Assembly (NCBI RefSeq): GCF_034044635.1
Contig: NZ_JAXCLX010000003.1
Span: 186,001-250,000, forward strand
DNA from: Dongia rigui
GTDB lineage: Bacteria; Pseudomonadota; Alphaproteobacteria; Dongiales; Dongiaceae
DNA length: 64,000 bases
Direction: 5' to 3'
Numbering within the stretch: position 1 is the first letter of the stretch; each line of letters starts with the position of its first letter. Under the pieces are notes generated by a model that searched no databases, was not told the origin of the DNA, and worked only from the letters and a program-made list of their open reading frames with translations. The position numbers and the translations under genes were made by a program. Positions 1-64,000 of the stretch are shown piece by piece.

Positions 1-189
1 CAGCTGCCGGATCGAGGAGACGACGCCCGCCCACCAATCCAGCGGCCGCTGCTCGGACCAGCCATATTGCGGAACGATTTGGTCGTATTCCTGCGCGGCG
101 ATCGCCTGGATGCGGCCGGAAAAATCGACCAGGGCCGCGCGGGCGCTGCCGGTGCCGATATCAATGGCGAGATAGAGATCCTGGGCCAA
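1..189 (-). CDS. FGGY-family carbohydrate kinase, N-terminal part (cut by window edge)
   Basis: This is the N-terminal part of an ATP-dependent sugar kinase of the FGGY family (xylulokinase/glycerol kinase type); the rest lies left of the window. The visible residues run LAQDLYLAIDIGTGSAR and then WSEQRPLDWW. The DIGTGS stretch is the first phosphate-binding loop of the actin-like ATPase fold, and the later EQ..DWW stretch is typical of FGGY kinases. No ATG is available: an in-frame TGA lies at 219-217, so the TTG at 189, preceded by AGGA, is the best start. The gene diverges from the cupin isomerase operon at 354. Together they suggest a sugar is phosphorylated and then isomerised. The substrate cannot be read from this fragment. 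Confidence 0.85.
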   Translation of the reverse strand, partial: MAQDLYLAIDIGTGSARAALVDFSGRIQAIAAQEYDQIVPQYGWSEQRPLDWWAGVVSSIRQL

Positions 190-218
190 GGCCTGTTCCT
201 GACTTGCGCGGCGTTTTC

Positions 219-233
219 AGTAGCATAATTACC
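219..233 (-). promoter_or_regulatory. HexR/RpiR-like operator candidate, distal copy
   Basis: Read on the minus strand the 15-mer is GGTAATTATGCTACT. It agrees at 12 of 15 positions with the HexR-type operator I recall as TGTARTWWWAYTACA. It lies just upstream of the kinase start. A second copy at 323-337 matches it at most positions, and both deviate at the same inner base (G for A). The RpiR-family regulator encoded at 3739 is the obvious candidate binder. This rests on sequence resemblance alone. Confidence 0.4.
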
Positions 234-322
234 ATAATTCTGGCGTCAATCTGGGAAAACCCCCGAAAATAGTGCATTGCAGCATATAAATACCATCCTC
301 CTTGCGACTCCCCCGCCTAACC

Positions 323-337
323 GGTAGCATTACTACA
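323..337 (-). promoter_or_regulatory. HexR/RpiR-like operator candidate, proximal copy
   Basis: The minus-strand 15-mer TGTAGTAATGCTACC matches the HexR-type consensus at 13 of 15 positions and has the partial dyad GTAG..CTAC. It sits six bases upstream of the ribosome binding site (GGAGGA at 343) of the cupin isomerase, so a bound protein would block that promoter or its transcript start. It pairs with the copy at 219, about 104 bp away, and the two flank the divergent promoter region. A related palindrome lies in front of the second RpiR gene at 10953. Confidence 0.45.
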
Positions 338-353
338 TATTTGGAGGATTGCG

Positions 354-974
354 ATGACACTGTTCGAACCCGCCGCCTGCCAGGTCGATGTGGCTGCCGG
401 CACCATGTCGGGCGCCACCGGGCGCTACCAGAAGCGCCTCGCCGATCTGGTCGGCCTTTACGCCGACGATGCCGCCTTCCAGGCAGCGCTTTCGATGAGC
501 AACAACCCGGTCGTCTACGACGTCGCCGATTTCCGCCCGAGCGCCAAGAGCGGCGATCTCATCTTCGGCATCACCCGCATGTCACCGGGCCTCATCGGCG
601 AGGAGTTCTACCTGACGCGCGGACACATCCATGCCGTCGCTGACCGGCCGGAGATCTATTACGGGCAGGCAGGCCAAGGGCTGATGCTGATGGAATCGCC
701 CGACGGCGAAACACGCGTGGTGGAGATGCAGGCACAGACCATCTGCTACGTGCCGCCCTATTGGATTCACCGCTCGGTCAATACCGGGACCACCGATTTC
801 GTCATGGTCTTCTCCTATCCCGCCGATTCCGGCCAGGATTACGGCATCATCGAAAAATCGAGCGGCATGCGTCACCGTGTGCTGCGCGGTGGGCCCAATG
901 GCTGGCAGTTGGCCGAGAACAAGGATTACCAGCCGCGCAGCAGCGCTGCCATCGCCGCGGTGATGACATCATGA
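354..974 (+). CDS. Cupin-type glucose-6-phosphate isomerase (archaeal-type PGI fold)
   Basis: The 206-residue protein belongs to the cupin phosphoglucose isomerase family (PF06560), which interconverts aldose and ketose 6-phosphates with a bound metal and is unrelated to ordinary PGI. The metal ligands seen in the family can all be placed: H91 and H93 in RGHIH, E100 seven residues later, and H139 in PYWIHRS. GGAGGA lies at 343-348 ahead of the ATG. It is the first gene of a rightward operon, overlaps the next gene by four bases, and diverges from the FGGY kinase. Most bacteria use the classical enzyme for glycolysis, so this copy probably acts on a phosphosugar made by the neighbouring kinase; that role is inferred. 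Confidence 0.85.
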   Translation: MTLFEPAACQVDVAAGTMSGATGRYQKRLADLVGLYADDAAFQAALSMSNNPVVYDVADFRPSAKSGDLIFGITRMSPGLIGEEFYLTRGHIHAVADRPEIYYGQAGQGLMLMESPDGETRVVEMQAQTICYVPPYWIHRSVNTGTTDFVMVFSYPADSGQDYGIIEKSSGMRHRVLRGGPNGWQLAENKDYQPRSSAAIAAVMTS

Positions 975-1921
975 TCTATCAGCCGGCAACGCAGCCGACG
1001 CTCTATTTTATCGGCGTCACCACAGCCAAAAGCTCCATCATGCCGGTCTTCCCGAAATGGGCGGCGCATCTGGGGCTCGAACGCGCCGTCATCAAGGGTA
1101 TGGACTTCCCGGTCCATGCCGACCCTGTCTCTTATCGGGAAGCCGTCGCCTTCATCAAACGCGATCCGCTGTCGCTGGGCGCCCTGGTCACCACGCATAA
1201 GATCGATCTATACGCCGCCGCCAAGGACCTCTTCGACGACATCGACAGCTATGCCGGCTTGATGCACGAAACCTCCTGCCTCTCGAAGCAGGACGGCAAG
1301 CTCGTCTGCCATGCCAAGGACCCGATCTCGGCCGGCCTCACCCTCGACAACTTCCTGCCGCAGGATCACTTCGCCAAGACCGGTGCCGAGATGTTCTCGA
1401 TCGGCGCCGGCGGCTCCACCATCGCCCATACCTGGCATCTGGCGCAGAAATCGCGCGGTGCCAATCGGCCGAGCCGCATTGTCGTGGCCGACCGCGACCA
1501 GGGCCGCCTTGATGAGATCCAGGCGATTCACAAGACCTTCGCGCTCGATGTGCCGGTCGACTATGTGAAGGTCGCCGACGCCCACGGCAACGATGCGATT
1601 CTCGCAAAGCTGAAGCCTCGCGCGCTCGTCATTAACGCGACCGGCCTCGGCAAGGATGCGCCGGGCTCGCCGCTCACCGATGCCGCGCGCTTCCCCGAAC
1701 GCGCCATCGTATGGGAACTCAACTATCGCGGCGACCTGGTCTTCCTCGATCAAGCCAAGCGTCAGCAGGCGGAAAGGCATCTCAATATCGAGAACGGGTG
1801 GACCTATTTCATCCATGGCTGGACCCAGGTCATTGCCGAAGTCTTCCACATCGACATTCCCACGCGCGGTCCCGGCTTCGATGCCCTCTCCCGCATCGCC
1901 GCCGACGCTGCAAAGGCCTGA
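971..1921 (+). CDS. Shikimate/quinate dehydrogenase-like oxidoreductase (AroE family)
   Basis: The protein has 316 residues from the ATG at 971, which overlaps the upstream stop (ATGA). The N-terminal half shows the AroE substrate-domain pattern (FIGVTTAKSSIMPVFPKW) and the GALVTTHKID segment that contains the catalytic lysine of shikimate dehydrogenases. The second half has an NAD(P) loop, SIGAGGSTIA, and the family-type INATGLGKD segment. It is somewhat longer than ordinary AroE (about 270 residues). Lying among sugar-phosphate enzymes, it is more likely to oxidise a polyol, keto-sugar or sugar acid than to serve the aromatic pathway. That reassignment is inferred, and the exact substrate is unknown. 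Confidence 0.75.
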   Translation: MIYQPATQPTLYFIGVTTAKSSIMPVFPKWAAHLGLERAVIKGMDFPVHADPVSYREAVAFIKRDPLSLGALVTTHKIDLYAAAKDLFDDIDSYAGLMHETSCLSKQDGKLVCHAKDPISAGLTLDNFLPQDHFAKTGAEMFSIGAGGSTIAHTWHLAQKSRGANRPSRIVVADRDQGRLDEIQAIHKTFALDVPVDYVKVADAHGNDAILAKLKPRALVINATGLGKDAPGSPLTDAARFPERAIVWELNYRGDLVFLDQAKRQQAERHLNIENGWTYFIHGWTQVIAEVFHIDIPTRGPGFDALSRIAADAAKA

Positions 1922-1925
1922 CGTC

Positions 1926-2873
1926 ATGAACCGCATTCTCATCACGCCGCGTTCCCTCACCTCCGGCCCGCATCCGCAGATCGACCGGCTGCGCGATGTC
2001 GGTTTTGAAATCATCACCTCGACGCCCAATGCCTTGCCGAGCGAAGCCGAGCTCATCTCGCTCCTGCCCGGCTGCGTCGGCTGGCTGGCCGGCATCGAAC
2101 CGGTTTCGCCGCAGGTGATCGCGGCGGCGCGCGATCTCCGGATCATCAGCCGCAACGGCACCGGCATCGACAATCTGCCATTGGACGATCTGCGCAAAAG
2201 GAACATCGCGGTGGCAACCGCTGGCGGCGCCAATGCCGGCGGTGTGGCCGAACTCGCCGTGGCGCTCATCTTCAGTGCGCTGCGCCACGTGCCGGCGGCC
2301 GATGCCGGCATCAAGCAAGGCGGCTGGCCGCGCCGGCGCGGCCGCGAGCTGCGCGGCCGCCATGTCGCGGTGATCGGCTGCGGCGCCATCGGCGGCGAGG
2401 TGGTGCGCATGCTCTCGGCGCTTGGCGCGCGGGTCCTCGCTTACGACCCCGCGCAGCCGGATCTGCGCATCGGTGCGGATCGTTTCACCTGGATGGATCT
2501 CGGCACGGCGCTTCGCGAAGCCGATATCATTACCTTCCACTGCCCCTTGCAGAAGACCGGCAAGCCGATCCTCGATGCCGCGACCATCGCGACCCTGCGG
2601 CCGGGCGTCCTCATCGTCAACACAGCGCGCGCGGCACTGGTGGATGAAGGCGCCATACTCGCCGGCCTAAACAGCGGCGCCATCGAAAGCTATGCGACCG
2701 ACGTCTTCGACGAGGAGCCGCCCAAGGATCTGACGCTGGCACGCCATCCGCGCGTCATTGCCACCAGCCATATCGGCGGCTTCACAGATGAAAGCGTCGA
2801 GCGCGCCACCTCCGTCGCCATCGACCATCTGCTGGCAGCCCTCCGGCCCATGGCCAAGGCCCACGTTGGTTGA
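1926..2873 (+). CDS. NAD-dependent D-2-hydroxyacid dehydrogenase (phosphoglycerate dehydrogenase-like)
   Basis: This 315-residue enzyme belongs to the family that interconverts D-2-hydroxyacids and 2-keto acids. The Rossmann loop GCGAIG is at 151-156. The catalytic triad is complete: R235 in NTARAAL, E264 in DEEPP and H282 in SHIGG. There is no ACT or other regulatory extension, so it is unlikely to be a regulated biosynthetic SerA. It starts four bases after the AroE-like gene and ends by overlapping the start region of the metallo-hydrolase gene. Its place in the operon suggests it reduces or oxidises a sugar-acid intermediate. Confidence 0.85.
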   Translation: MNRILITPRSLTSGPHPQIDRLRDVGFEIITSTPNALPSEAELISLLPGCVGWLAGIEPVSPQVIAAARDLRIISRNGTGIDNLPLDDLRKRNIAVATAGGANAGGVAELAVALIFSALRHVPAADAGIKQGGWPRRRGRELRGRHVAVIGCGAIGGEVVRMLSALGARVLAYDPAQPDLRIGADRFTWMDLGTALREADIITFHCPLQKTGKPILDAATIATLRPGVLIVNTARAALVDEGAILAGLNSGAIESYATDVFDEEPPKDLTLARHPRVIATSHIGGFTDESVERATSVAIDHLLAALRPMAKAHVG

Positions 2874-2875
2874 AT

Positions 2876-3733
2876 ATGTCGGCTGAACTCACCGCCCTGC
2901 CCTTCACGGAATCGCTGCAAGCACGGCTCGCTCAGCCGGCGGCAAAGGGCCTGTCGCTCTATTGGCTGGGACAGGCAGGTTTCGTCATCGATGCTGGGGG
3001 CTATCGGCTGGTGATCGACCCCTATCTCTCGGATTCCTTGGCCGAGAAATATCGCGGCCGCCTCTATCCGCATCAGCGCATGATGTCGGCACCCGTCACG
3101 ACCGATGGCCTGGGCGATGTCGATCTGGTGTTGAGCACCCATCAACACACCGATCACATGGACCCGCAAACCCTGCAGCCGCTTCTCGGCAGCCGGCCGG
3201 CGGTCAAGCTGGTGGCACCCCGCGCGGCAGAGGAAGAAGCCCTCAAGCGATCTGGCATCGGCCGGGATCGGCTGTTGCTGCTGGATGCCGGCGACCGCAT
3301 CGAACCCTTGCCCGGCGTTTCCGTGACCGCGACACGCTCGGCGCATGAGACGCTGGAGCGTGACGCCGCCGGTCATTACAAGTTCCTCGGCTATGTCATC
3401 GAGATCGGTGGCGTGCGCCTGTGGCATTCGGGCGATACCATTCCCTATGACGGCATGGTCGCGGAAGTGGCGGCACTCCAACCCGACATCGCCTTGCTGC
3501 CGGTCAATGGTCGCTCGGCAGAGCTGCTTGCCAATGGCGTGCCCGGCAACCTGGCGCTGGCCGAAGCCATCGACATCGCGAAGGCCATCGGCGCCAAGGC
3601 GCTGGTGGCACATCATTTCGGCATGTTTGACTTCAACACGGTGGATCCTGCCGAGATCGACCGCGCCGCGTCGCAGGTCGCGGGTCCGCGCCTGCTGCGC
3701 GCCGCACTCCAAACCGTCTATCGCTGGGGATAA
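2876..3733 (+). CDS. MBL-fold metallo-hydrolase, UlaG-like
   Basis: This is a 285-residue metallo-beta-lactamase-fold hydrolase. The zinc motif THQHTDH gives H89, H91, D93 and H94; a later Asp in HSGDTIPYDG and a His in VAHHFGMFD complete a binuclear site. The layout resembles UlaG (L-ascorbate-6-phosphate lactonase) and related lactonases, so a sugar lactone or cyclic phosphosugar substrate is plausible. The ATG at 2876 is chosen; a TTG six bases earlier, overlapping the upstream stop, is the alternative. The gene belongs to the rightward operon that ends with the RpiR regulator. Confidence 0.75.
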   Translation: MSAELTALPFTESLQARLAQPAAKGLSLYWLGQAGFVIDAGGYRLVIDPYLSDSLAEKYRGRLYPHQRMMSAPVTTDGLGDVDLVLSTHQHTDHMDPQTLQPLLGSRPAVKLVAPRAAEEEALKRSGIGRDRLLLLDAGDRIEPLPGVSVTATRSAHETLERDAAGHYKFLGYVIEIGGVRLWHSGDTIPYDGMVAEVAALQPDIALLPVNGRSAELLANGVPGNLALAEAIDIAKAIGAKALVAHHFGMFDFNTVDPAEIDRAASQVAGPRLLRAALQTVYRWG

Positions 3734-3738
3734 GAGCC

Positions 3739-4599
3739 ATGTCGGTCGAAACCAGCCATCAGAACATCCTGGAAATCGTGCGCGTGACGCGCGACGCCCT
3801 GCGCAAATCGGACCGCAAGGTCGCCGATGCGATCCTCGTCGATCCCCGGCGCTATCTCACCGCGACGGTGGCCGAGACCGCGATCCTCGCCGATGTCAGC
3901 CAGCCAACCGTCATCCGCTTCTGCGCCGCCATCGGCTGCGGCGGTTTCCAGGATTTCAAGCTGCGCCTCGCACAATCGCTGGCGCTGGGCACACCCGCCA
4001 CGCATTCGGCGCTCGAAGACGGCGATGGGCCAGAGACGGTCTTCGACAAGATCTTCGATTACACCATCACCAGCCTCGATTGGGCGCGCAACCGCATCGA
4101 CAAGGCCTTGTTGGCCCGCGCGGTTGATGTCCTCGCTGGCGCACGTCGTATCGAGTTCTTCGGCTTCGGCGCTTCCGGCATCGTGGCACAGGATGCCGCA
4201 CAGAAATTCCCGCTCTTCGGCGTCCCCTGCGGCGCCCAGATGGACGCCCATCAACAAATCATGACGGCGAGCCTTTTGGGGCCCGAGGACGTCGCCGTTA
4301 TCATCTCCAATACCGGCTCGACCAAATCGCTGTTCGACATCGCCGATATCGCGCGGGGGAACGGCACCAAGGTCATTGGCCTCATCGGCAATACGGCGCC
4401 GTTGATGGCGCATTGCGATGTCTCGATCCTCATCGAGACATTGGACAATACCGACGTCTACACGCCGACCATTTCCCGCATCGCGGCGCTCACCGTCATC
4501 GACGTGCTCTCGACCGCCGTCGCCATGCGCCGCGACCCCACCCATCGCAGCCGCGTCGCCGCCATGAAGGAAATGCTGCGCGAATTGCGGAGTGCTTGA
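3739..4599 (+). CDS. MurR/RpiR-family transcriptional regulator
   Basis: This 286-residue protein has an N-terminal helix-turn-helix of the RpiR type (about residues 10-85, with AETAILADVSQPTVIRFC as the recognition part) and a C-terminal SIS sugar-phosphate-binding domain (about 125-260, including GFGASGIVAQDAA and VAVIISNTGSTKS). Such regulators bind palindromic operators and respond to phosphorylated sugars. It is the last gene of the operon starting at 354 and probably controls it through the two HexR-like sites at 219 and 323. Its inducer would be a phosphosugar intermediate of this pathway. Confidence 0.88.
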   Translation: MSVETSHQNILEIVRVTRDALRKSDRKVADAILVDPRRYLTATVAETAILADVSQPTVIRFCAAIGCGGFQDFKLRLAQSLALGTPATHSALEDGDGPETVFDKIFDYTITSLDWARNRIDKALLARAVDVLAGARRIEFFGFGASGIVAQDAAQKFPLFGVPCGAQMDAHQQIMTASLLGPEDVAVIISNTGSTKSLFDIADIARGNGTKVIGLIGNTAPLMAHCDVSILIETLDNTDVYTPTISRIAALTVIDVLSTAVAMRRDPTHRSRVAAMKEMLRELRSA

Positions 4600-4639
4600 A
4601 AGGCCTAGCATCTTTCGATCGGCACGCGCATTCTTGATT

Positions 4640-4724
4640 GTCATCCCCGCGAAAGCGGGGATCCATGGGTCGTCTGCATCGGGTTTCTGCACGTTCGATG
4701 GATCCCCGCTTTCGCGGGGATGAC
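4640..4724. repeat. Pair of inverted REP-like palindromes between convergent genes
   Basis: Two 27-bp arms, 4640-4666 and 4698-4724, are exact reverse complements separated by 31 bp. Each arm is itself palindromic (ATCCCCGC-GAAA-GCGGGGAT). This sequence type is a GC-rich intergenic repeat common in proteobacterial genomes; translated, it gives the familiar spurious IPAFAGMT-like peptides. It lies between the stop of the RpiR gene and the stop of the cysteine hydrolase gene, where it can fold as a bidirectional terminator or RNA-stabilising structure. Confidence 0.85.
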
Positions 4725-4732
4725 AGCAATAT

Positions 4733-5386
4733 TTAAAGCCCAGCCAATTCCTTGAGCAGCTCATCGGTCGAGCGCTGGCGGCAATAGCCCTTGATGGCGG
4801 CTTCAGAGAAGGTCTGGCGTTCCGGCGTATAGGTAGCGCAGGCATCGGGGACCAGCGTCACCAGATAGCCGAGATCGCCGCCGCCGCGCACCGTGTTCTC
4901 GACGCATTGGTCGGAGAGGACGCCGAACACGATCAGATATTCGAAACCCATATTGCGTAGGATGTAATCGAGATTGGTGGTACCCCACGGCCCCGACGCC
5001 GTCTTGCGCACGATGATGTCGTCATCGGCGGGCTTCACCTCGTCGATCACCTGCGCTTCCCAGCTGCCGCGCGGATTGTTGATGAACGACGCCTTGTGGT
5101 CGATGCCGCGGTCGCGGCCATCCTTGGTGAGGCTTTCGATCGTCACATAGATATTCTCGATCCCCAGTTTCCGCGTCGCGGCATGCAGGCGCTGCTGGTT
5201 GGGAATGGCGAGCGTGTCGAGCCGATCATAGAAGTAGCGATACTTGGCGCTCTCTGGTGTGTTGGCGTGGCGTTTCACGGCGGCACAATCGGCATTCTGC
5301 ATGTCGACGCTGATGAGCGCGGTCTTGCCCGGCACGATGGCGCGCTGGCGATAGGCTGGGCCGAGGATTTCTGGACGGTCGGTCAT
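4733..5386 (-). CDS. Isochorismatase-family cysteine hydrolase
   Basis: This 217-residue cytosolic hydrolase belongs to the isochorismatase/nicotinamidase superfamily. The catalytic triad is visible: D28 in SVDMQN, K128 in VRKTAS and C161 in LSDQCVEN. Cys-type members cleave amides such as nicotinamide, N-carbamoylsarcosine, ureidoacrylate or biuret. It overlaps the upstream amidohydrolase gene by four bases and is the last gene of the leftward transporter operon that starts at 10887. An amidase step in degrading the imported nitrogen compound is the natural reading, but the substrate cannot be told from the sequence. Confidence 0.85.
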   Translation of the reverse strand: MTDRPEILGPAYRQRAIVPGKTALISVDMQNADCAAVKRHANTPESAKYRYFYDRLDTLAIPNQQRLHAATRKLGIENIYVTIESLTKDGRDRGIDHKASFINNPRGSWEAQVIDEVKPADDDIIVRKTASGPWGTTNLDYILRNMGFEYLIVFGVLSDQCVENTVRGGGDLGYLVTLVPDACATYTPERQTFSEAAIKGYCRQRSTDELLKELAGL

Positions 5387-6192
5387 CTGTTATCCTTCGC
5401 ATCAGTTTGGGCCAGAGCGAGAATCGCCGGGCGCAAGCGGTGAAAAAGTTCCGTCAATCGGTCGCCCCAGCGGGCAATCCCCGCGGCATCGCCCAGTGTG
5501 TCCTGGCGGATCTCCACCAGCACATGCGGCAGGCCGCGCTGCTCGCCATGCACGGGGATGGCATAGTCGCTCTCATCCTCGACCGCATAAGGGAGATTGT
5601 CGCCGACGATGATACCCGGTTCCTGCAAGCCGTCGATGAGCAGCCCGGCCAAGCGCCGGTCGCGCTGATATCCGAAATCCACATGCCAGGGTCGCGTCTC
5701 GCCGGGATAATCGGGGGTGAAGCTGTGAATGGCGAAAAGCGCCGTCGGTACGCCGCGCGCTGCTCGTCGGTCGAGATGCGCCCCGATCGCTTGTTGATAG
5801 GGATGAAACAGCACGTCCTGGCGCTGGCGCTTTTCGGCCGTGGTGAGATGGCGATTGGCGGCGATCTCGATGCCGGCGCTGCTCGCGGGGATCGATCCGT
5901 CGCTGGTCAAAGGCCGGTTGCAATCGATCACCAGCCGCGAATAGCCGCTCAGGAACAGTGGCGCCTGAAAGGCGGCGGCAAGGCGCCGCGCGAGATCGGC
6001 GGCACCGATATCCCAGCCGATATGCGTCCGCCGCACCTCCTCGGCAAGGCCGAGATCCCCGAGGCGCCGCGGGATGCGGTGACTGGCGTGATCGCAGACG
6101 AAGACGAACAGGGCATCGCTGTCGCCATTGACGATCTCCACGGCCGGCGGTTCGTCGGCATTCAGCAAAGGTGGCAGGGCGGTGGTATTCAT
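5383..6192 (-). CDS. N-formylglutamate amidohydrolase family protein
   Basis: The 269-residue protein carries the N-formylglutamate amidohydrolase/DUF1826-like zinc hydrolase pattern (PF05013): FVCDHASHRIP near the N-terminus, HIGWDIGA, FAIHSFTPDY in the middle and VLVEIRQD near the C-terminus. The classical member, HutG, releases formate and glutamate. No other histidine-degradation gene is nearby. Given the glutamine-synthetase-like ligase across the regulator, it may instead hydrolyse another N-acyl- or gamma-glutamyl-type product; that is inferred. It is transcribed leftward between the LivH-like permease and the cysteine hydrolase. Confidence 0.85.
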   Translation of the reverse strand: MNTTALPPLLNADEPPAVEIVNGDSDALFVFVCDHASHRIPRRLGDLGLAEEVRRTHIGWDIGAADLARRLAAAFQAPLFLSGYSRLVIDCNRPLTSDGSIPASSAGIEIAANRHLTTAEKRQRQDVLFHPYQQAIGAHLDRRAARGVPTALFAIHSFTPDYPGETRPWHVDFGYQRDRRLAGLLIDGLQEPGIIVGDNLPYAVEDESDYAIPVHGEQRGLPHVLVEIRQDTLGDAAGIARWGDRLTELFHRLRPAILALAQTDAKDNR

Positions 6193-6210
6193 GATGTCTG
6201 GAAACTGGCT

Positions 6211-7098
6211 TTACGGCCGCACGCTATGCGCGGCACCAAACAGCCCTTGCGGGCGGTAGAGCAGTACCAAGACCACCAGGCTCAAGGCAATGGCGTCGCG
6301 GAAGGGCTGCACCGATTCCGGCAGCACGGCCTGGAGGCCGATCTCGATGGCCCCTAGGAAGAACCCGCCGATGACAGCGCCGGTCAGATTGCCGATGCCA
6401 CCCAGGATCGCAGCGATGAAGGCCTTAAGGACGGGCAGGAAACCCATCAAGGGATCGACCGAGCCACGCTGGGCGACCCACAGCAGGCCAGAAACGCCCG
6501 CGAGCAGGCCGGAAATGGCAAAGGCCGCCAGGATGACGCGGTTGGCGCGCAGACCCATGAGGCGCGTCGTCGGAAAATCGACGGCGGCCGCCCGGATGGC
6601 GATGCCGAGCATCGTCCGCTTCAGAAAGAGAGTGAGCAGCCCCACCATCGCGAAGGTCGCGAAGATGGAGAGACTCTGAATGACGCCGACATGGAACGGG
6701 CCGATGTTGAAAGCCCCCGTGAGCGATGCCGGGATCGGCACCGGACGCGGCCGGGTCGAGATCAGATTCTGGAACAGCATCTGCAGGATGCCGGAAACGG
6801 CAAAGCTGGTGATGAGCAAGGTTGTGCCATTGGCGCCGCGCAAGGGGCGAAAGGCGATGCGCTCCATCAACGCGGCGGTCGCCATGGCGACGATCAAAGC
6901 CAGCGGTATGATGAGGATCGGCGGCACATTGCCGATGATGGCAAAATAGACCGTGTAGCCGGCAATGGTCAGGATCTCGCCATGGGCGAAATTGATCATG
7001 CCGAGCACGCTGAAGACGACAGCAAGGCCCAGCGCCAGCAGCGCATAGGTGCCGCCGAGGCTCAGTGCATTGACGCATTGCTGAATGAGGATTTCCAT
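6211..7098 (-). CDS. Branched-chain amino acid-type ABC transporter permease (LivH-like)
   Basis: This 295-residue integral membrane protein is one of the two permeases of a HAAT-family importer. Its N-terminus, MEILIQQCVNALSLGGTYAL, is typical of LivH, and several hydrophobic segments follow. The family glycine-rich GGIGNLTGAVIGG motif, which contacts the ATPase, lies near the C-terminus. The ATG at 7098 is preferred because it gives the usual LivH start; a GTG at 7119, overlapping the livF stop, is the alternative. It works with the fused LivM-LivG protein, the LivF ATPase and the binding protein of the same operon. Confidence 0.88.
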   Translation of the reverse strand: MEILIQQCVNALSLGGTYALLALGLAVVFSVLGMINFAHGEILTIAGYTVYFAIIGNVPPILIIPLALIVAMATAALMERIAFRPLRGANGTTLLITSFAVSGILQMLFQNLISTRPRPVPIPASLTGAFNIGPFHVGVIQSLSIFATFAMVGLLTLFLKRTMLGIAIRAAAVDFPTTRLMGLRANRVILAAFAISGLLAGVSGLLWVAQRGSVDPLMGFLPVLKAFIAAILGGIGNLTGAVIGGFFLGAIEIGLQAVLPESVQPFRDAIALSLVVLVLLYRPQGLFGAAHSVRP

Positions 7099-7115
7099 TT
7101 CAGCCCATTCCCATC

Positions 7116-7829
7116 TCACCCATGCCCCATATAGGCTTTTTGTACGTCGGGCGAGGTCTTCAGCTCCGCTGCCGTCCCGGAGAGAACGACCGACCCGCCT
7201 CTCACCACATAACCGCGATCGGCGATGTCGAGGGCCTGGTGGACGTTCTGCTCGACCACCAGGATGGTGATGCCGAGCCCGCGCAGGCGCTTGATGAGGT
7301 CGAAGATGAGCTCGACGACGATGGGGGCAAGGCCCAGCGACGGCTCGTCGAGCAACAGGAGCTTGGGTCTCGACATCAGCGAGCGGGCGATGGCGAGCTG
7401 CTGTTGCTCGCCGCCCGAGAGCGTCCCGGCCAATTGCTTGCGGCGGGTGGCGAGGATGGGAAAGAGCTCCATCATCTGGTCCCAGAGGGCTGCCATATCG
7501 CCACCCTTCCCTTGCGTCGCCGCACCGATGCGCAGGTTCTCCTCGACCGTGAGCGGCGCGAAGATGCGCCGTCCTTCCGGCGTCAGCGTCAGGCCCCGGC
7601 GCACGATGCGCTCGGTGCTTTCGCCGGTGATGTCATGTCCATCGAAACGCACCCGCCCCTGCTGGACCGGCAGCAGGCCGACAATGGCCTGCAGGCTCGT
7701 CGACTTGCCGGCGCCATTGGCACCCAGCACGGTGACGATCTCGCCGCTCTCGACGGTCAGGCCGACATTGCGGACCGCTTTGATCGGTCCGTAACTGACG
7801 GCGAGACTCTCGACTTCCAACAGGGGCAT
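7116..7829 (-). CDS. ABC transporter ATP-binding protein (LivF-like)
   Basis: This 237-residue ATPase is of the LivF type. Walker A is GANGAGKST at 36-44, the signature is LSGGEQQQLAIARS, and Walker B is LLLLDEPSLGLAP, followed by the VVEQNVHQAL switch segment usual in LivF. It energises the importer together with the LivG half of the fused gene at 9010-10887. It lies 17 bases after the binding-protein gene and just before the LivH-like gene. Confidence 0.92.
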   Translation of the reverse strand: MPLLEVESLAVSYGPIKAVRNVGLTVESGEIVTVLGANGAGKSTSLQAIVGLLPVQQGRVRFDGHDITGESTERIVRRGLTLTPEGRRIFAPLTVEENLRIGAATQGKGGDMAALWDQMMELFPILATRRKQLAGTLSGGEQQQLAIARSLMSRPKLLLLDEPSLGLAPIVVELIFDLIKRLRGLGITILVVEQNVHQALDIADRGYVVRGGSVVLSGTAAELKTSPDVQKAYMGHG

Positions 7830-7846
7830 GGGCGTGTCGCTGCGTC

Positions 7847-9013
7847 TTAGAGCTTGGGCGCCGGGACGAGGGCCGGATCCGGCGCCTCCTGCAGCACCAG
7901 TTCGCGGTTGCCTTTGACGACCTTCACCAGCGCCACCTGGCGCAGCGGCACGCCGTCGGTGCCCTTATAGGTGATGGTCGATGTGGCACCCTGGACATTC
8001 TCCAACTCGCGCACCGCCGCCCAGACTTTTTCACGCTCGACCGAATCCGCCTTCAGCACGGCGGCTTCCAGCACTTTGATGAGGTCATAGCCGATGGCGA
8101 TATAGATGGTGTCGGGATCAGACCCCGTCGCCGCCTTGTACTTGTTGTTGAAGGCTTCGAGCGGGCTGCCCGGCGCCGCAAAGCCGGCGGTCGAGAACAC
8201 CACACCTTCGGCGACGTCACCCAGCGCAAAGGTCGTCGGCGAATCGATGCCGTCCGAACCGATCACCGGCGCCGTGATGCCGGCCGCGCGCAGCTGCTTG
8301 ATGAAGGCCGGGAAGTCCGGCTCATAGGCGCCGGTCATGATGACGTCGGCGGCCGGCGACAGCGATTTGATCTTGGTGACCTGGGCGCTGAAATCCTGCT
8401 GGCCCATGGAGTAATTGTCTTCCCCCACCACCTTGCCGCCCAGCTTCTCGAACACCGTCTTGAAGTAGTTCGGCAGCATCGTATAGGAGGTGTCCGGCGA
8501 CATCAGCAGATAGGCATTCTTGTAACCGCTATCGATCGCGTATTTCGCCGAGACGGTGGTCTGGACGTTGTCGCCGGGGAAATTGGTGAACATGTGATCG
8601 CCCACCGCCAGCGGCAGGCTGGGCGACGAGGCGCAGGTCGAGAAGGCGGCGACACCCGCCGCTTGCGCCATCTGGCCGGCACCGATGGAAGGGTCGGCAT
8701 CGCAGGGTGTCACAAGGACCGAAGCGCCGTCATCGATCAGCTCCTGTGCCGCGACGGAGGTCTGCGCCGGGTCGGAGCGCGAATCCTTCAGCCTCAGCTC
8801 GATCTTGTACTTGCCGCCGATGCCGCCGGCGGCATTGATCTCGTCGATCGCCAGCTGCATGCCCTTTTGCGCCGGCACGTCGGCATAGGCGAGACCGCCG
8901 GTGAGGCTGATCGCGGCACCGACGACCAGATCGTCGGCAAGCGCCGGCACGGTGGTGAGACCGACAAGACCGGCAAGGCCTGCCGCTAGGATATGGGTGG
9001 GAACTCGCTTCAT
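7847..9013 (-). CDS. ABC transporter substrate-binding protein (LIV-type)
   Basis: This 388-residue periplasmic receptor captures the transported compound. The N-terminus MKRVPTHILAAGLAGL, followed by VPALADD, is a Sec signal peptide with cleavage expected after ALA. The mature part is a type I periplasmic-binding fold with the family start VVGAAISLTGGLAYADVPAQ and the IELRLKDSRSDP segment. The ATG at 9013 follows GGGAGAGGAG and overlaps the stop of the upstream LivM-LivG fusion. LIV-type receptors bind amino acids, amides and urea-like compounds. The hydrolases downstream suggest an amide or amino-acid derivative rather than leucine. Confidence 0.9.
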   Translation of the reverse strand: MKRVPTHILAAGLAGLVGLTTVPALADDLVVGAAISLTGGLAYADVPAQKGMQLAIDEINAAGGIGGKYKIELRLKDSRSDPAQTSVAAQELIDDGASVLVTPCDADPSIGAGQMAQAAGVAAFSTCASSPSLPLAVGDHMFTNFPGDNVQTTVSAKYAIDSGYKNAYLLMSPDTSYTMLPNYFKTVFEKLGGKVVGEDNYSMGQQDFSAQVTKIKSLSPAADVIMTGAYEPDFPAFIKQLRAAGITAPVIGSDGIDSPTTFALGDVAEGVVFSTAGFAAPGSPLEAFNNKYKAATGSDPDTIYIAIGYDLIKVLEAAVLKADSVEREKVWAAVRELENVQGATSTITYKGTDGVPLRQVALVKVVKGNRELVLQEAPDPALVPAPKL

Positions 9014-10887
9014 GACACGCTCCTCTCCCATGCAGATGGGTGGGCGGAATGGGCGCGGCCGATATAGGCCTCGATGACGATGGGGTCGTTCTGCACGTCG
9101 GCCGGTGTGCCGGCGGCGATCATCTGCCCCTTGTTGAGGACGACGATGCGGTCGCACAGACGCATGACCAATTCCAGATGATGCTCGACCAGCAGCAGGC
9201 CGAGACCGTATTTGTCGCGAATCTGCCGGAGCAAGGTCATCAGCGCCTGGGTCTCGGCGGAATTCATGCCTGCCGCTGGCTCATCCAGCATCAGATAACG
9301 CGGCTTCAGGGCAAGTGCCCGGGCGATCTCGACGCGGCGCTGCTCGCCATAGGCCAGGGCCCCAGCGCGGCGTTCGGCGAGATGCGCGACACTCAGTTCC
9401 TCTAGCGCTGCCATCGCCTCGGCACGGATATCGCCACCTCTGCCGCTGGCCGAAACCGCGACCTCGACATTCTCAAGCACGGTCATTTCCTTGAACAGGC
9501 GGATGTTCTGGAAGGACCGCCCCAGACCCAGCCGCGCGATGCGGAAGGCCGGCTTTCCCGCGACCGCCACACCATCCAGCGTGACCGACCCGCTGCTCGG
9601 CGGCACCGCGCCGGAAATGGCATTGAGCATGGTGGTCTTGCCGGACCCGTTGGGGCCGATGAGCCCCACGATCTCACCCGGCCGCAATTCGAGCGACACG
9701 GTATCGAGCGCCTTGAGGCCGGAGAAATTCTTCGAGACGTTCTCGACCACCAGCGCGCCGTCGCGCTTTTCGCTGACGAAGCTGGTGATCTTCGCGGCCG
9801 CCCTGGTGAAGCGATGCTTGAACCAATCGTCGACTTCCGCGAGACCCAGCATGCCGCCGGGGCGCTTATACATGACGAACAGAATGCCAAGCCCCAGCGC
9901 CAATTGCGTGAGACCGAACACCTGCGGCAGGCCCAGCGAGGGCAGGATCGGGCTTTCTTCCAGGCGCCTGGCCAGTTCCATCACCACGGTCACGACGCCC
10001 GTGCCGACGACGGCCCCGGTCACTGACCCGATGCCGCCGATGATCAGCATGGCAAGGATGGCAAAGGTATCGACGAAGAAGAACTTCTTCGGGCTGAAGG
10101 CGCCGAGGAAATGGCCGATCATGGCGCCGGCCACACCCATCATCATCGCCGAGATGACCCAGGCGATGAGGCGACGCCGGGCGATGTTGACGCCCATAGC
10201 CTGCGCCGCCAGCTCGTCTTCGCGTGCCGCGCGGATTTCGAGACCCGCCGGCAGGTCGCGGAAGATGCGCGCCGCCAGAATGGTGAGCGCCACCCAGAAC
10301 AGCAGCGAGGGCAAGGTCACCAGCCGGTCGACACCGAAGAAGGTCTGGCTGCCGCGGGTGAAATCGGTGGCGCCATTGAGGATGCTGTGAACGATGACCA
10401 GGAAGGCCAGCGTCGCGATCGAGGCGGCCGATCCGGTAAGGCGCGAGATCGGCGTGCCGACAACCAGCGCAAAAATCCCGATGACGACAAGGGTGACGAG
10501 GCAGGCCTCATTGAGGCCCATATGCGCCTGCGCCAGGAAGTCCGGCAGGTTGGGCAGGGTCATCGCCTTTTTCTCAGGCGTCATGGTGAGAATGGCCGAG
10601 AGATAGGCGCCAACGCCCATGAAACCCAGATGACCGAAGCTCATGATGCCGGAATTGCCGGAATAGAGCCCGTTCGCCACCACCGCGATGAGATTGATGA
10701 GGAAGATGATGGCGATGCGCTGCTCGGCCGAGCCCAGCAGATTGCCGGCCACCAGCGCCAGCAGCGCCACCGGCACGATCAGCACCAGCGCGCCGGCAAA
10801 GGCCGGCCGCGTGCGATTGAGCGCTGCAAGATCAACGAGTGGTGTGATCGCCCGTCTCCCGATCCAAACCTGTGAAAGCCATCCCAT
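9010..10887 (-). CDS. Fused ABC permease and ATPase (LivM-LivG fusion)
   Basis: The 625-residue protein joins two usually separate subunits. Residues 1 to about 340 form a LivM-type permease with many membrane segments and the NGLYSGNSGIMSFGHLGFMG motif. From about 370 onward lies a LivG-type ATPase: Walker A GPNGSGKTT near residue 407, the LivG-specific RIARLGLGRSFQNIRLFKEM segment, LAYGEQRRVEIARAL as signature, and LMLDEPAAGMN as Walker B. The fusion fixes a 1:1 ratio of permease and ATPase. The ATG at 10887 opens the leftward operon divergent from the RpiR gene, so the palindrome at 10953 may control both directions. Confidence 0.9.
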   Translation of the reverse strand: MGWLSQVWIGRRAITPLVDLAALNRTRPAFAGALVLIVPVALLALVAGNLLGSAEQRIAIIFLINLIAVVANGLYSGNSGIMSFGHLGFMGVGAYLSAILTMTPEKKAMTLPNLPDFLAQAHMGLNEACLVTLVVIGIFALVVGTPISRLTGSAASIATLAFLVIVHSILNGATDFTRGSQTFFGVDRLVTLPSLLFWVALTILAARIFRDLPAGLEIRAAREDELAAQAMGVNIARRRLIAWVISAMMMGVAGAMIGHFLGAFSPKKFFFVDTFAILAMLIIGGIGSVTGAVVGTGVVTVVMELARRLEESPILPSLGLPQVFGLTQLALGLGILFVMYKRPGGMLGLAEVDDWFKHRFTRAAAKITSFVSEKRDGALVVENVSKNFSGLKALDTVSLELRPGEIVGLIGPNGSGKTTMLNAISGAVPPSSGSVTLDGVAVAGKPAFRIARLGLGRSFQNIRLFKEMTVLENVEVAVSASGRGGDIRAEAMAALEELSVAHLAERRAGALAYGEQRRVEIARALALKPRYLMLDEPAAGMNSAETQALMTLLRQIRDKYGLGLLLVEHHLELVMRLCDRIVVLNKGQMIAAGTPADVQNDPIVIEAYIGRAHSAHPSAWERSVS

Positions 10888-10952
10888 GCAGCCTGTGCCG
10901 GCCGCTTGGCCTGTATAGTAGGATTTTCATTCTTGCTGTCAATTGCCGTTTC

Positions 10953-10968
10953 TGTAGTATTCACTACG
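10953..10968. promoter_or_regulatory. RpiR-type operator candidate (16-bp palindrome)
   Basis: TGTAGT-ATTC-ACTACG is an inverted repeat whose arms match those of the HexR-type operator except for the last base, with a 4-base spacer instead of 3. It lies in the divergent region between the LivM-LivG fusion and the second RpiR gene. A half-site-like TGTATAGTAGG precedes it at about 10912. If the RpiR protein starts at 10990, the site lies just upstream of its ribosome binding site. It is the natural autoregulatory and divergent control site. Confidence 0.45.
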
Positions 10969-10989
10969 ACGCGTTCCGGGAGGCGGAAA

Positions 10990-11946
10990 CTGAAAAAACA
11001 ACCAGCACATCCCATCACGATCGAACAGCGCATCCGCGCCCTGCTGCCGCAATTGACGCCCGGCGAAAAGCGCGCGGCGCGTGCCCTGCTCGCCGCCTAT
11101 CCCATTGCAGCCCTTGGCACCATCGCCGAACTGACAGCGCTCTCGGACGCTTCCGCGCCGACGATCCTGCGCCTCACCGCCAAGCTCGGTTTCGACGGCT
11201 ACTCGCATTTCCAGCGCGCGGTGCGCGCGGAAGTGCAGGAGAAGATGCAATCCCCCTTGTCGCTGATGGACAGCGCGCCGCGTGTGCCGACGGCCAAAAG
11301 CGGCTTCTTCGGCGGCTTCATCAACGACATCACCGCCGCCCTGCAGCGCACCCAGCGGCTGCTCGACAACGACGTGCTGGAAGATGCCATCGCCACCCTG
11401 GCCGACACCAGCAAGCGCATCCACGCGCTGGGCGGCCGCTCCAGCCATGTGCTGGCAAAGCACCTCGTCTTCCACCTGCACCAGTTGCGCCCCAGCGTCC
11501 ACGAGATCGCGGCCGGTTCCGTGCCGGTCTACCACCAGGCGGCGGATATGGGCCGCTCCAGCGTCATCGTCGCCTTCGACTTCCGCCGCTATGAACGCCA
11601 GAGCATCGACTTCTGCCAGCAGGCAGCGCGTGAAGGCGCCCGCATCATCCTGGTGACCGACCCCTGGCTCTCCCCCATCGCCGAGGTGGCGCAATGGGTG
11701 CTGCCGGTCGAGGTCGACGTCCCCTCGCCCTTCGATTCATCGCTTGCCGCCATGGCGGTGGTCGAGGCGATGCTGGCCGGCACGCTTGCCCGGCTCGGCC
11801 CCACCGCCCGCGAGCGCATGCTGCGCCTGGAACAGGGGGCGGGCATTGATAAGGTGATCGGCAGCGCCGAGAATACGGCGGGCGAAAAAGCGCCCCAGAA
11901 GAATAATCGGCAGAAGAAACCACAACAGCGGAGACCGTCGCGGTGA
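10990..11946 (+). CDS. MurR/RpiR-family transcriptional regulator with uncertain start
   Basis: The regulator has an RpiR helix-turn-helix near its N-terminus (TIAELTALSDASAPTILRLT) and a weaker C-terminal SIS-like domain (IHALGGRSSHVLAKHL and SVIVAFDFRRYERQ), then a basic tail. No ATG lies ahead of the HTH. I place the start at the CTG at 10990, which follows GGGAGGCGG. TTG codons at 10906 and 10933 would add a hydrophobic stretch unlike RpiR proteins and would put the operator-like palindrome inside the gene. Its stop overlaps the GTG of the glutamine-synthetase-like gene, so it is co-transcribed with the catabolic enzymes and probably controls them and the divergent transporter. Confidence 0.8.
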   Translation: MKKQPAHPITIEQRIRALLPQLTPGEKRAARALLAAYPIAALGTIAELTALSDASAPTILRLTAKLGFDGYSHFQRAVRAEVQEKMQSPLSLMDSAPRVPTAKSGFFGGFINDITAALQRTQRLLDNDVLEDAIATLADTSKRIHALGGRSSHVLAKHLVFHLHQLRPSVHEIAAGSVPVYHQAADMGRSSVIVAFDFRRYERQSIDFCQQAAREGARIILVTDPWLSPIAEVAQWVLPVEVDVPSPFDSSLAAMAVVEAMLAGTLARLGPTARERMLRLEQGAGIDKVIGSAENTAGEKAPQKNNRQKKPQQRRPSR

Positions 11947-13262
11947 GCCATCCATCCGACCTTGCCATCTTCCTCACCAATGATCTGACCGGCATCAGCC
12001 GCGGCCGCGCCTTTCCGGCTGCCGATCTAAAAGCGCGGATGCGCGCCGGCGTGGGCTGGGTCCCGGCCAACCTCGCCCTCACCCCCTTCGGCGTCATCGG
12101 TGCCAATCCATTCGGGCCCTTGGGCGATCTCAGGCTGCAGCCGGACAAGGATGCCGTGGGCTTCGACATGACCGGCCTCGACGGCGAACCCGACCTCAAA
12201 GCCTTCCTCTGCGACATCGTCGAGACGGATGGCTCGCCTTGGGGCGGCTGTCCCCGCGGCTTTGCCAAGAAGGCGCTGGGTGAACTCGAGCGCGAATTCG
12301 GCCTCACCGTCAAAGGTTCGTTCGAGCACGAGTTCTTCCTGCTCGGCGATAACGAGATCGGCGACGCCGCCTTCACCTTGCAGGATTTCCGCAGCCAGCA
12401 GGAATTCCTGGGCACCGTCATCGCCGCCTTGACCCGCGCCGGTGTCGAGCCGGAAATGATCCTGCGCGAATACGGCCCCAAGCAATTCGAAGTGACGATG
12501 AAGCCATCGCGCGGCCTTGCCGTCGCAGACCGCGCCGTGATCCTGCGCGAGATCACCCGCGACATCGCCCGCCAGTTCGGCCAACGCGCCTGTTTCGCGC
12601 CGATCATCGACCCCACCTCCGTCGGCAGCGGCGTTCATGTGCATTTCAGCCTGGAGACCCTCGACGGCAAGCCGGTGACCCATGACGCGAACCAGCCCGG
12701 CGGCATCTCTGCGCAAGTCGCGAGCTTCATCGCCGGTGTGCTCAAACACATGCCGGCGCTCTGCGCCCTCACCGCGCCCAGTGTCATTTCCTATCTGCGC
12801 CTGACACCGCATCGCTGGAGTGCCGGCTATAACAGCTATGGCTTCCGCAACCGCGAGGCGAGTGTGCGCATCTGCCCGGTCGACGACACGCCCGGCAACG
12901 ATATCTCCCGCCAGGTCCATCTCGAATTCCGCGCCAGCGATGCTACCGCCAGCCCCTATATGGTGCTGGGCGCCCTGCTCCGCGCCGGGCTCGAGGGCCT
13001 GCGCGCCAAGATGTCGGCACCGCCGCTGGTCGAGGGCGATCCGGCCGATCTGTCGGACGCCGAACTCAAGGCGCTCAACGTGCGTCGCCTGCCGGATTCG
13101 CTTTCCGCAGCCTTGGCCGAGCTCGATGCCGACCAGGTGGTTTCCGGCTGGCTCCCGGCGCCATTGCGCCAGGGTTATCAGGCATTGAAGACCGCGGAAA
13201 TGGAACGCGTCGCCAAGCTCGAGCCCCAGGCGCAATGTGATCTTTATGCCGGCTATTACTAA
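11943..13262 (+). CDS. Glutamine synthetase-family ligase (gamma-glutamyl-amine synthetase-like)
   Basis: The 439-residue protein shows the glutamine synthetase fold: FEHEFFLLG for metal binding, GSGVHVHFSL for the ATP/ammonia site histidines, and NREASVRI, the NRxxxxR-type motif that binds glutamate phosphate. It lacks the adenylylation-loop context of assimilatory GlnA and lies in a catabolic operon. By analogy with PuuA and related ligases it may join glutamate to an amine in an ATP-dependent step. The GTG start at 11943 overlaps the regulator's stop, and the next gene starts inside its last codons, showing tight translational coupling. Confidence 0.85.
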   Translation: MSHPSDLAIFLTNDLTGISRGRAFPAADLKARMRAGVGWVPANLALTPFGVIGANPFGPLGDLRLQPDKDAVGFDMTGLDGEPDLKAFLCDIVETDGSPWGGCPRGFAKKALGELEREFGLTVKGSFEHEFFLLGDNEIGDAAFTLQDFRSQQEFLGTVIAALTRAGVEPEMILREYGPKQFEVTMKPSRGLAVADRAVILREITRDIARQFGQRACFAPIIDPTSVGSGVHVHFSLETLDGKPVTHDANQPGGISAQVASFIAGVLKHMPALCALTAPSVISYLRLTPHRWSAGYNSYGFRNREASVRICPVDDTPGNDISRQVHLEFRASDATASPYMVLGALLRAGLEGLRAKMSAPPLVEGDPADLSDAELKALNVRRLPDSLSAALAELDADQVVSGWLPAPLRQGYQALKTAEMERVAKLEPQAQCDLYAGYY

Positions 13263-14577
13263 TCAAGGCCTCATCGCCCGCGATGCCGCGTCGGTTGCCG
13301 GCATCGAGAAGCTGCGCTTCGGACCCTTCGCCATTCAATCGGGCGAGGGCAACACCCTCATCACCGAGGATGGCCGGCGCCTCATCGACTTCTCCGCCTC
13401 TTGGGGTGCGGCGAGCCTCGGTCATGGCCATCCGGCCATCGTCGAGGCGGTGACGCGCACGGTACGGCACATGCCCAGTGCCAGTATCCTCTCGACGACG
13501 CATGAACCCGGCGTGGCGCTGGCCGAGAAACTCCTCTCCCTCACGCCGGGGGGCGAGGATCGCCGCGTCTGGTTCGGCCATTCCGGATCGGATGCCAACG
13601 AGACCATCATTCGCGCTGTCGAAGCCGCGACCGGCAAGAAGCGCGTCATCGCCTTCATCGGCGCCTATCACGGCGGCACGGCGCTTTCGATGTCGGTCTC
13701 CGGCCACACTGCACAATCGCATGCGGCGCCGCGGCCGGGGTTGTTCCTGCTGCCATACCCCAACATCTACCGGCCGCATTTCCCCGGCCATGTTGGCGAG
13801 GTGGCGCTGGCGCAGCTCGATTATCTGCTGGCGACCGTCTGCCCGCCGCATGACACGGCGGCGATCATCTTCGAGGCCATCCAGGCCGATGGCGGCCTGC
13901 TCGTCCCGCCGCCCGGCTTTATCGCTGCCATCGCCGAACGCGCCCAGCGCCACGGCATTCTGCTGGTCTGCGACGAGGTGAAGGTGGGCCTCGCCCGCAC
14001 CGGCATGATGCATGCGTTTGACGCCGATGGCATCACACCGGACCTCATCAGCTTCGGCAAGGGCCTCGGCGGCGGTCTGCCGCTCTCGGCCGTCGTCGGA
14101 CCCGCCAGCATCCTTGACCGTACCACCGCCTTTGCGATGCAGACCCTCTGCGGCAATCCGGTCAGCTGTTCCGCGGGCCTCGCAGTTCTGGAAACGATCG
14201 AGCGCGAGAAGCTCGCCGGCAACACGGCCGCACGCGGCAAACAGATCATGGACGGCCTGAAGAAGCTGGCCGAGAAACATCCCCTCATCGGCGATATTCG
14301 CGGCCGCGGCCTCGCCATCGGTGTCGAGCTGGTGGCCAACCGCACGACCAAGGAACCGGCGGGGAAGGCCTGCCAGAAGATCGTCTACCGCTGCTTCGAG
14401 CTCGGCCTGCTCGTCTTCTATGTCGGCATGAAATCGAACGTGCTGGAACTGACCCCGCCTTTGACCCTGACGGAGGCCGAGGCGGCAGCGGGGCTTGCCA
14501 TTCTCGACCAGGCCATTGACGACGTCACCCAAGACCGCGTACCGGATGCGGCGATCGCCGCCTATGCCGGCTGGTAA
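13246..14577 (+). CDS. Class III PLP-dependent aminotransferase
   Basis: This 443-residue enzyme belongs to the aspartate-aminotransferase-family class III group (omega-amino acid, GABA and acetylornithine transaminases, glutamate-1-semialdehyde mutase). Motifs are FSASWGAASLGHGHP near the N-terminus, GHSGSDANE for cofactor phosphate, VCDEVKVGLARTG with the PLP Asp, and FGKGLGGGLP with the Schiff-base K272. The ATG at 13246 overlaps the end of the ligase gene; a GTG at 13237 is possible. It probably removes the amino group of the compound processed by this operon. A second, phospholyase-like aminotransferase domain is encoded in the next gene. Confidence 0.88.
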   Translation: MPAITNQGLIARDAASVAGIEKLRFGPFAIQSGEGNTLITEDGRRLIDFSASWGAASLGHGHPAIVEAVTRTVRHMPSASILSTTHEPGVALAEKLLSLTPGGEDRRVWFGHSGSDANETIIRAVEAATGKKRVIAFIGAYHGGTALSMSVSGHTAQSHAAPRPGLFLLPYPNIYRPHFPGHVGEVALAQLDYLLATVCPPHDTAAIIFEAIQADGGLLVPPPGFIAAIAERAQRHGILLVCDEVKVGLARTGMMHAFDADGITPDLISFGKGLGGGLPLSAVVGPASILDRTTAFAMQTLCGNPVSCSAGLAVLETIEREKLAGNTAARGKQIMDGLKKLAEKHPLIGDIRGRGLAIGVELVANRTTKEPAGKACQKIVYRCFELGLLVFYVGMKSNVLELTPPLTLTEAEAAAGLAILDQAIDDVTQDRVPDAAIAAYAGW

Positions 14578-14621
14578 AGAATAGCCGTTAAGCCAAACGC
14601 CAAAGCAAAACGAAAGTAGCC

Positions 14622-17600
14622 ATGTCCGTTCTCACCTCCCTGCCGCCCGCCTTCCCCGTCGATAAGGTCGAGGCAATCGTCGACAGTCTTTATGGCTTGA
14701 ACGGCAGCTTCGCGCCGCTCGACAGCGAGCGCGATCAGAACTTCCGCCTCACGGAAGCGAATGGCCAGAGCTGGGTGGTGAAGATCGCCAATCAGGCAGA
14801 GGATGTGCAGGCGCTCGATTTCCAGGCAGCACTCCTGCGTCACGTCGCCGAGCTTGATCCCGCCTTGCCCTTGCCGCACCTGAAACCCACCCTCAATGGC
14901 GAGATCCTCGGGCGCTGCACCAGCGCTGAAGGCACGCCGCATTTCGTGCGCGTCGTCGGCTGGCTGCCGGGCAAACCCTTCGCCAAAGGCCACAAATCCA
15001 CGGCGCTTTTTGCCAGCTTCGGCGAAACACTGGGTCGCCTCACCAAGGCGCTGCAAGGCTTCGGCCATCCGGGTGCCGCGCGCGATTTCGATTGGGACGT
15101 GGCCCAGGCCGGAAAATCCCGCGCGCGTCTTGCTTATATCGATGAACCCGAACAGCGCGACATCGTCGAATACTTCCTCGACCGGTTCGACGCGCATGTG
15201 GCGCCGCGCCTCAAGCGCTGCCGCGCCCAGGTCATCCACGGCGATGCCAATGACTATAACGTGCTGGTGGACAGCGCGACGGGTGAGCAGATCGCCGGCA
15301 TCATCGATTATGGCGATGCCATTCATTCGCCGCTCATCAACGAGCTCGCCGTCGCCGCCGCCTATGCCATCATGGACCGCGATGCGCCGATCGATGATGC
15401 CGGCACGATGGCAGCGGCCTTCCACCGCGCCAACCCGCTGCAAGCGGAAGAAATCGATCTGCTCTTCGATCTCATCGCCGCGCGGCTGGTCATCAGCGTC
15501 ACCATGTCGGCCTCACGCAAGGACCGCTCGAAGGACAACGCCTATCTCTCGATCAGCGAGGCGCCGGCCTGGAACCTGCTGAAGCGCCTGCGCGCCATGG
15601 ACCCGATCATCGCCACCGGCCTGCTGCGCCAGGCTTGCGGTTTCGAAGCCGTGGCCGGTGCTAAGGCTGTCATCGCCTGGCTGCAGGATAATCGCCGCAG
15701 CTTTGCCCCGGTCCTTGACCAGGCACCGGCGACGATGCGCAAGGGCCTGGTGCCCTTCGGCGACAAGACGCATCAGATCGCCATCGCCTCAGCGGCGCGC
15801 CGCCCGCTGGAAGCCGAGAAGCTCTGGGCCGAGATCATGGCCAAGGACGGCATAGATCTCGGCGTCGGACCGTGGGGCGAGGACCGCCCGGTCTATACGG
15901 CGGACGCCTTCGCCTCGACCTTGAGCACGGGCCAGCGTCGCTCGCTCCATCTCGGCCTCGATCTCTTCCTCGACGCCGGCGCCAATGTGCGTACGCCGCT
16001 GCCGGGCAAGGTCGTCGATATCTATGTCTCCGACCTGCCGCTCGATTACGGCCATGCCATCCTGCTGGAACACACTCCGGCGCCCGGCATCACCTTCTGC
16101 AGCCTGTGGGGGCATTTGAGTGCGGAGAGCGCCAAGGCGGTGAAAATCGGCGACGAGATGAAGGCCGGCGCTGTCGTGGGCCAGATGGGACCGAACACCG
16201 AGAATGGCGGCTGGCAGCCGCATGTGCATCTGCAGCTCATCGCCTATCGCCCAGAGAAGGCCGCCGATGTGATCGGTGCCGGCGAACCGGGCTATGCCAA
16301 GGTCTGGGCCGAGCTCTTCCCCAGCCCCGCAGCGTTTGCCGATCTCCCCGCTGAAACCTTCACCAAGGCCGGCCGCGCAGCGGACGATCTTCTCAAAGTC
16401 CGCAAGGAGAAGCTGGTTCGCAACCTCTCCATCTCCTACAAGACGCCGATGAAGATTGTGCGGGGTGAGGGCGTCCATCTCATCGACGATCGCGGCCGCG
16501 CCTATCTCGATTGCTACAACAACGTGGCGCAATTGGGCCATGCCAACCCTGAGATCGTCGAGGTGCTGGCGCGTCAGGCGGCGCTCCTCAACACCAATAC
16601 CCGCTACCTCCACGACAACATCATCGCCTATGCCGAAAAGCTCACCGCGACCTTGCCAAAGAACCTCACCGTCGCCGGTTTCGTGTGCAGCGGATCGGAG
16701 GCGAACGACCTCGCCTTGCGTCTCGCGCGCAACTATACGCAGGCGCAAGGGACGGTGGCGCTCGACTGGGCCTATCATGGCCATCTGTCGTCGCTGATCG
16801 AGATCAGCCCCTACAAGTATAAACGCAAGGGCGGCAAGGGCCGGCCGGCAACGACCGGCGAAGCGATGCTGCCCGACGCCTACCGGGCGCCGGCCGATTG
16901 GCCCAAGGCGGAGATCGCCGCGCGCTATGCCGCCAGTGTCACCACGGCCATCGACCAGTTGGCGCAAGCCGGCCATAAGCCCGCGGCCTTCATCGCCGAA
17001 TCCCTGCCAAGCTCCGCCGGGCAGATCGTGCTGCCGCAAGGCTATCTCAAGGCAGCCTACGCCGCGGCGCGCAAAGCCGGTGCGGTCATCATCGCCGACG
17101 AAGTGCAGATCGGCTTCGGCCGTGTGGGCTCGCATATGTGGGCCTTCGATTCCCATGATGCCGTGCCGGACATCGTCACCATGGGCAAGCCCATCGGCAA
17201 CGGCCACCCCATGGCGGCGATGGTGACGACGCGCGAGATCGCCGACGCCTTCTTCAACGGCATGGAATATTTCAACACCTTCGGCGGCAATCCCGTGTCA
17301 TGTGCCGTGGGCTTGAAGGTGCTGGAGATTCTGGAACGCGATCGCCTCCTCGCCAACGCGACTCGTCTGGGGCAAAGCCTGATCGCGCGCATGTCAAAGC
17401 TGATGGACCGCCACGACCGCATCGGCGACGTGCGCGGCCAGGGCCTCATGCTGGGCATCGAACTGGTCGAGGACCGCATGACCAAGGTGCCGGCCACCGA
17501 TTATGCCGGCCGCATCGTCGAAAAATGCCGCCAGCTCGGCGTGCTGCTCGGCACCGACGGCCCCCATGACAACGTCATCAAGATGCGCCCCGGCATGATC

Positions 17601-17666
17601 TTCACCGACACCAACGCCGATTTCCTGATGCAGGTGCTGGAAACTGCCTTCGCCGAGGTCGCGTGA
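14622..17666 (+). CDS. Trifunctional fusion: APH-type kinase, M23 peptidase domain, class III aminotransferase/phospholyase
   Basis: This 1014-residue protein has three domains. Residues about 20-300 are an aminoglycoside-phosphotransferase-type kinase, with the catalytic HGDANDYN at H206-D208 and the metal-binding IIDYGD near residue 229. Residues about 400-570 form an M23/LytM domain with intact zinc ligands H443 and D447 (HLGLD), H498 (WGHLS) and H534/H536 (PHVH). Residues about 590-1014 are a class III PLP enzyme with SGSEAND, ADEVQIGFGRVG and K856 in MGKPIGNG, close to the ethanolamine-phosphate and phosphohydroxylysine phospholyases. Kinase plus phospholyase suggests phosphorylation then phosphate elimination on a hydroxylated amine. 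The middle domain has no obvious role and no signal peptide precedes it. Confidence 0.9.
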   Translation: MSVLTSLPPAFPVDKVEAIVDSLYGLNGSFAPLDSERDQNFRLTEANGQSWVVKIANQAEDVQALDFQAALLRHVAELDPALPLPHLKPTLNGEILGRCTSAEGTPHFVRVVGWLPGKPFAKGHKSTALFASFGETLGRLTKALQGFGHPGAARDFDWDVAQAGKSRARLAYIDEPEQRDIVEYFLDRFDAHVAPRLKRCRAQVIHGDANDYNVLVDSATGEQIAGIIDYGDAIHSPLINELAVAAAYAIMDRDAPIDDAGTMAAAFHRANPLQAEEIDLLFDLIAARLVISVTMSASRKDRSKDNAYLSISEAPAWNLLKRLRAMDPIIATGLLRQACGFEAVAGAKAVIAWLQDNRRSFAPVLDQAPATMRKGLVPFGDKTHQIAIASAARRPLEAEKLWAEIMAKDGIDLGVGPWGEDRPVYTADAFASTLSTGQRRSLHLGLDLFLDAGANVRTPLPGKVVDIYVSDLPLDYGHAILLEHTPAPGITFCSLWGHLSAESAKAVKIGDEMKAGAVVGQMGPNTENGGWQPHVHLQLIAYRPEKAADVIGAGEPGYAKVWAELFPSPAAFADLPAETFTKAGRAADDLLKVRKEKLVRNLSISYKTPMKIVRGEGVHLIDDRGRAYLDCYNNVAQLGHANPEIVEVLARQAALLNTNTRYLHDNIIAYAEKLTATLPKNLTVAGFVCSGSEANDLALRLARNYTQAQGTVALDWAYHGHLSSLIEISPYKYKRKGGKGRPATTGEAMLPDAYRAPADWPKAEIAARYAASVTTAIDQLAQAGHKPAAFIAESLPSSAGQIVLPQGYLKAAYAAARKAGAVIIADEVQIGFGRVGSHMWAFDSHDAVPDIVTMGKPIGNGHPMAAMVTTREIADAFFNGMEYFNTFGGNPVSCAVGLKVLEILERDRLLANATRLGQSLIARMSKLMDRHDRIGDVRGQGLMLGIELVEDRMTKVPATDYAGRIVEKCRQLGVLLGTDGPHDNVIKMRPGMIFTDTNADFLMQVLETAFAEVA

Positions 17667-17683
17667 GGGGCGATGCCCCTCAC
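17663..17683. terminator. Hairpin spanning both stop codons of convergent genes
   Basis: GTGAGGGGC-GAT-GCCCCTCAC forms a perfect 9-bp stem with a 3-base loop. It contains the TGA of the trifunctional gene (17664-17666) on one strand and the TGA of the bicupin gene (17682-17680) on the other. There is no T-run, so it may act as an RNA-stabilising or convergent-stop structure rather than a classical intrinsic terminator. Confidence 0.55.
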
Positions 17684-18450
17684 CCCTTCGGGATCATGAT
17701 GCAATAGTACTTCTTCACATATTCGGTGTTGTGCCATTCGACATTGGCGCCCATCGGTACAAAGAAGGTGTCGCCGGCACGATAGGTCTCGTGCCAGCCG
17801 TCGGGCGTCGACAATGTCACTGAGCCTTCCAGCAGATGCATCAGCTCGTGGCGCGGAAACGGAATGGCCTTGCGGCGATAGGGCGTCGAATCCCAGACAC
17901 CCATGGTCCATTGGCCGGTCGCGTCCTCGATCCAGTTGCGCCCGGTCTGCGTCGGATTGGGGCTGAGCAGCAATTCGGGTGCCGGCGAGGGGCTGGGCTC
18001 ACGCGCCGCATTGATATCGATCTTCAGGATCTTCTGCGCACTGGCCTTGGCGGGATCCGCGCCCGAGGCGTCGTCGAAGATCACGTAGTACTTCTTCATA
18101 TAACCGGACTGCCGCCATTGGCAGACCGTGCCCTTGGGGATGGCGAAAGCCTCGCCGGCACCGATCGTGGTCTCGAGGCCGCCCGGTTCGACCATGGTGA
18201 CGCTGCCTTCGAGGACGATCATGAACTCGTTGACCGGATAGGGAGCCATCTTGGTCGTGAAGGCCGTACAATCCCAAAGACCGGCACTGAGGCCGATTTT
18301 CGGGTCATTGAAAAATTCGACGCCGCGCTGCACCGGATTGCCGGCAGTGAGTTCGTCCGCCGGAATGGCCGGCCACACGGCCAGACCTTCACCATTGTTA
18401 CCGTCGAGGTTGAACTTGATCACCGGATTGCTTGGCACGTCGATCCCCAC
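17680..18450 (-). CDS. Bicupin domain protein (cupin_3/DUF861-like)
   Basis: The 256-residue protein has two cupin repeats. The first (about 60-130) contains PVNEFMIVLEGSVTMVEPGG and AFAIPKGTVCQW; the second (about 175-250) contains HELMHLLEGSVTLSTPDG and FFVPMGANVEWH. Each resembles the DUF861/cupin_3 group that includes ureidoglycine- and ureidoglycolate-related enzymes. The GTG at 18450 is the start. It converges on the trifunctional gene and shares a terminal hairpin with it. It may process or bind a small nitrogen-containing metabolite of the same pathway, but its reaction is unknown. Confidence 0.7.
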   Translation of the reverse strand: MGIDVPSNPVIKFNLDGNNGEGLAVWPAIPADELTAGNPVQRGVEFFNDPKIGLSAGLWDCTAFTTKMAPYPVNEFMIVLEGSVTMVEPGGLETTIGAGEAFAIPKGTVCQWRQSGYMKKYYVIFDDASGADPAKASAQKILKIDINAAREPSPSPAPELLLSPNPTQTGRNWIEDATGQWTMGVWDSTPYRRKAIPFPRHELMHLLEGSVTLSTPDGWHETYRAGDTFFVPMGANVEWHNTEYVKKYYCIMIPKG

Positions 18451-18564
18451 AATTTTTTGTCCGCGCGCATTTGACTGAAGATTGCGGCGCGGATCAACCT
18501 ATCGCGTTCGCCATTTCACCGACACCCGCTTATAATGCTGCCTTCGCTGTTCAAGGAGAGGAAG

Positions 18565-19029
18565 ATGGATCGTCCCCCGCTGCCGCCCTTCACGGAGGAA
18601 ACCGCTGCACAAAAGGCGCGGCTTGCCGAAGATGCTTGGAACAGCCGCGATCCCGCGCGTGTGGCGCTCGCCTACACGCCGGACAGCCAGTGGCGCAACC
18701 GTGCCGAATTCATCCGCGGCCGGGCCGAGATCGAAGCTTTCCTGACCCGCAAATGGCAGCGCGAGCTCGACTATCGCCTGATCAAGGAACTTTGGGCCTT
18801 CCACGGCAACCGCATTGCCGTCCGCTTTGCCTATGAATGGCATGACGATAGCGGCCAATGGTTCCGCTCCTATGGCAACGAGAACTGGGAGTTCGACGCC
18901 CATGGCCTGATGCAGCGGCGCATCGCCAGCATCAACGACGGCCCGATCAAGGAAAGCGACCGCCGCTTTCATTGGCCACTCGGCCGCCGGCCGGATGATC
19001 ACCCGGCTTTGACCGAACTCGGTTTCTAA
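18565..19029 (+). CDS. NTF2-like fold protein (DUF1348 family)
   Basis: The 154-residue protein is of the DUF1348 group of the NTF2/SnoaL-like fold. The pattern [21 protein letters not shown], then [19 protein letters not shown] and GNENWEF, is characteristic. The ATG at 18565 follows AAGGAGAGG. NTF2-like proteins are small cone-shaped enzymes or ligand binders; this group has no firmly assigned reaction. It is a single gene divergent from the bicupin gene, with 114 bp between them. Confidence 0.85.
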
Positions 19030-19257
19030 GCGGCTCTTAAACGTCTTTGCGACAAGGATAATTATCCCATTTAGCTCTTGGAATCCATTCGCGGTCGAGC
19101 GATTCCTCCGAATTTTCCCTTTTTGGTCAGGCGCCTAGAAGGCTTTGACGCGACTCGGCTTTTAAGGTTAATAGTTCGTTAAGGGGATTACGCAGCCCTA
19201 TCACGATGGGGTAGTCGCATCGGCAGGCTGCGTCGACAACGGACATCACCACGTCGC

Positions 19258-20640
19258 ATGAGTACAGCGCGCAGGTATTGGCTCGTCGTAATGGTCGTCG
19301 GCAGCTTCCTGCTGGCGATCGGCCTCAGCGTGCAAATCCTGGTCAGCAGCGCCCTTGATGCCCATCGCAGCTTGAAGAATGTGGCATGGGCCGCAGCCCA
19401 GCTTGAAATCGAATACCTGCAATTCAAGCACGCCTTCAACGGCTATGCCGGCCTCACGCAATCTGTGCCAGCGAGTTTCCTCGAGACGCGCTTCTCGGTT
19501 TTCCAGACTCGCATCCGCGTGCTGAAGCAGGAAACCGATCCGACCGAATTGGCGAGCGACGCCAGCTACGACAAGCTGATCGCCGATCTCGACGCGCTGA
19601 CGGCACAGGATTCGTCGGTGAAGCAGGCCATGGCGACCAAGGATGAAGACACGCGCAAGGCGGCCTTCAACCAGCTGGCGCTGCTCGACTCACCCATCCG
19701 CTCCTGGGTGCAGGACGTCATGCTGCACAGCAATCCCGACCGGCAGAAGGAAGAACTGGTCGAGGCACAATTGAAAGCCGCCGGCGTCATGGCGGTCGCC
19801 ATCCTCTCCGGCATCGCGCTCATCGGCCTTCTGCTGCGCAACATCAAGCAGATCGAAGCATCCCGCGAGCGCGAGCGCGAAGCCCGATTGCGCGTCGATC
19901 AGGCGAGCCGTGTCAAAGACACGTTCCTCGCCGTCGTGACACATGAACTGCGCACGCCGCTCAATGCGGTGATCGGTTTTTCGGAACTGATGAGATCGCG
20001 CGCCGGCAAGACTCACGACCACGAACTCACGGCATGGACGGATGAAGTCCTGGAAGCGGGCAAGCATCTCCTCACCTTGGTCAACCAGACCATCGACATG
20101 TCGAAGATCTCGGCCGGGAAGCTTGCCTTATCGCCAGCCGAGTTCGACCTGCGCCTGCTGGTGGCTGACAGCGTCACCAGCATCAAGCGGCAGATCAATC
20201 ACGACGCGAAATCCGGTGTGCGGCAGGAACTGACCACCACCCTGCCCGCGCAGGATGTGATGATCTGTGCCGACGAGGCTTGGCTGCGGCAGGCACTGTT
20301 CAACACCATCCTGCATGGGCGCAAGAAACTCTCGGGCGAGAAGCCAATTGAGATCGCCGTCAGCCATCGCGGCGGCCGCGCGCATATCACGATCGGCCAC
20401 CGGGATCATGCCCTGGTCGATCAGCTGGTCCCGGCCAGTAACGATGCCGCAGCGACCACGCCGGCCCTCGATCCCTTCGTGCAGGGGGAACTGGGCCTCA
20501 GCCGCGTCGCCCACGGTCTGGGCCTCGAAATGCCCATCGCCAAGGCGATCGTCGAGGCCCATGACGGATCGCTGCATTACGAAGCATCCTCGAACTCCTT
20601 CCGGGTGCTGATCGACCTTCCGGTCAACATCGCCGCCTGA
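19258..20640 (+). CDS. Membrane sensor histidine kinase with degenerate ATPase domain
   Basis: The 460-residue protein has a membrane segment at about 8-30, an external four-helix-type sensor region to about 170, a second membrane segment at 174-193, a coiled linker rich in ERERE, and a HisKA domain with H229 in VVTHELRTPLNAVIGF. The ATPase half is eroded: the N-box region reads LFNTILHGRKK and the expected DxGxG loop is replaced by IGHRDHAL, although a GLGLEMPIAKAIVEAHDG stretch like the G2/F region remains. It may be a poor kinase, a phosphatase or a partner-dependent kinase. No response regulator gene is adjacent. Confidence 0.8.
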   Translation: MSTARRYWLVVMVVGSFLLAIGLSVQILVSSALDAHRSLKNVAWAAAQLEIEYLQFKHAFNGYAGLTQSVPASFLETRFSVFQTRIRVLKQETDPTELASDASYDKLIADLDALTAQDSSVKQAMATKDEDTRKAAFNQLALLDSPIRSWVQDVMLHSNPDRQKEELVEAQLKAAGVMAVAILSGIALIGLLLRNIKQIEASREREREARLRVDQASRVKDTFLAVVTHELRTPLNAVIGFSELMRSRAGKTHDHELTAWTDEVLEAGKHLLTLVNQTIDMSKISAGKLALSPAEFDLRLLVADSVTSIKRQINHDAKSGVRQELTTTLPAQDVMICADEAWLRQALFNTILHGRKKLSGEKPIEIAVSHRGGRAHITIGHRDHALVDQLVPASNDAAATTPALDPFVQGELGLSRVAHGLGLEMPIAKAIVEAHDGSLHYEASSNSFRVLIDLPVNIAA

Positions 20641-20724
20641 TCGCCCCCAGAACGATTGAGCTATCGCGGGCGCCTTTCTATGATGGCGCCTTCAACATGC
20701 GTTTCTGTCACGTGAGGATTCCCG

Positions 20725-21759
20725 ATGCCCTATGTTGCCGCCGAAAACCGCTACGAGCCCACACTCTATCGCCGCACGGGCAAGAGCGGGCTGAAGCTGC
20801 CGGCGATCTCGCTGGGGCTGTGGCAGAATTTTGGCGGTGTCGATGCCCTGGAAACACAGCGCGCCGTCTTGCGCCGCGCCTTCGATCTCGGTGTCACCCA
20901 TTTCGATCTTGCCAACAATTACGGGCCGCCGCCGGGTTCGGCGGAGGAGAATTTCGGCAGGATATTCGCCGATGACTTCAGCCCCTATCGCGACGAGATC
21001 GTCGTCTCGACCAAGGCCGGCTATCTGATGTGGCCTGGACCTTATGGCGAATGGGGCTCGCGCAAATATGTGCTGGGCAGCCTCGATCAGAGCCTGAAGC
21101 GCATGGGCCTCGATTACGTCGACATCTTCTATTCGCACCGGCTTGATCCTGAAACGCCGCTCGAGGAGACGATGCTGGCGCTCGACCACGCCGTCCGTTC
21201 CGGCAAGGCGCTCTATGTCGGGATCTCCTCCTACTCGCCCGAGGCGACCAGGAAGGCGCAGGCGATATTGAAGGATCTGGGGACACCCTGCCTCATCCAT
21301 CAGCCAAGCTATTCGCTGCTCAACCGCTGGGTCGAGGACGGGTTGCTGGCGACGCTTCAGGAACTGGGCATGGGCTGTATCGCCTTCTCGCCGCTGGCAC
21401 AGGGCATGCTGACCAACAAATATCTCAAAGGCGTGCCCGCGGATTCGCGGGCGGCGCTCAACGGGTCGTTGCAGCAGGGTTTCCTCAATGAGGAGAATCT
21501 CAAGCGCATCCGCGGCCTCAATGCGATTGCCGAGAAGCGCGGGCAGAGCCTGGCGCAAATGGCGATCGCCTGGGTGCTCAAAGACCCGCGCATCACCTCG
21601 GCCCTCATCGGCGCCCGCAATGTGGCGCAGCTGGAAGACTCGCTGGGTGCCCTTAAGAATCTCAGCTTCAGTGCCGGCGACCTCAAGGAGATCGACGCCC
21701 TCGCCACGGATGGCGGCATCGATCTCTGGCGCAAGGGGTCCGGCGACAAACCTCTCTAA
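20725..21759 (+). CDS. gpr: Aldo/keto reductase, L-glyceraldehyde 3-phosphate reductase type
   Basis: This 344-residue NADPH-dependent reductase matches the E. coli YghZ/Gpr type along its length. It has YRRTGKSGLKLPAISLGLW, HFDLANNYGPPPGSAEENFG with the catalytic D and Y, STKAGYLMWPGPYG, and SHRLD. The family detoxifies L-glyceraldehyde 3-phosphate and methylglyoxal. The C-terminal IGARNVAQLEDSLGAL segment is the NADPH-binding part. It is monocistronic; its stop overlaps the stop of the convergent RTX gene. Confidence 0.88.
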   Translation: MPYVAAENRYEPTLYRRTGKSGLKLPAISLGLWQNFGGVDALETQRAVLRRAFDLGVTHFDLANNYGPPPGSAEENFGRIFADDFSPYRDEIVVSTKAGYLMWPGPYGEWGSRKYVLGSLDQSLKRMGLDYVDIFYSHRLDPETPLEETMLALDHAVRSGKALYVGISSYSPEATRKAQAILKDLGTPCLIHQPSYSLLNRWVEDGLLATLQELGMGCIAFSPLAQGMLTNKYLKGVPADSRAALNGSLQQGFLNEENLKRIRGLNAIAEKRGQSLAQMAIAWVLKDPRITSALIGARNVAQLEDSLGALKNLSFSAGDLKEIDALATDGGIDLWRKGSGDKPL

Positions 21760-24700
21760 CTGTATTCGATGACCAGATCGCCACCCATGGCCCAGACGAA
21801 ATCCTGCGTCGAGGTGATCTGCGGTCCGGTCCAGCCGGTCAGGGTGGCAACGACATTGTCACCCTGATAGATCGTCAGGCTCGCGCCGGCGCTGATCGCG
21901 TGAATGTCCGCGGCCAGCAGGTCCTGCAGTCCATCGCCGGCGCCGTCGAAGATGTCGGCAAAGACCAGCTTGTCCTCCCCGGCTTTGAAATCGGCAATGG
22001 TGTCGTTATCCATTTCGTACATCCGGAGGACGAATTCGTCGGCCCCGGCGCCGCCGGTCAATTTGTCGACACCCAGTCCAGCTTCCAGATGATCGTTGCC
22101 ATCGCTACCGACGAGGACGTCGTTGCCGTCGCCACCCAGCAGGACGTCGTTGCCGAGGCCGCCGGTCAGGCTGTCGCTATGGGCCCCACCTTCCAGATGG
22201 TCATTGCCATCGCCGCCGGTCAGCGTGTCGTTGTTGTCGCCACCATAGAGTTCGTCATTGCCGATCCCGCCATCGAGGGTATCGTTGCCGGCCTCGCCTT
22301 CGAGAATGTCGTTGCCGTCCTCGCCCTTCAGCGAGTCATTGCCGATGCCCCCAGAAAGCGTGTCGTCGTTCAATCCGCCGAGCAACGTGTCGTTGCCGTC
22401 TTCCCCGCTCAGCACATCATCGCCGGCACCGCCGGTCAGCGAGTCGTTATCGGCACCGCCGGTGAGGGTGTCGATGCCCAGGCCGCCCAGCAGCGTATCG
22501 TTGCCGGCGCCGCCGAAGAGTTGGTCATTGCCCTCCCCGCCATCGAGCTTGTCATTTCCGCCCTCGCCGTAAAGCTTGTCATTGCCGGCGCCGCCATCCA
22601 GCGCGTCGCCGTCATCGCCACCCCACATCATATCGTTGCCGAGACCGCCGGTCAGCGTGTCCGCACCGGCCTCGCCCAAGAGCTGGTCGTTGCCTTCGCG
22701 CCCGTCCAGGATATCGGCCCCCAAGCCTCCATAGAACTGATCGGCGCCGGTGGAACCATAGAATTTGTCGGCCAGCAACGATCCTTCAAAGGTCTCAATC
22801 GCGCTGTAGGTATCGCCAAGGGCAAAGCCGGTGTTGGCAGCGGCATTGGCGAGGTCCATCGTCACGCCGACCGTCGATAGCTGAAATGATACGCGGTCGG
22901 ACGTGCCGTTGCCGCCGTTGATCTTGTCGGCACCGGCATCGGCATAGAAGACGTCGTCATCCTTGCCGCCGGTCATCGTGTCATTGCCGGCACCACCGTA
23001 GAATTGATTGCTGCCGTCGCCACCGACGATCGTGTCGTTGCCGTCGCCACCAAAGATGTAGTCATTGCTGGCACCACCGGTGATGACGTCGTTGCCCTTG
23101 CCACCGCGCAAGCCGCCCACACCCGAGACATCCCCGTTGGTGATGATGTCGTCGCCCTGGGTGCCCTCGATGAGTTCGATGCCGTCATAGGTATCGCCCT
23201 TGGCGTCACCTGTGCTGTTCGCGGCATTGGCAAGATCAATGGTGATTCCCACCAGGAGGTTGCCATAGCTGGCGATATCGGCATATCCATCGCCACCGAA
23301 CAAGGCGTCGGCGTCAGCGCCACCGATCAGAATGTCATTGCCGTCGCCGCCATACAGGGCATCCTTGCCCGCGCCACCCTCCAGCGTGTCGTCACCGATT
23401 TCGCCATAGAGGTCATCATCGCCCAGTCCGCCGGAAACGGCGTCATTGCCCGAGCCGCCGCTGAGCGTATTGTCCGCCGTGTCGCCGATCAGCGTGTCGT
23501 TGAAATTGCTGCCGGCGATCCATTCGATCAGCGTATAGGTATCGCCCTTGGCATCACCCAGATTCTTGCTGAGATCGCCCAGATTTACCGTCACCGCGGC
23601 CAGCGCATCTATATAGCTGGCACTGTCGACATCCGCGCCACCATCGAGTTTGTCGGCCCCCGCACCGCCGATCAGCGTATCAATGCCGGCGCCACCGGAC
23701 AGAATGTCATTTGCGGCGCCGCCGGAAAGAGTGTTGGCATTGGCATTGCCGGTGAGCGTATCGGCGAATTTACTGCCCGCCAGAGCTTCGACCGTGGTGT
23801 AGCTGTCGCCTTGAGCCTCGCCCGTGTTGTTGGCCGCGATCATCAGATCAGCGATCACGGCTGCCGTGGCGTTGCGGTAGGTAACGGTGTCGAAACCACC
23901 GCCGCCAATGAAGGTATCCGCGCCAATACCGCCTTCGAGCAGATCATCGTTGTTGCCGCCGTTCAGGGTATCGTCGCCCTTCCCGCCGAGCAGAACATCG
24001 TCACCATCATTGCCGGACAGGGTGTCGACACCGTCGCCGCCATCCAGATAGTCGTCGCCCGTATTGCCGACCAATGTGTCGTCATCAACGCCACCCAGCA
24101 GCTTGTCATTGCCGGTCCCGCCGTCCAATGCGTCCTTGCCAGCGCCGCCATCGAGCTGGTCGTCTTCCGAACCCCCGTTCAGCGTGTCGTCGCCGATACC
24201 GCCAAGGAGCGCATCATTGCCGCTGCCGCCATTCAGTTCATCCACCCCGTCGCCGCCATCCAGCGTGTCGTCATTGCCGTCGCCGTAGAGCGTGTCGTTA
24301 CCAAGCCCCCCCAGCAGCTTGTCGTTGCCGCCGCTGCCCAGCAGTTCGTCATTGTCGGCCCCGCCCTCCAGCAAATCATCATCCGCGCCACCTACCAGCG
24401 TATCGCTGCCAACGCCGCCATAGAGCTTGTCGTTGCCGGTTCCGCCCTTCAGCACATCGTCGCCATCGCCACCTTCGAGATTGTCATCATCAGCGTCGCC
24501 GTTGAGGTCGTCATTGCCGACTCCACCCAGCAGCTTGTCCTTGCCGCTACCGCCATAGAGGATATCATTGCCGGCATCGCCAGAGAGCTGATCGTCGCCG
24601 GCTTCCCCATCCAGCGTATCGTTGTCGTCACCGCCCGACAGAATATCGTTACCCTCGCCGCCACCGGCGGCATCCTCGCCCTTGCCACCGGCGAAATTGT

Positions 24701-26621
24701 CGATGCCACCCTGGCCAAAGAAGACGTTGGCGCCGTCGTCACCGGTGAACTTGTCGGCGAAATTGGAACCGACAATCTTCTCGATCTCGATATAGGTATC
24801 GCCCTTGGCGTCACCCGTGCTGAGTGCTGCATTGAGAAGATTGATGGTGACACCTGCCGTTGCACTTTCGTAGCTGGCCAGATCGTCACCGGCTTCGCCG
24901 TCCAGCAGATCGGCGCCGGCGCCGCCATCGAGAACGTCGGCCTCGGTGCCGCCATAGAGCTTGTCGTTGCCAAGACCGCCATAGAGCTTGTCGATACCGG
25001 CGCTACCCGAGAGCTGGTCGTCGCCGGCTTCGCCATAGATCAGGTCGGCACCGCCGCCGCCGGAGCTTTGGTCGTTGCCGGCGCCGCCATAGATCACATC
25101 ATCGAGATTGCCGCCCATGAGCGAGTCGTCGAATTTGGAGCCGATCAGACCTTCGATGTCGGTATAGATGTCGCCGTCAGCTTCGCCAGAATTGAGGACC
25201 GGGGCACCCAGCCAAGCCGATACCGCAGCCAGGGCATTTCGATAGCTGGCGAAATCGAGTTCGGTCGTGCCGCCACCGATCAATTGGTCGGCGCCAGCGC
25301 CACCCTCCAGTTCGTTTCTGCCCAGGCCGCCTTCAAGCGTGTCATTGCCGGCACCGCCCTTGATGACGTCGTTGCCGTCACCGCCATCGATCGCATCGTT
25401 GCCGGCGCCGCCATCAATCTGGTCGTCGCCATCGTCGCCGGCAATCACATCCTTGGCGGACCCACCAGTGATCGTGTCGTTGCCGCCGCCGCCAGCCACG
25501 TTGCTACCGAAATTGCTGGCTGTGATGACGTCGCTGAAGCTCGATGCGACGAATTTCTCGACCTGCACGTAGCTGTCATCCTTGGCGTCACCGGTGCTTT
25601 TGCTGGTATCGGCGAGGTTGAGAACGATGCCGGCCTTCGAATCCGAATAGGAGACGGTATCGGTATCCGCACCACCCATGAAGACGTCGGCGCCGGCACC
25701 ACCCCACATCTGGTCAGCGCCAATACCGCCGTCCAGCGTATCGTTGCCCAGACCGCCGTAGAGCTGATCGTTACCATCTTCGCCGGACAGCGTGTCGTTG
25801 CCGGCGCCACCGTCCAAGTTGTTCTTGGTATTGTTGCCGAGGATGAGATCGTTGAAAGCGCTGCCGACCACGTTTTCGATGTCATCCAGGATATCACCGG
25901 CCGCGCCGCCCGAATTGTTGGCTGAGTCCGAGAGATCGACAGTGACGCCGATCTTGGAGGCGGCATATGTCACGGTATCGACGCCAGCGCCTCCCTCGAT
26001 CTTGTCCGCGCCGACGCCACCGTCCAGCATGTCGTCCTTGTCACCGCCAATGAGCCAATCATTGCCTGCGCCGCCAATCAGGTGGTTGCCGGAAAACTGT
26101 TGACCGACGATTTTGTCCTGACCGTCACCGCCATCGACAACGGTGAAGCCGCTGGCGTTGGCATCCAGTCCAAAATCGCCGCCCGCGGTGATGAAATCGT
26201 CATATGCCGTGCCGAGATGGACGCCGGCCTTGTCGGGGGTGGTTGTCGTGACCGGAAACAGCTCGATCGTGAGTGTCGCAGTGTCGTTGGCCCCGTTCTT
26301 GTCGGTCAAGGTATAGGTAAAGGTATCGACATCGCCGATATCAGGAGCACCCGCATTGTAGATGTCGGCTTCATAGCGCGCATAGGTGTAGCTGCCATCT
26401 GGGTTGATATGCAGGGTTCCGAACAAGCCGTTGATGTCGACGCCCCCCGCCACGACGCTGGCCATCGTTGCTTCATATTGAATCTTGGTGATCAGATTGG
26501 GGGCGACGCCAGGGCTGTCCTTGCCAGCATTGGCGCTGAGCGTACCCGCGCCCGTGATCACGTTGCCGGCTGCAGCGCCGTGAGCAACCCGGTCGAGATC
26601 CTTCAATGCATCGATCGCCAT
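21756..26621 (-). CDS. Large RTX calcium-binding secreted protein with VCBS domain
   Basis: The 1621-residue protein is acidic and highly repetitive. Near the N-terminus lies a VCBS/cadherin-like unit (GTLHINPDGSYTYARY, then DTFTYTLTDKNG). The rest is dense in RTX nonapeptides of the GGxGxDxLx type that fold into calcium beta-rolls. I count eight interspersed modules of the pattern SY..A..GVT.NL....STGDAKGDTY..IE...GS.F.D. The last 100 residues (NDTIADFKAGEDKLVF to the end) are a typical type I secretion tail. The ATG at 26621 follows AGGAG. No protease or lipase active site is evident, so an adhesin or surface-layer role is more likely. No type I exporter genes lie nearby. Confidence 0.88.
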   Translation of the reverse strand: MAIDALKDLDRVAHGAAAGNVITGAGTLSANAGKDSPGVAPNLITKIQYEATMASVVAGGVDINGLFGTLHINPDGSYTYARYEADIYNAGAPDIGDVDTFTYTLTDKNGANDTATLTIELFPVTTTTPDKAGVHLGTAYDDFITAGGDFGLDANASGFTVVDGGDGQDKIVGQQFSGNHLIGGAGNDWLIGGDKDDMLDGGVGADKIEGGAGVDTVTYAASKIGVTVDLSDSANNSGGAAGDILDDIENVVGSAFNDLILGNNTKNNLDGGAGNDTLSGEDGNDQLYGGLGNDTLDGGIGADQMWGGAGADVFMGGADTDTVSYSDSKAGIVLNLADTSKSTGDAKDDSYVQVEKFVASSFSDVITASNFGSNVAGGGGNDTITGGSAKDVIAGDDGDDQIDGGAGNDAIDGGDGNDVIKGGAGNDTLEGGLGRNELEGGAGADQLIGGGTTELDFASYRNALAAVSAWLGAPVLNSGEADGDIYTDIEGLIGSKFDDSLMGGNLDDVIYGGAGNDQSSGGGGADLIYGEAGDDQLSGSAGIDKLYGGLGNDKLYGGTEADVLDGGAGADLLDGEAGDDLASYESATAGVTINLLNAALSTGDAKGDTYIEIEKIVGSNFADKFTGDDGANVFFGQGGIDNFAGGKGEDAAGGGEGNDILSGGDDNDTLDGEAGDDQLSGDAGNDILYGGSGKDKLLGGVGNDDLNGDADDDNLEGGDGDDVLKGGTGNDKLYGGVGSDTLVGGADDDLLEGGADNDELLGSGGNDKLLGGLGNDTLYGDGNDDTLDGGDGVDELNGGSGNDALLGGIGDDTLNGGSEDDQLDGGAGKDALDGGTGNDKLLGGVDDDTLVGNTGDDYLDGGDGVDTLSGNDGDDVLLGGKGDDTLNGGNNDDLLEGGIGADTFIGGGGFDTVTYRNATAAVIADLMIAANNTGEAQGDSYTTVEALAGSKFADTLTGNANANTLSGGAANDILSGGAGIDTLIGGAGADKLDGGADVDSASYIDALAAVTVNLGDLSKNLGDAKGDTYTLIEWIAGSNFNDTLIGDTADNTLSGGSGNDAVSGGLGDDDLYGEIGDDTLEGGAGKDALYGGDGNDILIGGADADALFGGDGYADIASYGNLLVGITIDLANAANSTGDAKGDTYDGIELIEGTQGDDIITNGDVSGVGGLRGGKGNDVITGGASNDYIFGGDGNDTIVGGDGSNQFYGGAGNDTMTGGKDDDVFYADAGADKINGGNGTSDRVSFQLSTVGVTMDLANAAANTGFALGDTYSAIETFEGSLLADKFYGSTGADQFYGGLGADILDGREGNDQLLGEAGADTLTGGLGNDMMWGGDDGDALDGGAGNDKLYGEGGNDKLDGGEGNDQLFGGAGNDTLLGGLGIDTLTGGADNDSLTGGAGDDVLSGEDGNDTLLGGLNDDTLSGGIGNDSLKGEDGNDILEGEAGNDTLDGGIGNDELYGGDNNDTLTGGDGNDHLEGGAHSDSLTGGLGNDVLLGGDGNDVLVGSDGNDHLEAGLGVDKLTGGAGADEFVLRMYEMDNDTIADFKAGEDKLVFADIFDGAGDGLQDLLAADIHAISAGASLTIYQGDNVVATLTGWTGPQITSTQDFVWAMGGDLVIEYS

Positions 26622-26891
26622 CGTCCGTCTCCTGAGCACATGTCACCGATCTCCCGGATGGGCCGGAAGCGGCTTGGTCATCGAAGGTCGCGTTGGTGGG
26701 TAGCTTGACGCCCCGCGGCGATGTCCCCGATTGCCGATTGGGCGTTGGCGGGAGGCATTAGGTTCAAATTCGCAGCGGCTGGAAGTGGCTATTTGCCGGA
26801 AAAGCGCAGACGCGGAGGTTTCGCCAGAATTTTTGGCGTTTGGGGGCGATCGGGAGGGTCTATTCCGGAATTTTTCCGGTCGGAACGGGCG

Positions 26892-27698
26892 CTATTTTTG
26901 CAGTCGCTCGATCAAGGCCATTGCGGCGGCGGGGTTCAGGACCTTGTGGCCGCTGATGACATAGAGAAAGACATCGCCCGGACCTTTGCGCCCGGGCTTG
27001 TTGCTGGCCGTTTCCAGTCCGTCCGGCACCTCGCCCTTGACCAGCGCCTTGGCACGCGCCGCCCAGAGATCGAGTGCCTTCTTGGCATAGCCCAGCTTCT
27101 CGCCCTCCGTCGTCCCCATGATGCGTAGGTACGCGAAGGGTGCGGTGAGATCGGCAATCTGCGGATAATCGCCATCGGCCGCGGTGATCACGGCGACCTT
27201 GTAGCTGCGGGCAAGGTCGATGAATTCCGGCACCTTGAAGCTGTCATGGCGCACTTCGATGGCGTGGCGCAGCTTGATGCCGTCATGGCTGTCGGGGAGC
27301 AGTTTAAGGAAGCCTTCGAAATCGGCGGGATCGAACTTCTTCGTCCCCATGAACTGCCAGTTGATGGGCCCAAGCTTGTTCTTGAGACGGGTGATGCCGC
27401 TGGAGAGGAACTTCTCGATCGACGAACCGGCCTCGGCCAGCACGCGGCGATTGGTGGCAAAGCGCGGACCCTTGAGCGCGAAAACAAAATCGTCCGGCGT
27501 CTCGTCATGCCATTTGGCAAAGCTCTCCGGCTTTTGCGAACCGTAATAGGTGCCGTTGATTTCGATCGAAGTCAGCTTGCCGCTGGCATATTCCAACTCG
27601 CGCTTCTGCGCCAAGCCTGCCGGATAAAAGGGCCCACGCCAGGGTTCGAAGGTCCAGCCACCGATGCCGATGCGAATTTGCCCGTCCTGCTTTGCCAC
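26892..27698 (-). CDS. DUF72 family protein
   Basis: This 268-residue protein belongs to the DUF72 (YecE-like) TIM-barrel family. The opening RIGIGGWTFEPWRGPFYP, then IEINGTYYGSQ, FALKGPRFATN and IEVRHDSF, are family hallmarks. Function is not established. The GTG at 27698 follows AAGGAT. The gene lies upstream of the RTX gene on the same strand, separated by about 270 bp that presumably carry the RTX promoter; a CCGGAATTTTTCCGG palindrome lies in that gap at about 26864-26880. Confidence 0.88.
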   Translation of the reverse strand: MAKQDGQIRIGIGGWTFEPWRGPFYPAGLAQKRELEYASGKLTSIEINGTYYGSQKPESFAKWHDETPDDFVFALKGPRFATNRRVLAEAGSSIEKFLSSGITRLKNKLGPINWQFMGTKKFDPADFEGFLKLLPDSHDGIKLRHAIEVRHDSFKVPEFIDLARSYKVAVITAADGDYPQIADLTAPFAYLRIMGTTEGEKLGYAKKALDLWAARAKALVKGEVPDGLETASNKPGRKGPGDVFLYVISGHKVLNPAAAMALIERLQK

Positions 27699-27725
27699 GA
27701 TCCAATCCTTTTGCGAGTTCGCGGA

Positions 27726-28358
27726 TCAGACTTTAGCATCCTCATCGGCGCGGCCCAGCAGCAAATAGCGCATCAGGCGCGGCAGTTCGGCGAGCACGGC
27801 GTCCCGGGGCAGATTCGGGTTTCGGATCATCCGCATCTCGAGCCCATCGAAGATCGCGCCGATCAATTCCATCCGCGCATCAAGGGTCGCCGCATCGGCC
27901 GGCATATGCCCGCTTTTTGCGATCGTGTCGCGGACGATGCCGTGCACTTTCTTGTCAGCCTCCTCCAACACCTTGCGCACGGTGGCATTGCGCGAGGCCT
28001 CGGCGAAAATCTCGGCCGAGAGCGAGGGGCCTTTGCCATCCAACTGGCGCCGCACAACCGCGCCGGCATGCTCGATCATCCCGGCGATGATGTCGGATCC
28101 CCGGCCGATCTCGGCGAAGTCGTCGGCGATGTGCTGCACGCCCTGCTCGATGATGGCGGCGATGATCGCATCCTTGTTCTGGAAGTAGTGATAGATGTGG
28201 CCGACGCTCATCCCGGCCGCCGCCGATATCTCGGCCATGCTGGCGCCGTGAAAGCCGCGGCGGAGAAAACAATCCTGTGCCGCTTCCAGCACCTGCTGGC
28301 GCCGTGCAGCGTTGCGTTCCTCCCGCGCCGGGCGCGGCATCTCCTTGTCTTTGCTCAT
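27726..28358 (-). CDS. TetR/AcrR-family transcriptional repressor
   Basis: The 210-residue regulator has a TetR helix-turn-helix at about residues 20-65 (QQVLEAAQDCFLRRGFHGAS, then AAGMSVGHIYHYFQNKDAII) and a helical ligand-binding C-terminal region. The ATG at 28358 follows GGGGGAG. It is divergent from the RND pump operon at 28539 and is the expected local repressor, relieved when a pump substrate binds. Two operator-like sequences lie in the shared intergenic region. Confidence 0.9.
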   Translation of the reverse strand: MSKDKEMPRPAREERNAARRQQVLEAAQDCFLRRGFHGASMAEISAAAGMSVGHIYHYFQNKDAIIAAIIEQGVQHIADDFAEIGRGSDIIAGMIEHAGAVVRRQLDGKGPSLSAEIFAEASRNATVRKVLEEADKKVHGIVRDTIAKSGHMPADAATLDARMELIGAIFDGLEMRMIRNPNLPRDAVLAELPRLMRYLLLGRADEDAKV

Positions 28359-28440
28359 GAACTCCCCCCAATCGGGCCGATTCCCAGCGCGACGCGCCGC
28401 ACTGTTGCAGAGCGCCATGCAAAAAAGTAGCTGGAAATTA

Positions 28441-28481
28441 GAGCAATCATTCTATATTTTCTAGTTCGAACGCTCATTCTA
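28441..28481. promoter_or_regulatory. Duplicated operator-like site between tetR and RND operon
   Basis: GAGCAATCATTCTA (28441-28454) and GAACGCTCATTCTA (28468-28481) are direct repeats 27 bp apart. The second contains the imperfect dyad GAACG-CT-CATTC, similar in form to AcrR-type operators. The surrounding DNA is AT-rich, unlike the rest of the window, as expected for a promoter. The arrangement fits two TetR dimers repressing both directions. Confidence 0.5.
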
Positions 28482-28538
28482 AATTATGTCGATAGATGTC
28501 TGGCCTTGCAAGGCCTGTGACACTGGAGAGAAAGAATT

Positions 28539-29687
28539 ATGAATTTCAATGCTTTAATGCTTTCGATGGGGATGGCGCTCGTGCTTGCGGCCTGTGACCA
28601 ACCGAGCGCCAACGTGCCCACCGAGGTGCCGCCACCCGCCGTCGGCGTGCAAACCCTGGCACCGCAGAATGTGGCGGTGCAGGTCGAATTGTCCGGCCGG
28701 ACCTCCGCCTTCCTGGTTTCGGAAGTGCGGCCCCAGGTCGGCGGCATCATCGAGAAACGCCTCTTCACCGAGGGCGGCGATGTCGCGCAAGGCGACGTGC
28801 TTTACCAGATCGACCCCGCCACCTATCAGGCCTCGCTCGACAGCGCCCGCGCCTCGCTCGCTAAGGCCAAGGCGAACGTCGTCTCGCTGCAGTCGAAGGC
28901 CAAGCGCTATGACGAACTGGTCGGCATCAACGCCGTCGCCAAGCAGGATTACGACGACGCCGTCGCCTCGCTGAAGGCAGCGCAGGCGGATATCGCGCTC
29001 AACGCCGCCGCCGTGAAGACGGCGGAGATCAACCTGGCCTATACCAAGATCACAGCACCAATTTCCGGCCGTATCGGCAAATCGAGCGTCACCGAAGGTG
29101 CCTTGGTGACCGCCAGCCAGACCACGGCGCTCGCCACCATCCAGGATCTCGACCAGATCTATGTCGATGTGACGCAGACCAGCGCCGAATATCTGCGCCT
29201 GAAGCGCGATCTGGCCGAGGGCCGGATCACGCATAGCGGCGACAACCAGGCGGATGTGACGCTGCTGCTGGAAGACGGCAGCACCTATGCCGAGAAGGGC
29301 ACTCTGCAATTCTCGGATGTCACGGTCGACCAGAGCACCGGCAGCATCACGCTGCGCGCCATCTTCCCCAATCCGCAGCATGACCTGCTGCCCGGCATGT
29401 ATGTGCGCGCCATCCTGGACGAGGGCAGCAACGACCAGGCGATCCTGGCACCGCAACAGGCGGTGATGCGCGATGCCAAGGGTGAGCCTTATGCCTATGT
29501 CGTCGGCAACGGCGAGAAGGTCGAGCAGCGCGCGGTGAAGACCGAGCGCACGATCGGCGACCAATGGCTGGTCGGCAGCGGCTTGCAGGCCGGTGACCGC
29601 CTCATCATCGATGGTTTTCAGAACATCAAGCCGGGTATCGCGGTCAAGGCCATCGATGCCGCCGCCGCATCGCCCGTGGCACAGTAA
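28539..29687 (+). CDS. RND efflux periplasmic adaptor (AcrA/MexA-like lipoprotein)
   Basis: The 382-residue adaptor links the inner-membrane pump to the outer-membrane channel. It has a lipoprotein signal with lipobox LAAC, acylated at C19. The lipoyl/barrel segment VRPQVGGIIEKRLFTEGGDV and the hairpin region (residues about 95-170) are followed by the AYTKITAPISGRIG segment typical of AcrA. It is the first gene of the three-gene operon and starts after GGAGAG. Confidence 0.93.
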   Translation: MNFNALMLSMGMALVLAACDQPSANVPTEVPPPAVGVQTLAPQNVAVQVELSGRTSAFLVSEVRPQVGGIIEKRLFTEGGDVAQGDVLYQIDPATYQASLDSARASLAKAKANVVSLQSKAKRYDELVGINAVAKQDYDDAVASLKAAQADIALNAAAVKTAEINLAYTKITAPISGRIGKSSVTEGALVTASQTTALATIQDLDQIYVDVTQTSAEYLRLKRDLAEGRITHSGDNQADVTLLLEDGSTYAEKGTLQFSDVTVDQSTGSITLRAIFPNPQHDLLPGMYVRAILDEGSNDQAILAPQQAVMRDAKGEPYAYVVGNGEKVEQRAVKTERTIGDQWLVGSGLQAGDRLIIDGFQNIKPGIAVKAIDAAAASPVAQ

Positions 29688-29699
29688 GGGAGCGACATC

Positions 29700-32600
29700 A
29701 TGGCTCGTTTCTTTATCGACCGGCCGATCTTTGCCTGGGTCATCGCCATCGTCATCATGCTGGGTGGCGGATTGGCCATCCTGAAACTGCCGGTGATGCA
29801 ATACCCGCAGATCGCCCTGCCCTCGGTCTCGATCAGCGCCAGCTATCCCGGTGCTTCGGCACAGACGCTGGAGGACACGGTCACCCAGGTGATCGAGCAG
29901 AAGATGAAGGGGATCGACAACCTCATCTATATGTCCTCGACCAGCGGGTCCGATGGCAGCGCCAATATCCGCCTGACTTTCGCCGCCGGCACGGATGCCG
30001 ATATCGCCCAGGTGCAGGTGCAAAATAAGCTGCAGTTGGCGACGTCGCTGCTGCCCAGCGCGGTGCAGCAGCAGGGCATCACGGTGGCCAAGGCCGCCAA
30101 TAACTTCCTGATGGTGATCGGCCTGGTTTCCAGCAGCGATGAGCTGACCCAGGCCGACCTGTCCGACTATGCCGCGGCCAATCTGCAGGACCAGATCGCC
30201 CGCGTCGATGGTGTGGGCGACGTGCAGTTGTTTGGCGCGCAATATGCCATGCGCATCTGGCTTGATCCGGACAAGCTCAACAGTTTCAAACTGACGCCGG
30301 ATGATGTCAGCACCGCCATCGAGGCGCAGAACGCGCAAGTTGCGGCCGGCCAGATCGGTGGTACGCCCTATGTGAAGGGACAGCAGCTCAACGCCACCAT
30401 CACGGCGCAGTCGCGCCTGCAGACGCCGGAACAGTTTCGCAACATCCTGCTCCGCACCAATACCGACGGTTCCACGGTGCGGATCGGCGATGTGGCGCGG
30501 GTTGAGCTTGGTTCCGAAAGCTATGACGTCGTCTCGCGCTTTAACGGACGCGCGGCCACCGGCCTTGCCATCAAGCTGGCGACCGGCGCCAATGCGCTGG
30601 AGACGGCCAGTGCCGTGAAGGCGCGGATTGCCGAGCTTTCCGCCTTCTTCCCGGCCGGCATGTCGACGGTCTATCCTTATGACACGACACCCTTCGTCAC
30701 GGTCTCGATCGAGGAAGTGGTGAAGACCTTGCTCGAAGCCATCGCCCTGGTCTTCGTCGTGATGTTTGTCTTCCTGCAGAATTTCCGCGCGACTTTGATC
30801 CCCACCATCACGGTCCCGGTGGTGCTGCTCGGCACGTTCGGGATCCTCGCCGTCTTCGGCTATTCGATCAACACGCTCACCATGTTCGCCATGGTGCTGG
30901 CGATCGGCCTGCTGGTCGACGACGCTATTGTCGTCGTTGAGAATGTCGAGCGCGTGATGGCAGAGGAAGGATTGCCGCCGCGCGAAGCCACGCGCAAGTC
31001 CATGAGCCAGATCACGGGCGCTCTTATTGGCATCGCGCTGGTGCTCTCCGCCGTCTTCGTGCCGATGGCCTTCTTCGGCGGTTCGACGGGTGTCATTTAC
31101 CGGCAGTTCTCGGTCACCATCGTGGCGGCCATGGCCTTGTCGGTCATGACGGCGATGATCCTGACGCCGGCGCTGTGTGCCACATTGTTGAAGCCGGCAA
31201 CCCACACCACGCCGACAGAGCGGGGCGGACCGTTCGGCTGGTTCAACCGCGCCTTCGAGGCCGGTACCCATGGCTATCAGGGGGCGGTCGGGGGAATCTT
31301 GAACCGGGGCAAGCGCTTCCTGGTCATCTATCTGGCGATCGGCGCGGCGATGGCGGCACTGTTCGTAACCCTGCCGACATCGTTCCTGCCCGAGGAAGAC
31401 CAAGGCATCCTCTTTGCCCAGGTGCAATTGCCGGCGGGCGCCACGCAGGAACGGACCCTGGCGGTGCTGAAGCAGGTGGAAGAACACTTCCTGAAGGCGG
31501 AGAAGGACAGCGTCAATTCGGTCTTCGCCGTTGCCGGCTTCGGCTTCGGCGGCAGCGGCCAGAACACCGGCACCGTCTTCATCAGCCTCAAAGACTGGGA
31601 CGAACGCAGCAGCGTAGCGCTGAAAGCCCCGGCGATCATCGGCCGGGCCATGGCGGCCTTCGCACAGATCCGCGACGGCAAGGTCTTCGTCTTCGCCCCG
31701 CCGGCCGTGCAGGAACTGGGCAATGCCACCGGCTTCGATCTGCAATTGCAGGACCGTGGCGGTTTGGGGCACGACGCCCTCATCGCCGCGCGCAATCAGT
31801 TCCTGGGCCTGGCAGCCCAGGAACCCGCGTTGGCAGCCGTCCGGCCCAATGGCCAAGACGACACGCCGGAATTCCGCCTTGATGTCGATCTTGCCAAGGC
31901 CGGTGCCTTGGGCGTTTCGTCGGCCGATATCAACGACGCGATCAGCACGGCTTGGGGCGGCAGCTATGTCGACGACTTCCTTGATCGCGGCCGCGTCAAG
32001 AAGGTCTATGTGCAGGCCGATGCCCCTTTCCGCATGGCACCTGAAGATGTCGCCAAGTGGTATGTGCGCAACAGCACAGACGAGATGGTGCCCTTCTCGG
32101 CCTTTGCCACGGCACATTGGACATATGGCTCGCCACGCCTTGAACGGTATAACGGCATGTCCTCGCTGGAAATCCAGGGACAGGCGGCCCCCGGCTATTC
32201 GTCGGGCGAGGCCATGGCGGCGGCCGAACGCGTGGCCGAGAAACTGCCCGTCGGCATCGGCTACGAATGGACCGGTCTCTCCTATCAGGAAAAGCTGACC
32301 GGGTCGCAGGCGCCGGCACTCTATGCGATTTCACTGCTGGTGGTCTTCCTGTGTCTCGCCGCTCTCTACGAGAGCTGGTCGATTCCGGCGGCCGTAATGC
32401 TGGTGGTGCCGCTCGGCGTCTTCGGCGCCCTGGCGGCGGCCAAGCTTGCCGGCCTGTCCAACGACATCTATTTCCAGGTCGGCCTGCTGACGACCATTGG
32501 CCTCTCGGCGAAGAACGCGATCCTCATCGTCGAATTCGCCAAGGAACTGCATGACGGCGGCAAGGAACTGGTGGCGGCGACATTGGAGGCCGTGCGCTTG

Positions 32601-32852
32601 CGTCTGCGGCCGATCCTGATGACGTCGCTGGCTTTCATCCTCGGCGTCTTTCCGCTGGCGGTCAGCAATGGCGCCGGCTCCGGCAGCCAGAACGCCATCG
32701 GCATCGGTGTCGTCGGCGGTACGTTGTCGGCGACCGTCCTTGGCATTTTCTTCATCCCCCTCTTCTTCGTGATCATTCGCCGTGTCTTCAAAGGCAAGCC
32801 AGCGCAACAGCGCTTAGCAAACGCCGAAGCGGCGAGCGACGGAGTCCACTGA
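29700..32852 (+). CDS. RND multidrug efflux transporter (AcrB/MexB, HAE-1 family)
   Basis: This 1050-residue inner-membrane proton/drug antiporter has the HAE-1 layout: [20 protein letters not shown] start, two large periplasmic loops and twelve expected membrane segments. The proton relay is intact: D407 and D408 in [15 protein letters not shown], and K938 in [17 protein letters not shown]. It forms a trimer with the adaptor and the channel from the flanking genes, and pumps amphiphilic compounds from the periplasm and membrane to the outside. Confidence 0.95.
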
Positions 32853-32853
32853 C

Positions 32854-34293
32854 ATGAAACACCTTGCATCCCTTGCCGTCATCGCCGCTTTGCTCGGCGG
32901 CTGCTCGCTGATCCCTGACTACGATCAGCCAGCAGCCCCGGTGGCGAACACCTGGCCGACAGGCCCCGCTTATCTTCCGGCATCGACCAGCAGCCAGCGG
33001 GCCTTGGCCGACATTGCCTGGCAGGACTACTTCGTCGACGACAAACTGCGCCAGGTGATCGAACTGGCGCTGCGCAACAACCGCGACCTGCGCATCGCGA
33101 CGCTCAACATCGAGAAGGCGCAGGCCGAGTACCGCGTGTCGGTGGCAGATTTGCTGCCGACCGTGAATGCCAATGCCAATGCCGACATCACCCGTACCGG
33201 ACGCCGCAATTCCGCGACCGGCGTTGCCACAACGACCAAGTCCTATGCCGCACAGGTGACCATCAGCGCCTATGAGTTGGATCTTTTCGGCCGCATCCGC
33301 AGCCTCAACGAACAGGCGTTGGAACAGTATTTCTCGACCGTCGAGACGATGCACGCAGCCCAGATCAGCCTCATCGCCGAGGTGGCGACTGCCTATCTGA
33401 CGTTACAGGCCGATCAGGAGCAGTTGAAGCTGGCCGAGGACACGTTGGCCAGCCAGCAGAACTCACTCGACCTCACCAAGCGAACGTTCGAAAGCGGCAT
33501 TGCCTCGGAGCTCGACGTCCACCAGGCCGAGACCAGCGTCGACACGGCGCGGCTCGACATCGCCCAGTATACGACGGCGGTGGCCCAGGATTTGAACGCG
33601 CTCACCTTGCTGCTGGGTGCCGCGGTGCCGGCGGATGCCTTGCCAGACGGCGGCATCAGTCCCGTGACGGCGATGACCGACATTCCAGGCGGTCTGCCCT
33701 CCGACGTGCTGCTGCGCCGGCCGGATGTGGTCGCGGCCGAACACGATTTGAAGGCTGCCAATGCGAATATCGGTGCCGCGCGCGCCGCCTTCTTCCCCAA
33801 GATCACGCTGACGGCGAGTTCGGGCAGTGTGAGCGATGCCATGTCGACGCTGTTCAAGGCCGGGACCGGCGGCTGGGGCTTTGCCCCCGACATCATTCTG
33901 CCGATCTTCGACATGGGCGCCAACCAGGCCAATCTCGATGCCGCCAAGACGGACAAGAAGATCGAGGTCGCGACCTATGAGAAGACGATCCAGACCGCCT
34001 TTCGCGAAGTGGCGGATGCCCTGGCGCAGCGCGGCACGATCGATGCGCAGCTGGATGCCCAGCAATCGCTCGTCCACTCGACCGAGGCCAGCTACAACCT
34101 GTCGAGCGAACGCTACAAAAAGGGTGTCTCGAGCTATCTCGACGTGCTGGATTCGCAGCGCTCGATGTATACGGCCGAGCAGAATCTGATCGCGACCCGG
34201 CTCGACAAGGCCGCCAACCTCATCACCTTATATAAAGTGTTGGGCGGCGGCTGGTCCGAAGGGAGCAAACCCGCCCTGGCCGCAACCGATTGA
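32854..34293 (+). CDS. Outer-membrane efflux lipoprotein (OprM/NodT-like)
   Basis: This 479-residue TolC-type channel has a lipoprotein signal with lipobox LGGC (C17). The family pattern [27 protein letters not shown] opens the mature part, and repeated helical segments form the periplasmic tunnel. [32 protein letters not shown] is the well-conserved OEP segment shortened here in my reading to DVLLRRPDV and [10 protein letters not shown]. Only one base separates it from the pump gene. The complete tripartite set makes this a self-sufficient efflux system. Confidence 0.93.
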
Positions 34294-34426
34294 GAGCCGC
34301 CTCCGTGCTCGGAAAATCCTGCCACGCCAAGACGTTGCCGTTCTGATTGTGAGGCATCCGGCGCTACGTTAGACTGGCCGCCTGCCGGTGAAGACGCCCA
34401 GACTAGGGTGCATTCCCATCGCCCTG

Positions 34427-34448
34427 ATGCGCCAGTGCTTCGGCGCAT
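34427..34448. other. Hairpin between RND operon and coxC
   Basis: ATGCGCC-AGTGCTTC-GGCGCAT forms a 7-bp stem with an 8-base loop, 40 bp before the coxC GTG. There is no T-run. It could end RND transcripts inefficiently or lie in the coxC leader. The rest of the 194-bp gap shows no gene. Confidence 0.35.
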
Positions 34449-34487
34449 GATCGCCTGGGGAAACCGGCCGAACGGAGGAAGGTACCG

Positions 34488-35618
34488 GTGGTTCCAGCAC
34501 ACGCGCCATGGCTTGTCGCACTATCACTGCTGGTGGCGTTCCAGGGAAGCTATGTCGGGCTTCATCTGGCGCGCCAGATCGGTAACGCGCGGGCGCGCTC
34601 GCAGCGCGCCCTCATCACCGGGTCGGCCCTCACCTTGGCACTCGGCATCTGGACCATGCATTTCGTTGGCATGCTGGCGCTTGAATTGCCGGTCGCCATC
34701 GATTTCCTGGTGCTGCCGACCCTGATCTCGTTCCTGGTCTGTGTGCTGGTGGTGGGGTTCGCGGTATTCGCGGTCGGCACGCTGTCGCCGAGCCGCATGC
34801 ACGCGGCCCTCGCCTCGCTCTTCATGGGCGGCGGCATCGTCACCATGCATTATCTCGGCATGTATGCGCTCCATACCAGCGCGCATATGACCCATGACCC
34901 GTTTTTCGTGGCGGCATCGGTCGTGATTGGCATCGGCGCTTCCGGTACCGCGCTGTGGTTCGGCTTCGGCCCCGGCGCCAAGCGCTCGGTCCTCTTGTCA
35001 GCCGTGCTGATGGCGCTGGCCATTTCCGCGATGCATTACACCGCCATGGCCGGATTGCGGCTGCAGATTCACGACGCCATGTCGCCGGCCGACATGCCGG
35101 CTTTGTCGCCGGGGCTGCTCGCCATCGTGGTATCGGTGGTGGCTTTCGTCGTATCCGGCCTCTTTCTGCTGACCCTCGTTCCCAGCCGTGCCGAGGTCGC
35201 GGTGACGGGGCCGGTTGCCGTGGTGACGGAGCTTGCCCAGGAGCCAGCCGCCGAGAGTCATCCCGCACCGCAACACAAAACCCTTCCTGTGGAAAAAGAC
35301 GGCCGGCGGCTGCAGCTCGACATCGCCCGGCTGGTCGCAGTCCAGGCGCAGGCGCATTACACCAGCCTCTTCGACGGCGAGCTCTCCTGGTTCTGCCCCC
35401 TGCCGATTTCCGAGGTCGAGGCACAGCTCGATCCCACGGTCTTCGCCCGCGTGCATCGCAGCCACATCGTCAATCTCGATCGGATCGCTGCAATTAAAAA
35501 GACGGCCGATTCCGACATCGTCGCGATGATGGCGAAGATTCCCTATCAGGCGCCGGTCAGCCGATCGCGCCGCTCCTGGCTGAAGCAGCGCCTGGATGGG
35601 CGCGAAACCGCGGCCTAA
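34488..35618 (+). CDS. coxC: MHYT membrane sensor with LytTR DNA-binding domain (CoxC-like)
   Basis: The 376-residue protein has an N-terminal MHYT membrane domain with three repeats carrying MHFVGM, MHYLGM and MHYTAM, thought to bind a metal and sense a diatomic gas. The C-terminal part, about 275-370, is a LytTR DNA-binding domain (VEAQLDPTVFARVHRSHIVNLDRI). This is the architecture of CoxC from Oligotropha CO-oxidation clusters, and it directly precedes coxMSLDEFG. The GTG at 34488 follows GGAGGA. A membrane-bound transcription regulator reacting to CO or O2 is the likely role; the candidate target repeat lies at 35655-35687. Confidence 0.85.
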   Translation: MVPAHAPWLVALSLLVAFQGSYVGLHLARQIGNARARSQRALITGSALTLALGIWTMHFVGMLALELPVAIDFLVLPTLISFLVCVLVVGFAVFAVGTLSPSRMHAALASLFMGGGIVTMHYLGMYALHTSAHMTHDPFFVAASVVIGIGASGTALWFGFGPGAKRSVLLSAVLMALAISAMHYTAMAGLRLQIHDAMSPADMPALSPGLLAIVVSVVAFVVSGLFLLTLVPSRAEVAVTGPVAVVTELAQEPAAESHPAPQHKTLPVEKDGRRLQLDIARLVAVQAQAHYTSLFDGELSWFCPLPISEVEAQLDPTVFARVHRSHIVNLDRIAAIKKTADSDIVAMMAKIPYQAPVSRSRRSWLKQRLDGRETAA

Positions 35619-35654
35619 GTCAGTTTTTCTGACGCAGTTCATTCAGAGAGCCTG

Positions 35655-35687
35655 CCGTTCGTGCACGGAACGGCCCGTTTGTGCACG
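35655..35687 (+). promoter_or_regulatory. Tandem LytTR-like binding repeats upstream of coxM
   Basis: CCGTTCGTGCACG (35655-35667) and CCGTTTGTGCACG (35675-35687) are direct repeats exactly 20 bp apart, identical at 12 of 13 positions. Their CCGTTCGT core resembles the known LytTR-type recognition pattern, such as the AlgR site CCGTTCGTC. The repeat lies about 93 bp before the coxM start, in the only sizeable gap of the cox cluster and directly after the MHYT-LytTR gene. It is a strong candidate control site for CO-dependent expression. Confidence 0.55.
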
Positions 35688-35779
35688 CCGCGTTGAGGCG
35701 GCCGAGGCGGGGTTTCTATCGTTGGAACAACAAGAAGAGTTGCTACCCAATCGGCAGCCGTTCCACGGAGGAGACAACC

Positions 35780-36649
35780 TTGATCCCGGGACCCTTTACC
35801 TATCACCGGCCGGCAAACCTGTCTGAGGCGCTGGCCGTGCTCAAAGCCCATGGCGATGAGGCCCGGCCCTTGGCCGGCGGACACAGCCTGATCCCCATGA
35901 TGAAACTGCGCATGGCAGCGCCGGAGCATCTCATCGACCTTGCCGGCATCGCCGACCTCAAAGGTATTCGTGAAGAGGGAGGCGAGATCGTCATCGGGGC
36001 CACCACCACCCAGGCGGAACTCATCAAATCCGATCTGCTGGCCGCGAAGTTGCCGATCATCCGCGAGACAGCGCTGCAGATCGCCGATCCGCAGATTCGC
36101 TATAAAGGGACGCTGGGCGGCAATGTCGCCAATGGCGATCCCGGCAATGACATGCCGGCGGTGATGCAGGCATTGGGCGCCACCTATGTCGTGCAAGGGA
36201 GCGGTGGCGAACGCCGGATCCCGGCGCGTGACTTCTATGAAGGCGCCTATTTTACCGCATTGCAGCAGGACGAGATCCTGATCGCGGTGCGCATCCCTGC
36301 GCCGCCGGCCGGCCACGGCTATGCCTATGAGAAGCTGAAGCGCAAGATCGGCGATTACGCGACGGCCGCTGCCGCCGTGATCCTCACGGTCAGCGGCGGC
36401 AAGGTGGCGAGTGCCGCCATCACGCTCACCAATGTGGCATCCACCCCGCTCTTTGCCGCCGATGCCGCCAAGCTCGTCATCGGCACGGCGCTTGATGCCG
36501 CGAGCGTGAAACGCGCTGCCGAGGCTGCTAAGGCCATCACCGATCCAGCGACCGACGGGCGCGGCACGGCCGAGTATCGCCGCGAGATGGCGGGCGTCAT
36601 GACCGCCCGGGCCCTCGCCAAAGCCTTCGCCCGCGCCAAGGGAGTTTGA
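35780..36649 (+). CDS. coxM: Aerobic CO dehydrogenase, FAD-binding medium subunit
   Basis: The 289-residue flavoprotein subunit passes electrons from the iron-sulphur subunit to the quinone pool side. The start [10 protein letters not shown] and the FAD motifs [11 protein letters not shown] and [14 protein letters not shown] are the hallmark motifs of CODH medium subunits. The start is a TTG at 35780 placed after GGAGGAG, which reproduces the usual N-terminus and length of CoxM; an upstream ATG-like extension would add a non-homologous stretch. It overlaps the coxS start region. Confidence 0.95.
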
Positions 36650-36651
36650 CC

Positions 36652-37167
36652 ATGAGTGAGACGACAATCGATCAGGTGCCGGTGAACCTCACCGTCAATG
36701 GCAAGAAGGTGCAGCGCTTCGTCGACCCGCGCATGCTGCTCATTCACTTCCTGCGCGAGGAAATGAACCTGACCGGCGCCCATATCGGCTGCGAAACAAG
36801 CCATTGCGGCGCCTGCACGGTGGAACTCGACGGCCTCTCGGTCAAATCCTGCACCGTTTTTGCGGTGCAGGCGAGCGGCACCACGGTCAACACGGTGGAG
36901 AGCCTTGCCAATGCCGACGGTACCCTGCATGCGCTGCAGGAAGGTTTTCGCCAGATGCATGGCCTGCAATGCGGCTTCTGTACGCCCGGCATGCTGATGC
37001 GGGCCAAGGGTCTGCTGGCCGAGAATCCGGACCCATCGGAAAGTGAGATTCGCCACGGCATTGCTGGCAATCTTTGCCGCTGCACCGGCTATCAGAACAT
37101 CGTCAAAGCCATTCAATACGCCGCCGCCAAGCTCAATGGGCGCACCTATCAGGAGGCCGCGGAATGA
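36652..37167 (+). CDS. coxS: Aerobic CO dehydrogenase, [2Fe-2S] small subunit
   Basis: This 171-residue subunit carries two [2Fe-2S] clusters. The plant-ferredoxin-type cluster uses C47, C52, C55 and C67 ([16 protein letters not shown]). The second, helical cluster uses C107, C110, C142 and C144 (QCGFCTPGM and [10 protein letters not shown]). It relays electrons from the Mo-Cu site in CoxL to FAD in CoxM. The ATG at 36652 is preferred over the TTG at 36646; GGAG at 36641 serves as ribosome binding site. Its stop overlaps the coxL start. Confidence 0.96.
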
Positions 37168-39578
37168 ACGACATGACCCCCACCAAAGAGCAGCGCGAAG
37201 CCAAGCTCGAAGGCATCGGCTGTAAACGCAAGCGCGTCGAAGACATCCGCTTCACGCAGGGCAAGGGCAATTATGTCGACGACATCAAGATGCCCGGCAT
37301 GCTGCATGGCGATTTCGTGCGTTCGCAATACGCCCATGCCAAGATCAAGAAGATCGATGCGAGCCGCGCCAAGGCGCTGCCCGGCGTCATCGCCGTCATC
37401 ACGGCGGAAGAGCTGAAGCCGCTGGGTCTGCATTGGATGCCGACGCTGGCCGGTGACGTTCAGGCGGTGCTGGCCGATGGCCGTGTCTCGTTCCAGAATC
37501 AGGAAATCGCTTTCGTCATCGCCGAAAACCGCTACATCACCGATGACGCCATCCAGCTGATCGATGTGGAGTATGAAGAGCTCCCCGTCATCGTCGACCC
37601 GTTCAAGTCAATGGCCCCGGATGCGCCGGTGCTGCGACCGGACCTTGAGGGGAAGACAACGGGCGCCCATGGTCCGCGCAAGCATCACAACCACATCTTC
37701 GAATGGACCGTCGGCGACAAGGAAGCGACCGATGTGGCATTTCAAAAGGCCGAGGTGACGATCAAGGAGATGATCTCCTATCACCGCACGCATCCCTCGC
37801 CCCTGGAAACCTGCCAGTGCCTCGCCTCCTTCGACAAGATCAAGGGTGAGCTGACCGTCTACGGCACCTTCCAGGCGCCGCATGTCATCCGCACGGTGGC
37901 GTCGCTGCTCTCGAAGATTCCGGAACACAAGATCCACGTCATCGCCCCCGATATCGGCGGCGGCTTCGGCAACAAGGTCGGCGCCTATGCCGGCTATATC
38001 TGCGCCATCGTCGCGTCGATTGTGACCGGCCAACCGGTGAAATGGGTCGAGGACAGGATCGAGAATCTGTCGACCACCTCTTTTGCGCGCGACTATCACA
38101 TGACGACCGAGATCGCCGCCACCAAGGACGGCAAGGTCACCGGCCTGCGGGTGCATGTGCTGGCCGATCACGGCGCCTTCGATTCCTGCGCCGATCCGTC
38201 GAAATGGCCGGCAGGCTTCATGAACATCGTCACCGGTTCCTATGATTTTCCGGTGGCGCATCTCTCCGTCGACGGCGTCTATACCAACAAGGCGCCGGGT
38301 GGTGTCGCCTATCGCTGTTCGTTCCGTGTCACGGAAGCCGCTTATTGCATCGAGCGCGCCATGGACATCCTGGCGCAGAAACTGGGCATGGACCCGGCCG
38401 ATCTGCGCCTCAAAAACTTCGTGCGGCGCGAGCAGTTCCCCTACCAATCGGCTTTGGGCTGGGAATATGACAGCGGCGATTATCATCTGGCCATGCAGAA
38501 GGCCATGGATGCGATCGGCTATCGTGAACTCCGCGCCGAGCAGAAGGCCAAGCAAGCGGCCTTCAAGCGCGGCGAAACGCGCGAGATCATGGGGATCGGC
38601 GTCACCTTCTTCACCGAAATCGTCGGCGCCGGCCCGTCGAAGAATTGCGACATCTTAGGCGTCGCCATGTTCGACTCAGCCGAGATCCGCATCCATCCCA
38701 CGGGGTCGATCATCGCCCGCATGGGCTCGAAGAGCCAGGGCCAGGGACATGAGACGACCTGGGCGCAGATCATCGCCACCGAACTTGGCATCCCTGCCGA
38801 CGACATCATGATCGAGGAAGGCAATACCGACACGGCGCCCTATGGTCTCGGCACCTATGGCTCGCGCTCGACGCCGGTTGCCGGTGCCGCCATCGCCATG
38901 GCGGCGCGCAAGATCAAGAATAAGGCGCAGATGATCGCCGCACATCTCCTTGAGGTGTCGGAATACGATCTCGAATGGGATGTCGACGGCTTCCGCGTGA
39001 AGGGCAATCCGGAACGGTCGAAGTCGATGAAGGAAATCGCCTGGGCGTCTTATAACTCACCACCGCCCGGCCTGGAGCCGGGGTTGGAAGCGGTCAATTA
39101 CTACGATCCGCCCAACATGACCTATCCCTTCGGCGCCTATTTCTGCGTCATGGATATCGATGTCGATACCGGTGTCGCCAGTATCCGGCGCTTCTATGCC
39201 CTGGACGATTGCGGCACGCGCATCAACCCGATGATCATCGAAGGCCAGGTGCATGGTGGGCTGACCGAAGCCTTTGCCATCGCCATGGGGCAGGAGATCA
39301 AATACGACGCCATGGGCAATGTGGTCGGCGCGTCCTTCATGGATTTCTTCCTGCCGACCGCTGTCGAGACGCCGAAATGGGAGACCGATTTCACCGTCAC
39401 CCCGTCGCCGCATCACCCGATTGGTGCCAAGGGTGTCGGCGAAAGCCCGAATGTGGGTGGTGTTCCCTGCTTCTCGAATGCCGTCAACGATGCGTTCCAG
39501 TTCTTAGGCAGCACGCATATCCAGATGCCGCATGACGCGTGGCGCATCTGGGAAACGGGTCGCAAGCTCGGCGCCTGA
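37164..39578 (+). CDS. coxL: Aerobic CO dehydrogenase, molybdenum-copper large subunit (form I)
   Basis: This 804-residue catalytic subunit oxidises CO with water to CO2 at a [CuSMoO2] site with molybdopterin cytosine dinucleotide. The form I signature AYRCSFR is present, with the copper-ligating Cys at residue 385; form II (unknown-function) enzymes carry AYRGAGR instead. Other cofactor segments are [26 protein letters not shown] and the C-terminal [13 protein letters not shown] with the active-site Glu. Length and sequence order match Oligotropha CoxL closely. It starts within the coxS stop (ATGA overlap), so M, S and L are translationally coupled. Confidence 0.97.
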
Positions 39579-39589
39579 TTGCTCGAGAT

Positions 39590-40462
39590 ATGGATCGCAA
39601 GCAGGACATCGCGGATCGCCTCGCCGCCATCGGCTATATCGCCGATGGCGAGCTGGCGATGGCGCTCGTCCTCATGGACATGCTGAAGCGGCCCCTGCTG
39701 GTCGAAGGGCCGGCCGGTGTCGGCAAGACCGAAATCGCCAAGGCGCTTGCCACGCTCAATGGCTCTCCGCTCATTCGCCTGCAATGCCATGAGGGGCTGG
39801 ACCGCAACGACACGCTCTATGAATGGAACTATCAGCGCCAGCTGCTGGCGATCAAGGCGCGCGAGGGCCAGGATGCCGATGCCGTCGAGGCGCAGGTTTT
39901 TTCGGAAAGCTATCTCCTCGAACGGCCGCTGCTGAAAGCGATCCGGCAGCCGGTGGCGCCGGTCCTGCTCATCGACGAGATCGACCGGGCCGATGAGGAG
40001 TTCGAGGCCTTCCTTCTGGAAGTCCTGTCGGATTTCCAGGTGTCGATCCCCGAGCTTGGCACCGTGACGGCGACCACGATCCCACGCGTGGTCTTGACTT
40101 CCAATGACACGCGCGAGCTTTCCGACGCCTTGCGGCGGCGCTGTCTCTATCACGCGCTCGACTTTCCGGATGTGGACCGGGAGGCGCGCATCCTGCTCGC
40201 CCGCCAGCCAGGTATCGACACGACGCTCGCCCTGCAGATCGCCCGCCTGATGCAGGAGATCCGCCGGCAGGAACTGACCAAGGTACCGGGCATCGCCGAG
40301 ACGCTCGACTGGGCCGCGGCACTGGTGGGATTGGGCATCAGCCGCCTGGAGGAGGACCGCAAGGCGGTCTATGAAACCCTGGCCTGCGTGCTGAAGACCC
40401 GCGAAGACCGCGCCCGGATGTCGCCGGAAGTGACCGACCGGCTGATCGGCAAGGTCGCCTGA
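39590..40462 (+). CDS. coxD: MoxR-type AAA+ ATPase CoxD, CODH active-site maturation
   Basis: The 290-residue MoxR-family ATPase has Walker A GPAGVGKT at 40-47 and Walker B VLLIDEIDRADEEFEAFLLE; VLTSNDTRELSDALRRRC carries sensor 1 and the arginine finger. In Oligotropha, CoxD is needed to introduce sulphur and copper into the molybdenum centre of CODH after subunit assembly. The ATG at 39590 gives the conserved N-terminus. It lies 11 bases after coxL and overlaps coxE by one base, forming the usual ATPase-VWA pair. Confidence 0.93.
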   Translation: MDRKQDIADRLAAIGYIADGELAMALVLMDMLKRPLLVEGPAGVGKTEIAKALATLNGSPLIRLQCHEGLDRNDTLYEWNYQRQLLAIKAREGQDADAVEAQVFSESYLLERPLLKAIRQPVAPVLLIDEIDRADEEFEAFLLEVLSDFQVSIPELGTVTATTIPRVVLTSNDTRELSDALRRRCLYHALDFPDVDREARILLARQPGIDTTLALQIARLMQEIRRQELTKVPGIAETLDWAAALVGLGISRLEEDRKAVYETLACVLKTREDRARMSPEVTDRLIGKVA

Positions 40463-41649
40463 TGAGCGCCGCCGCCATACCCGATCTGGGTGTCGCCCTG
40501 CGCCGGCGCGTCGCTGGTTTCGCACGCACCTTGCGCGACAACGGCTATAAGATCGGCCTTGCCGAAAGCGCCGACGCGCTGCGCGTGATCGCGGCCGAAG
40601 GCGTTGATCGTCCGGCTGCGGCACGGTCCGCCTTGAAGGCGCTGCTATGCGGGCGCCGCTCCGATTGGGAAGGCTTCGACGCTCTGTTCGATGCCTATTG
40701 GCTGGGCCGCCGCGTCAAGACCCGCGTTGCGACCAGCAACCAGGCGGCGCTGGCGACGCAGAGTACGCAGCGCCTGCTCGGCCCTGCCACCGCGTCATCC
40801 GGCGGGCAGGATCTGGCGACCGATGTTGCGCGCGGGCCGGGAAACGATGCGGACAACGCAGCGCCGCAAGGCAGGCGCGAAGGCGCCAGCCGTTTTGAGA
40901 CGCTGGCGCGAACGGATTTCCGCAAGATCGCCGATCCGGACGAATTGGCCAAGGCGCATGCCTTGGCCGAGCGCTTGTCGCGGCGCATGCGCGCAAACCT
41001 GACGCGGCGAACGCGCAATGCCCGCAAAGGCACCCGCATCGATCTGCGCCGCACGATCCATGCGAGCCTGGGGAGCGGCGGGACACCGCTCGATCTCGTT
41101 CACCGTCTGCCGAAGAAGCGGCCGCTGCGTCTGGTGCTGCTGGTCGACGCCTCCGGCTCGATGAGCCTTTATACCGGCATCTTCCTGCGCTTCGTCCATG
41201 GCCTCCTCGATCATTTCCGTGAGGCCGAGGCGTTTCTGTTCCACACGCGCCTGGTTCACGTCTCCGACGCCTTGCGCGAGAAGGACACGATGCGCGCCTT
41301 GGACAGATTGGGACTGATGGCCGAGGGTGTGGGGGGAGGAACGCGGGCCGGCGACGCCTTGGCGACGTTCAATCGCTGGCACGCCGCCCGCGTGCTACAT
41401 TCGCGGACCTGCGTCGTCATCTTTTCCGATGGCTACGACACCAGCCCGCCGGAACTGCTGGGGGCGGAAATGCAGCGCCTGCGCCGCCGCTGCCGGCGCA
41501 TCGTCTGGCTCAATCCACTGATCGGCTGGGAGGGTTACGCACCGACCGCGCGCGGGATGGCCGCCGCCCTCCCTTATATCGACCTGTTCGCGCCGGCGCA
41601 TAATCTGGCAAGCCTCGCCGCCCTCGAACCCTATCTCATTCGTCTGTGA
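40462..41649 (+). CDS. coxE: VWA-domain protein CoxE, partner of CoxD
   Basis: This 395-residue protein has a basic, alanine-rich N-terminal half and a C-terminal von Willebrand A domain with the MIDAS motif VDASGSMS (D229). VWA proteins paired with MoxR ATPases act as metal-dependent adaptors or metal-insertion factors; CoxE is required for copper insertion into CODH. The ATG overlaps the coxD stop by one base. The short end YLIRL lies just before coxF. Confidence 0.92.
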   Translation: MSAAAIPDLGVALRRRVAGFARTLRDNGYKIGLAESADALRVIAAEGVDRPAAARSALKALLCGRRSDWEGFDALFDAYWLGRRVKTRVATSNQAALATQSTQRLLGPATASSGGQDLATDVARGPGNDADNAAPQGRREGASRFETLARTDFRKIADPDELAKAHALAERLSRRMRANLTRRTRNARKGTRIDLRRTIHASLGSGGTPLDLVHRLPKKRPLRLVLLVDASGSMSLYTGIFLRFVHGLLDHFREAEAFLFHTRLVHVSDALREKDTMRALDRLGLMAEGVGGGTRAGDALATFNRWHAARVLHSRTCVVIFSDGYDTSPPELLGAEMQRLRRRCRRIVWLNPLIGWEGYAPTARGMAAALPYIDLFAPAHNLASLAALEPYLIRL

Positions 41650-41663
41650 CACGGGAGATGATG

Positions 41664-42491
41664 ATGCCGGCACACACGGAAATCATCGAACTGGTCGCCA
41701 GCCTCAAGGCCAAGGGCGAGGCCTTTGTCCTGGCGACCGTGGTGCGGACAGTCTCCGTCACCGCTGCCAAGGCCGGCGCCAAGGCCGTCATCCGCGCCGA
41801 TGGCGCCATTTCCGATGGCTGGATCGGTGGCGGCTGCGCCCGGGCGGCGGTGTTGAAGGCGGCGCGCGAAGCGCTTGCCGACGGGCAGCCGCGCCTGGTC
41901 TCGATCCAGCCGCGCGATCTGCTGGCGGAACAGGGCGTGCGGCCGGGCGAGGAGCGCGACGGCATCCGCTTTGCCAAGAATGCCTGCCCCAGCCAAGGGA
42001 GCATGGATGTGTTCGTCGAACCGATGCTGCCGCGCCCCGACCTCGTCGTCATGGGGGCGAGCCCCGTGGCCATTGCGCTGGCCGAGATGGCGCCGCGTTT
42101 TGGCTTTCACCTCACCGTCTGCGCAGCGCCGGAGGAGCAACATCGCTTTGCCGAAGCCGATCAGCGCCGCGATGATTTCACGGTGCCGGCCAGCAACGCA
42201 GCGCAGCGTTGGATCGTGGTCTCGACGCAGGGGCGCGATGACGAAGCGGCATTGAAAGCCGCGGTCTTGAGCGATATTCCTTGGGTGAGCTTTGTCGGCA
42301 GCCGGCGCAAGCTGGCGGCCATCACCGAGACCCTCGTCGCCGAGGGCGTTGAGACGGATCGGCTGGCGCGGATCAAAGGGCCGGCCGGCCTCGACATCGG
42401 CGCCATCACCGCCGATGAGATCGCCCTTTCCATTCTTGCCGAGATCATTTCCCAGCGGCGCAGACCCGCACCCGCCGATCACCCGAAGTAA
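41664..42491 (+). CDS. coxF: XdhC-like protein CoxF, CODH maturation
   Basis: This 275-residue protein belongs to the XdhC/CoxF family that binds or sulphurates molybdenum cofactor for molybdo-hydroxylases. The N-terminal domain has ATVVRTVSVTAAKAGAKAVI and WIGGGCAR; the C-terminal Rossmann part has VVMGASPVAIALAEMA and WVSFVGSRRK. Three ATGs lie in a row at 41658-41666, after GGGAG; the last (41664) has the best spacing. In Oligotropha, CoxF acts in the last steps of copper insertion. Confidence 0.9.
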   Translation: MPAHTEIIELVASLKAKGEAFVLATVVRTVSVTAAKAGAKAVIRADGAISDGWIGGGCARAAVLKAAREALADGQPRLVSIQPRDLLAEQGVRPGEERDGIRFAKNACPSQGSMDVFVEPMLPRPDLVVMGASPVAIALAEMAPRFGFHLTVCAAPEEQHRFAEADQRRDDFTVPASNAAQRWIVVSTQGRDDEAALKAAVLSDIPWVSFVGSRRKLAAITETLVAEGVETDRLARIKGPAGLDIGAITADEIALSILAEIISQRRRPAPADHPK

Positions 42492-42501
42492 GGACAGCAT
42501 C

Positions 42502-43161
42502 ATGCAGATGACCGACAGCCAACGCATCCCCGCCCCGCGCGACAAAGTCTGGGCGGCGCTCAACGACCCGGCGGTGCTGATGGCCTGCATTCCCGGTTGC
42601 GAGTCGCTGGAGATGAGCGCCCCCAACGAAATGACGGCCAAGGTGACGCTGAAGGTGGGGCCGGTGAAGGCGAGCTTCGGCGGCAAGGTGACGTTGAGCG
42701 AGATCGATGCGCCGAACGGCTACCGCATCACCGGCGAAGGCTCGGGCGGTGTTGCGGGCTTTGCCAAGGGCGGCGCCGTGATCAAGCTGGAGAGTGATGG
42801 CGAGGACGCCACGGTCCTCCATTACACAGCCGATGCGCAGATCGGCGGCAAGCTGGCGCAGCTCGGCAGCCGCCTCATCGATTCCACGGCCCAGAAGCTT
42901 GCCGGCGATTTCTTCACCAGCTTTGCCGCTGCCCTGGCGCCAGCCGCACCCGCGCCGGAGGCAGCGGCGGCCGACGACGCGGCACCGGCCGAAGAGGGCG
43001 AGAAGAAGGGCTGGTTCAAGAATCTGTTCAGCAAGACGGAAACGACGGCATCGCTGATTGCCGTGGCGGCCTTGGGGCTCCTGGCCGCCCATGCCTGCTG
43101 CCTGGAACCCGCCCATGCCGGCATGGATTTCCCGATTTGCAGCGCCGGGTCGGCCACCTGA
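42502..43161 (+). CDS. coxG: CoxG, membrane-anchored SRPBCC protein
   Basis: This 219-residue protein has an N-terminal SRPBCC/START-like domain of the CoxG family (residues 1-150: IPAPRDKVWAALNDPAVLMACIPGCE is the family opening, here given as RDKVWAALNDP and CIPGCE). After an Ala/Pro/Glu-rich linker (about 155-185) comes a C-terminal hydrophobic segment (TASLIAVAALGLLAAHAC) that can anchor it to the membrane. CoxG recruits CODH to the cytoplasmic membrane or handles quinone for electron transfer. The ATG at 42502 follows AAGGAC. It ends the cox cluster here; no coxH, coxI or coxK follows. Confidence 0.9.
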   Translation: MQMTDSQRIPAPRDKVWAALNDPAVLMACIPGCESLEMSAPNEMTAKVTLKVGPVKASFGGKVTLSEIDAPNGYRITGEGSGGVAGFAKGGAVIKLESDGEDATVLHYTADAQIGGKLAQLGSRLIDSTAQKLAGDFFTSFAAALAPAAPAPEAAAADDAAPAEEGEKKGWFKNLFSKTETTASLIAVAALGLLAAHACCLEPAHAGMDFPICSAGSAT

Positions 43162-43250
43162 TATCTGCCTGGGGGGCGGCTTTACCGCCATTGACGGGTT
43201 CGCTATAGCTTCGGGTCGGCGAATTCATCAACGATCCCCGGGAAAACATC

Positions 43251-44810
43251 ATGTCCGTTGCGGCACGCCTTGATCAGGTGCTGAAGACCCTTCCGCAAAC
43301 CTATGCCGGCCCTGGCGGGGCGGTCGCCGTCGTCAAGGACGGCAAGCCGATCCTGCGCCATGCCTGGGGCTTTGCCAATGCCGAGCGGCGCATCCCCTTC
43401 ACGCCGCAGACGCTCTTTCGCATCTGCTCGATCACCAAGCATTTCACCTGCGGCCTGATCGTCGACGCTTTTCCGAATGTGGGCGCGCTTGATGCCGATG
43501 TGCGCGCAAGGCTGCCGCAGTTGGGCGCCCGCGCGCCCAAGGCGCTCCACCTCCTGCACAATCAATCGGGCCTGCAGGATTATTGGGCGGTGGCGATGCT
43601 GCACGGGGCGCTGGCCGAGACGCCCTTCGGCAATCGCGAGGCGGCGCGCCTCATCGGCAATACCCGGTCGCTGCAGTTCACGCCGGGCACGCGCTATTCC
43701 TACGCCAACCAGAATTTCCGCATTCTCTCCGATATTCTGGAGGCGCGCACCGGCCGGCCCTATGCCGAATTGGTGCGCGAGCGCATCTTCGACCCGGTCG
43801 GCATGAAGACGGCCTTTATCGCCGCCGATACCCGCTCGATGCCCGATGGCGCCGAAGGGTATGAAGGCACGGTTGAGGGCGGGTTCCGACCGGCGGCCAA
43901 TGGCATGTTCTGGGCCGGCGGTGACGCCTCGATCGGCGCGACGCTCGACGACATGATCGCCTGGGAAGTGTTCATTGACGCGACACGTGATGATGCGAAC
44001 GGCCTCTATCGCCGCATCTCGGCGCCCGTTCATTTCAGCGACGGCACACCCGCCGCCTATGGTTTCGGTCTGGCGCGCGAGACGATGTTTGGCCGCCACG
44101 TCACGCGTCACGGCGGGGCGTTGCGCGGCTGGCGCAGCCAGCGGCTGCACATGGCGGCGGAGCGGCTGTCGGTCGTCGTGATGTTCAACCACAATGCGAG
44201 CCCGGGCGACGCCGCCAAGGAATTAGTGGCGGCCGTCCTCGATATCAAAGAGCCGGCCATCACAGGCGAGCTACCCGCCCCCGCCTGGTTCGGCACCTAT
44301 ATCGAGCCGGAGACTGGCCTTTCAGTGCGTGTTGGCGGGAAGGGCCGCACCGTGACCGTCCAATATCTCAATGGCCCCGTCGACCTGGTGCTGCAGCCCG
44401 ATGGCAGCGCCATCGAAGAAGGCGGCACCATGCGCTTGCGCCCCGACTCCGGCGGCTTGTGGTTCGATATCCCTGAAGACAATCAGAGCTCGCGCCTGGT
44501 GCCAGCCAATGGCGTGCCGAAGGCCGATATTGCCGGCACCTATCATTGCCCCGATCTCGATGCGCTGCTGACCATTGCAGATGCCGGCGGCGCGCTCTAT
44601 GGCGCCTGTTCCGGTGTGCTGGGCGACGGCCGCATGGAATTGCTGCAGCCGATCGGTGCCGATCTCTGGGCCATGCCCTGCCCGCGCGGCGTCGATCATT
44701 TTCCACCGGGCGACTGGACGCTTGCCGTGCAGCGCGAGGGAAAACGCCTCACCGGCATACGTGTCGGCTGCTGGCTGGCGCGGCAGTTTCTTTACGTGCC
44801 CATCGCGTAA
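43251..44810 (+). CDS. dap: D-stereospecific aminopeptidase, serine hydrolase family S12
   Basis: This 519-residue enzyme resembles the D-aminopeptidase of Ochrobactrum anthropi over its whole length. The penicillin-recognising site is complete: S60 and K63 in CSITK, Y151 and N153 in YSYAN, and the HGG motif of the third element. The two C-terminal antiparallel domains (from about 330) that gate the active site are present, including the final GCWLARQFLY. It releases D-amino acids from the N-terminus of peptides and amides. No signal peptide is evident, so it acts in the cytosol, perhaps on cell-wall D-peptides. Confidence 0.88.
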   Translation: MSVAARLDQVLKTLPQTYAGPGGAVAVVKDGKPILRHAWGFANAERRIPFTPQTLFRICSITKHFTCGLIVDAFPNVGALDADVRARLPQLGARAPKALHLLHNQSGLQDYWAVAMLHGALAETPFGNREAARLIGNTRSLQFTPGTRYSYANQNFRILSDILEARTGRPYAELVRERIFDPVGMKTAFIAADTRSMPDGAEGYEGTVEGGFRPAANGMFWAGGDASIGATLDDMIAWEVFIDATRDDANGLYRRISAPVHFSDGTPAAYGFGLARETMFGRHVTRHGGALRGWRSQRLHMAAERLSVVVMFNHNASPGDAAKELVAAVLDIKEPAITGELPAPAWFGTYIEPETGLSVRVGGKGRTVTVQYLNGPVDLVLQPDGSAIEEGGTMRLRPDSGGLWFDIPEDNQSSRLVPANGVPKADIAGTYHCPDLDALLTIADAGGALYGACSGVLGDGRMELLQPIGADLWAMPCPRGVDHFPPGDWTLAVQREGKRLTGIRVGCWLARQFLYVPIA

Positions 44811-44897
44811 GTCTGAGGACCGGCCCCCCGACTAAAGTATGAGCCGCAGTCGGGCGGTTTGCCCTTGTGAGCCCTTGGGCCCACCGTTAGCCTTCCC

Positions 44898-44938
44898 TGA
44901 AAGCGCTTACATTTTTACAAAACGATAAAAGCGCTGAT
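44898..44938. promoter_or_regulatory. Pair of LacI-family operators upstream of the sugar ABC operon
   Basis: TGAAAGCGCTTACA (44898-44911) is an almost perfect LacI/GalR-type palindrome with the central CG; ATAAAAGCGCTGAT (44925-44938) is a weaker second copy. The AGCGCT cores are 28 bp apart. They lie immediately before the ribosome binding site (GGGAGG) of the ABC ATPase gene. The regulator is not encoded in the window, so control in trans by a sugar-responsive LacI-family repressor is inferred. Confidence 0.6.
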
Positions 44939-44950
44939 CCGGGAGGTTTA

Positions 44951-46006
<1,056 letters not shown>

Positions 46007-46066
46007 GAACGCGGGAGAACTGCCAGAAGCGTTTCACAAGAAGCGAACCAGACGGAGGAAGAGACC

Positions 46067-47380
46067 ATGAGTTTCACCAGACGCGATCTTTTGAAAACGA
46101 CGGCCGGCCTGGGCGCCGCCAGCATGGCGCCGAGCCTGCTGGGTGGTCGTCCGGCATTTGCGGAAGACCTTAAATATACGCCTGAAGAAGGCGCCAAGCT
46201 GCGCCTGCTGCGCTGGTCGCCCTTCGTGAAGGGCGATGAGGAACAGTGGCTGGCCAACACCAAGAAGTTCACCGAGGCGACCGGCGTTGAAGTCCGCGTC
46301 GACAAGGAAAGCTGGGAAGACATCCGCCCCAAAGCGGCGGTCGCCGCCAATGTCGGCTCCGGGCCCGACCTGATGATGGTCTGGTTCGACGATCCGCACC
46401 AATATCCGGACAAGCTGCTCGACGTGACGGATCTTGCCAACTATCTCGGCGGTAAATATGGCGGCTGGTATGACGGGCCGAAAGACTATGCCAGCAAGGG
46501 AAACCAGTTCATTGGCATTCCGACGGCCACCATCGGCAACGCCATCGTCTACCGCGAAAGCTGGGTGAAGGCCGCGGGCTGGTCGCAGTTCCCGACCAAG
46601 ACCGACGATTTCCTGGAGCTCTGCAAGGCGATGCAGAAGAGCGGCCATCCGGTCGGCTTCACCCATGGCCATGGTGTGGGCGACGGCAACAACTATGCCC
46701 ATTGGCTGCTGTGGAGTCATGGCGGGCAGATGGTCGACAAGGACGGCAACTGCACCATCAACAGCCCGGAGACGATGAAGGCGATCGAATACGCCCAGGC
46801 GCTCTACAAGACCTTCATCCCCGGCACCGAGGGCTGGCTCGACGTCAACAACAACCGCGCCTTCCTGGCCGGCGAGCTGTCCATCATCGCCAACGGCATC
46901 TCAGCCTATTACACGCCCAAGAACGATCCGGCGCAGGCCGAGCTCGCGGCCGACATCCGCACGACCAACCTGCCGATTGGCCCCGTGGGCAAGTCGATCG
47001 AGCTTTACCAGGTCACCAGCACGGTCATCTTCAAATACACCAAATACCCGAACGCGGCGCGCGAGTATCTGCGCTTCATGTTCGAGGCCGAGCAGATGAA
47101 CCAGTGGATCGAGAAGTCGGCCGGCTATTGCTGCCAGACCTTGAAGTCCTATGCAGAGAATCCGGTGTGGAAGGCGGATCCCAACAACGCGCCTTACGCC
47201 AAGGCGTCGGAGACGTTGCGCCCCAATGGCTATGCCGGGCCGCTCGGCTATGCCTCGGCCGCGGTCATGGCCGATTACGTCCTGGTCGATATGTTCGCCG
47301 AAGCTGTTACCGGTGCGGCATCGCCGAAGGATGCCATCGAAAAGGCCGAAAAGCGCATCAACCGTTACTACCGCGTCTGA
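46067..47380 (+). CDS. Sugar ABC transporter substrate-binding protein with Tat signal
   Basis: This 437-residue periplasmic receptor belongs to the CUT1 (extracellular solute-binding family 1) group. It begins MSFTRRDLLKTTAGLGAAS, a twin-arginine signal with cleavage expected after PAFA. Thus it is probably exported folded. Mature-part features include LRLLRWSPFVKGDEEQWL and GFTHGHGVGDGNNYAHWLLW, and the C-terminal helices of a large sugar-binding protein. It follows the ATPase gene by 60 bp with GGAGGAAG before the ATG and is followed by a strong hairpin. Confidence 0.9.
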   Translation: MSFTRRDLLKTTAGLGAASMAPSLLGGRPAFAEDLKYTPEEGAKLRLLRWSPFVKGDEEQWLANTKKFTEATGVEVRVDKESWEDIRPKAAVAANVGSGPDLMMVWFDDPHQYPDKLLDVTDLANYLGGKYGGWYDGPKDYASKGNQFIGIPTATIGNAIVYRESWVKAAGWSQFPTKTDDFLELCKAMQKSGHPVGFTHGHGVGDGNNYAHWLLWSHGGQMVDKDGNCTINSPETMKAIEYAQALYKTFIPGTEGWLDVNNNRAFLAGELSIIANGISAYYTPKNDPAQAELAADIRTTNLPIGPVGKSIELYQVTSTVIFKYTKYPNAAREYLRFMFEAEQMNQWIEKSAGYCCQTLKSYAENPVWKADPNNAPYAKASETLRPNGYAGPLGYASAAVMADYVLVDMFAEAVTGAASPKDAIEKAEKRINRYYRV

Positions 47381-47390
47381 CGCGTCGCAA

Positions 47391-47425
47391 CGGCCGGCGG
47401 CACGTCGCCGCCGGCCGCTCTTTTT
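47391..47425 (+). terminator. Strong intercistronic hairpin with T-tract after the binding-protein gene
   Basis: CGGCCGGCGGC-ACGTC-GCCGCCGGCCG is a perfect 11-bp stem with a 5-base loop, followed by CTCTTTTT. It fits an intrinsic terminator yet lies inside the operon, between the binding-protein stop and the first permease start 12 bases beyond the T-run. It probably causes partial termination or 3'-end protection so that the receptor is made in excess over the permeases. Confidence 0.75.
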
Positions 47426-47436
47426 CCGGCAGGTTC

Positions 47437-48366
47437 ATGGCAAGCAGCGCTCCCGCATCCCGCTCCCTTCTCGCCCGGCTCGAACAGAGCCGGATGGGAC
47501 TTGGCATTCTCTTCATGCTGCCGGCAGCGGTATTGCTGCTCCTTTTCCTGACCTATCCGCTGGGGCTCGGCATCTGGCTGGGATTCACGGATGAGAAGAT
47601 CGGCCGGCCCGGCATCTTCATCGGCCTGGAGAATTACGCCTATCTGCTCGACGACAGCGTCTTCTGGCTGTCGGTCTATAATACCGTACTCTATACGACC
47701 GTGGCCTCGGCCTTGAAATTCGGTCTGGGGCTATGGCTTGCCTTGCTGCTCAACGAACATCTGCCGTTCAAGGCATTTTTCCGCGCCATCGTGCTGCTGC
47801 CCTGGGTCGTGCCGACGGTCCTCTCGGCCATCGCCTTCTGGTGGATCTATGATGCGCAGTTCTCGATCGTCTCCTGGGTGCTGATGCAAATTGGCATCAT
47901 CGACACGCCGATCAATTTCCTGGGCGATCCCAACAATGCGCGGGCGTCGGTCATTGCCGCCAATGTCTGGCGCGGCATTCCCTTCGTCGCGATCACCTTG
48001 CTGGCCGGCCTGCAGACCATCCCGCCCTCGCTTTACGAAGCGGCGACACTCGACGGTGCGGGATCGTGGCAACGCTTCCGCTTTGTCACCTTCCCCTTGC
48101 TGACGCCGATCATCGCCATCGTGATGACGTTCTCGGTCCTCTTCACCTTCACCGATTTCCAGCTGATCTATGTGCTGACGCGCGGCGGACCGGTCAACGC
48201 CACGCATCTGATGGCGACCTTGAGCTTCCAGCGCGGCATTTCGGGCGGCAATCTGGGCGAGGGTGCGGCAATTGCCGTTGCCATGATCCCCTTCCTGCTG
48301 GCCGCGATCCTGTTCAGCTATTTCGGCCTGCAACGCCGGCGCTGGCAGCAGGGAGGAGACAACTGA
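47437..48366 (+). CDS. Sugar ABC transporter permease (CUT1, MalF-type)
   Basis: The 309-residue membrane protein has six expected membrane segments; MGLGILFMLPAAVLLLLFLT is the first. The ATPase-coupling EAA loop is clear: YEAATLDGAGSWQRFRFVTFPLL, quoted here as EAATLDGAGSWQRF. It starts at the ATG at 47437, just after the hairpin, and its stop overlaps the next gene's ATG. It pairs with the second permease to form the channel. Confidence 0.92.
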   Translation: MASSAPASRSLLARLEQSRMGLGILFMLPAAVLLLLFLTYPLGLGIWLGFTDEKIGRPGIFIGLENYAYLLDDSVFWLSVYNTVLYTTVASALKFGLGLWLALLLNEHLPFKAFFRAIVLLPWVVPTVLSAIAFWWIYDAQFSIVSWVLMQIGIIDTPINFLGDPNNARASVIAANVWRGIPFVAITLLAGLQTIPPSLYEAATLDGAGSWQRFRFVTFPLLTPIIAIVMTFSVLFTFTDFQLIYVLTRGGPVNATHLMATLSFQRGISGGNLGEGAAIAVAMIPFLLAAILFSYFGLQRRRWQQGGDN

Positions 48367-49271
48367 TGGCCGGCAGCAAGGCATTCGCGCAGATGGGTGA
48401 GGTGAAATCCGGCGATGACGGCGGCATGAATTATCTGTCACGCCTGCCGCGCCGCATCGTCACCATCTATGTGCCGCTCGCCGTCTTTGTTTTCGTGCTG
48501 CTGTTTCCGTTCTACTGGATGGCGATCACGGCGGTGAAGCCCAACCAGGAACTGACCGATTACAAGAATTACAGCCCGTTCTGGGTGGTCGAGCCGACGC
48601 TTGACCACATCAAATACCTGCTGTTCGAGACGTCCTATCCCGGCTGGCTCTGGAACACGATCCTGGTATCGGTGACAGCCACGCTGCTGTCGCTCGTCGC
48701 GTCCGTCTTCGCGGCCTATGCGATCGAGCGTCTGCGCTTTCAGGGCGCCAAGCAGGTCGGCCTTGCCATTTTCATGGCCTATCTGGTGCCGCCGTCGATC
48801 CTTTTCATTCCGCTGGCGGTGATGGTCTTCAATCTTGGCCTCTACGACACGCGGTTCGCCCTGATCCTGACCTACCCGACCTTCCTCATTCCCTTCTGCA
48901 CCTGGCTGCTGATGGGCTATTTCCGCTCCATCCCCTATGAGTTGGAGGAATGCGCGCTGATCGATGGCGCCACGCGCTGGCAGATCCTGACCCGGATCGT
49001 CTTGCCGCTGGCCGTGCCCGGTCTCATTTCCGCCGGCATCTTTGCCTTCACCCTGTCCTGGAACGAGTTCATCTATGCGCTGACCTTCATCCAGTCGTCG
49101 GAGATGAAGACCGTGCCCGTCGGCGTGCTGACCGAGCTTGTCCGCTCCGACGTCTATGAATGGGGCTCGCTGATGGCGGGCGCCCTTATCGGCTCGCTGC
49201 CGGTCGTGATCCTCTATTCATTCTTCGTCGAGCATTACGTCTCGTCGATGACCGGCGCCGTCAAGGAATAG
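48366..49271 (+). CDS. Sugar ABC transporter permease (CUT1, MalG-type)
   Basis: This 301-residue permease shows the family pattern FPFYWMAITAVKPNQEL near the N-terminus, several membrane segments, and the EAA-type loop EECALIDGATRWQILTRI. A hydrophilic N-terminal tail of about 30 residues precedes the first membrane segment. The ATG overlaps the previous stop by one base. It ends the sugar uptake operon. No catabolic enzyme follows, so the substrate stays unknown. Confidence 0.92.
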   Translation: MAGSKAFAQMGEVKSGDDGGMNYLSRLPRRIVTIYVPLAVFVFVLLFPFYWMAITAVKPNQELTDYKNYSPFWVVEPTLDHIKYLLFETSYPGWLWNTILVSVTATLLSLVASVFAAYAIERLRFQGAKQVGLAIFMAYLVPPSILFIPLAVMVFNLGLYDTRFALILTYPTFLIPFCTWLLMGYFRSIPYELEECALIDGATRWQILTRIVLPLAVPGLISAGIFAFTLSWNEFIYALTFIQSSEMKTVPVGVLTELVRSDVYEWGSLMAGALIGSLPVVILYSFFVEHYVSSMTGAVKE

Positions 49272-49334
49272 GCGTTCCACCGCGCGGCGGACAGCACGGC
49301 CCAGCGCGGCCTGCAGGCGGCGATCAATCATTGA

Positions 49335-52300
49335 TCACGGCGTGGCACCGCCATCGCTCGGCGCTGGCGTCAGGTTTTGCCGCGGCGGCGCGAGCTCCCC
49401 GGCCGGTTTGGTCGATGGCCGCAGGCGCTCGCGTATCGCCTGGAAGGTGACGTAGAGCAGCGGGATGACGAAGATGCCGATGAAGGATGCGGCGATCATG
49501 CCGCCGAAGACCGGCGTGCCGACATCGCGCCGCGCCAGTTCGGAGGCACCCGTCGCCACCACCAGGGGATAGAGACCGAGGATGAAGGCGAAGGACGTCA
49601 TCATCACCGGGCGGAAGCGAAGCCTGGCACCCTCGGCTGCGGCTTGGAGCAGGGGATAGCCCTTGGCGCGCAATTCCTTGGCGAACTCGACAATGAGAAT
49701 GCCGTTCTTGGCCGCGAGGCCAATCAGCACGACGAGGCCGATCTGGGCGTAGAGGTCGAAGACGAGCCCCGCCAGCAGCACGGAACCCACCGCACCGAGG
49801 ACGCCGATCGTGACCGAGAGCAGGACGGGAACCGGGATGCTCCAGCTTTCATAGAGAGCCACCAGAAAGAGGTAAGCAAAGAGCACGGCCATGCCCATGA
49901 TGAAGGCGGTCTTGCCTTCGGCCCGCTTCTCCTGGAAGGCGGTGTCGGTCCATTCGCCGGCAAAGCCTGCCGGCAAGGTCTTGGCGGCGACGTCCTCCAT
50001 GACGTTGAGTGCCTGGCCCGAGGAAATGCCGGGTGCCGGCGCGCCTTGAATCGTCACGGCGCGGGTATTGTTGTAGCGGATGATGCCCGGCGGGCCGGTC
50101 ACCACGCGCACCTCGAGCAGGCTGCGCAGCGGCACCATCTTGCCGTCCTTGTTGCGCACATTGATGCGATAGATGTCGTCGACCCGCGAGCGGTCGAGGG
50201 CTTCGGCCTGGATCTGCACCTGCCACGTGCGACCAAAGAGATTGACGTCGTTGACGTAATAGCCGCCGAGATAGGCCTGCAACGCCTGAAAGACGTCGTT
50301 GAGGGCGACCCCAAGGACCTGGACCTTGTCGCGGTCGATATCGAGGAAGACGGACGGACTGGTCGCCGAGAAGGTGGTGAAGACACCGCTCAGCTGCTTC
50401 TCCTGATTGGCGGCGACGACAAGGCCGCGGAGGACTTGCGCCAGAACCTTGGGATCGCCGCCGCTCAGATCCTTGAGCACATAGGTAAAGCCGCCGCCGG
50501 TGCCGAGGCCGATGATCGGCGGTGGCGCCAGCGGTACAACGACGCCACCCCGGATCTGGCGGAATTTCGGCCCCAGCCGTTTGATGACCGCATCAGCCAC
50601 CAGCGCGCGGTCCTTGCGCTCCTCGAAGGATTTGAGGGTGACGACGATAAAAGCGGCATTCGCCTGGGAATAATTGTCGATGAAATTGAGGCCGACGACC
50701 GAAGTGTAATCGGCGACGGCTTCTTCCGTTTTCAGCAGCTTCTCGGCCTCGGCGATGACGTTCTGGGTTCGCTGCAGAGAGGCACCTTCGGGCAACTGCA
50801 CCACCACGAAGAAGGCGCCCTGGTCGTCCTCGGGCAGGAACCCGGTCGGCGTCACCTTGAACAGGGCGGCTGTCCCCGCACCGGCGGCAATCGACAGCAC
50901 CAGACCGATGATGGAGAGGCGCAGAAGTCTGGCGACCACATCGCCGTAGCGGTCGCGGACCCAATCGATTCCTCCCATGATCTTGGCCATGACGCCGCGC
51001 TTGTGCCCCTTATGGTGGCGCAGGAGGACGCCGCACAAGGCCGGCGACAGTGTCAGGGCATTGATCGCCGAGAGCAACATGCCGACGGCGACCGTAATCG
51101 CAAACTGGCGAAACAATTCGCCGGAGATGCCGGGAATGAAGGCCACGGGCACGAAGACCGACAGCAGCACGAGGGTGATGGCGACGATCGGCGCGGTGAT
51201 CTCGGCCATCGCCTTCTTGGTCGCCTCGGCCGGCGACAGTTCCGGATGTTCAGCCATCACGCGCTCGACATTCTCGACGACCACGATGGCATCATCGACG
51301 ACAATGCCGATGGCGAGCACGATCGCCAGCAGGGAGACGGAATTGGCGGAATAGCCGATCGCCAACAGAAAAATGAACGTGCCAATGAGACTGACCGGCA
51401 CGGCGAGCAGCGGAATGAGTGTCGCGCGCACGGAGCCTAAGAACAGGAACACGACGATGACGACGAGGATGAAGGCCTCAATCAGCGTCTTCTGAACTTC
51501 GTGAACCGTGGCCTTCACGAAAGTGGTCGGATCGTATGTCACCTTCCAGGTGAGGTCGTCCGGGAAATTCTTCTGCAGCTCGTCGAGCTTCGCCTCGACC
51601 CCTTGCAGAGTCGTGATGGCATTGGCGCCGGGTGCCTGGTAGATCGCGATCACCGAGGCGGCGGCGCCGTTGAAGCGCGTCTCGCGGTCGAGATTGGCAG
51701 CGCCCAGTTCCAGCCGGGCGATGTCACCGAGGCGCAGGACCGAGCCGTCCGAATTGGTACGGATGACAATCTTCTCGAACTGCTCAGGCGAGGTCAGGCG
51801 ACCGGTCGTCTGGATGTTGAGCTGGAACTGCTGCTCATTCGAGATCGGCTGCGCGCCGATGCGGCCGACCGCCGCCTGCACGTTCTGCGCCTGGATGGCG
51901 GAGATCACATCGCCAGCGGTAAGGCCGAGGCCGGTGAGGCGATCGGTGCGCAGCCAGGCGCGCATGGCATAGTCCTGCGGCCCCCACAGCGCGGCATCAC
52001 CGACGCCGGGCGTGCTCTTGATCGTATCGAGGAGATTGATGGTGACGTAATTCGAGATGAACAGCGGATCATGGGTGCCCTTGGGCGAATAGACCGCGAT
52101 GACACCCAGCAGTGCCGATGATTTCTTCTTTACCGTGACACCCTGGCGTTGCACTTCCTGTGGCAGCTTGGAAAGTGCCACCTGGACGCGGTTGTTGAGG
52201 TTCACCGTGTTGATGTCTGGATCGGTACCGAGCTCGAACGACGCGGTCAGCGAATAGCTGCCGTCATTGCCGCTGATGCTCTTCATATACATCATCTTGT

Positions 52301-52520
52301 CGACGCCGACCGCCTGCGCCTCGATCGGCTGTGCGACGGTTGCATCGACGATGGCTGCGGCGGCACCAGGATAACTGGTGGTGACCGAGACCTGCGGCGG
52401 CACGATGTCGGGATATTGCGCGACGGGGATGACAAAGAGCGAGAGGACACCGGCAATGACCGTAACGATGGCAATGACGATGGCAAGGCGCGGTCGGTCG
52501 ACGAAGACAGCGGACAGCAT
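49335..52520 (-). CDS. RND efflux transporter (HAE-1 family, second system)
   Basis: This 1061-residue AcrB/MexF-like pump has the proton-relay pair D409-D410 in [16 protein letters not shown] and the usual K in [17 protein letters not shown]. The start [19 protein letters not shown] and [19 protein letters not shown] resemble the MexF/OqxB branch rather than the AcrB copy at 29700. The tail is Pro/Ala-rich. It follows its adaptor gene by five bases. No outer-membrane channel gene is adjacent, so it probably borrows one. Confidence 0.94.
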
Positions 52521-52525
52521 GGGCG

Positions 52526-53650
52526 TCAGCTCGGATTGGCGGCAGAGATTGGCGCCGCCTGCACCGGCATGTCGGGCCGGACGAATTGCAGGCCTTCAAC
52601 GATCACCCATTCGCCACCAGTCAAGCCTTCGCTGACGACGATGTTGGGGCCATGCTCGCCGCCCGGCTTGATTCGCTTGACGACGGCCTTGTTGTCTTCG
52701 ACCACGAATACATACGTGCCCTGTTGATCAGCGAGCAACGCCGATTGCGGCACCACAACGACTTCCTCCGGCTTGGCACTTTCCAGCACGACATTGACGA
52801 ACTGGCCATCGACCAGCGTACCTGCTGGGTTGGGGAAGGTGGCGCGCACCGTGATCGTGTCGGTCGTCTTGTCGGTCGTGACGTCAACGAAATTGATCTT
52901 GCCCGTATCGGCATAGACCGTCCCGTCGGAAAAGCTGATCTTGACCAGCAGGCCGTTCGTGCCGGTCCCTGTGCTCCCCATGCCCGCCCGCAGGAAATCG
53001 CGCTGGCTGACGGGGAAGGTGACATACATGGGGTCCTGGCTGACGATGGTCGTCAGCACGCCGCTATTGGGACCGACGACATTTCCCCTGGTGACCGCCG
53101 TGCGGCCGATCTTGCCGGCGATCGGCGAGGTGATCTCGGTATAAGAGAGGTTGATCTGGGCCGTGCGGACCGCCGCTTCGCTCATCGCCTGATCGGCCTG
53201 GGCCTGCTGCTGTTCGGCGACGCGTTGATCCATCGTCATCTTGCTGGCGACGTCCTTCGACAGCAGCTCCTGCGTGCGGCCTTTCTGCTGCTTGGCCAGC
53301 AGCACGCCCGCCTTGGCGCTTTCGACGCTGGCCTGCGCTTGCTGCACGGCTGCTTCGTAGAGGCTCTTTTCAAGCGTGTAGAGCGGATCGCCGGCCTTGA
53401 CCATGCCACCTTCGGTGAAATGGATCTGGTCCAGATAGCCGGATACGCGCGCCACCACCTCGACCCTTTCTACCGCCTCGACACGACCGACGAAGCTTTG
53501 CGACTTGGCGACGGCCTGCTTGGCGGCGGCAATCGTACCCACTGTCAGCGCCTGGGGGGCTGCCGGCGCGTCGTCGGCCCGGGCCGCGACCGCCAGAAGT
53601 GGCTGTGTCGCAACGAGGAGGCAGGCCGTTATGAATGCGGGCTTCAACAT
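52526..53650 (-). CDS. RND efflux periplasmic adaptor (MexE/OqxA-like)
   Basis: This 374-residue membrane fusion protein starts at the ATG at 53650, 12 bases after GGGAGG. The N-terminus [20 protein letters not shown] is a Sec signal with cleavage after ARA; it has no clear lipobox, unlike the adaptor of the first pump. [20 protein letters not shown] is the lipoyl-type segment, and [19 protein letters not shown] the barrel segment. It pairs with the RND transporter downstream. Confidence 0.92.
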
Positions 53651-54121
53651 GATGATGCACTGCCTCCCTGCCATGTCATCGATCCCAGCCGCGAAGGCGC
53701 GCTGTGCCTCGACCCTCAAGAGAATCCGGCCAGTCATGCTTCGGGTTGTTGATGCGTCCGCGGCGATCATGGCAGGAACTCCCCGGAAACGACAATACCT
53801 CTATCTGCCGTGACGGCTATCCGGTGCGTGACGTCGGATCAGTGCATGTCGGTGCCGGCAGGGGTATTGTTCAGGCCAAGCGGTCTGAATAGGTCGGCAA
53901 TCCGCTTGCCGCTGTTGCACCGCGACATTTCCGGGGCCGGGTCTGCAGGGGGCCCGTACTTTTTCCGCCTGCAATCTTTCCCTGCGCGCGCTTTTCCGAG
54001 GTCTATGATGAGCGGACCATTGCCAAGCTGTTCCATGACGTTTGTGACAGGAGACAAATCCCACGGTGTTGCAACAGGCGCTCTGTAAGACCCTCGCCAC
54101 CGGGCTCGGCATGTCGATGCC
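53651..54121. other. 471-bp intergenic region between divergent RND operon and DUF4105 gene
   Basis: No convincing gene lies here; the short open frames have no ribosome binding site or recognisable product. It must hold the promoter of the leftward RND pair and that of the rightward DUF4105 gene. The only structure I noted is a weak dyad TTTGT-N8-ACAAA at 54041-54058. There is no regulator gene next to this pump. Confidence 0.5.
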
Positions 54122-55117
54122 ATGAAGCTTCTTGGCCTGATATTTCTTTGGATCGCCATCGTCGCCGGCGCTTGCTGGTCGTTCGCGGCCTTGGCGGTCG
54201 ACATGCCGAACCCGCCGTTGCGGATCGGCGCCAGTTGCCTCCTTGCATTGACGCTCGGGGGGATTGTCTGGCGGGCCCGCAGTGGCTGGGTGAAGGCAGC
54301 GACGGCCGTTCTGCCGCTGCTGCTTGTGCTTGCCTGGTGGATTGGCCTGTCGCCGTCGAATGATCGGGTCTGGCAGGCGGATGTGGCGCAGCTCGCCACC
54401 GCCGATATCGCGGGCGATATCATCACCATCCACAACTTGCGCAATGCCGAATACCGGACGGAAACGGATTACACGCCGCATTGGGAAACGCGCCGCTATG
54501 ATCTGCGGCAATTGCAGGGCATCGATCTCTTTATCACCTATTGGGGATCACCCTGGATTGCGCACCCCATCCTCAGCTTTGATTTCGGTGCCGGCGGGCA
54601 TCTGGCGATCTCGGTCGAAACGCGCAAGGAGGTGGGGGAAGACTATTCGGCCCTGCTTGGCTTCTTCCGGCAGTATGAACTGATCTATGTGCTGGCGGAT
54701 GAGCGCGATCTCATTCGCCTGCGCACGAATTATCGGGTGGGCGAGACGGTCTACCTCTATCACACCACCGCAACGCCGGAGGCGGCCCGCGCTGTATTGA
54801 CCAGCTACCTGCAGACCGTCAACGCCATGGCCCGGCAGCCGGTCTGGTACAATGCCCTCACCAGCAATTGCACGACCGGGATCCGCATTCATACCGCCGG
54901 CATCGGCGCTGCCGGCACGGCCGACTGGAACTGGCGCCTGCTGCTCAACGGCAAAGCCGACGAGTATGCCTATGTGCATGGCCGGATCGCCGGGGATCTG
55001 CCCTTTGACGCCTTGAAGGCGCAGGCCGCGATCAACGCGGTCGCGCGAACGGCGGATGGTGCCGCGGATTTCTCAACCATCATCCGGCGCAACCGCGCCG
55101 GCTTTGCCGCGCGATAA
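54122..55117 (+). CDS. DUF4105 membrane protein
   Basis: The 331-residue protein has about three hydrophobic segments in its first 80 residues (LLGLIFLWIAIVAGACWSF, then two more) and a periplasmic domain of the DUF4105 family (Lnb N-terminal type), with HNLRNAEYRTETDY, IDLFITYWGSPWIAHPILSF and LTSNCTTGIRIH. The family is a papain-like/NlpC-like fold with a conserved Cys (here in SNCTT) and His, suspected to act on lipids or peptides. Function is unknown. It is a single gene; the ATG at 54122 has only a weak ribosome binding site. Confidence 0.75.
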   Translation: MKLLGLIFLWIAIVAGACWSFAALAVDMPNPPLRIGASCLLALTLGGIVWRARSGWVKAATAVLPLLLVLAWWIGLSPSNDRVWQADVAQLATADIAGDIITIHNLRNAEYRTETDYTPHWETRRYDLRQLQGIDLFITYWGSPWIAHPILSFDFGAGGHLAISVETRKEVGEDYSALLGFFRQYELIYVLADERDLIRLRTNYRVGETVYLYHTTATPEAARAVLTSYLQTVNAMARQPVWYNALTSNCTTGIRIHTAGIGAAGTADWNWRLLLNGKADEYAYVHGRIAGDLPFDALKAQAAINAVARTADGAADFSTIIRRNRAGFAAR

Positions 55118-55132
55118 GCCGCCGCGGCAAGG

Positions 55133-55972
55133 TTATTTCTTGCTGCGCAACGCCTGCCAATCCGCCGGCGACATGTGCTCGCCCACGAAATTGAACTGTC
55201 CGGCACCCTGCAGCCATTCGCCGCCATCGATCGTCACGACCTCACCATTGATGAAGCCCACGGCATCCGACATCAGGAAGGCAGCCAGATTGGCGAGTTC
55301 ATCGTGCCGTCCAACCCGCTTCTGCGGATTCTGCGATTCGAAGATCGCAGCCAGTTCTGGCTTAGGCACCAGCCTTTCCCAGGCACCGGCTGTCGGAAAC
55401 GGCCCCGGGGCGATCGCGTTGAGGCGGATCCCCCGCCCACCCCACTCCACCGCCAGCGATCTTGTCATCGCGAGCACGCCGGCCTTGGCCATGGCGGAGG
55501 GGACCACGAAGGCGGAACCGGTCCAGGCGTAAGTCGTGATGATGGAGAGCACGTTGCCGCGCTGGCCGGCGTCCAGCCACCGCTTGCCGCAGTTCAGCGT
55601 CATATAGGCCGAACCGTGCAGGACGATGTTAAGGACGGCATCAACCGCCCGGGGACTGAGTGTTTCGCTTTGCGCGATGAAGTTGCCGGCGGCATTGTTG
55701 ACCAGCCCGGTGAGCGGTGCCTCGGCCCAGATCCAATCGCACAAGCCTTCGACCTGCGCCGCATCGCGAATGTCACATGGCTTGTACTGCACCTTTCCGC
55801 CCGTCGCGGCGGCAAGTTCCGTTGCCGTCTGCTCAAGAACCGCCTCACGCCGGCCGCAGATGACGATCTCGGCGCCGAGGGTGAGAAAGTGGTGTCCGAT
55901 CGACCGGCCGATCCCGGTGCCACCACCGGTTATCAAGATGCGGTGCCCCGCCAGAAGGTCATTCTTGAACAT
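55133..55972 (-). CDS. Short-chain dehydrogenase, 2,4-dienoyl-CoA reductase-like
   Basis: The 279-residue SDR has the nucleotide loop TGGGTGIG and the NNAAGNF motif. Its active-site region TTYAWTGSAFVVPSAMAKAG and the tract NAIAPGPFPTAGAWERL follow the mitochondrial/peroxisomal 2,4-dienoyl-CoA reductase (DECR) type, where Tyr, Ser and Lys are spaced as seen here, not the YxxxK of classical SDRs. The reaction would be NADPH reduction of dienoyl-CoA during oxidation of unsaturated fatty acids. The ATG at 55972 follows GGGGAAGAG. It lies downstream of the FAD oxidase gene on the same strand. Confidence 0.8.
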   Translation of the reverse strand: MFKNDLLAGHRILITGGGTGIGRSIGHHFLTLGAEIVICGRREAVLEQTATELAAATGGKVQYKPCDIRDAAQVEGLCDWIWAEAPLTGLVNNAAGNFIAQSETLSPRAVDAVLNIVLHGSAYMTLNCGKRWLDAGQRGNVLSIITTYAWTGSAFVVPSAMAKAGVLAMTRSLAVEWGGRGIRLNAIAPGPFPTAGAWERLVPKPELAAIFESQNPQKRVGRHDELANLAAFLMSDAVGFINGEVVTIDGGEWLQGAGQFNFVGEHMSPADWQALRSKK

Positions 55973-56014
55973 CGTCTCTTCCCCAGAATGTCGGCCGTTC
56001 ATAAAAGTCCGTGA

Positions 56015-57325
56015 TCAGCGCAGGCGGCCACTGGCTTCGAGCTGATCGAGCAGGCGGTAATATTGGCTAAGCGCGTAAATGCCAAGGCGCCTCAGGCCAT
56101 GCAGGGCGAAGGTATCCGGGACGGTGATGGGAAACGGCACATCGCCGGCCGACCGGCCGTCGGCCAGATCTGCCAGCAGCTGGCCCATCATGGTGCAGAG
56201 TCCGACGCCGCGGCCGTTGCAGCCCATGAACACATGAAGCCCAGGTGCCGGATGATGGATGTGCGGCAAGCGGTCCTTGGTGATGGCGACCTTCCCGCTC
56301 CAGACGAATTCAGGCTTCGGCAGGCCGAGTTCTGGAAAGAGGCCCTGGATCGCACGCTGCAGGGGAGCCGCATCAGCAAAGCGCGGATTGTCTTCGACCG
56401 GCGAGCGGCCACCCATGACCAAACGGCGCTGATGGTCGCGCCGGAAATAGAGCAGCAAGCGACGTGAATCCGTGACCCCCATGCCGACCGGCAGAATAGG
56501 GTCGAACCGCGCGTCCAGCGGGTAAGTCGCCATCTGGAAGCTGGTCACCGGAATCGCAGCGCGGGCCAGGCCGGGCCAGAGACCGTCGGTATAGGCGTTG
56601 GTCGCGATGACCACCTGACCGGCCCGAATCTCGGTGCCGTGGGCCGTCACCTGCCAGGCATTTCCGTCGCGCCGCAGGGCGGTTACCGGCGTGCGCGGCA
56701 GGATGTCGGCACCCTCCTGCAGGGCGGCGCGCGCTAGTTCCCGCGCGTAACTCAATGGCTGCAATACGCCGCCGCGCGGGTCGCGCCAAGCGGCATGATA
56801 GGGCGCTGAATCGACGCCCAGCGCCGCCGCCGTCTGATGTGCGTCGAGGAGCTGCGCGTCGACACCCAGAGCGCGCCACTGCTCGAAGCGCGGCACGATC
56901 GTTTCCTTGTAAGGCTTTTCGCCATGCGCCGCCTGCAGCCAGCCACCGCGTATGGCATGGCAGTTCATGCCATATCGATCGATCAGCGAGAAGACGAGCT
57001 CCGCCGAGCTGCCCATGTTGACGACCATGCGGCGCGCGCTGTCCTCGCCGAACAAGGGAGCGAGGTCGCCGATGGTCGCCTTCATGCCGGCAATCACCTG
57101 GCCACCATTGCGGCCCGAGGCGCCCCAGCCGGGTTCCGCCGCCTCCAGCACCACCGCTTTCCGACCTTTGCGCGCGAGATGCAGGGCGGTGCTGAGGCCG
57201 GTATAGCCACCACCGACCACAGCCACATCGGCCGTCAGCTGCGGCTTGGCCTGCGAATAGGCCGGCGCTGGGCAAGCCGTCGCCGCCCAAAGACTGCGCG
57301 GCAGGGCACGTGCTGGCATGTTCAT
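56015..57325 (-). CDS. FAD-dependent oxidoreductase, DAO family (gamma-glutamylputrescine oxidase-like)
   Basis: This 436-residue flavoenzyme belongs to the D-amino-acid-oxidase-type group (PuuB/OrdL-like). The FAD loop VVGGGYTGLSTALHLARKG is near residue 35; LEAAEPGWGASGRNGGQV is the typical segment following it, and FMGCNGRGVGLCTMMGQLLAD the C-terminal FAD site. Members oxidise amines or N-methyl/gamma-glutamyl amines, giving aldehyde and peroxide. It could act on a product of the glutamine-synthetase-like ligase at 11943, but it is 40 kb away, so that link is weak. The ATG at 57325 follows GGGGGAG. Confidence 0.85.
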   Translation of the reverse strand: MNMPARALPRSLWAATACPAPAYSQAKPQLTADVAVVGGGYTGLSTALHLARKGRKAVVLEAAEPGWGASGRNGGQVIAGMKATIGDLAPLFGEDSARRMVVNMGSSAELVFSLIDRYGMNCHAIRGGWLQAAHGEKPYKETIVPRFEQWRALGVDAQLLDAHQTAAALGVDSAPYHAAWRDPRGGVLQPLSYARELARAALQEGADILPRTPVTALRRDGNAWQVTAHGTEIRAGQVVIATNAYTDGLWPGLARAAIPVTSFQMATYPLDARFDPILPVGMGVTDSRRLLLYFRRDHQRRLVMGGRSPVEDNPRFADAAPLQRAIQGLFPELGLPKPEFVWSGKVAITKDRLPHIHHPAPGLHVFMGCNGRGVGLCTMMGQLLADLADGRSAGDVPFPITVPDTFALHGLRRLGIYALSQYYRLLDQLEASGRLR

Positions 57326-57434
57326 CTTGGCTCCCCCGGCGAAACAGGGGCGACAGCCGGCCCCGTGTAACCGCTGCTATTCTTAATAGCCGCCAGATGG
57401 GGGCGAAAGGGGGATCGCGACGGTGGTGTTGCTT

Positions 57435-58931
57435 TTACCCGCGTTTGTGCAGCCAGCCCGGCAGGAAGCTATAGGGGTCCGAAGCACCGTCGCCACCGCA
57501 TGTGATGCCGGCATCCGCCAGTTCTCGCTGCACCGTTCCTGCCTTCCAGGCGTCGAACAGGTCGGTGCAACCACCGATATGCCGGCCGGCGATGAAGATC
57601 TGCGGGATCGTTCGTTGATGGGTTGTGGCTGACAGCGCTACGCGAATTTTGCCGCCCCAATCGTCCTTCTGATACGCGACCGAATCGAGATCGACGGAAC
57701 GAAAGGGAATCTGATGATGGGCGAACATCTTCCTCACGGACCAGCAGAACTCGCACCATTCAAGGGCAAACATGACGACGGCATTCTCCGGGTCGCTGGT
57801 CACCTCGGCCACGAAGGCCGCAGCTTCCGGCGAAACTGGCAGAACCTCTGGCGATGCCGTGGGCACTTTCGGCGATGAATGGGTGCCATCAAATCGCGCC
57901 AAGGGCGTTGAGCGTGAGATCGACAATTCTTCCGCCGTCATCTCGACCGGCACATCGGCAAAGAGCGGCGTGCTGAGATAGCGCTCGCCGGTATCGGGCA
58001 GCATGCACAGAATGCGGCTGCCCTTTGGCGCGCGCTCGGCCAGCGCTCTGGCTGCGGCCAGTGTCGCGCCGGCAGTGATACCGGCGAGGATACCCTCCTT
58101 GCCGGCCAAGTCCCGCGCCGCCGCCAGGGCATCATTGCCGGCAACCCCCACGATCTCGTCAATCAAGCCCAGATCGACTGAGTCCTCAACCAGGCGGCTG
58201 ATGAAATCCGGCGTCCAGCCTTGCATGAGATGCGGCCGGAAGGCGGGATGCGCCCCGGCTTCGGCGCCGTCGCTGTGCCGCTTCGAGCGGATGCCGCTGC
58301 CGAGCAACGGCGAATTGTCCGGCTCGGCGACCACGATTTTCGTCTCCGGCCGCGCCTGGCGCAGGATGCGCGCCACACCTTTCAGCGTGCCGCCGGTGCC
58401 ATACCCTGTGATCCAGAAATCGAGACGCTCGCCATCGAAATCCGCCAGGATCTCCTGGGCGGTGGTCCGCGCATGCATTTCGGCATTGGCTTCGTTGTCG
58501 AATTGTCGGGTGAGGAACCAGCCATGGGTCTTTGCCAGTTCCTGGGCCTTGGCGAGCATGCCACTGCCGCGTTCGGCAGCCGGCGTCAGCACAACCTTGG
58601 CCCCCAGGAAGCGCATCAGCTTGCGCCGCTCAATGCTGAAGTTCTCCGCCATCACGGCGACAAAGGGATAGCCGCGCTGGGCGCAGACCATCGCCAGGCT
58701 GATGCCGGTATTGCCGCTGGTCGCCTCGACCACCGTCTGGCCAGGCTTCAGCAGGCCGCGCCGCTCGGCATCTTCTACTGCCGCCAAGGCGAACCGGTCC
58801 TTGACCGAGCCCATGGGGTTGAAGGCTTCGATCTTGGCAAAAATGTCGACGCCTGCCGGCGCCAGGCGGGAGAGCTTCACGACCGGTGTCCGGCCGATGG
58901 TCTTGGTGATATCGGTGTATTTCCGATCCAT
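57435..58931 (-). CDS. Cysteine synthase fused to a C-terminal glutaredoxin domain
   Basis: The 498-residue protein joins a PLP-dependent O-acetylserine sulfhydrylase-like domain (residues 1 to about 320) to a glutaredoxin-like domain (about 380-470). The first has K44 in NPMGSVKDR, the phosphate loop ATSGNTGISLAM, and GYGTGGTLKGVARIL. The second has an active-site pair C393/C396 (EWCEFCWS) and a TIPQIFIAGRHIGGCTDLF glutathione-binding segment. The fusion could deliver or reduce a sulphur carrier or disulfide at the synthase active site. Thiosulfate- or S-sulfocysteine-using CysM paired with a glutaredoxin is a known pathway, so an S-sulfocysteine route is plausible. Confidence 0.88.
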   Translation of the reverse strand: MDRKYTDITKTIGRTPVVKLSRLAPAGVDIFAKIEAFNPMGSVKDRFALAAVEDAERRGLLKPGQTVVEATSGNTGISLAMVCAQRGYPFVAVMAENFSIERRKLMRFLGAKVVLTPAAERGSGMLAKAQELAKTHGWFLTRQFDNEANAEMHARTTAQEILADFDGERLDFWITGYGTGGTLKGVARILRQARPETKIVVAEPDNSPLLGSGIRSKRHSDGAEAGAHPAFRPHLMQGWTPDFISRLVEDSVDLGLIDEIVGVAGNDALAAARDLAGKEGILAGITAGATLAAARALAERAPKGSRILCMLPDTGERYLSTPLFADVPVEMTAEELSISRSTPLARFDGTHSSPKVPTASPEVLPVSPEAAAFVAEVTSDPENAVVMFALEWCEFCWSVRKMFAHHQIPFRSVDLDSVAYQKDDWGGKIRVALSATTHQRTIPQIFIAGRHIGGCTDLFDAWKAGTVQRELADAGITCGGDGASDPYSFLPGWLHKRG

Positions 58932-58958
58932 TTTTCCGCTCTCCCGCTGCACCGTGTT

Positions 58959-59390
58959 TTATTCGGCGACGACGTCGCCGGAACCACCGAATTCCTTGGG
59001 GAAATCCTTCAGCTTCGGCAGGCCGTCCTTGATGCGCAGCACGGTCTCGCCGTAATTCACATGGACGCCGGGCTTGAAATCGAGGTCCGGCAGCATGGCC
59101 GCGAACACATCGACGAGACCGAGGCCCGGGTGGTCGGTCAGCACATGGCCGCCGCATTTGGTGCAGAATTTCCGCGTGCTGCCGGGCGTCTTGTTATAGC
59201 TGGCGAGGTTCTTGTCACCCTTGGTGACCTTGACGGAAGCCGGCTGCCACAACGTGAAGGCATTGACCGGCGAAGCCGACCATTCGCGGCACGAGGTGCA
59301 ATGGCAAAAGCCCATCGCGGCGGGCTGGCCCGTCACCTCGATCTCCACCGAACCGCAGAAGCATTTACCCGAATGTGTGTCATGGGACAT
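58959..59390 (-). CDS. GFA-family zinc protein (glutathione-dependent formaldehyde-activating-like)
   Basis: The 143-residue protein has all seven zinc cysteines of the GFA/CENP-V fold: KCFCG, CHCTSC and FCTKCGG. Family members include Gfa, which was proposed to bind glutathione and formaldehyde; most have no proven role. The ATG at 59390 is preferred. A (CT)9 repeat, read as (GA)9, lies only about 9 bases upstream and stands where the ribosome binding site should be. It is upstream of the cysteine synthase-glutaredoxin gene on the same strand, 27 bases away, and may share its transcript. Confidence 0.87.
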   Translation of the reverse strand: MSHDTHSGKCFCGSVEIEVTGQPAAMGFCHCTSCREWSASPVNAFTLWQPASVKVTKGDKNLASYNKTPGSTRKFCTKCGGHVLTDHPGLGLVDVFAAMLPDLDFKPGVHVNYGETVLRIKDGLPKLKDFPKEFGGSGDVVAE

Positions 59391-59771
59391 GATGTCGTCT
59401 CTCTCTCTCTCTCTCTTGCTGGTTGATTGCAGGGGGCATCCTGGTCCTCGCCGCATGGCCCGCGGATCAAGCTTGGCCTCCGGCGATGGAACAGGCCGAC
59501 CCTTTGTGACCCGGCACGGAAACTATGTGCGCGGCGCCCAGGGCAAATCGGGAGTCCTCCCTATTTTTCGGCACATGGCGGCAGGGATGGCGCGCATAGG
59601 GACACAGGGCGGCCGCCGATCGAGCGACGGAGAGCGCGGCGTAACATACTGATTTATGGTCAATTTGGCGGATACGTCCGCGGGCATTCAAAGGCCCATC
59701 AGCCGATCCCTGATCCGCGGCGACGCGGTCGGCAGAATCGCGGCGTCAAAGGCGCTGGGGCCGCTTCTGGT
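59391..59771. other. 381-bp intergenic region with no recognised gene
   Basis: This gap lies between the start of the GFA gene and the end of the mannitol-dehydrogenase-family gene. It holds the dinucleotide repeat at 59399-59416 and presumably the GFA promoter. I see no coding signal, hairpin terminator or RNA gene in the rest. Confidence 0.5.
59399..59416. repeat. (CT)9 dinucleotide repeat in the GFA leader
   Basis: Nine CT units run without interruption just upstream of the GFA start. On the coding strand they read as GA repeats ending nine bases before the ATG, so they likely provide the purine-rich ribosome binding site. Slippage would change its length and could tune translation. Confidence 0.75.
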
Positions 59772-61250
59772 TTAGGCGCAACGCTCCAGCAGCCGTCTTA
59801 CCGTCGCCAGCGCGCCCTCTTGCAGCAATGAGATGTACTGGCGTTCGATTTCGGCGCGAAAGCCAGCGTGGTTCGGCAGGTCGGTTCCGAACACGTCGTG
59901 CATGGCCAGAACGCGGTCGAGGGCATCTGACGCCGCACTTGCAGACAGCGCCGTTTTGAGGCGCGCCGCCAGGGGATCGCGCACATCGATGACGTTGCCG
60001 TTTTCGTCCAGGCCGGTCGCATAGCGCAGCCAGGCAGCGACGCCCAGAATGGCGCGTTGGGCGGATAGCCCGGCCGCCAGCCGCGCGCGGATCGTGCTCA
60101 GCAGGCGTTGCGGCAGCTTCTGGCTCCCATCCATGGCGATTTGCCAGGTGCGATGCTTCAATGCGCTGTTGCCAAAGCGCTGCAGCAGCAAATCGCGATA
60201 GGCCGCCAGATCACCGAGGCACGGCGGCAGCGTCGGCATCACCTCCTCGGTCATGAAGCCGTGGATCAGTTGACGCAACTGCGGATTGGCAACTGCCTCG
60301 GCAACATGGGCATGGCCACTGAGATAGCCGAGATAGGCCAGGATCGAATGGCTGCCGTTGAGCATCCGCAGCTTCATCAGTTCGAACGGCCGCACATCCG
60401 CAACCATCTGCGCGCCGGCGCTTTCCCACGCCGGTCGCCCGGCCGGAAATCGATCCTCGATCACCCACTGGCTGAAGGGCTCGGTCACGACCGGCCAGGC
60501 GTCGTCAAAGCCCGTCTGCCGCGATACCTCCAGACGATCCAAATCGGTGGTGGCCGGGACGATCCGGTCCACCATGGTCGACGGAAAGGCGATCGCAACG
60601 GCGATATAGCGGGCAAGATCACTGTCGCGCAGGGCGGCAAAGCCGGTCACGACCCGCGCCGTGGTTTCGCCATTGGCCGGCAGGTTGTCGCAACAAAGGA
60701 TCGCAATCGGCGCAGCCCCACGCGCGCGGCGCAGTTCCAGCGCCCGCACCAGCAGGCCGGGAACGCTGATCGGCGCCGCGGGGTTGGCGAGGTCGTGCCG
60801 AATGTCCGGGTGATCCGGATCGAGCCAACCGGTCGCCGGATCGTGGCAATAGCCCTTCTCCGTCACGGTCAGGGTGATGATCCGGATCCGCGGATCGACC
60901 ATCGCCGCCAGCAGCGCGTCCCGCTGCGTCGTCGCGTCCAAGACATCAAGCAGCGCACCAACGATGCGCATCTGCGATGCATCGCCATCACGGATCGCCA
61001 CGGTGTAGAGAAAGTCTTGTGGTTGCAGCGCCGCACGCGTGTCCGGTCGCCGCAGCGATGCGCCGACGATGCCCCAGGACGGATCCATTTTCAGTGTGTC
61101 GTCGGTATAGACGGCAAGATGGGCGCGTTGGAATGCGCCCACACCCAGATGAACGATGCCGGGCGTCACCGCCCTTCGGTCATAGGGCAGCCCAATGCCG
61201 GCGCCGGAGGCCGACAGCCGCCGCACGTTTCCTTCAGCCGTCAATTTCAA
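59772..61250 (-). CDS. Mannitol dehydrogenase-family oxidoreductase (fructuronate reductase-like)
   Basis: This 492-residue NAD-dependent polyol dehydrogenase has an N-terminal Rossmann domain (HLGVGAFQRAHLAVYTDD, VTEKGY) and the family motif KLRMLNGSHS with the catalytic Lys and His. The family includes mannitol 2-dehydrogenase, tagaturonate reductase and fructuronate/mannonate oxidoreductase (UxuB). It starts at a TTG at 61250 inside the end of the zinc dehydrogenase gene, so it is translationally coupled. With that enzyme it could convert a keto-acid such as fructuronate to D-mannonate. Substrate is inferred from context. Confidence 0.85.
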   Translation of the reverse strand: MKLTAEGNVRRLSASGAGIGLPYDRRAVTPGIVHLGVGAFQRAHLAVYTDDTLKMDPSWGIVGASLRRPDTRAALQPQDFLYTVAIRDGDASQMRIVGALLDVLDATTQRDALLAAMVDPRIRIITLTVTEKGYCHDPATGWLDPDHPDIRHDLANPAAPISVPGLLVRALELRRARGAAPIAILCCDNLPANGETTARVVTGFAALRDSDLARYIAVAIAFPSTMVDRIVPATTDLDRLEVSRQTGFDDAWPVVTEPFSQWVIEDRFPAGRPAWESAGAQMVADVRPFELMKLRMLNGSHSILAYLGYLSGHAHVAEAVANPQLRQLIHGFMTEEVMPTLPPCLGDLAAYRDLLLQRFGNSALKHRTWQIAMDGSQKLPQRLLSTIRARLAAGLSAQRAILGVAAWLRYATGLDENGNVIDVRDPLAARLKTALSASAASDALDRVLAMHDVFGTDLPNHAGFRAEIERQYISLLQEGALATVRRLLERCA

Positions 61251-62256
61251 CCAGCGCCTTGATGAGACCCGATTTCTGCATGGCCCAGAGGGGGATCGAC
61301 TGGGCCGCGCCGGCCAGGCTGGTGCGATGCGTCACCAATTGGTCGACCTTGATAACGCCCGTGCCGATCGCTTGCATCACCCGGCGGAAGTCGTCATTGG
61401 TGGCATTGCGGCTGGCGAACAGAGTCATCTCCTTGCGATGAAAGTCGGGATCGGCGAACGATATCGTCTCGTTGACCAGGCTGATGAGGACATACCGGCC
61501 GCCATGGGCGACGAAATCGAAGCCGGCCTCCATCGAGGCGCGGTTGCCGGTTGCGTCCATCACCACATCGAAGCCATAGCCCCCCGTATGCCCCGCCATT
61601 TCAAGCTTCGGGTCGGCGATGGCGGTGGCACCAGACATTGCCGCCGCCGCCGCCGCGCGCGCCGTGTCGCGGTCGTGAACGAATGCATTGGCACCAGCCA
61701 GTCCGGCAAAGAGAACCGCGCCGAGCCCGATGGGGCCAGCGCCAATCACCAGGACATTGTCGCCGGCGGCGATCGCCCCCCGCCGCACCGCATGGGCCCC
61801 GATGGCCAGGAACTCGGTCGATGCGCAGGCATCCAAAGACAGCCCGCCGGCCGGGATCAGGTTCCGCTCCGGGATCGACACCAATCCCGTCATGCCGCCA
61901 TCGCGGTGAACGCCGAGGACGGAGATATTGACGCAGCAGTTCGGGCGTGCCGCCCGGCAGGCGATACAGACGCCGCAGGAGACATAGGGGTTGACGACGC
62001 AGATGTCGCCAACGCGCAAGGCACTTCCCGACGGCGGCTCCACGACCTCGACCGCCATCTCATGCCCCATGATGCGCGGATACTGCAGATAGGGATGCTT
62101 GCCCTGATAGATGTGATAATCCGTGCCGCAAACACCGATCCGCCTGGGACGGACCAATGCTTCGCCCGGCATGACTGTCGGCACCGGCCGCCGGACAAGC
62201 GCCAACCGGCCCGGCTCGGCACAGACCAGCGCTTCAACGCTCGGCATCTCTGGCAT
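61234..62256 (-). CDS. Zinc-dependent alcohol dehydrogenase (L-gulonate/L-galactonate 5-dehydrogenase-like)
   Basis: This 340-residue medium-chain dehydrogenase has catalytic zinc ligands in GVCGTD and GHE, the four structural-zinc cysteines in SCGVCIACRAARPNCC, and the NAD loop GAGPIGLGA. Its pattern resembles RspB/YjjN, enzymes that oxidise L-gulonate or L-galactonate at C5 to fructuronate or tagaturonate. It lies between the sugar-binding protein gene and the mannitol-dehydrogenase-family gene, which would do the next reduction. The pair fits a two-step sugar-acid route feeding D-mannonate. Confidence 0.85.
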   Translation of the reverse strand: MPEMPSVEALVCAEPGRLALVRRPVPTVMPGEALVRPRRIGVCGTDYHIYQGKHPYLQYPRIMGHEMAVEVVEPPSGSALRVGDICVVNPYVSCGVCIACRAARPNCCVNISVLGVHRDGGMTGLVSIPERNLIPAGGLSLDACASTEFLAIGAHAVRRGAIAAGDNVLVIGAGPIGLGAVLFAGLAGANAFVHDRDTARAAAAAAMSGATAIADPKLEMAGHTGGYGFDVVMDATGNRASMEAGFDFVAHGGRYVLISLVNETISFADPDFHRKEMTLFASRNATNDDFRRVMQAIGTGVIKVDQLVTHRTSLAGAAQSIPLWAMQKSGLIKALVEIDG

Positions 62257-62298
62257 CTAAATACTCATTCTTGATCACGTCGCTTCACCTTGAGAGAA

Positions 62299-62325
62299 CG
62301 AGGGTCGGCTGGCTGCCGACCCTCG
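62299..62325 (-). terminator. Strong intercistronic hairpin after the sugar-binding protein gene
   Basis: The arms CGAGGGTCGGC and GCCGACCCTCG pair perfectly over 11 bp around a 5-base loop, 9 bases beyond the binding-protein stop on the minus strand. A short pyrimidine stretch follows but no clean T-run. It most likely stabilises the upstream mRNA or causes partial termination, keeping the receptor in excess over the downstream dehydrogenases. Confidence 0.7.
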
Positions 62326-62334
62326 CCCAGCCTA

Positions 62335-63249
62335 TCAGAAATTGGACATATTATCCTTGGTCACCAAAGCGGCGCCTGAGTCGATCAGGGATTCGACCTT
62401 CTCGCCGCGGATGGACCGGACCAGGGCATCGACGCCGAGTTCCGCCATCTTTGCCGGAAACTGAGCGACGGTTGCATCCTCGATCCCGGCCTGCAGCGCT
62501 TCCGCCTCGCCGCAGCAGAAATCGAAGCCAGCAAGAACGATCTTGTCATTGGCAATGCCGGCCTTCTTGATCGCCTGTGCGGCCCCCGCGGCGGGCGGGC
62601 CACAAGCCGCGAAGATCGACTTGATATCCGGATTCTTGGTGAGCAGATCTTCAGCGACGCTGAGCCCGAGTTCCTCGGTGCAGTTGGTTGCCCCCCGGCC
62701 GACGATCTTGACGTCGACACCCTTCAAGCCATCGAGCATGCCGTTGACGCGATCATCGAGCGACGGAACGCCGGGGACACCTTCGAGGATGCCCAGCGTG
62801 TCGCCGTCCTTCAGCACGGTCTTCAGGTATTCGCCCGCGATCTTGCCGGCATTGTAGTTGTTGGTGGTAGCCAGCGCGGTGCGGTTGTTCCAGTCGGGTA
62901 TGTTGTTGTCCATCAGCACGATTTTCACGCCGGCGGCGACGGCCTTGTCGAGCGCCGGGGCGACTGTCGGATCAACCGGCGTCAGGGCAATACCCTGGAC
63001 ACCCTTGGTCACCATGGATTCGATGAGCGCGATCTGCCCTTCGATGTCCGTGGCAGCAGTTCCCTGGCCATAGATGATCTCGACCCCCGGATGGGCCTTG
63101 GCATAGGCCTTGGCGGCATCTTCCATCGTGGCAAAGAATGGCACCGGGAACTTGGTGATGAAGCCGAGCTTGACCGGGTCATCGGCCAGGGCCGGACCGG
63201 CGCTTGCGATCGCAAGTGCCAGCGCCCCCAACAGCAATCTTAGTCTCAT
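62335..63249 (-). CDS. Sugar ABC transporter substrate-binding protein (RbsB-type)
   Basis: This 304-residue periplasmic receptor of the CUT2 ribose/galactose type starts at the ATG at 63249 after AGGAGGAAG. MRLRLLLGALALAIASAG followed by PALADD is a signal peptide with cleavage after ALA. The mature part opens PVKLGFITKFPVPFFATMED and includes GIALTPVDPTVAPALDKAV and VKIVLMDNNIPD, typical of Peripla_BP_4. It belongs with the ATPase at the window end; the permease gene is not seen and should lie beyond it. The ligand is probably a sugar acid or polyol. Confidence 0.9.
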   Translation of the reverse strand: MRLRLLLGALALAIASAGPALADDPVKLGFITKFPVPFFATMEDAAKAYAKAHPGVEIIYGQGTAATDIEGQIALIESMVTKGVQGIALTPVDPTVAPALDKAVAAGVKIVLMDNNIPDWNNRTALATTNNYNAGKIAGEYLKTVLKDGDTLGILEGVPGVPSLDDRVNGMLDGLKGVDVKIVGRGATNCTEELGLSVAEDLLTKNPDIKSIFAACGPPAAGAAQAIKKAGIANDKIVLAGFDFCCGEAEALQAGIEDATVAQFPAKMAELGVDALVRSIRGEKVESLIDSGAALVTKDNMSNF

Positions 63250-63341
63250 GATCTTCCTCCTCCCATACGGACGGGTTCGGGGTGAATCCGCCCATCGCTT
63301 CGTCACCTCTTGCGGATGACGAATTTCCATCGCCCCAGCGC

Positions 63342-64000
63342 CTAGCCCTCGGCCCCGACAATCAGGGCAACCAGTTGCTGCTGGTTCTCACGGGCCGGCT
63401 TCAGCTCGCCCACCTTGTGACCTTGGCGCAGCACGACAGCCCGGTCGGCCAGTTCGATGACATGTTCCATGTTGTGCGTGATCAGGATGACGGCATTGCC
63501 CTCGGCGCGGAGCTGCGCCACGAGATCGAGCACTTTGCGCGATTCACGCAAACCCAGCGCTGCCGTCGGCTCATCGAGGATCACCAGCTTGCGGGCGAAC
63601 ACCGAGGCCCGGGCGACGGCAACGGCCTGTCGCTGGCCACCGGACATGAGTGCGACCGGCGCATCGAGTTTCGGCAGCTTGACCTTGAGGCGGTCGAGCA
63701 CGGCGGCCGCCTCGCGGTCCATCTGACGACTACTGAGGAATCGCAAGCCCGCGGGCAGCCAGGACGGAAAGGCGATTTCCCGGCCGCAATAGAAATTCTG
63801 CGCCGGCGTCAGGTTGTCGAACAGTGCCAGGTCCTGATAGACGGTCTCGATGCCGGCGCGCCTCGCCGCTGCCGGCGAGGAAAGTGCGACCTGCTCGCCA
63901 TCGAGCAGGATCTCTCCGGCGTCGAGCGCGTGGACGCCGCTGATGCATTTCACCAAGGTCGACTTGCCAGCGCCATTGTCGCCGAGCAATGCCAGCACTT
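63342..64000 (-). CDS. Sugar ABC transporter ATP-binding protein (CUT2), cut by window edge
   Basis: At least 218 residues of a CUT2-type ATPase are visible, running off the right edge; the open frame continues through VLALLGDN at the end of the window. Walker A is GDNGAGKST, signature LMSGGQRQAVAVARA, and Walker B LVILDEPTAALG. Unlike RbsA it has a single ATPase unit, as in FrcA of Sinorhizobium, since it stops soon after THNMEHVIELADRAVVL. It is the most upstream visible gene of the leftward sugar-acid operon. Confidence 0.9.
   Translation of the reverse strand, partial: VLALLGDNGAGKSTLVKCISGVHALDAGEILLDGEQVALSSPAAARRAGIETVYQDLALFDNLTPAQNFYCGREIAFPSWLPAGLRFLSSRQMDREAAAVLDRLKVKLPKLDAPVALMSGGQRQAVAVARASVFARKLVILDEPTAALGLRESRKVLDLVAQLRAEGNAVILITHNMEHVIELADRAVVLRQGHKVGELKPARENQQQLVALIVGAEG

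What the first reader, a model, noticed from the sequence alone, without database searches (positions are those of the whole stretch)
10990..18450. Uncharacterised kinase-phospholyase-ligase operon for a nitrogen compound
A dedicated RpiR regulator controls, on one side, a glutamine-synthetase-like ligase, a class III aminotransferase and a kinase-M23-aminotransferase fusion, and on the other a LIV importer, an N-formylglutamate-amidohydrolase-like enzyme and a cysteine hydrolase. Every gene overlaps or nearly touches the next. The sum reads as uptake of an amide or hydroxylated amine, ATP-dependent activation, phosphorylation and phosphate elimination or transamination, then amide hydrolysis. 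I know no textbook pathway with this set. The order of steps and the substrate are inferred.
Basis: partly seen in the sequence, partly recalled or inferred. Interest (0 to 1): 0.85.

Follow-up and report, generated by a model that had tools for sequence, protein, structure and literature searches.

The report
Operon for amino-acid amides or lactams
A bacterium carries a compact set of uptake, regulator and enzyme genes whose supposed aminotransferase is really a relative of a racemase used on amino-acid amides and lactams, which suggests what this recurrent, uncharacterised gene set breaks down.

Summary
In detail: an RpiR regulator divides two tight operons, LIV importer + FGase-like + isochorismatase-like hydrolase (leftward) and GS-like ligase + class III PLP enzyme + kinase-M23-PLP fusion (rightward). 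The reading changes. (1) The "class III aminotransferase" is closest to alpha-amino-epsilon-caprolactam (ACL)/amino-acid-amide racemases (493-506 bits, next family 274) and keeps their Asp and Lys. A Rhizobium freirei gene identical to crystallised 5M49, and a near-identical relative of amide racemase 6GIO, sit in clusters of this kind. (2) The GS is a PA5508-type gamma-glutamyl ligase by sequence. (3) The fusion's PLP domain is closest to ethanolamine-phosphate phospho-lyase; its M23 domain keeps a LytM-type active site. Co-occurrence is real: of the 80 nearest GS loci 73 have the cysteine hydrolase, 70 the FGase, 65 RpiR, 31 the racemase. The fusion is a rarer add-on. Best explanation: uptake and gamma-glutamylation-assisted hydrolysis of both enantiomers of an alpha-amino amide or lactam, with the fusion handling a hydroxylated variant. 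Substrate and order of steps are inferred. New variant of a known kind.

The parts
4733..5386 (-). Isochorismatase-superfamily cysteine hydrolase (CYSH)
   Evidence: PF00857 102 bits; D28, K128, C161 kept in 107 of 107 aligned sequences; model pLDDT 89.7, nearest folds an uncharacterised isochorismatase-like protein 3KL2, then biuret hydrolase, RutB and triuret hydrolase
5383..6192 (-). N-formylglutamate-amidohydrolase-like enzyme (FGA), predicted gamma-glutamyl amide hydrolase
   Evidence: PF05013 135 bits; PDB 2ODF 136 bits; H35, H57, D61, R86, D90, N92, R93, H156, E227 in 93 of 93
6211..7119 (-). LIV-type permease (LivH-like)
   Evidence: PF02653
7116..7829 (-). LIV-type ATPase (LivF-like)
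   Evidence: PF00005
7847..9013 (-). LIV-type periplasmic binding protein
   Evidence: PF13458 186 bits (scanned from the longer frame 7847-9157); solved relatives distant, best 93 bits
9010..10887 (-). LIV-type permease-ATPase fusion (LivM-LivG)
   Evidence: PF02653 + PF00005
10915..10942 (-). sigma70-like promoter of the leftward operon
   Evidence: TTGACA-16-TACTAT, 10 of 12; mean 0.2 such sites in shuffles of 10600-11300
10954..10967 (.). Candidate RpiR operator GTAGTATTCACTAC (inverted repeat)
   Evidence: only match in the window with up to 2 mismatches, mean 0.04 in 100 shuffles, 3 of which had one or more; identical in G037 and L105
10990..11946 (+). RpiR-family regulator (HTH + SIS); start uncertain, the frame has CTG at 10990
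   Evidence: PF01418, PF01380
11943..13262 (+). PA5508-type gamma-glutamyl ligase (GS-like)
   Evidence: PDB 4HPP 386 bits, next 154; active-site comparison
13237..14577 (+). ACL / amino-acid-amide racemase-type PLP enzyme (annotated class III aminotransferase)
   Evidence: PDB 5M46 506, 6GIO 502, 2ZUK 493 bits, next family 274; Asp, Lys and PLP Lys kept
14622..17666 (+). APH kinase - M23 - AGXT2L-type phospho-lyase fusion
   Evidence: NCBIfam NF004799 1417 bits, cut-off 1128; PLP domain best to 6TOR 445 bits; motifs in 26 of 26
17680..18450 (-). Bicupin, convergent neighbour, probably not part of the operon
   Evidence: PF05899, PF07883; PDB 3MYX 109 bits; kept beside the fusion in G263

Best explanation
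The two divergent operons form one catabolic unit for an alpha-amino amide or alpha-amino lactam (perhaps ester or thiolactone). The LIV-type importer brings it in. The racemase-type PLP enzyme interconverts D and L forms so that both are used. The PA5508-type ligase spends ATP to join the gamma-carboxyl of glutamate to the amine. The isochorismatase-like cysteine hydrolase opens the amide or lactam. The FGase-like enzyme removes the glutamyl group, giving back glutamate and the free amino acid. RpiR controls both operons from the shared promoter region. In this genus and a few other lineages the kinase-M23-phospholyase fusion extends the route to a hydroxylated form: kinase on the hydroxyl, then loss of phosphate and ammonia by the phospho-lyase domain, with the M23 domain as an extra hydrolase. 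Shown by sequence: families, catalytic residues, co-occurrence and gene layout. Inferred: substrate class, order of steps, role of RpiR, every reaction.
For: Racemase-branch assignment with Asp and Lys kept. The R. freirei PRF 81 gene L112:12153-13460 is identical over 436 residues to 5M49 and scores 831 bits with ACL racemase 2ZUK; it lies in RpiR-CYSH-GS-FGA-racemase with the LIV set divergent. The copy in L175 matches amino-acid-amide racemase 6GIO with about 16 differences in 439 (my count of the printed alignment) and lies in the same layout. ACL racemases act on alpha-amino lactams, amides, esters and exchange the alpha proton of a thiolactone (passages). Of 12 racemase-like places in 11 of 385 genomes, 6 lie within 10 kb of the ligase and 2 more near an FGase. 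The ligase keeps Glu/ATP/metal residues but has W292 where E. coli GlnA has its ammonium-site Glu (role recalled). FGase-family proteins are predicted elsewhere to hydrolyse gamma-glutamylglycine (passages). SttH, titled isochorismatase-like in a cited reference, opens a lactam (passages). Operator candidate between the arms.
Against: 49 of 80 GS loci show no racemase hit (some loci are cut by contig ends), so substrates may differ among clusters. In the class sample 4 of 30 GS loci (L056, L062, L064, L065) have neither hydrolase. 4 of 12 racemase-like genes have neither GS nor FGase nearby. 8 of 80 loci carry an FAD oxidase hit (PF01266 type), which fits a PuuB-like oxidation better than a purely hydrolytic route. 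PA5508 is reported to prefer bulky amines such as catecholamines (passage); amino-acid amides are not mentioned there. A ligation followed by its reversal is wasteful unless the middle step needs it, which nothing here shows. The window racemase is 55% identical to the R. freirei one. The binding protein's ligand is unknown. In G263 the cysteine hydrolase and fusion stand together without the rest.
Confidence: 0.5

Rival explanations
1. A gamma-glutamylation route for an ordinary monoamine or amino alcohol, as proposed for ethanolamine in Streptomyces and Chromohalobacter: ligase makes the gamma-glutamyl amide, the side chain is altered, the FGase-like enzyme cuts the product.
For: PA5508 is reported to take amines (passage); FGase-family gamma-glutamylglycine hydrolase predicted in that route; fusion's PLP domain closest to ethanolamine-phosphate phospho-lyase; FAD oxidase hit in 8 of 80 relatives.
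Against: No alcohol or aldehyde dehydrogenase among the operon genes scanned, which that route needs; it does not explain the racemase or the cysteine hydrolase; an Lrp/AsnC gene beside the fusion in 6 of 19 loci that I had labelled outside the cluster hints at an amino-acid rather than amine signal there.
Confidence: 0.2
2. One reading: the kinase and phospho-lyase are the main line and the operon degrades a hydroxylated amine or amino acid (hydroxylysine, phosphoethanolamine type).
For: Kinase, M23 and PLP motifs intact in 26 of 26 fusions; fusion lies with the ligase cluster in four separate places of its tree; CYSH and fusion stay together in G263.
Against: Fusion domains hit in only 5-6 of 80 GS loci; fusion in 13 of 385 genomes at 1e-170, in 11 of them away from the ligase hits; core present without it in most GS loci examined.
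Confidence: 0.15
3. Scavenging or detoxification of alpha-amino (thio)lactones, such as homoserine lactone left from quorum signals or homocysteine thiolactone, rather than nutrition on amides.
For: A characterised ACL racemase exchanges the alpha proton of homocysteine thiolactone (passage); relatives carry a PF04909 amidohydrolase beside the ligase, a superfamily in which lactonases are known (recalled).
Against: No lactonase family was identified among the window's operon genes; a four-gene importer argues for nutrition.
Confidence: 0.08
4. Ordinary chance neighbourhood: two or three unrelated transcription units placed side by side.
For: G263 lacks the block between CYSH and fusion; G165 and G340 carry the fusion on a contig other than the ligase hit.
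Against: Tight overlaps, recurrence in the 80 loci with different gene orders, and a Paracoccus plasmid with the same set less the racemase.
Confidence: 0.05

Closest known systems
Pseudomonas PA5508-type cluster (RpiR - cysteine hydrolase - GS-like - FGase-like)
   Same: Six Pseudomonas loci (L137, L150, L155, L162, L182, L183) have RpiR, CYSH, GS, FGA in a row; the window ligase's best PDB match is PA5508.
   Different: No LIV, racemase or fusion hit was printed for those loci; that PA5506, PA5507 and PA5509 are the other members in P. aeruginosa is recalled, not looked up.
ACL racemase / amino-acid-amide racemase (5M46-5M4D, 2ZUK, 6GIO)
   Same: Window enzyme 55% identical to the R. freirei enzyme, same Asp, Lys and PLP Lys; R. 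freirei and Brucella pecoris copies lie in this kind of cluster. The 5M4x entries are named only 'Aminotransferase class-III' in the PDB table; that they are the R. freirei ACL racemase is recalled and fits 831 bits to 2ZUK.
   Different: In the passages read it is a biocatalyst; here it is one part of an uptake and hydrolysis operon.
Puu pathway of E. coli (PuuA-PuuD)
   Same: GS-like ligase plus a later hydrolase that frees glutamate.
   Different: No PuuB-type oxidase or aldehyde dehydrogenase among the operon genes scanned, though 8 of 80 relatives have an FAD oxidase hit; ligase scores 266 against the PuuA cut-off of 650.
Ethanolamine gamma-glutamylation route (GlnA4, SCO1611-SCO1615)
   Same: GS-like ligase and FGase-family hydrolase (passages).
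   Different: No dehydrogenases among the operon genes scanned; racemase and cysteine hydrolase instead.
PRK06148 (NF004799) kinase-M23-aminotransferase fusions
   Same: 1417 bits, cut-off 1128.
   Different: Family is named only hypothetical protein; the PLP domain is of the phospho-lyase branch and here sits in the ligase cluster.
FluG / amidohydrolase + gamma-glutamyl ligase
   Same: A PF04909 amidohydrolase family whose scanned member is closest to 2QPX lies beside the ligase in some relatives; 2QPX and PA5508 are the relatives of FluG's two halves (passages).
   Different: The window has no such gene in the operon.

Membership tests
ACL / amino-acid-amide racemase | Closest solved relatives are these racemases, well above transaminases | tested here: met
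   493-506 bits; next 274 (alanine/serine racemase); a chain named hypothetical 4-aminobutyrate aminotransferase 243 and E. coli-type 4-aminobutyrate aminotransferase 232
ACL / amino-acid-amide racemase | Asp and Lys (altered in 5M4B and 5M4D; their catalytic role is recalled) and PLP Lys | tested here: met
   IQADGG, CDEVKVG, GKGLGGG in the window; signature in 40 of 40 relatives above 300 bits; E. coli PuuE has DEVQ
ACL / amino-acid-amide racemase | Racemisation of alpha-amino amide or lactam | not testable with these tools
   needs purified enzyme
PA5508-type gamma-glutamyl ligase | Metal, ATP and glutamate residues kept, ammonium-site acid lost | tested here: met
   alignment with E. coli GlnA and PuuA; residue roles recalled and in part from passages
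Glutamine synthetase (TIGR00653) | Score above the curated cut-off | tested here: not met
   193.5 bits, cut-off 429
Gamma-glutamylputrescine synthetase (NF045547) | Score above the curated cut-off | tested here: not met
   266 bits, cut-off 650
N-formylglutamate amidohydrolase (PF05013) | Pfam gathering score | tested here: met
   135 bits, cut-off 28.9; which amide it cuts is not testable here
Isochorismatase superfamily (PF00857) | Pfam score and Asp-Lys-Cys triad | tested here: met
   102 bits; D28, K128, C161 in 107 of 107
RutB or biuret hydrolase | NCBIfam equivalog cut-off | tested here: not met
   59 against 378 and 55 against 370 bits
AGXT2L-type phospho-lyase (fusion, PLP domain) | Closest solved relatives are phospho-lyases | tested here: met
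   6TOR 445 bits, 5G4I 329, next family 197
AGXT2L-type phospho-lyase (fusion, PLP domain) | Release of phosphate and ammonia from a vicinal phospho-amine | not testable with these tools
   needs purified enzyme
M23 peptidase domain (fusion) | LytM-type fold and zinc ligands | tested here: met
   model pLDDT 92.4, best folds EnpA, ShyA and lysostaphin; HxxxD, GH and HxH invariant in 21 of 21
Puu-type or ethanolamine gamma-glutamylation pathway | Oxidase or dehydrogenase plus aldehyde dehydrogenase in the set | tested here: not met
   none among the proteins scanned at 3718-18450; the rest of the genome was not searched for them

The most novel reading that the evidence does not exclude
A previously undescribed catabolic pathway in which glutamate is used as a disposable protecting group on alpha-amino amides or lactams: racemise, glutamylate, open the amide, deglutamylate. 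It would give the biocatalyst ACL racemase its natural setting. The kinase-M23-phospholyase fusion would be a three-site enzyme in which a cell-wall-type M23 zinc site acts on a small metabolite of the same route, such as a hydroxylysine lactam or amide.
Probability: 0.3. Interest if true: 0.8.

Novelty: new variant of a known kind. Interest (0 to 1): 0.6.

Why it matters
ACL racemase is used for deracemising amino-acid amides. The passages read here describe its biochemistry and biocatalytic use and name no physiological pathway beyond ACL racemisation with a lactam hydrolase. Finding a gene identical to one crystallised racemase, and a near-identical copy of another, inside one conserved uptake-regulator-ligase-hydrolase cluster makes that role directly testable. 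It also gives a substrate lead for PA5508-type ligases and for FluG, which is said to act on yet unknown compounds (passage). The fusion carries an apparently intact M23 site between a kinase and a PLP enzyme; I take it to be cytosolic from the domain make-up, no signal-peptide program was run.

Tried and rejected
Transaminase reading of 13237-14577: rejected, its nearest relatives and residues are of the racemase branch. PuuA or glutamine synthetase: curated cut-offs not met. RutB or biuret hydrolase as exact function: cut-offs not met. A ureidoglycine aminohydrolase for the bicupin: no such family among its hits. Ligand from the binding protein: solved relatives too distant. Literature: in searches no listed title or abstract start describes this operon (one search listed 20 of 56 papers; I opened passages of only some); one search found 0 papers holding both 'caprolactam racemase' and 'glutamine synthetase'. 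All cover the held open-access library only. Neighbours of the fusion outside the cluster: Lrp/AsnC in 6 of 19 loci (one of the six, L187, turned out to lie beside a cluster), otherwise mixed genes among the ten scanned. Metagenome and viral collections were not scanned.

Labels to correct: the fusion tree marks L187 as outside the cluster. Its genome is that of L124, where the fusion hit lies in the first 2 kb of the locus and the LIV permease hit at about 3 kb, so that label understates the linkage. L187, L189, L190, L193 and L195 were marked outside without a wider survey of their neighbourhoods.
Full report
What is there. The window lies in G000 (4.66 Mb, 10 contigs). Its nearest named relative is a Rhodospirillaceae MAG (ligase 75% identical), so it is taken as alphaproteobacterial. 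A divergent promoter region at about 10888-10990 separates two tight gene sets. Leftward: permease-ATPase fusion 9010-10887, binding protein 7847-9013, ATPase 7116-7829, permease 6211-7119, FGase-like 5383-6192, cysteine hydrolase 4733-5386. Rightward: RpiR to 11946, GS-like 11943-13262, class III PLP enzyme to 14577, kinase-M23-PLP fusion 14622-17666. The region holds a sigma70-like promoter for the left arm and a 14-base inverted repeat, GTAGTATTCACTAC, unchanged in G037 and in the MAG; the promoter's -35 stretch is also kept while bases between differ in part. The repeat is the only match in 64 kb with up to 2 mismatches (mean 0.04 in shuffles).

Is it more than chance? The GS protein was sought in 385 genomes of the class: 27 have a match at 1e-90 or better. 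In 30 loci around such genes (L039-L068) my count from the printout is cysteine hydrolase 22, FGase 19, binding protein 11, RpiR 9; four (L056, L062, L064, L065) have neither hydrolase. Of these 80: cysteine hydrolase 73, FGase 70, RpiR 65, LivF-like 52, LivMG-like 51, LivH-like 43, binding protein 40, racemase-like PLP enzyme 31, ArgE-like 10, FAD oxidase 8, kinase domain 6, M23 domain 6, fusion PLP domain 5, PF04909 amidohydrolase 4 (80-bit threshold except for M23). The 80 are those nearest the query, so these rates are upper estimates. As a control, ten 20-kb stretches around fusion genes elsewhere (L093-L102) have no hit of 80 bits or more to FGase, cysteine hydrolase, RpiR or binding protein.

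The stand-alone PLP enzyme. Pfam and NCBIfam place it among class III aminotransferases. Against solved structures the top seven distinct sequences are 5M46, 5M49, 5M4D and 5M4B (named 'Aminotransferase class-III'; recalled as the R. freirei ACL racemase and mutants), 6GIO (amino acid amide racemase), 2ZUK and 3DXW (ACL racemase), at 493-506 bits; then alanine/serine racemase at 274, isoleucine epimerase at 258, dialkylglycine decarboxylase at 246, a hypothetical 4-aminobutyrate aminotransferase at 243. The gene at L112:12153-13460 in R. freirei PRF 81 is identical over all 436 residues to 5M49 and scores 831 bits with 2ZUK; two sister entries differ from it at an Asp and a Lys that the window also has. 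That gene is the last of RpiR-CYSH-GS-FGA-racemase with the LIV set divergent. The copy in L175 (Brucella pecoris) matches 6GIO over its full length with about 16 differences in 439, again in such a cluster. The Asp, DEVK and PLP-lysine signature is in 40 of 40 relatives; E. coli PuuE has DEVQ. Starting from the racemase instead: 12 places in 11 of 385 genomes at 1e-95; 6 lie within 10 kb of a GS hit, 2 more near an FGase (7 bases away in L217, about 3.7 kb in L215), and 4 show neither (L212, L213, L214, L216, of which L212 and L214 are on short contigs). FGase relatives alone are common (188 of 385 genomes at 1e-35), so FGase by itself is weak evidence.

The ligase. Best solved relative is PA5508 (386 bits; next 154). 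Aligned with E. coli GlnA and PuuA, ten likely metal, ATP and glutamate residues are invariant (E128, E130, E176, E183, H232, R286, R304, R309, E328, R330); GlnA's GYEAPV Glu corresponds to W292, and the Asp of GlnA's FDGSS stretch is not kept (residue roles recalled, in line with passages). So it should join glutamate to an amine other than ammonia. The FluG paper (passages) says PA5508 prefers bulky amines.

The two hydrolases. The cysteine hydrolase keeps Asp28, Lys128 and Cys161 in 107 of 107 aligned sequences. Its model is nearest an uncharacterised isochorismatase-like protein (3KL2), then biuret hydrolase, RutB and triuret hydrolase, the best 50 at 16-25% identity. A review (passages) describes SttH opening the streptolidine lactam and cites it as isochorismatase-like. 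The FGase-like enzyme keeps H35, H57, D61, R86, D90, N92, R93, H156 and E227 in 93 of 93. FGase-family proteins are predicted to cut gamma-glutamylglycine in the ethanolamine route of Streptomyces and Chromohalobacter (passages).

The fusion. It passes NF004799. Its PLP domain is closest to ethanolamine-phosphate phospho-lyase 6TOR (445 bits), then phospholyase 5G4I (329), then 197. Kinase HxD and DxGD motifs, M23 ligands and PLP lysine are kept in 26 of 26 sequences. The M23 segment models as a LytM domain (pLDDT 92.4) with four histidines and one aspartate invariant in 21 of 21. In-cluster fusions are those of window, G037 and L105 (one clade), Paracoccus seriniphilus plasmid L072, L138, L125 and L145; they fall in four separate places of the tree. 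The fusion also lies beside the cluster in two Ensifer/Sinorhizobium loci (L119, L124), in one of them read in two pieces. Roseomonas mucosa has a separate phosphotransferase and PLP enzyme 7-9 kb from the ligase. In 13 of 385 genomes with the fusion at 1e-170, 11 have it away from the ligase hits. An Lrp/AsnC gene stands beside it in 6 of 19 loci marked outside the cluster. In G263 of the same genus the order is HexR-like, CYSH (92%), fusion (80%), bicupin, without the LIV-RpiR-GS-PLP-FGase block. The tree joins G263 with window and G037 (support 0.98) to the exclusion of L105, which has the block, so loss in G263 is the simpler history; the position of G165, which also lacks it there, is poorly supported (0.48). 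A separate RpiR-GS-FGase-LIV cluster lies on another contig of G263.

How it most likely works. Uptake of an alpha-amino amide or lactam; racemisation; gamma-glutamylation of the amine; hydrolysis of the amide or lactam by the cysteine hydrolase; removal of glutamate by the FGase-like enzyme; for hydroxylated products, phosphorylation and phospho-lyase elimination by the fusion. Families, residues, layout and co-occurrence are shown; substrate, order and every reaction are inferred. The reason for glutamylation, perhaps to hold the amine while the amide is opened, is a guess. FAD oxidases in 8 of 80 relatives mean that an oxidative, Puu-like variant cannot be excluded for some clusters.

Comparison and novelty. 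The logic (glutamylate, change, deglutamylate) is that of Puu and the ethanolamine route, but the dehydrogenases that define those are absent from the operon genes scanned. The core set recurs in Pseudomonas with PA5508-type ligases, so the core is not new as a gene set. New here, as far as the held library shows, are the racemase assignment in this setting, its link to crystallised enzymes, and the repeated link to the fusion: no held paper has both 'caprolactam racemase' and 'glutamine synthetase', and the listings of searches showed no description of the operon. Papers outside that library were not searched. Papers were seen as passages only or in search listings.

Noticed in passing
10954-10967: 14-base inverted repeat GTAGTATTCACTAC in the divergent promoter region, unchanged in window, G037 and L105; candidate RpiR operator.
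   Followed up: yes
10980-10995: RpiR seems to start at a CTG codon at 10990 behind a GGGAGG; G037 has CTG too, L105 does not keep it. Start codon uncertain.
   Followed up: partly
4645-4719: Two inverted copies of CCCCGCGAAAGCGGGGATCCA between the HexR-like gene and the cysteine hydrolase, none elsewhere in the window with up to 2 mismatches to CCCCGCNNNNGCGGGGATCCA; perhaps a terminator or REP-like element.
   Followed up: partly
L092 (G263:C43): Same-genus species with HexR-like, cysteine hydrolase and fusion side by side but without the LIV-RpiR-GS-PLP-FGase block.
   Followed up: partly
L119 and L124 (Ensifer, Sinorhizobium): The ligase cluster lies between a fusion gene and a second kinase/PLP gene, whereas in S. 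meliloti pSymB (L079) the two lie one gene apart without the cluster; in L119 the fusion is read in two pieces.
   Followed up: no
21756-26639: Predicted 1627-residue protein with 35 RTX calcium-binding repeat stretches.
   Followed up: no
354-4599: Separate upstream genes: cupin-type glucose-6-phosphate isomerase, 2-hydroxyacid dehydrogenase, HexR-like regulator (286 residues, 276 bits to a HexR model with cut-off 296).
   Followed up: no
L047, L051, L053, L059, L061, L068: A gene of one amidohydrolase family (L061 member PF04909, closest to 2QPX) next to or near the ligase, like the two halves of FluG as separate genes.
   Followed up: partly
L048 13988-16066: A hydantoinase/oxoprolinase-type gene near the ligase-FGase-cysteine hydrolase trio.
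   Followed up: no
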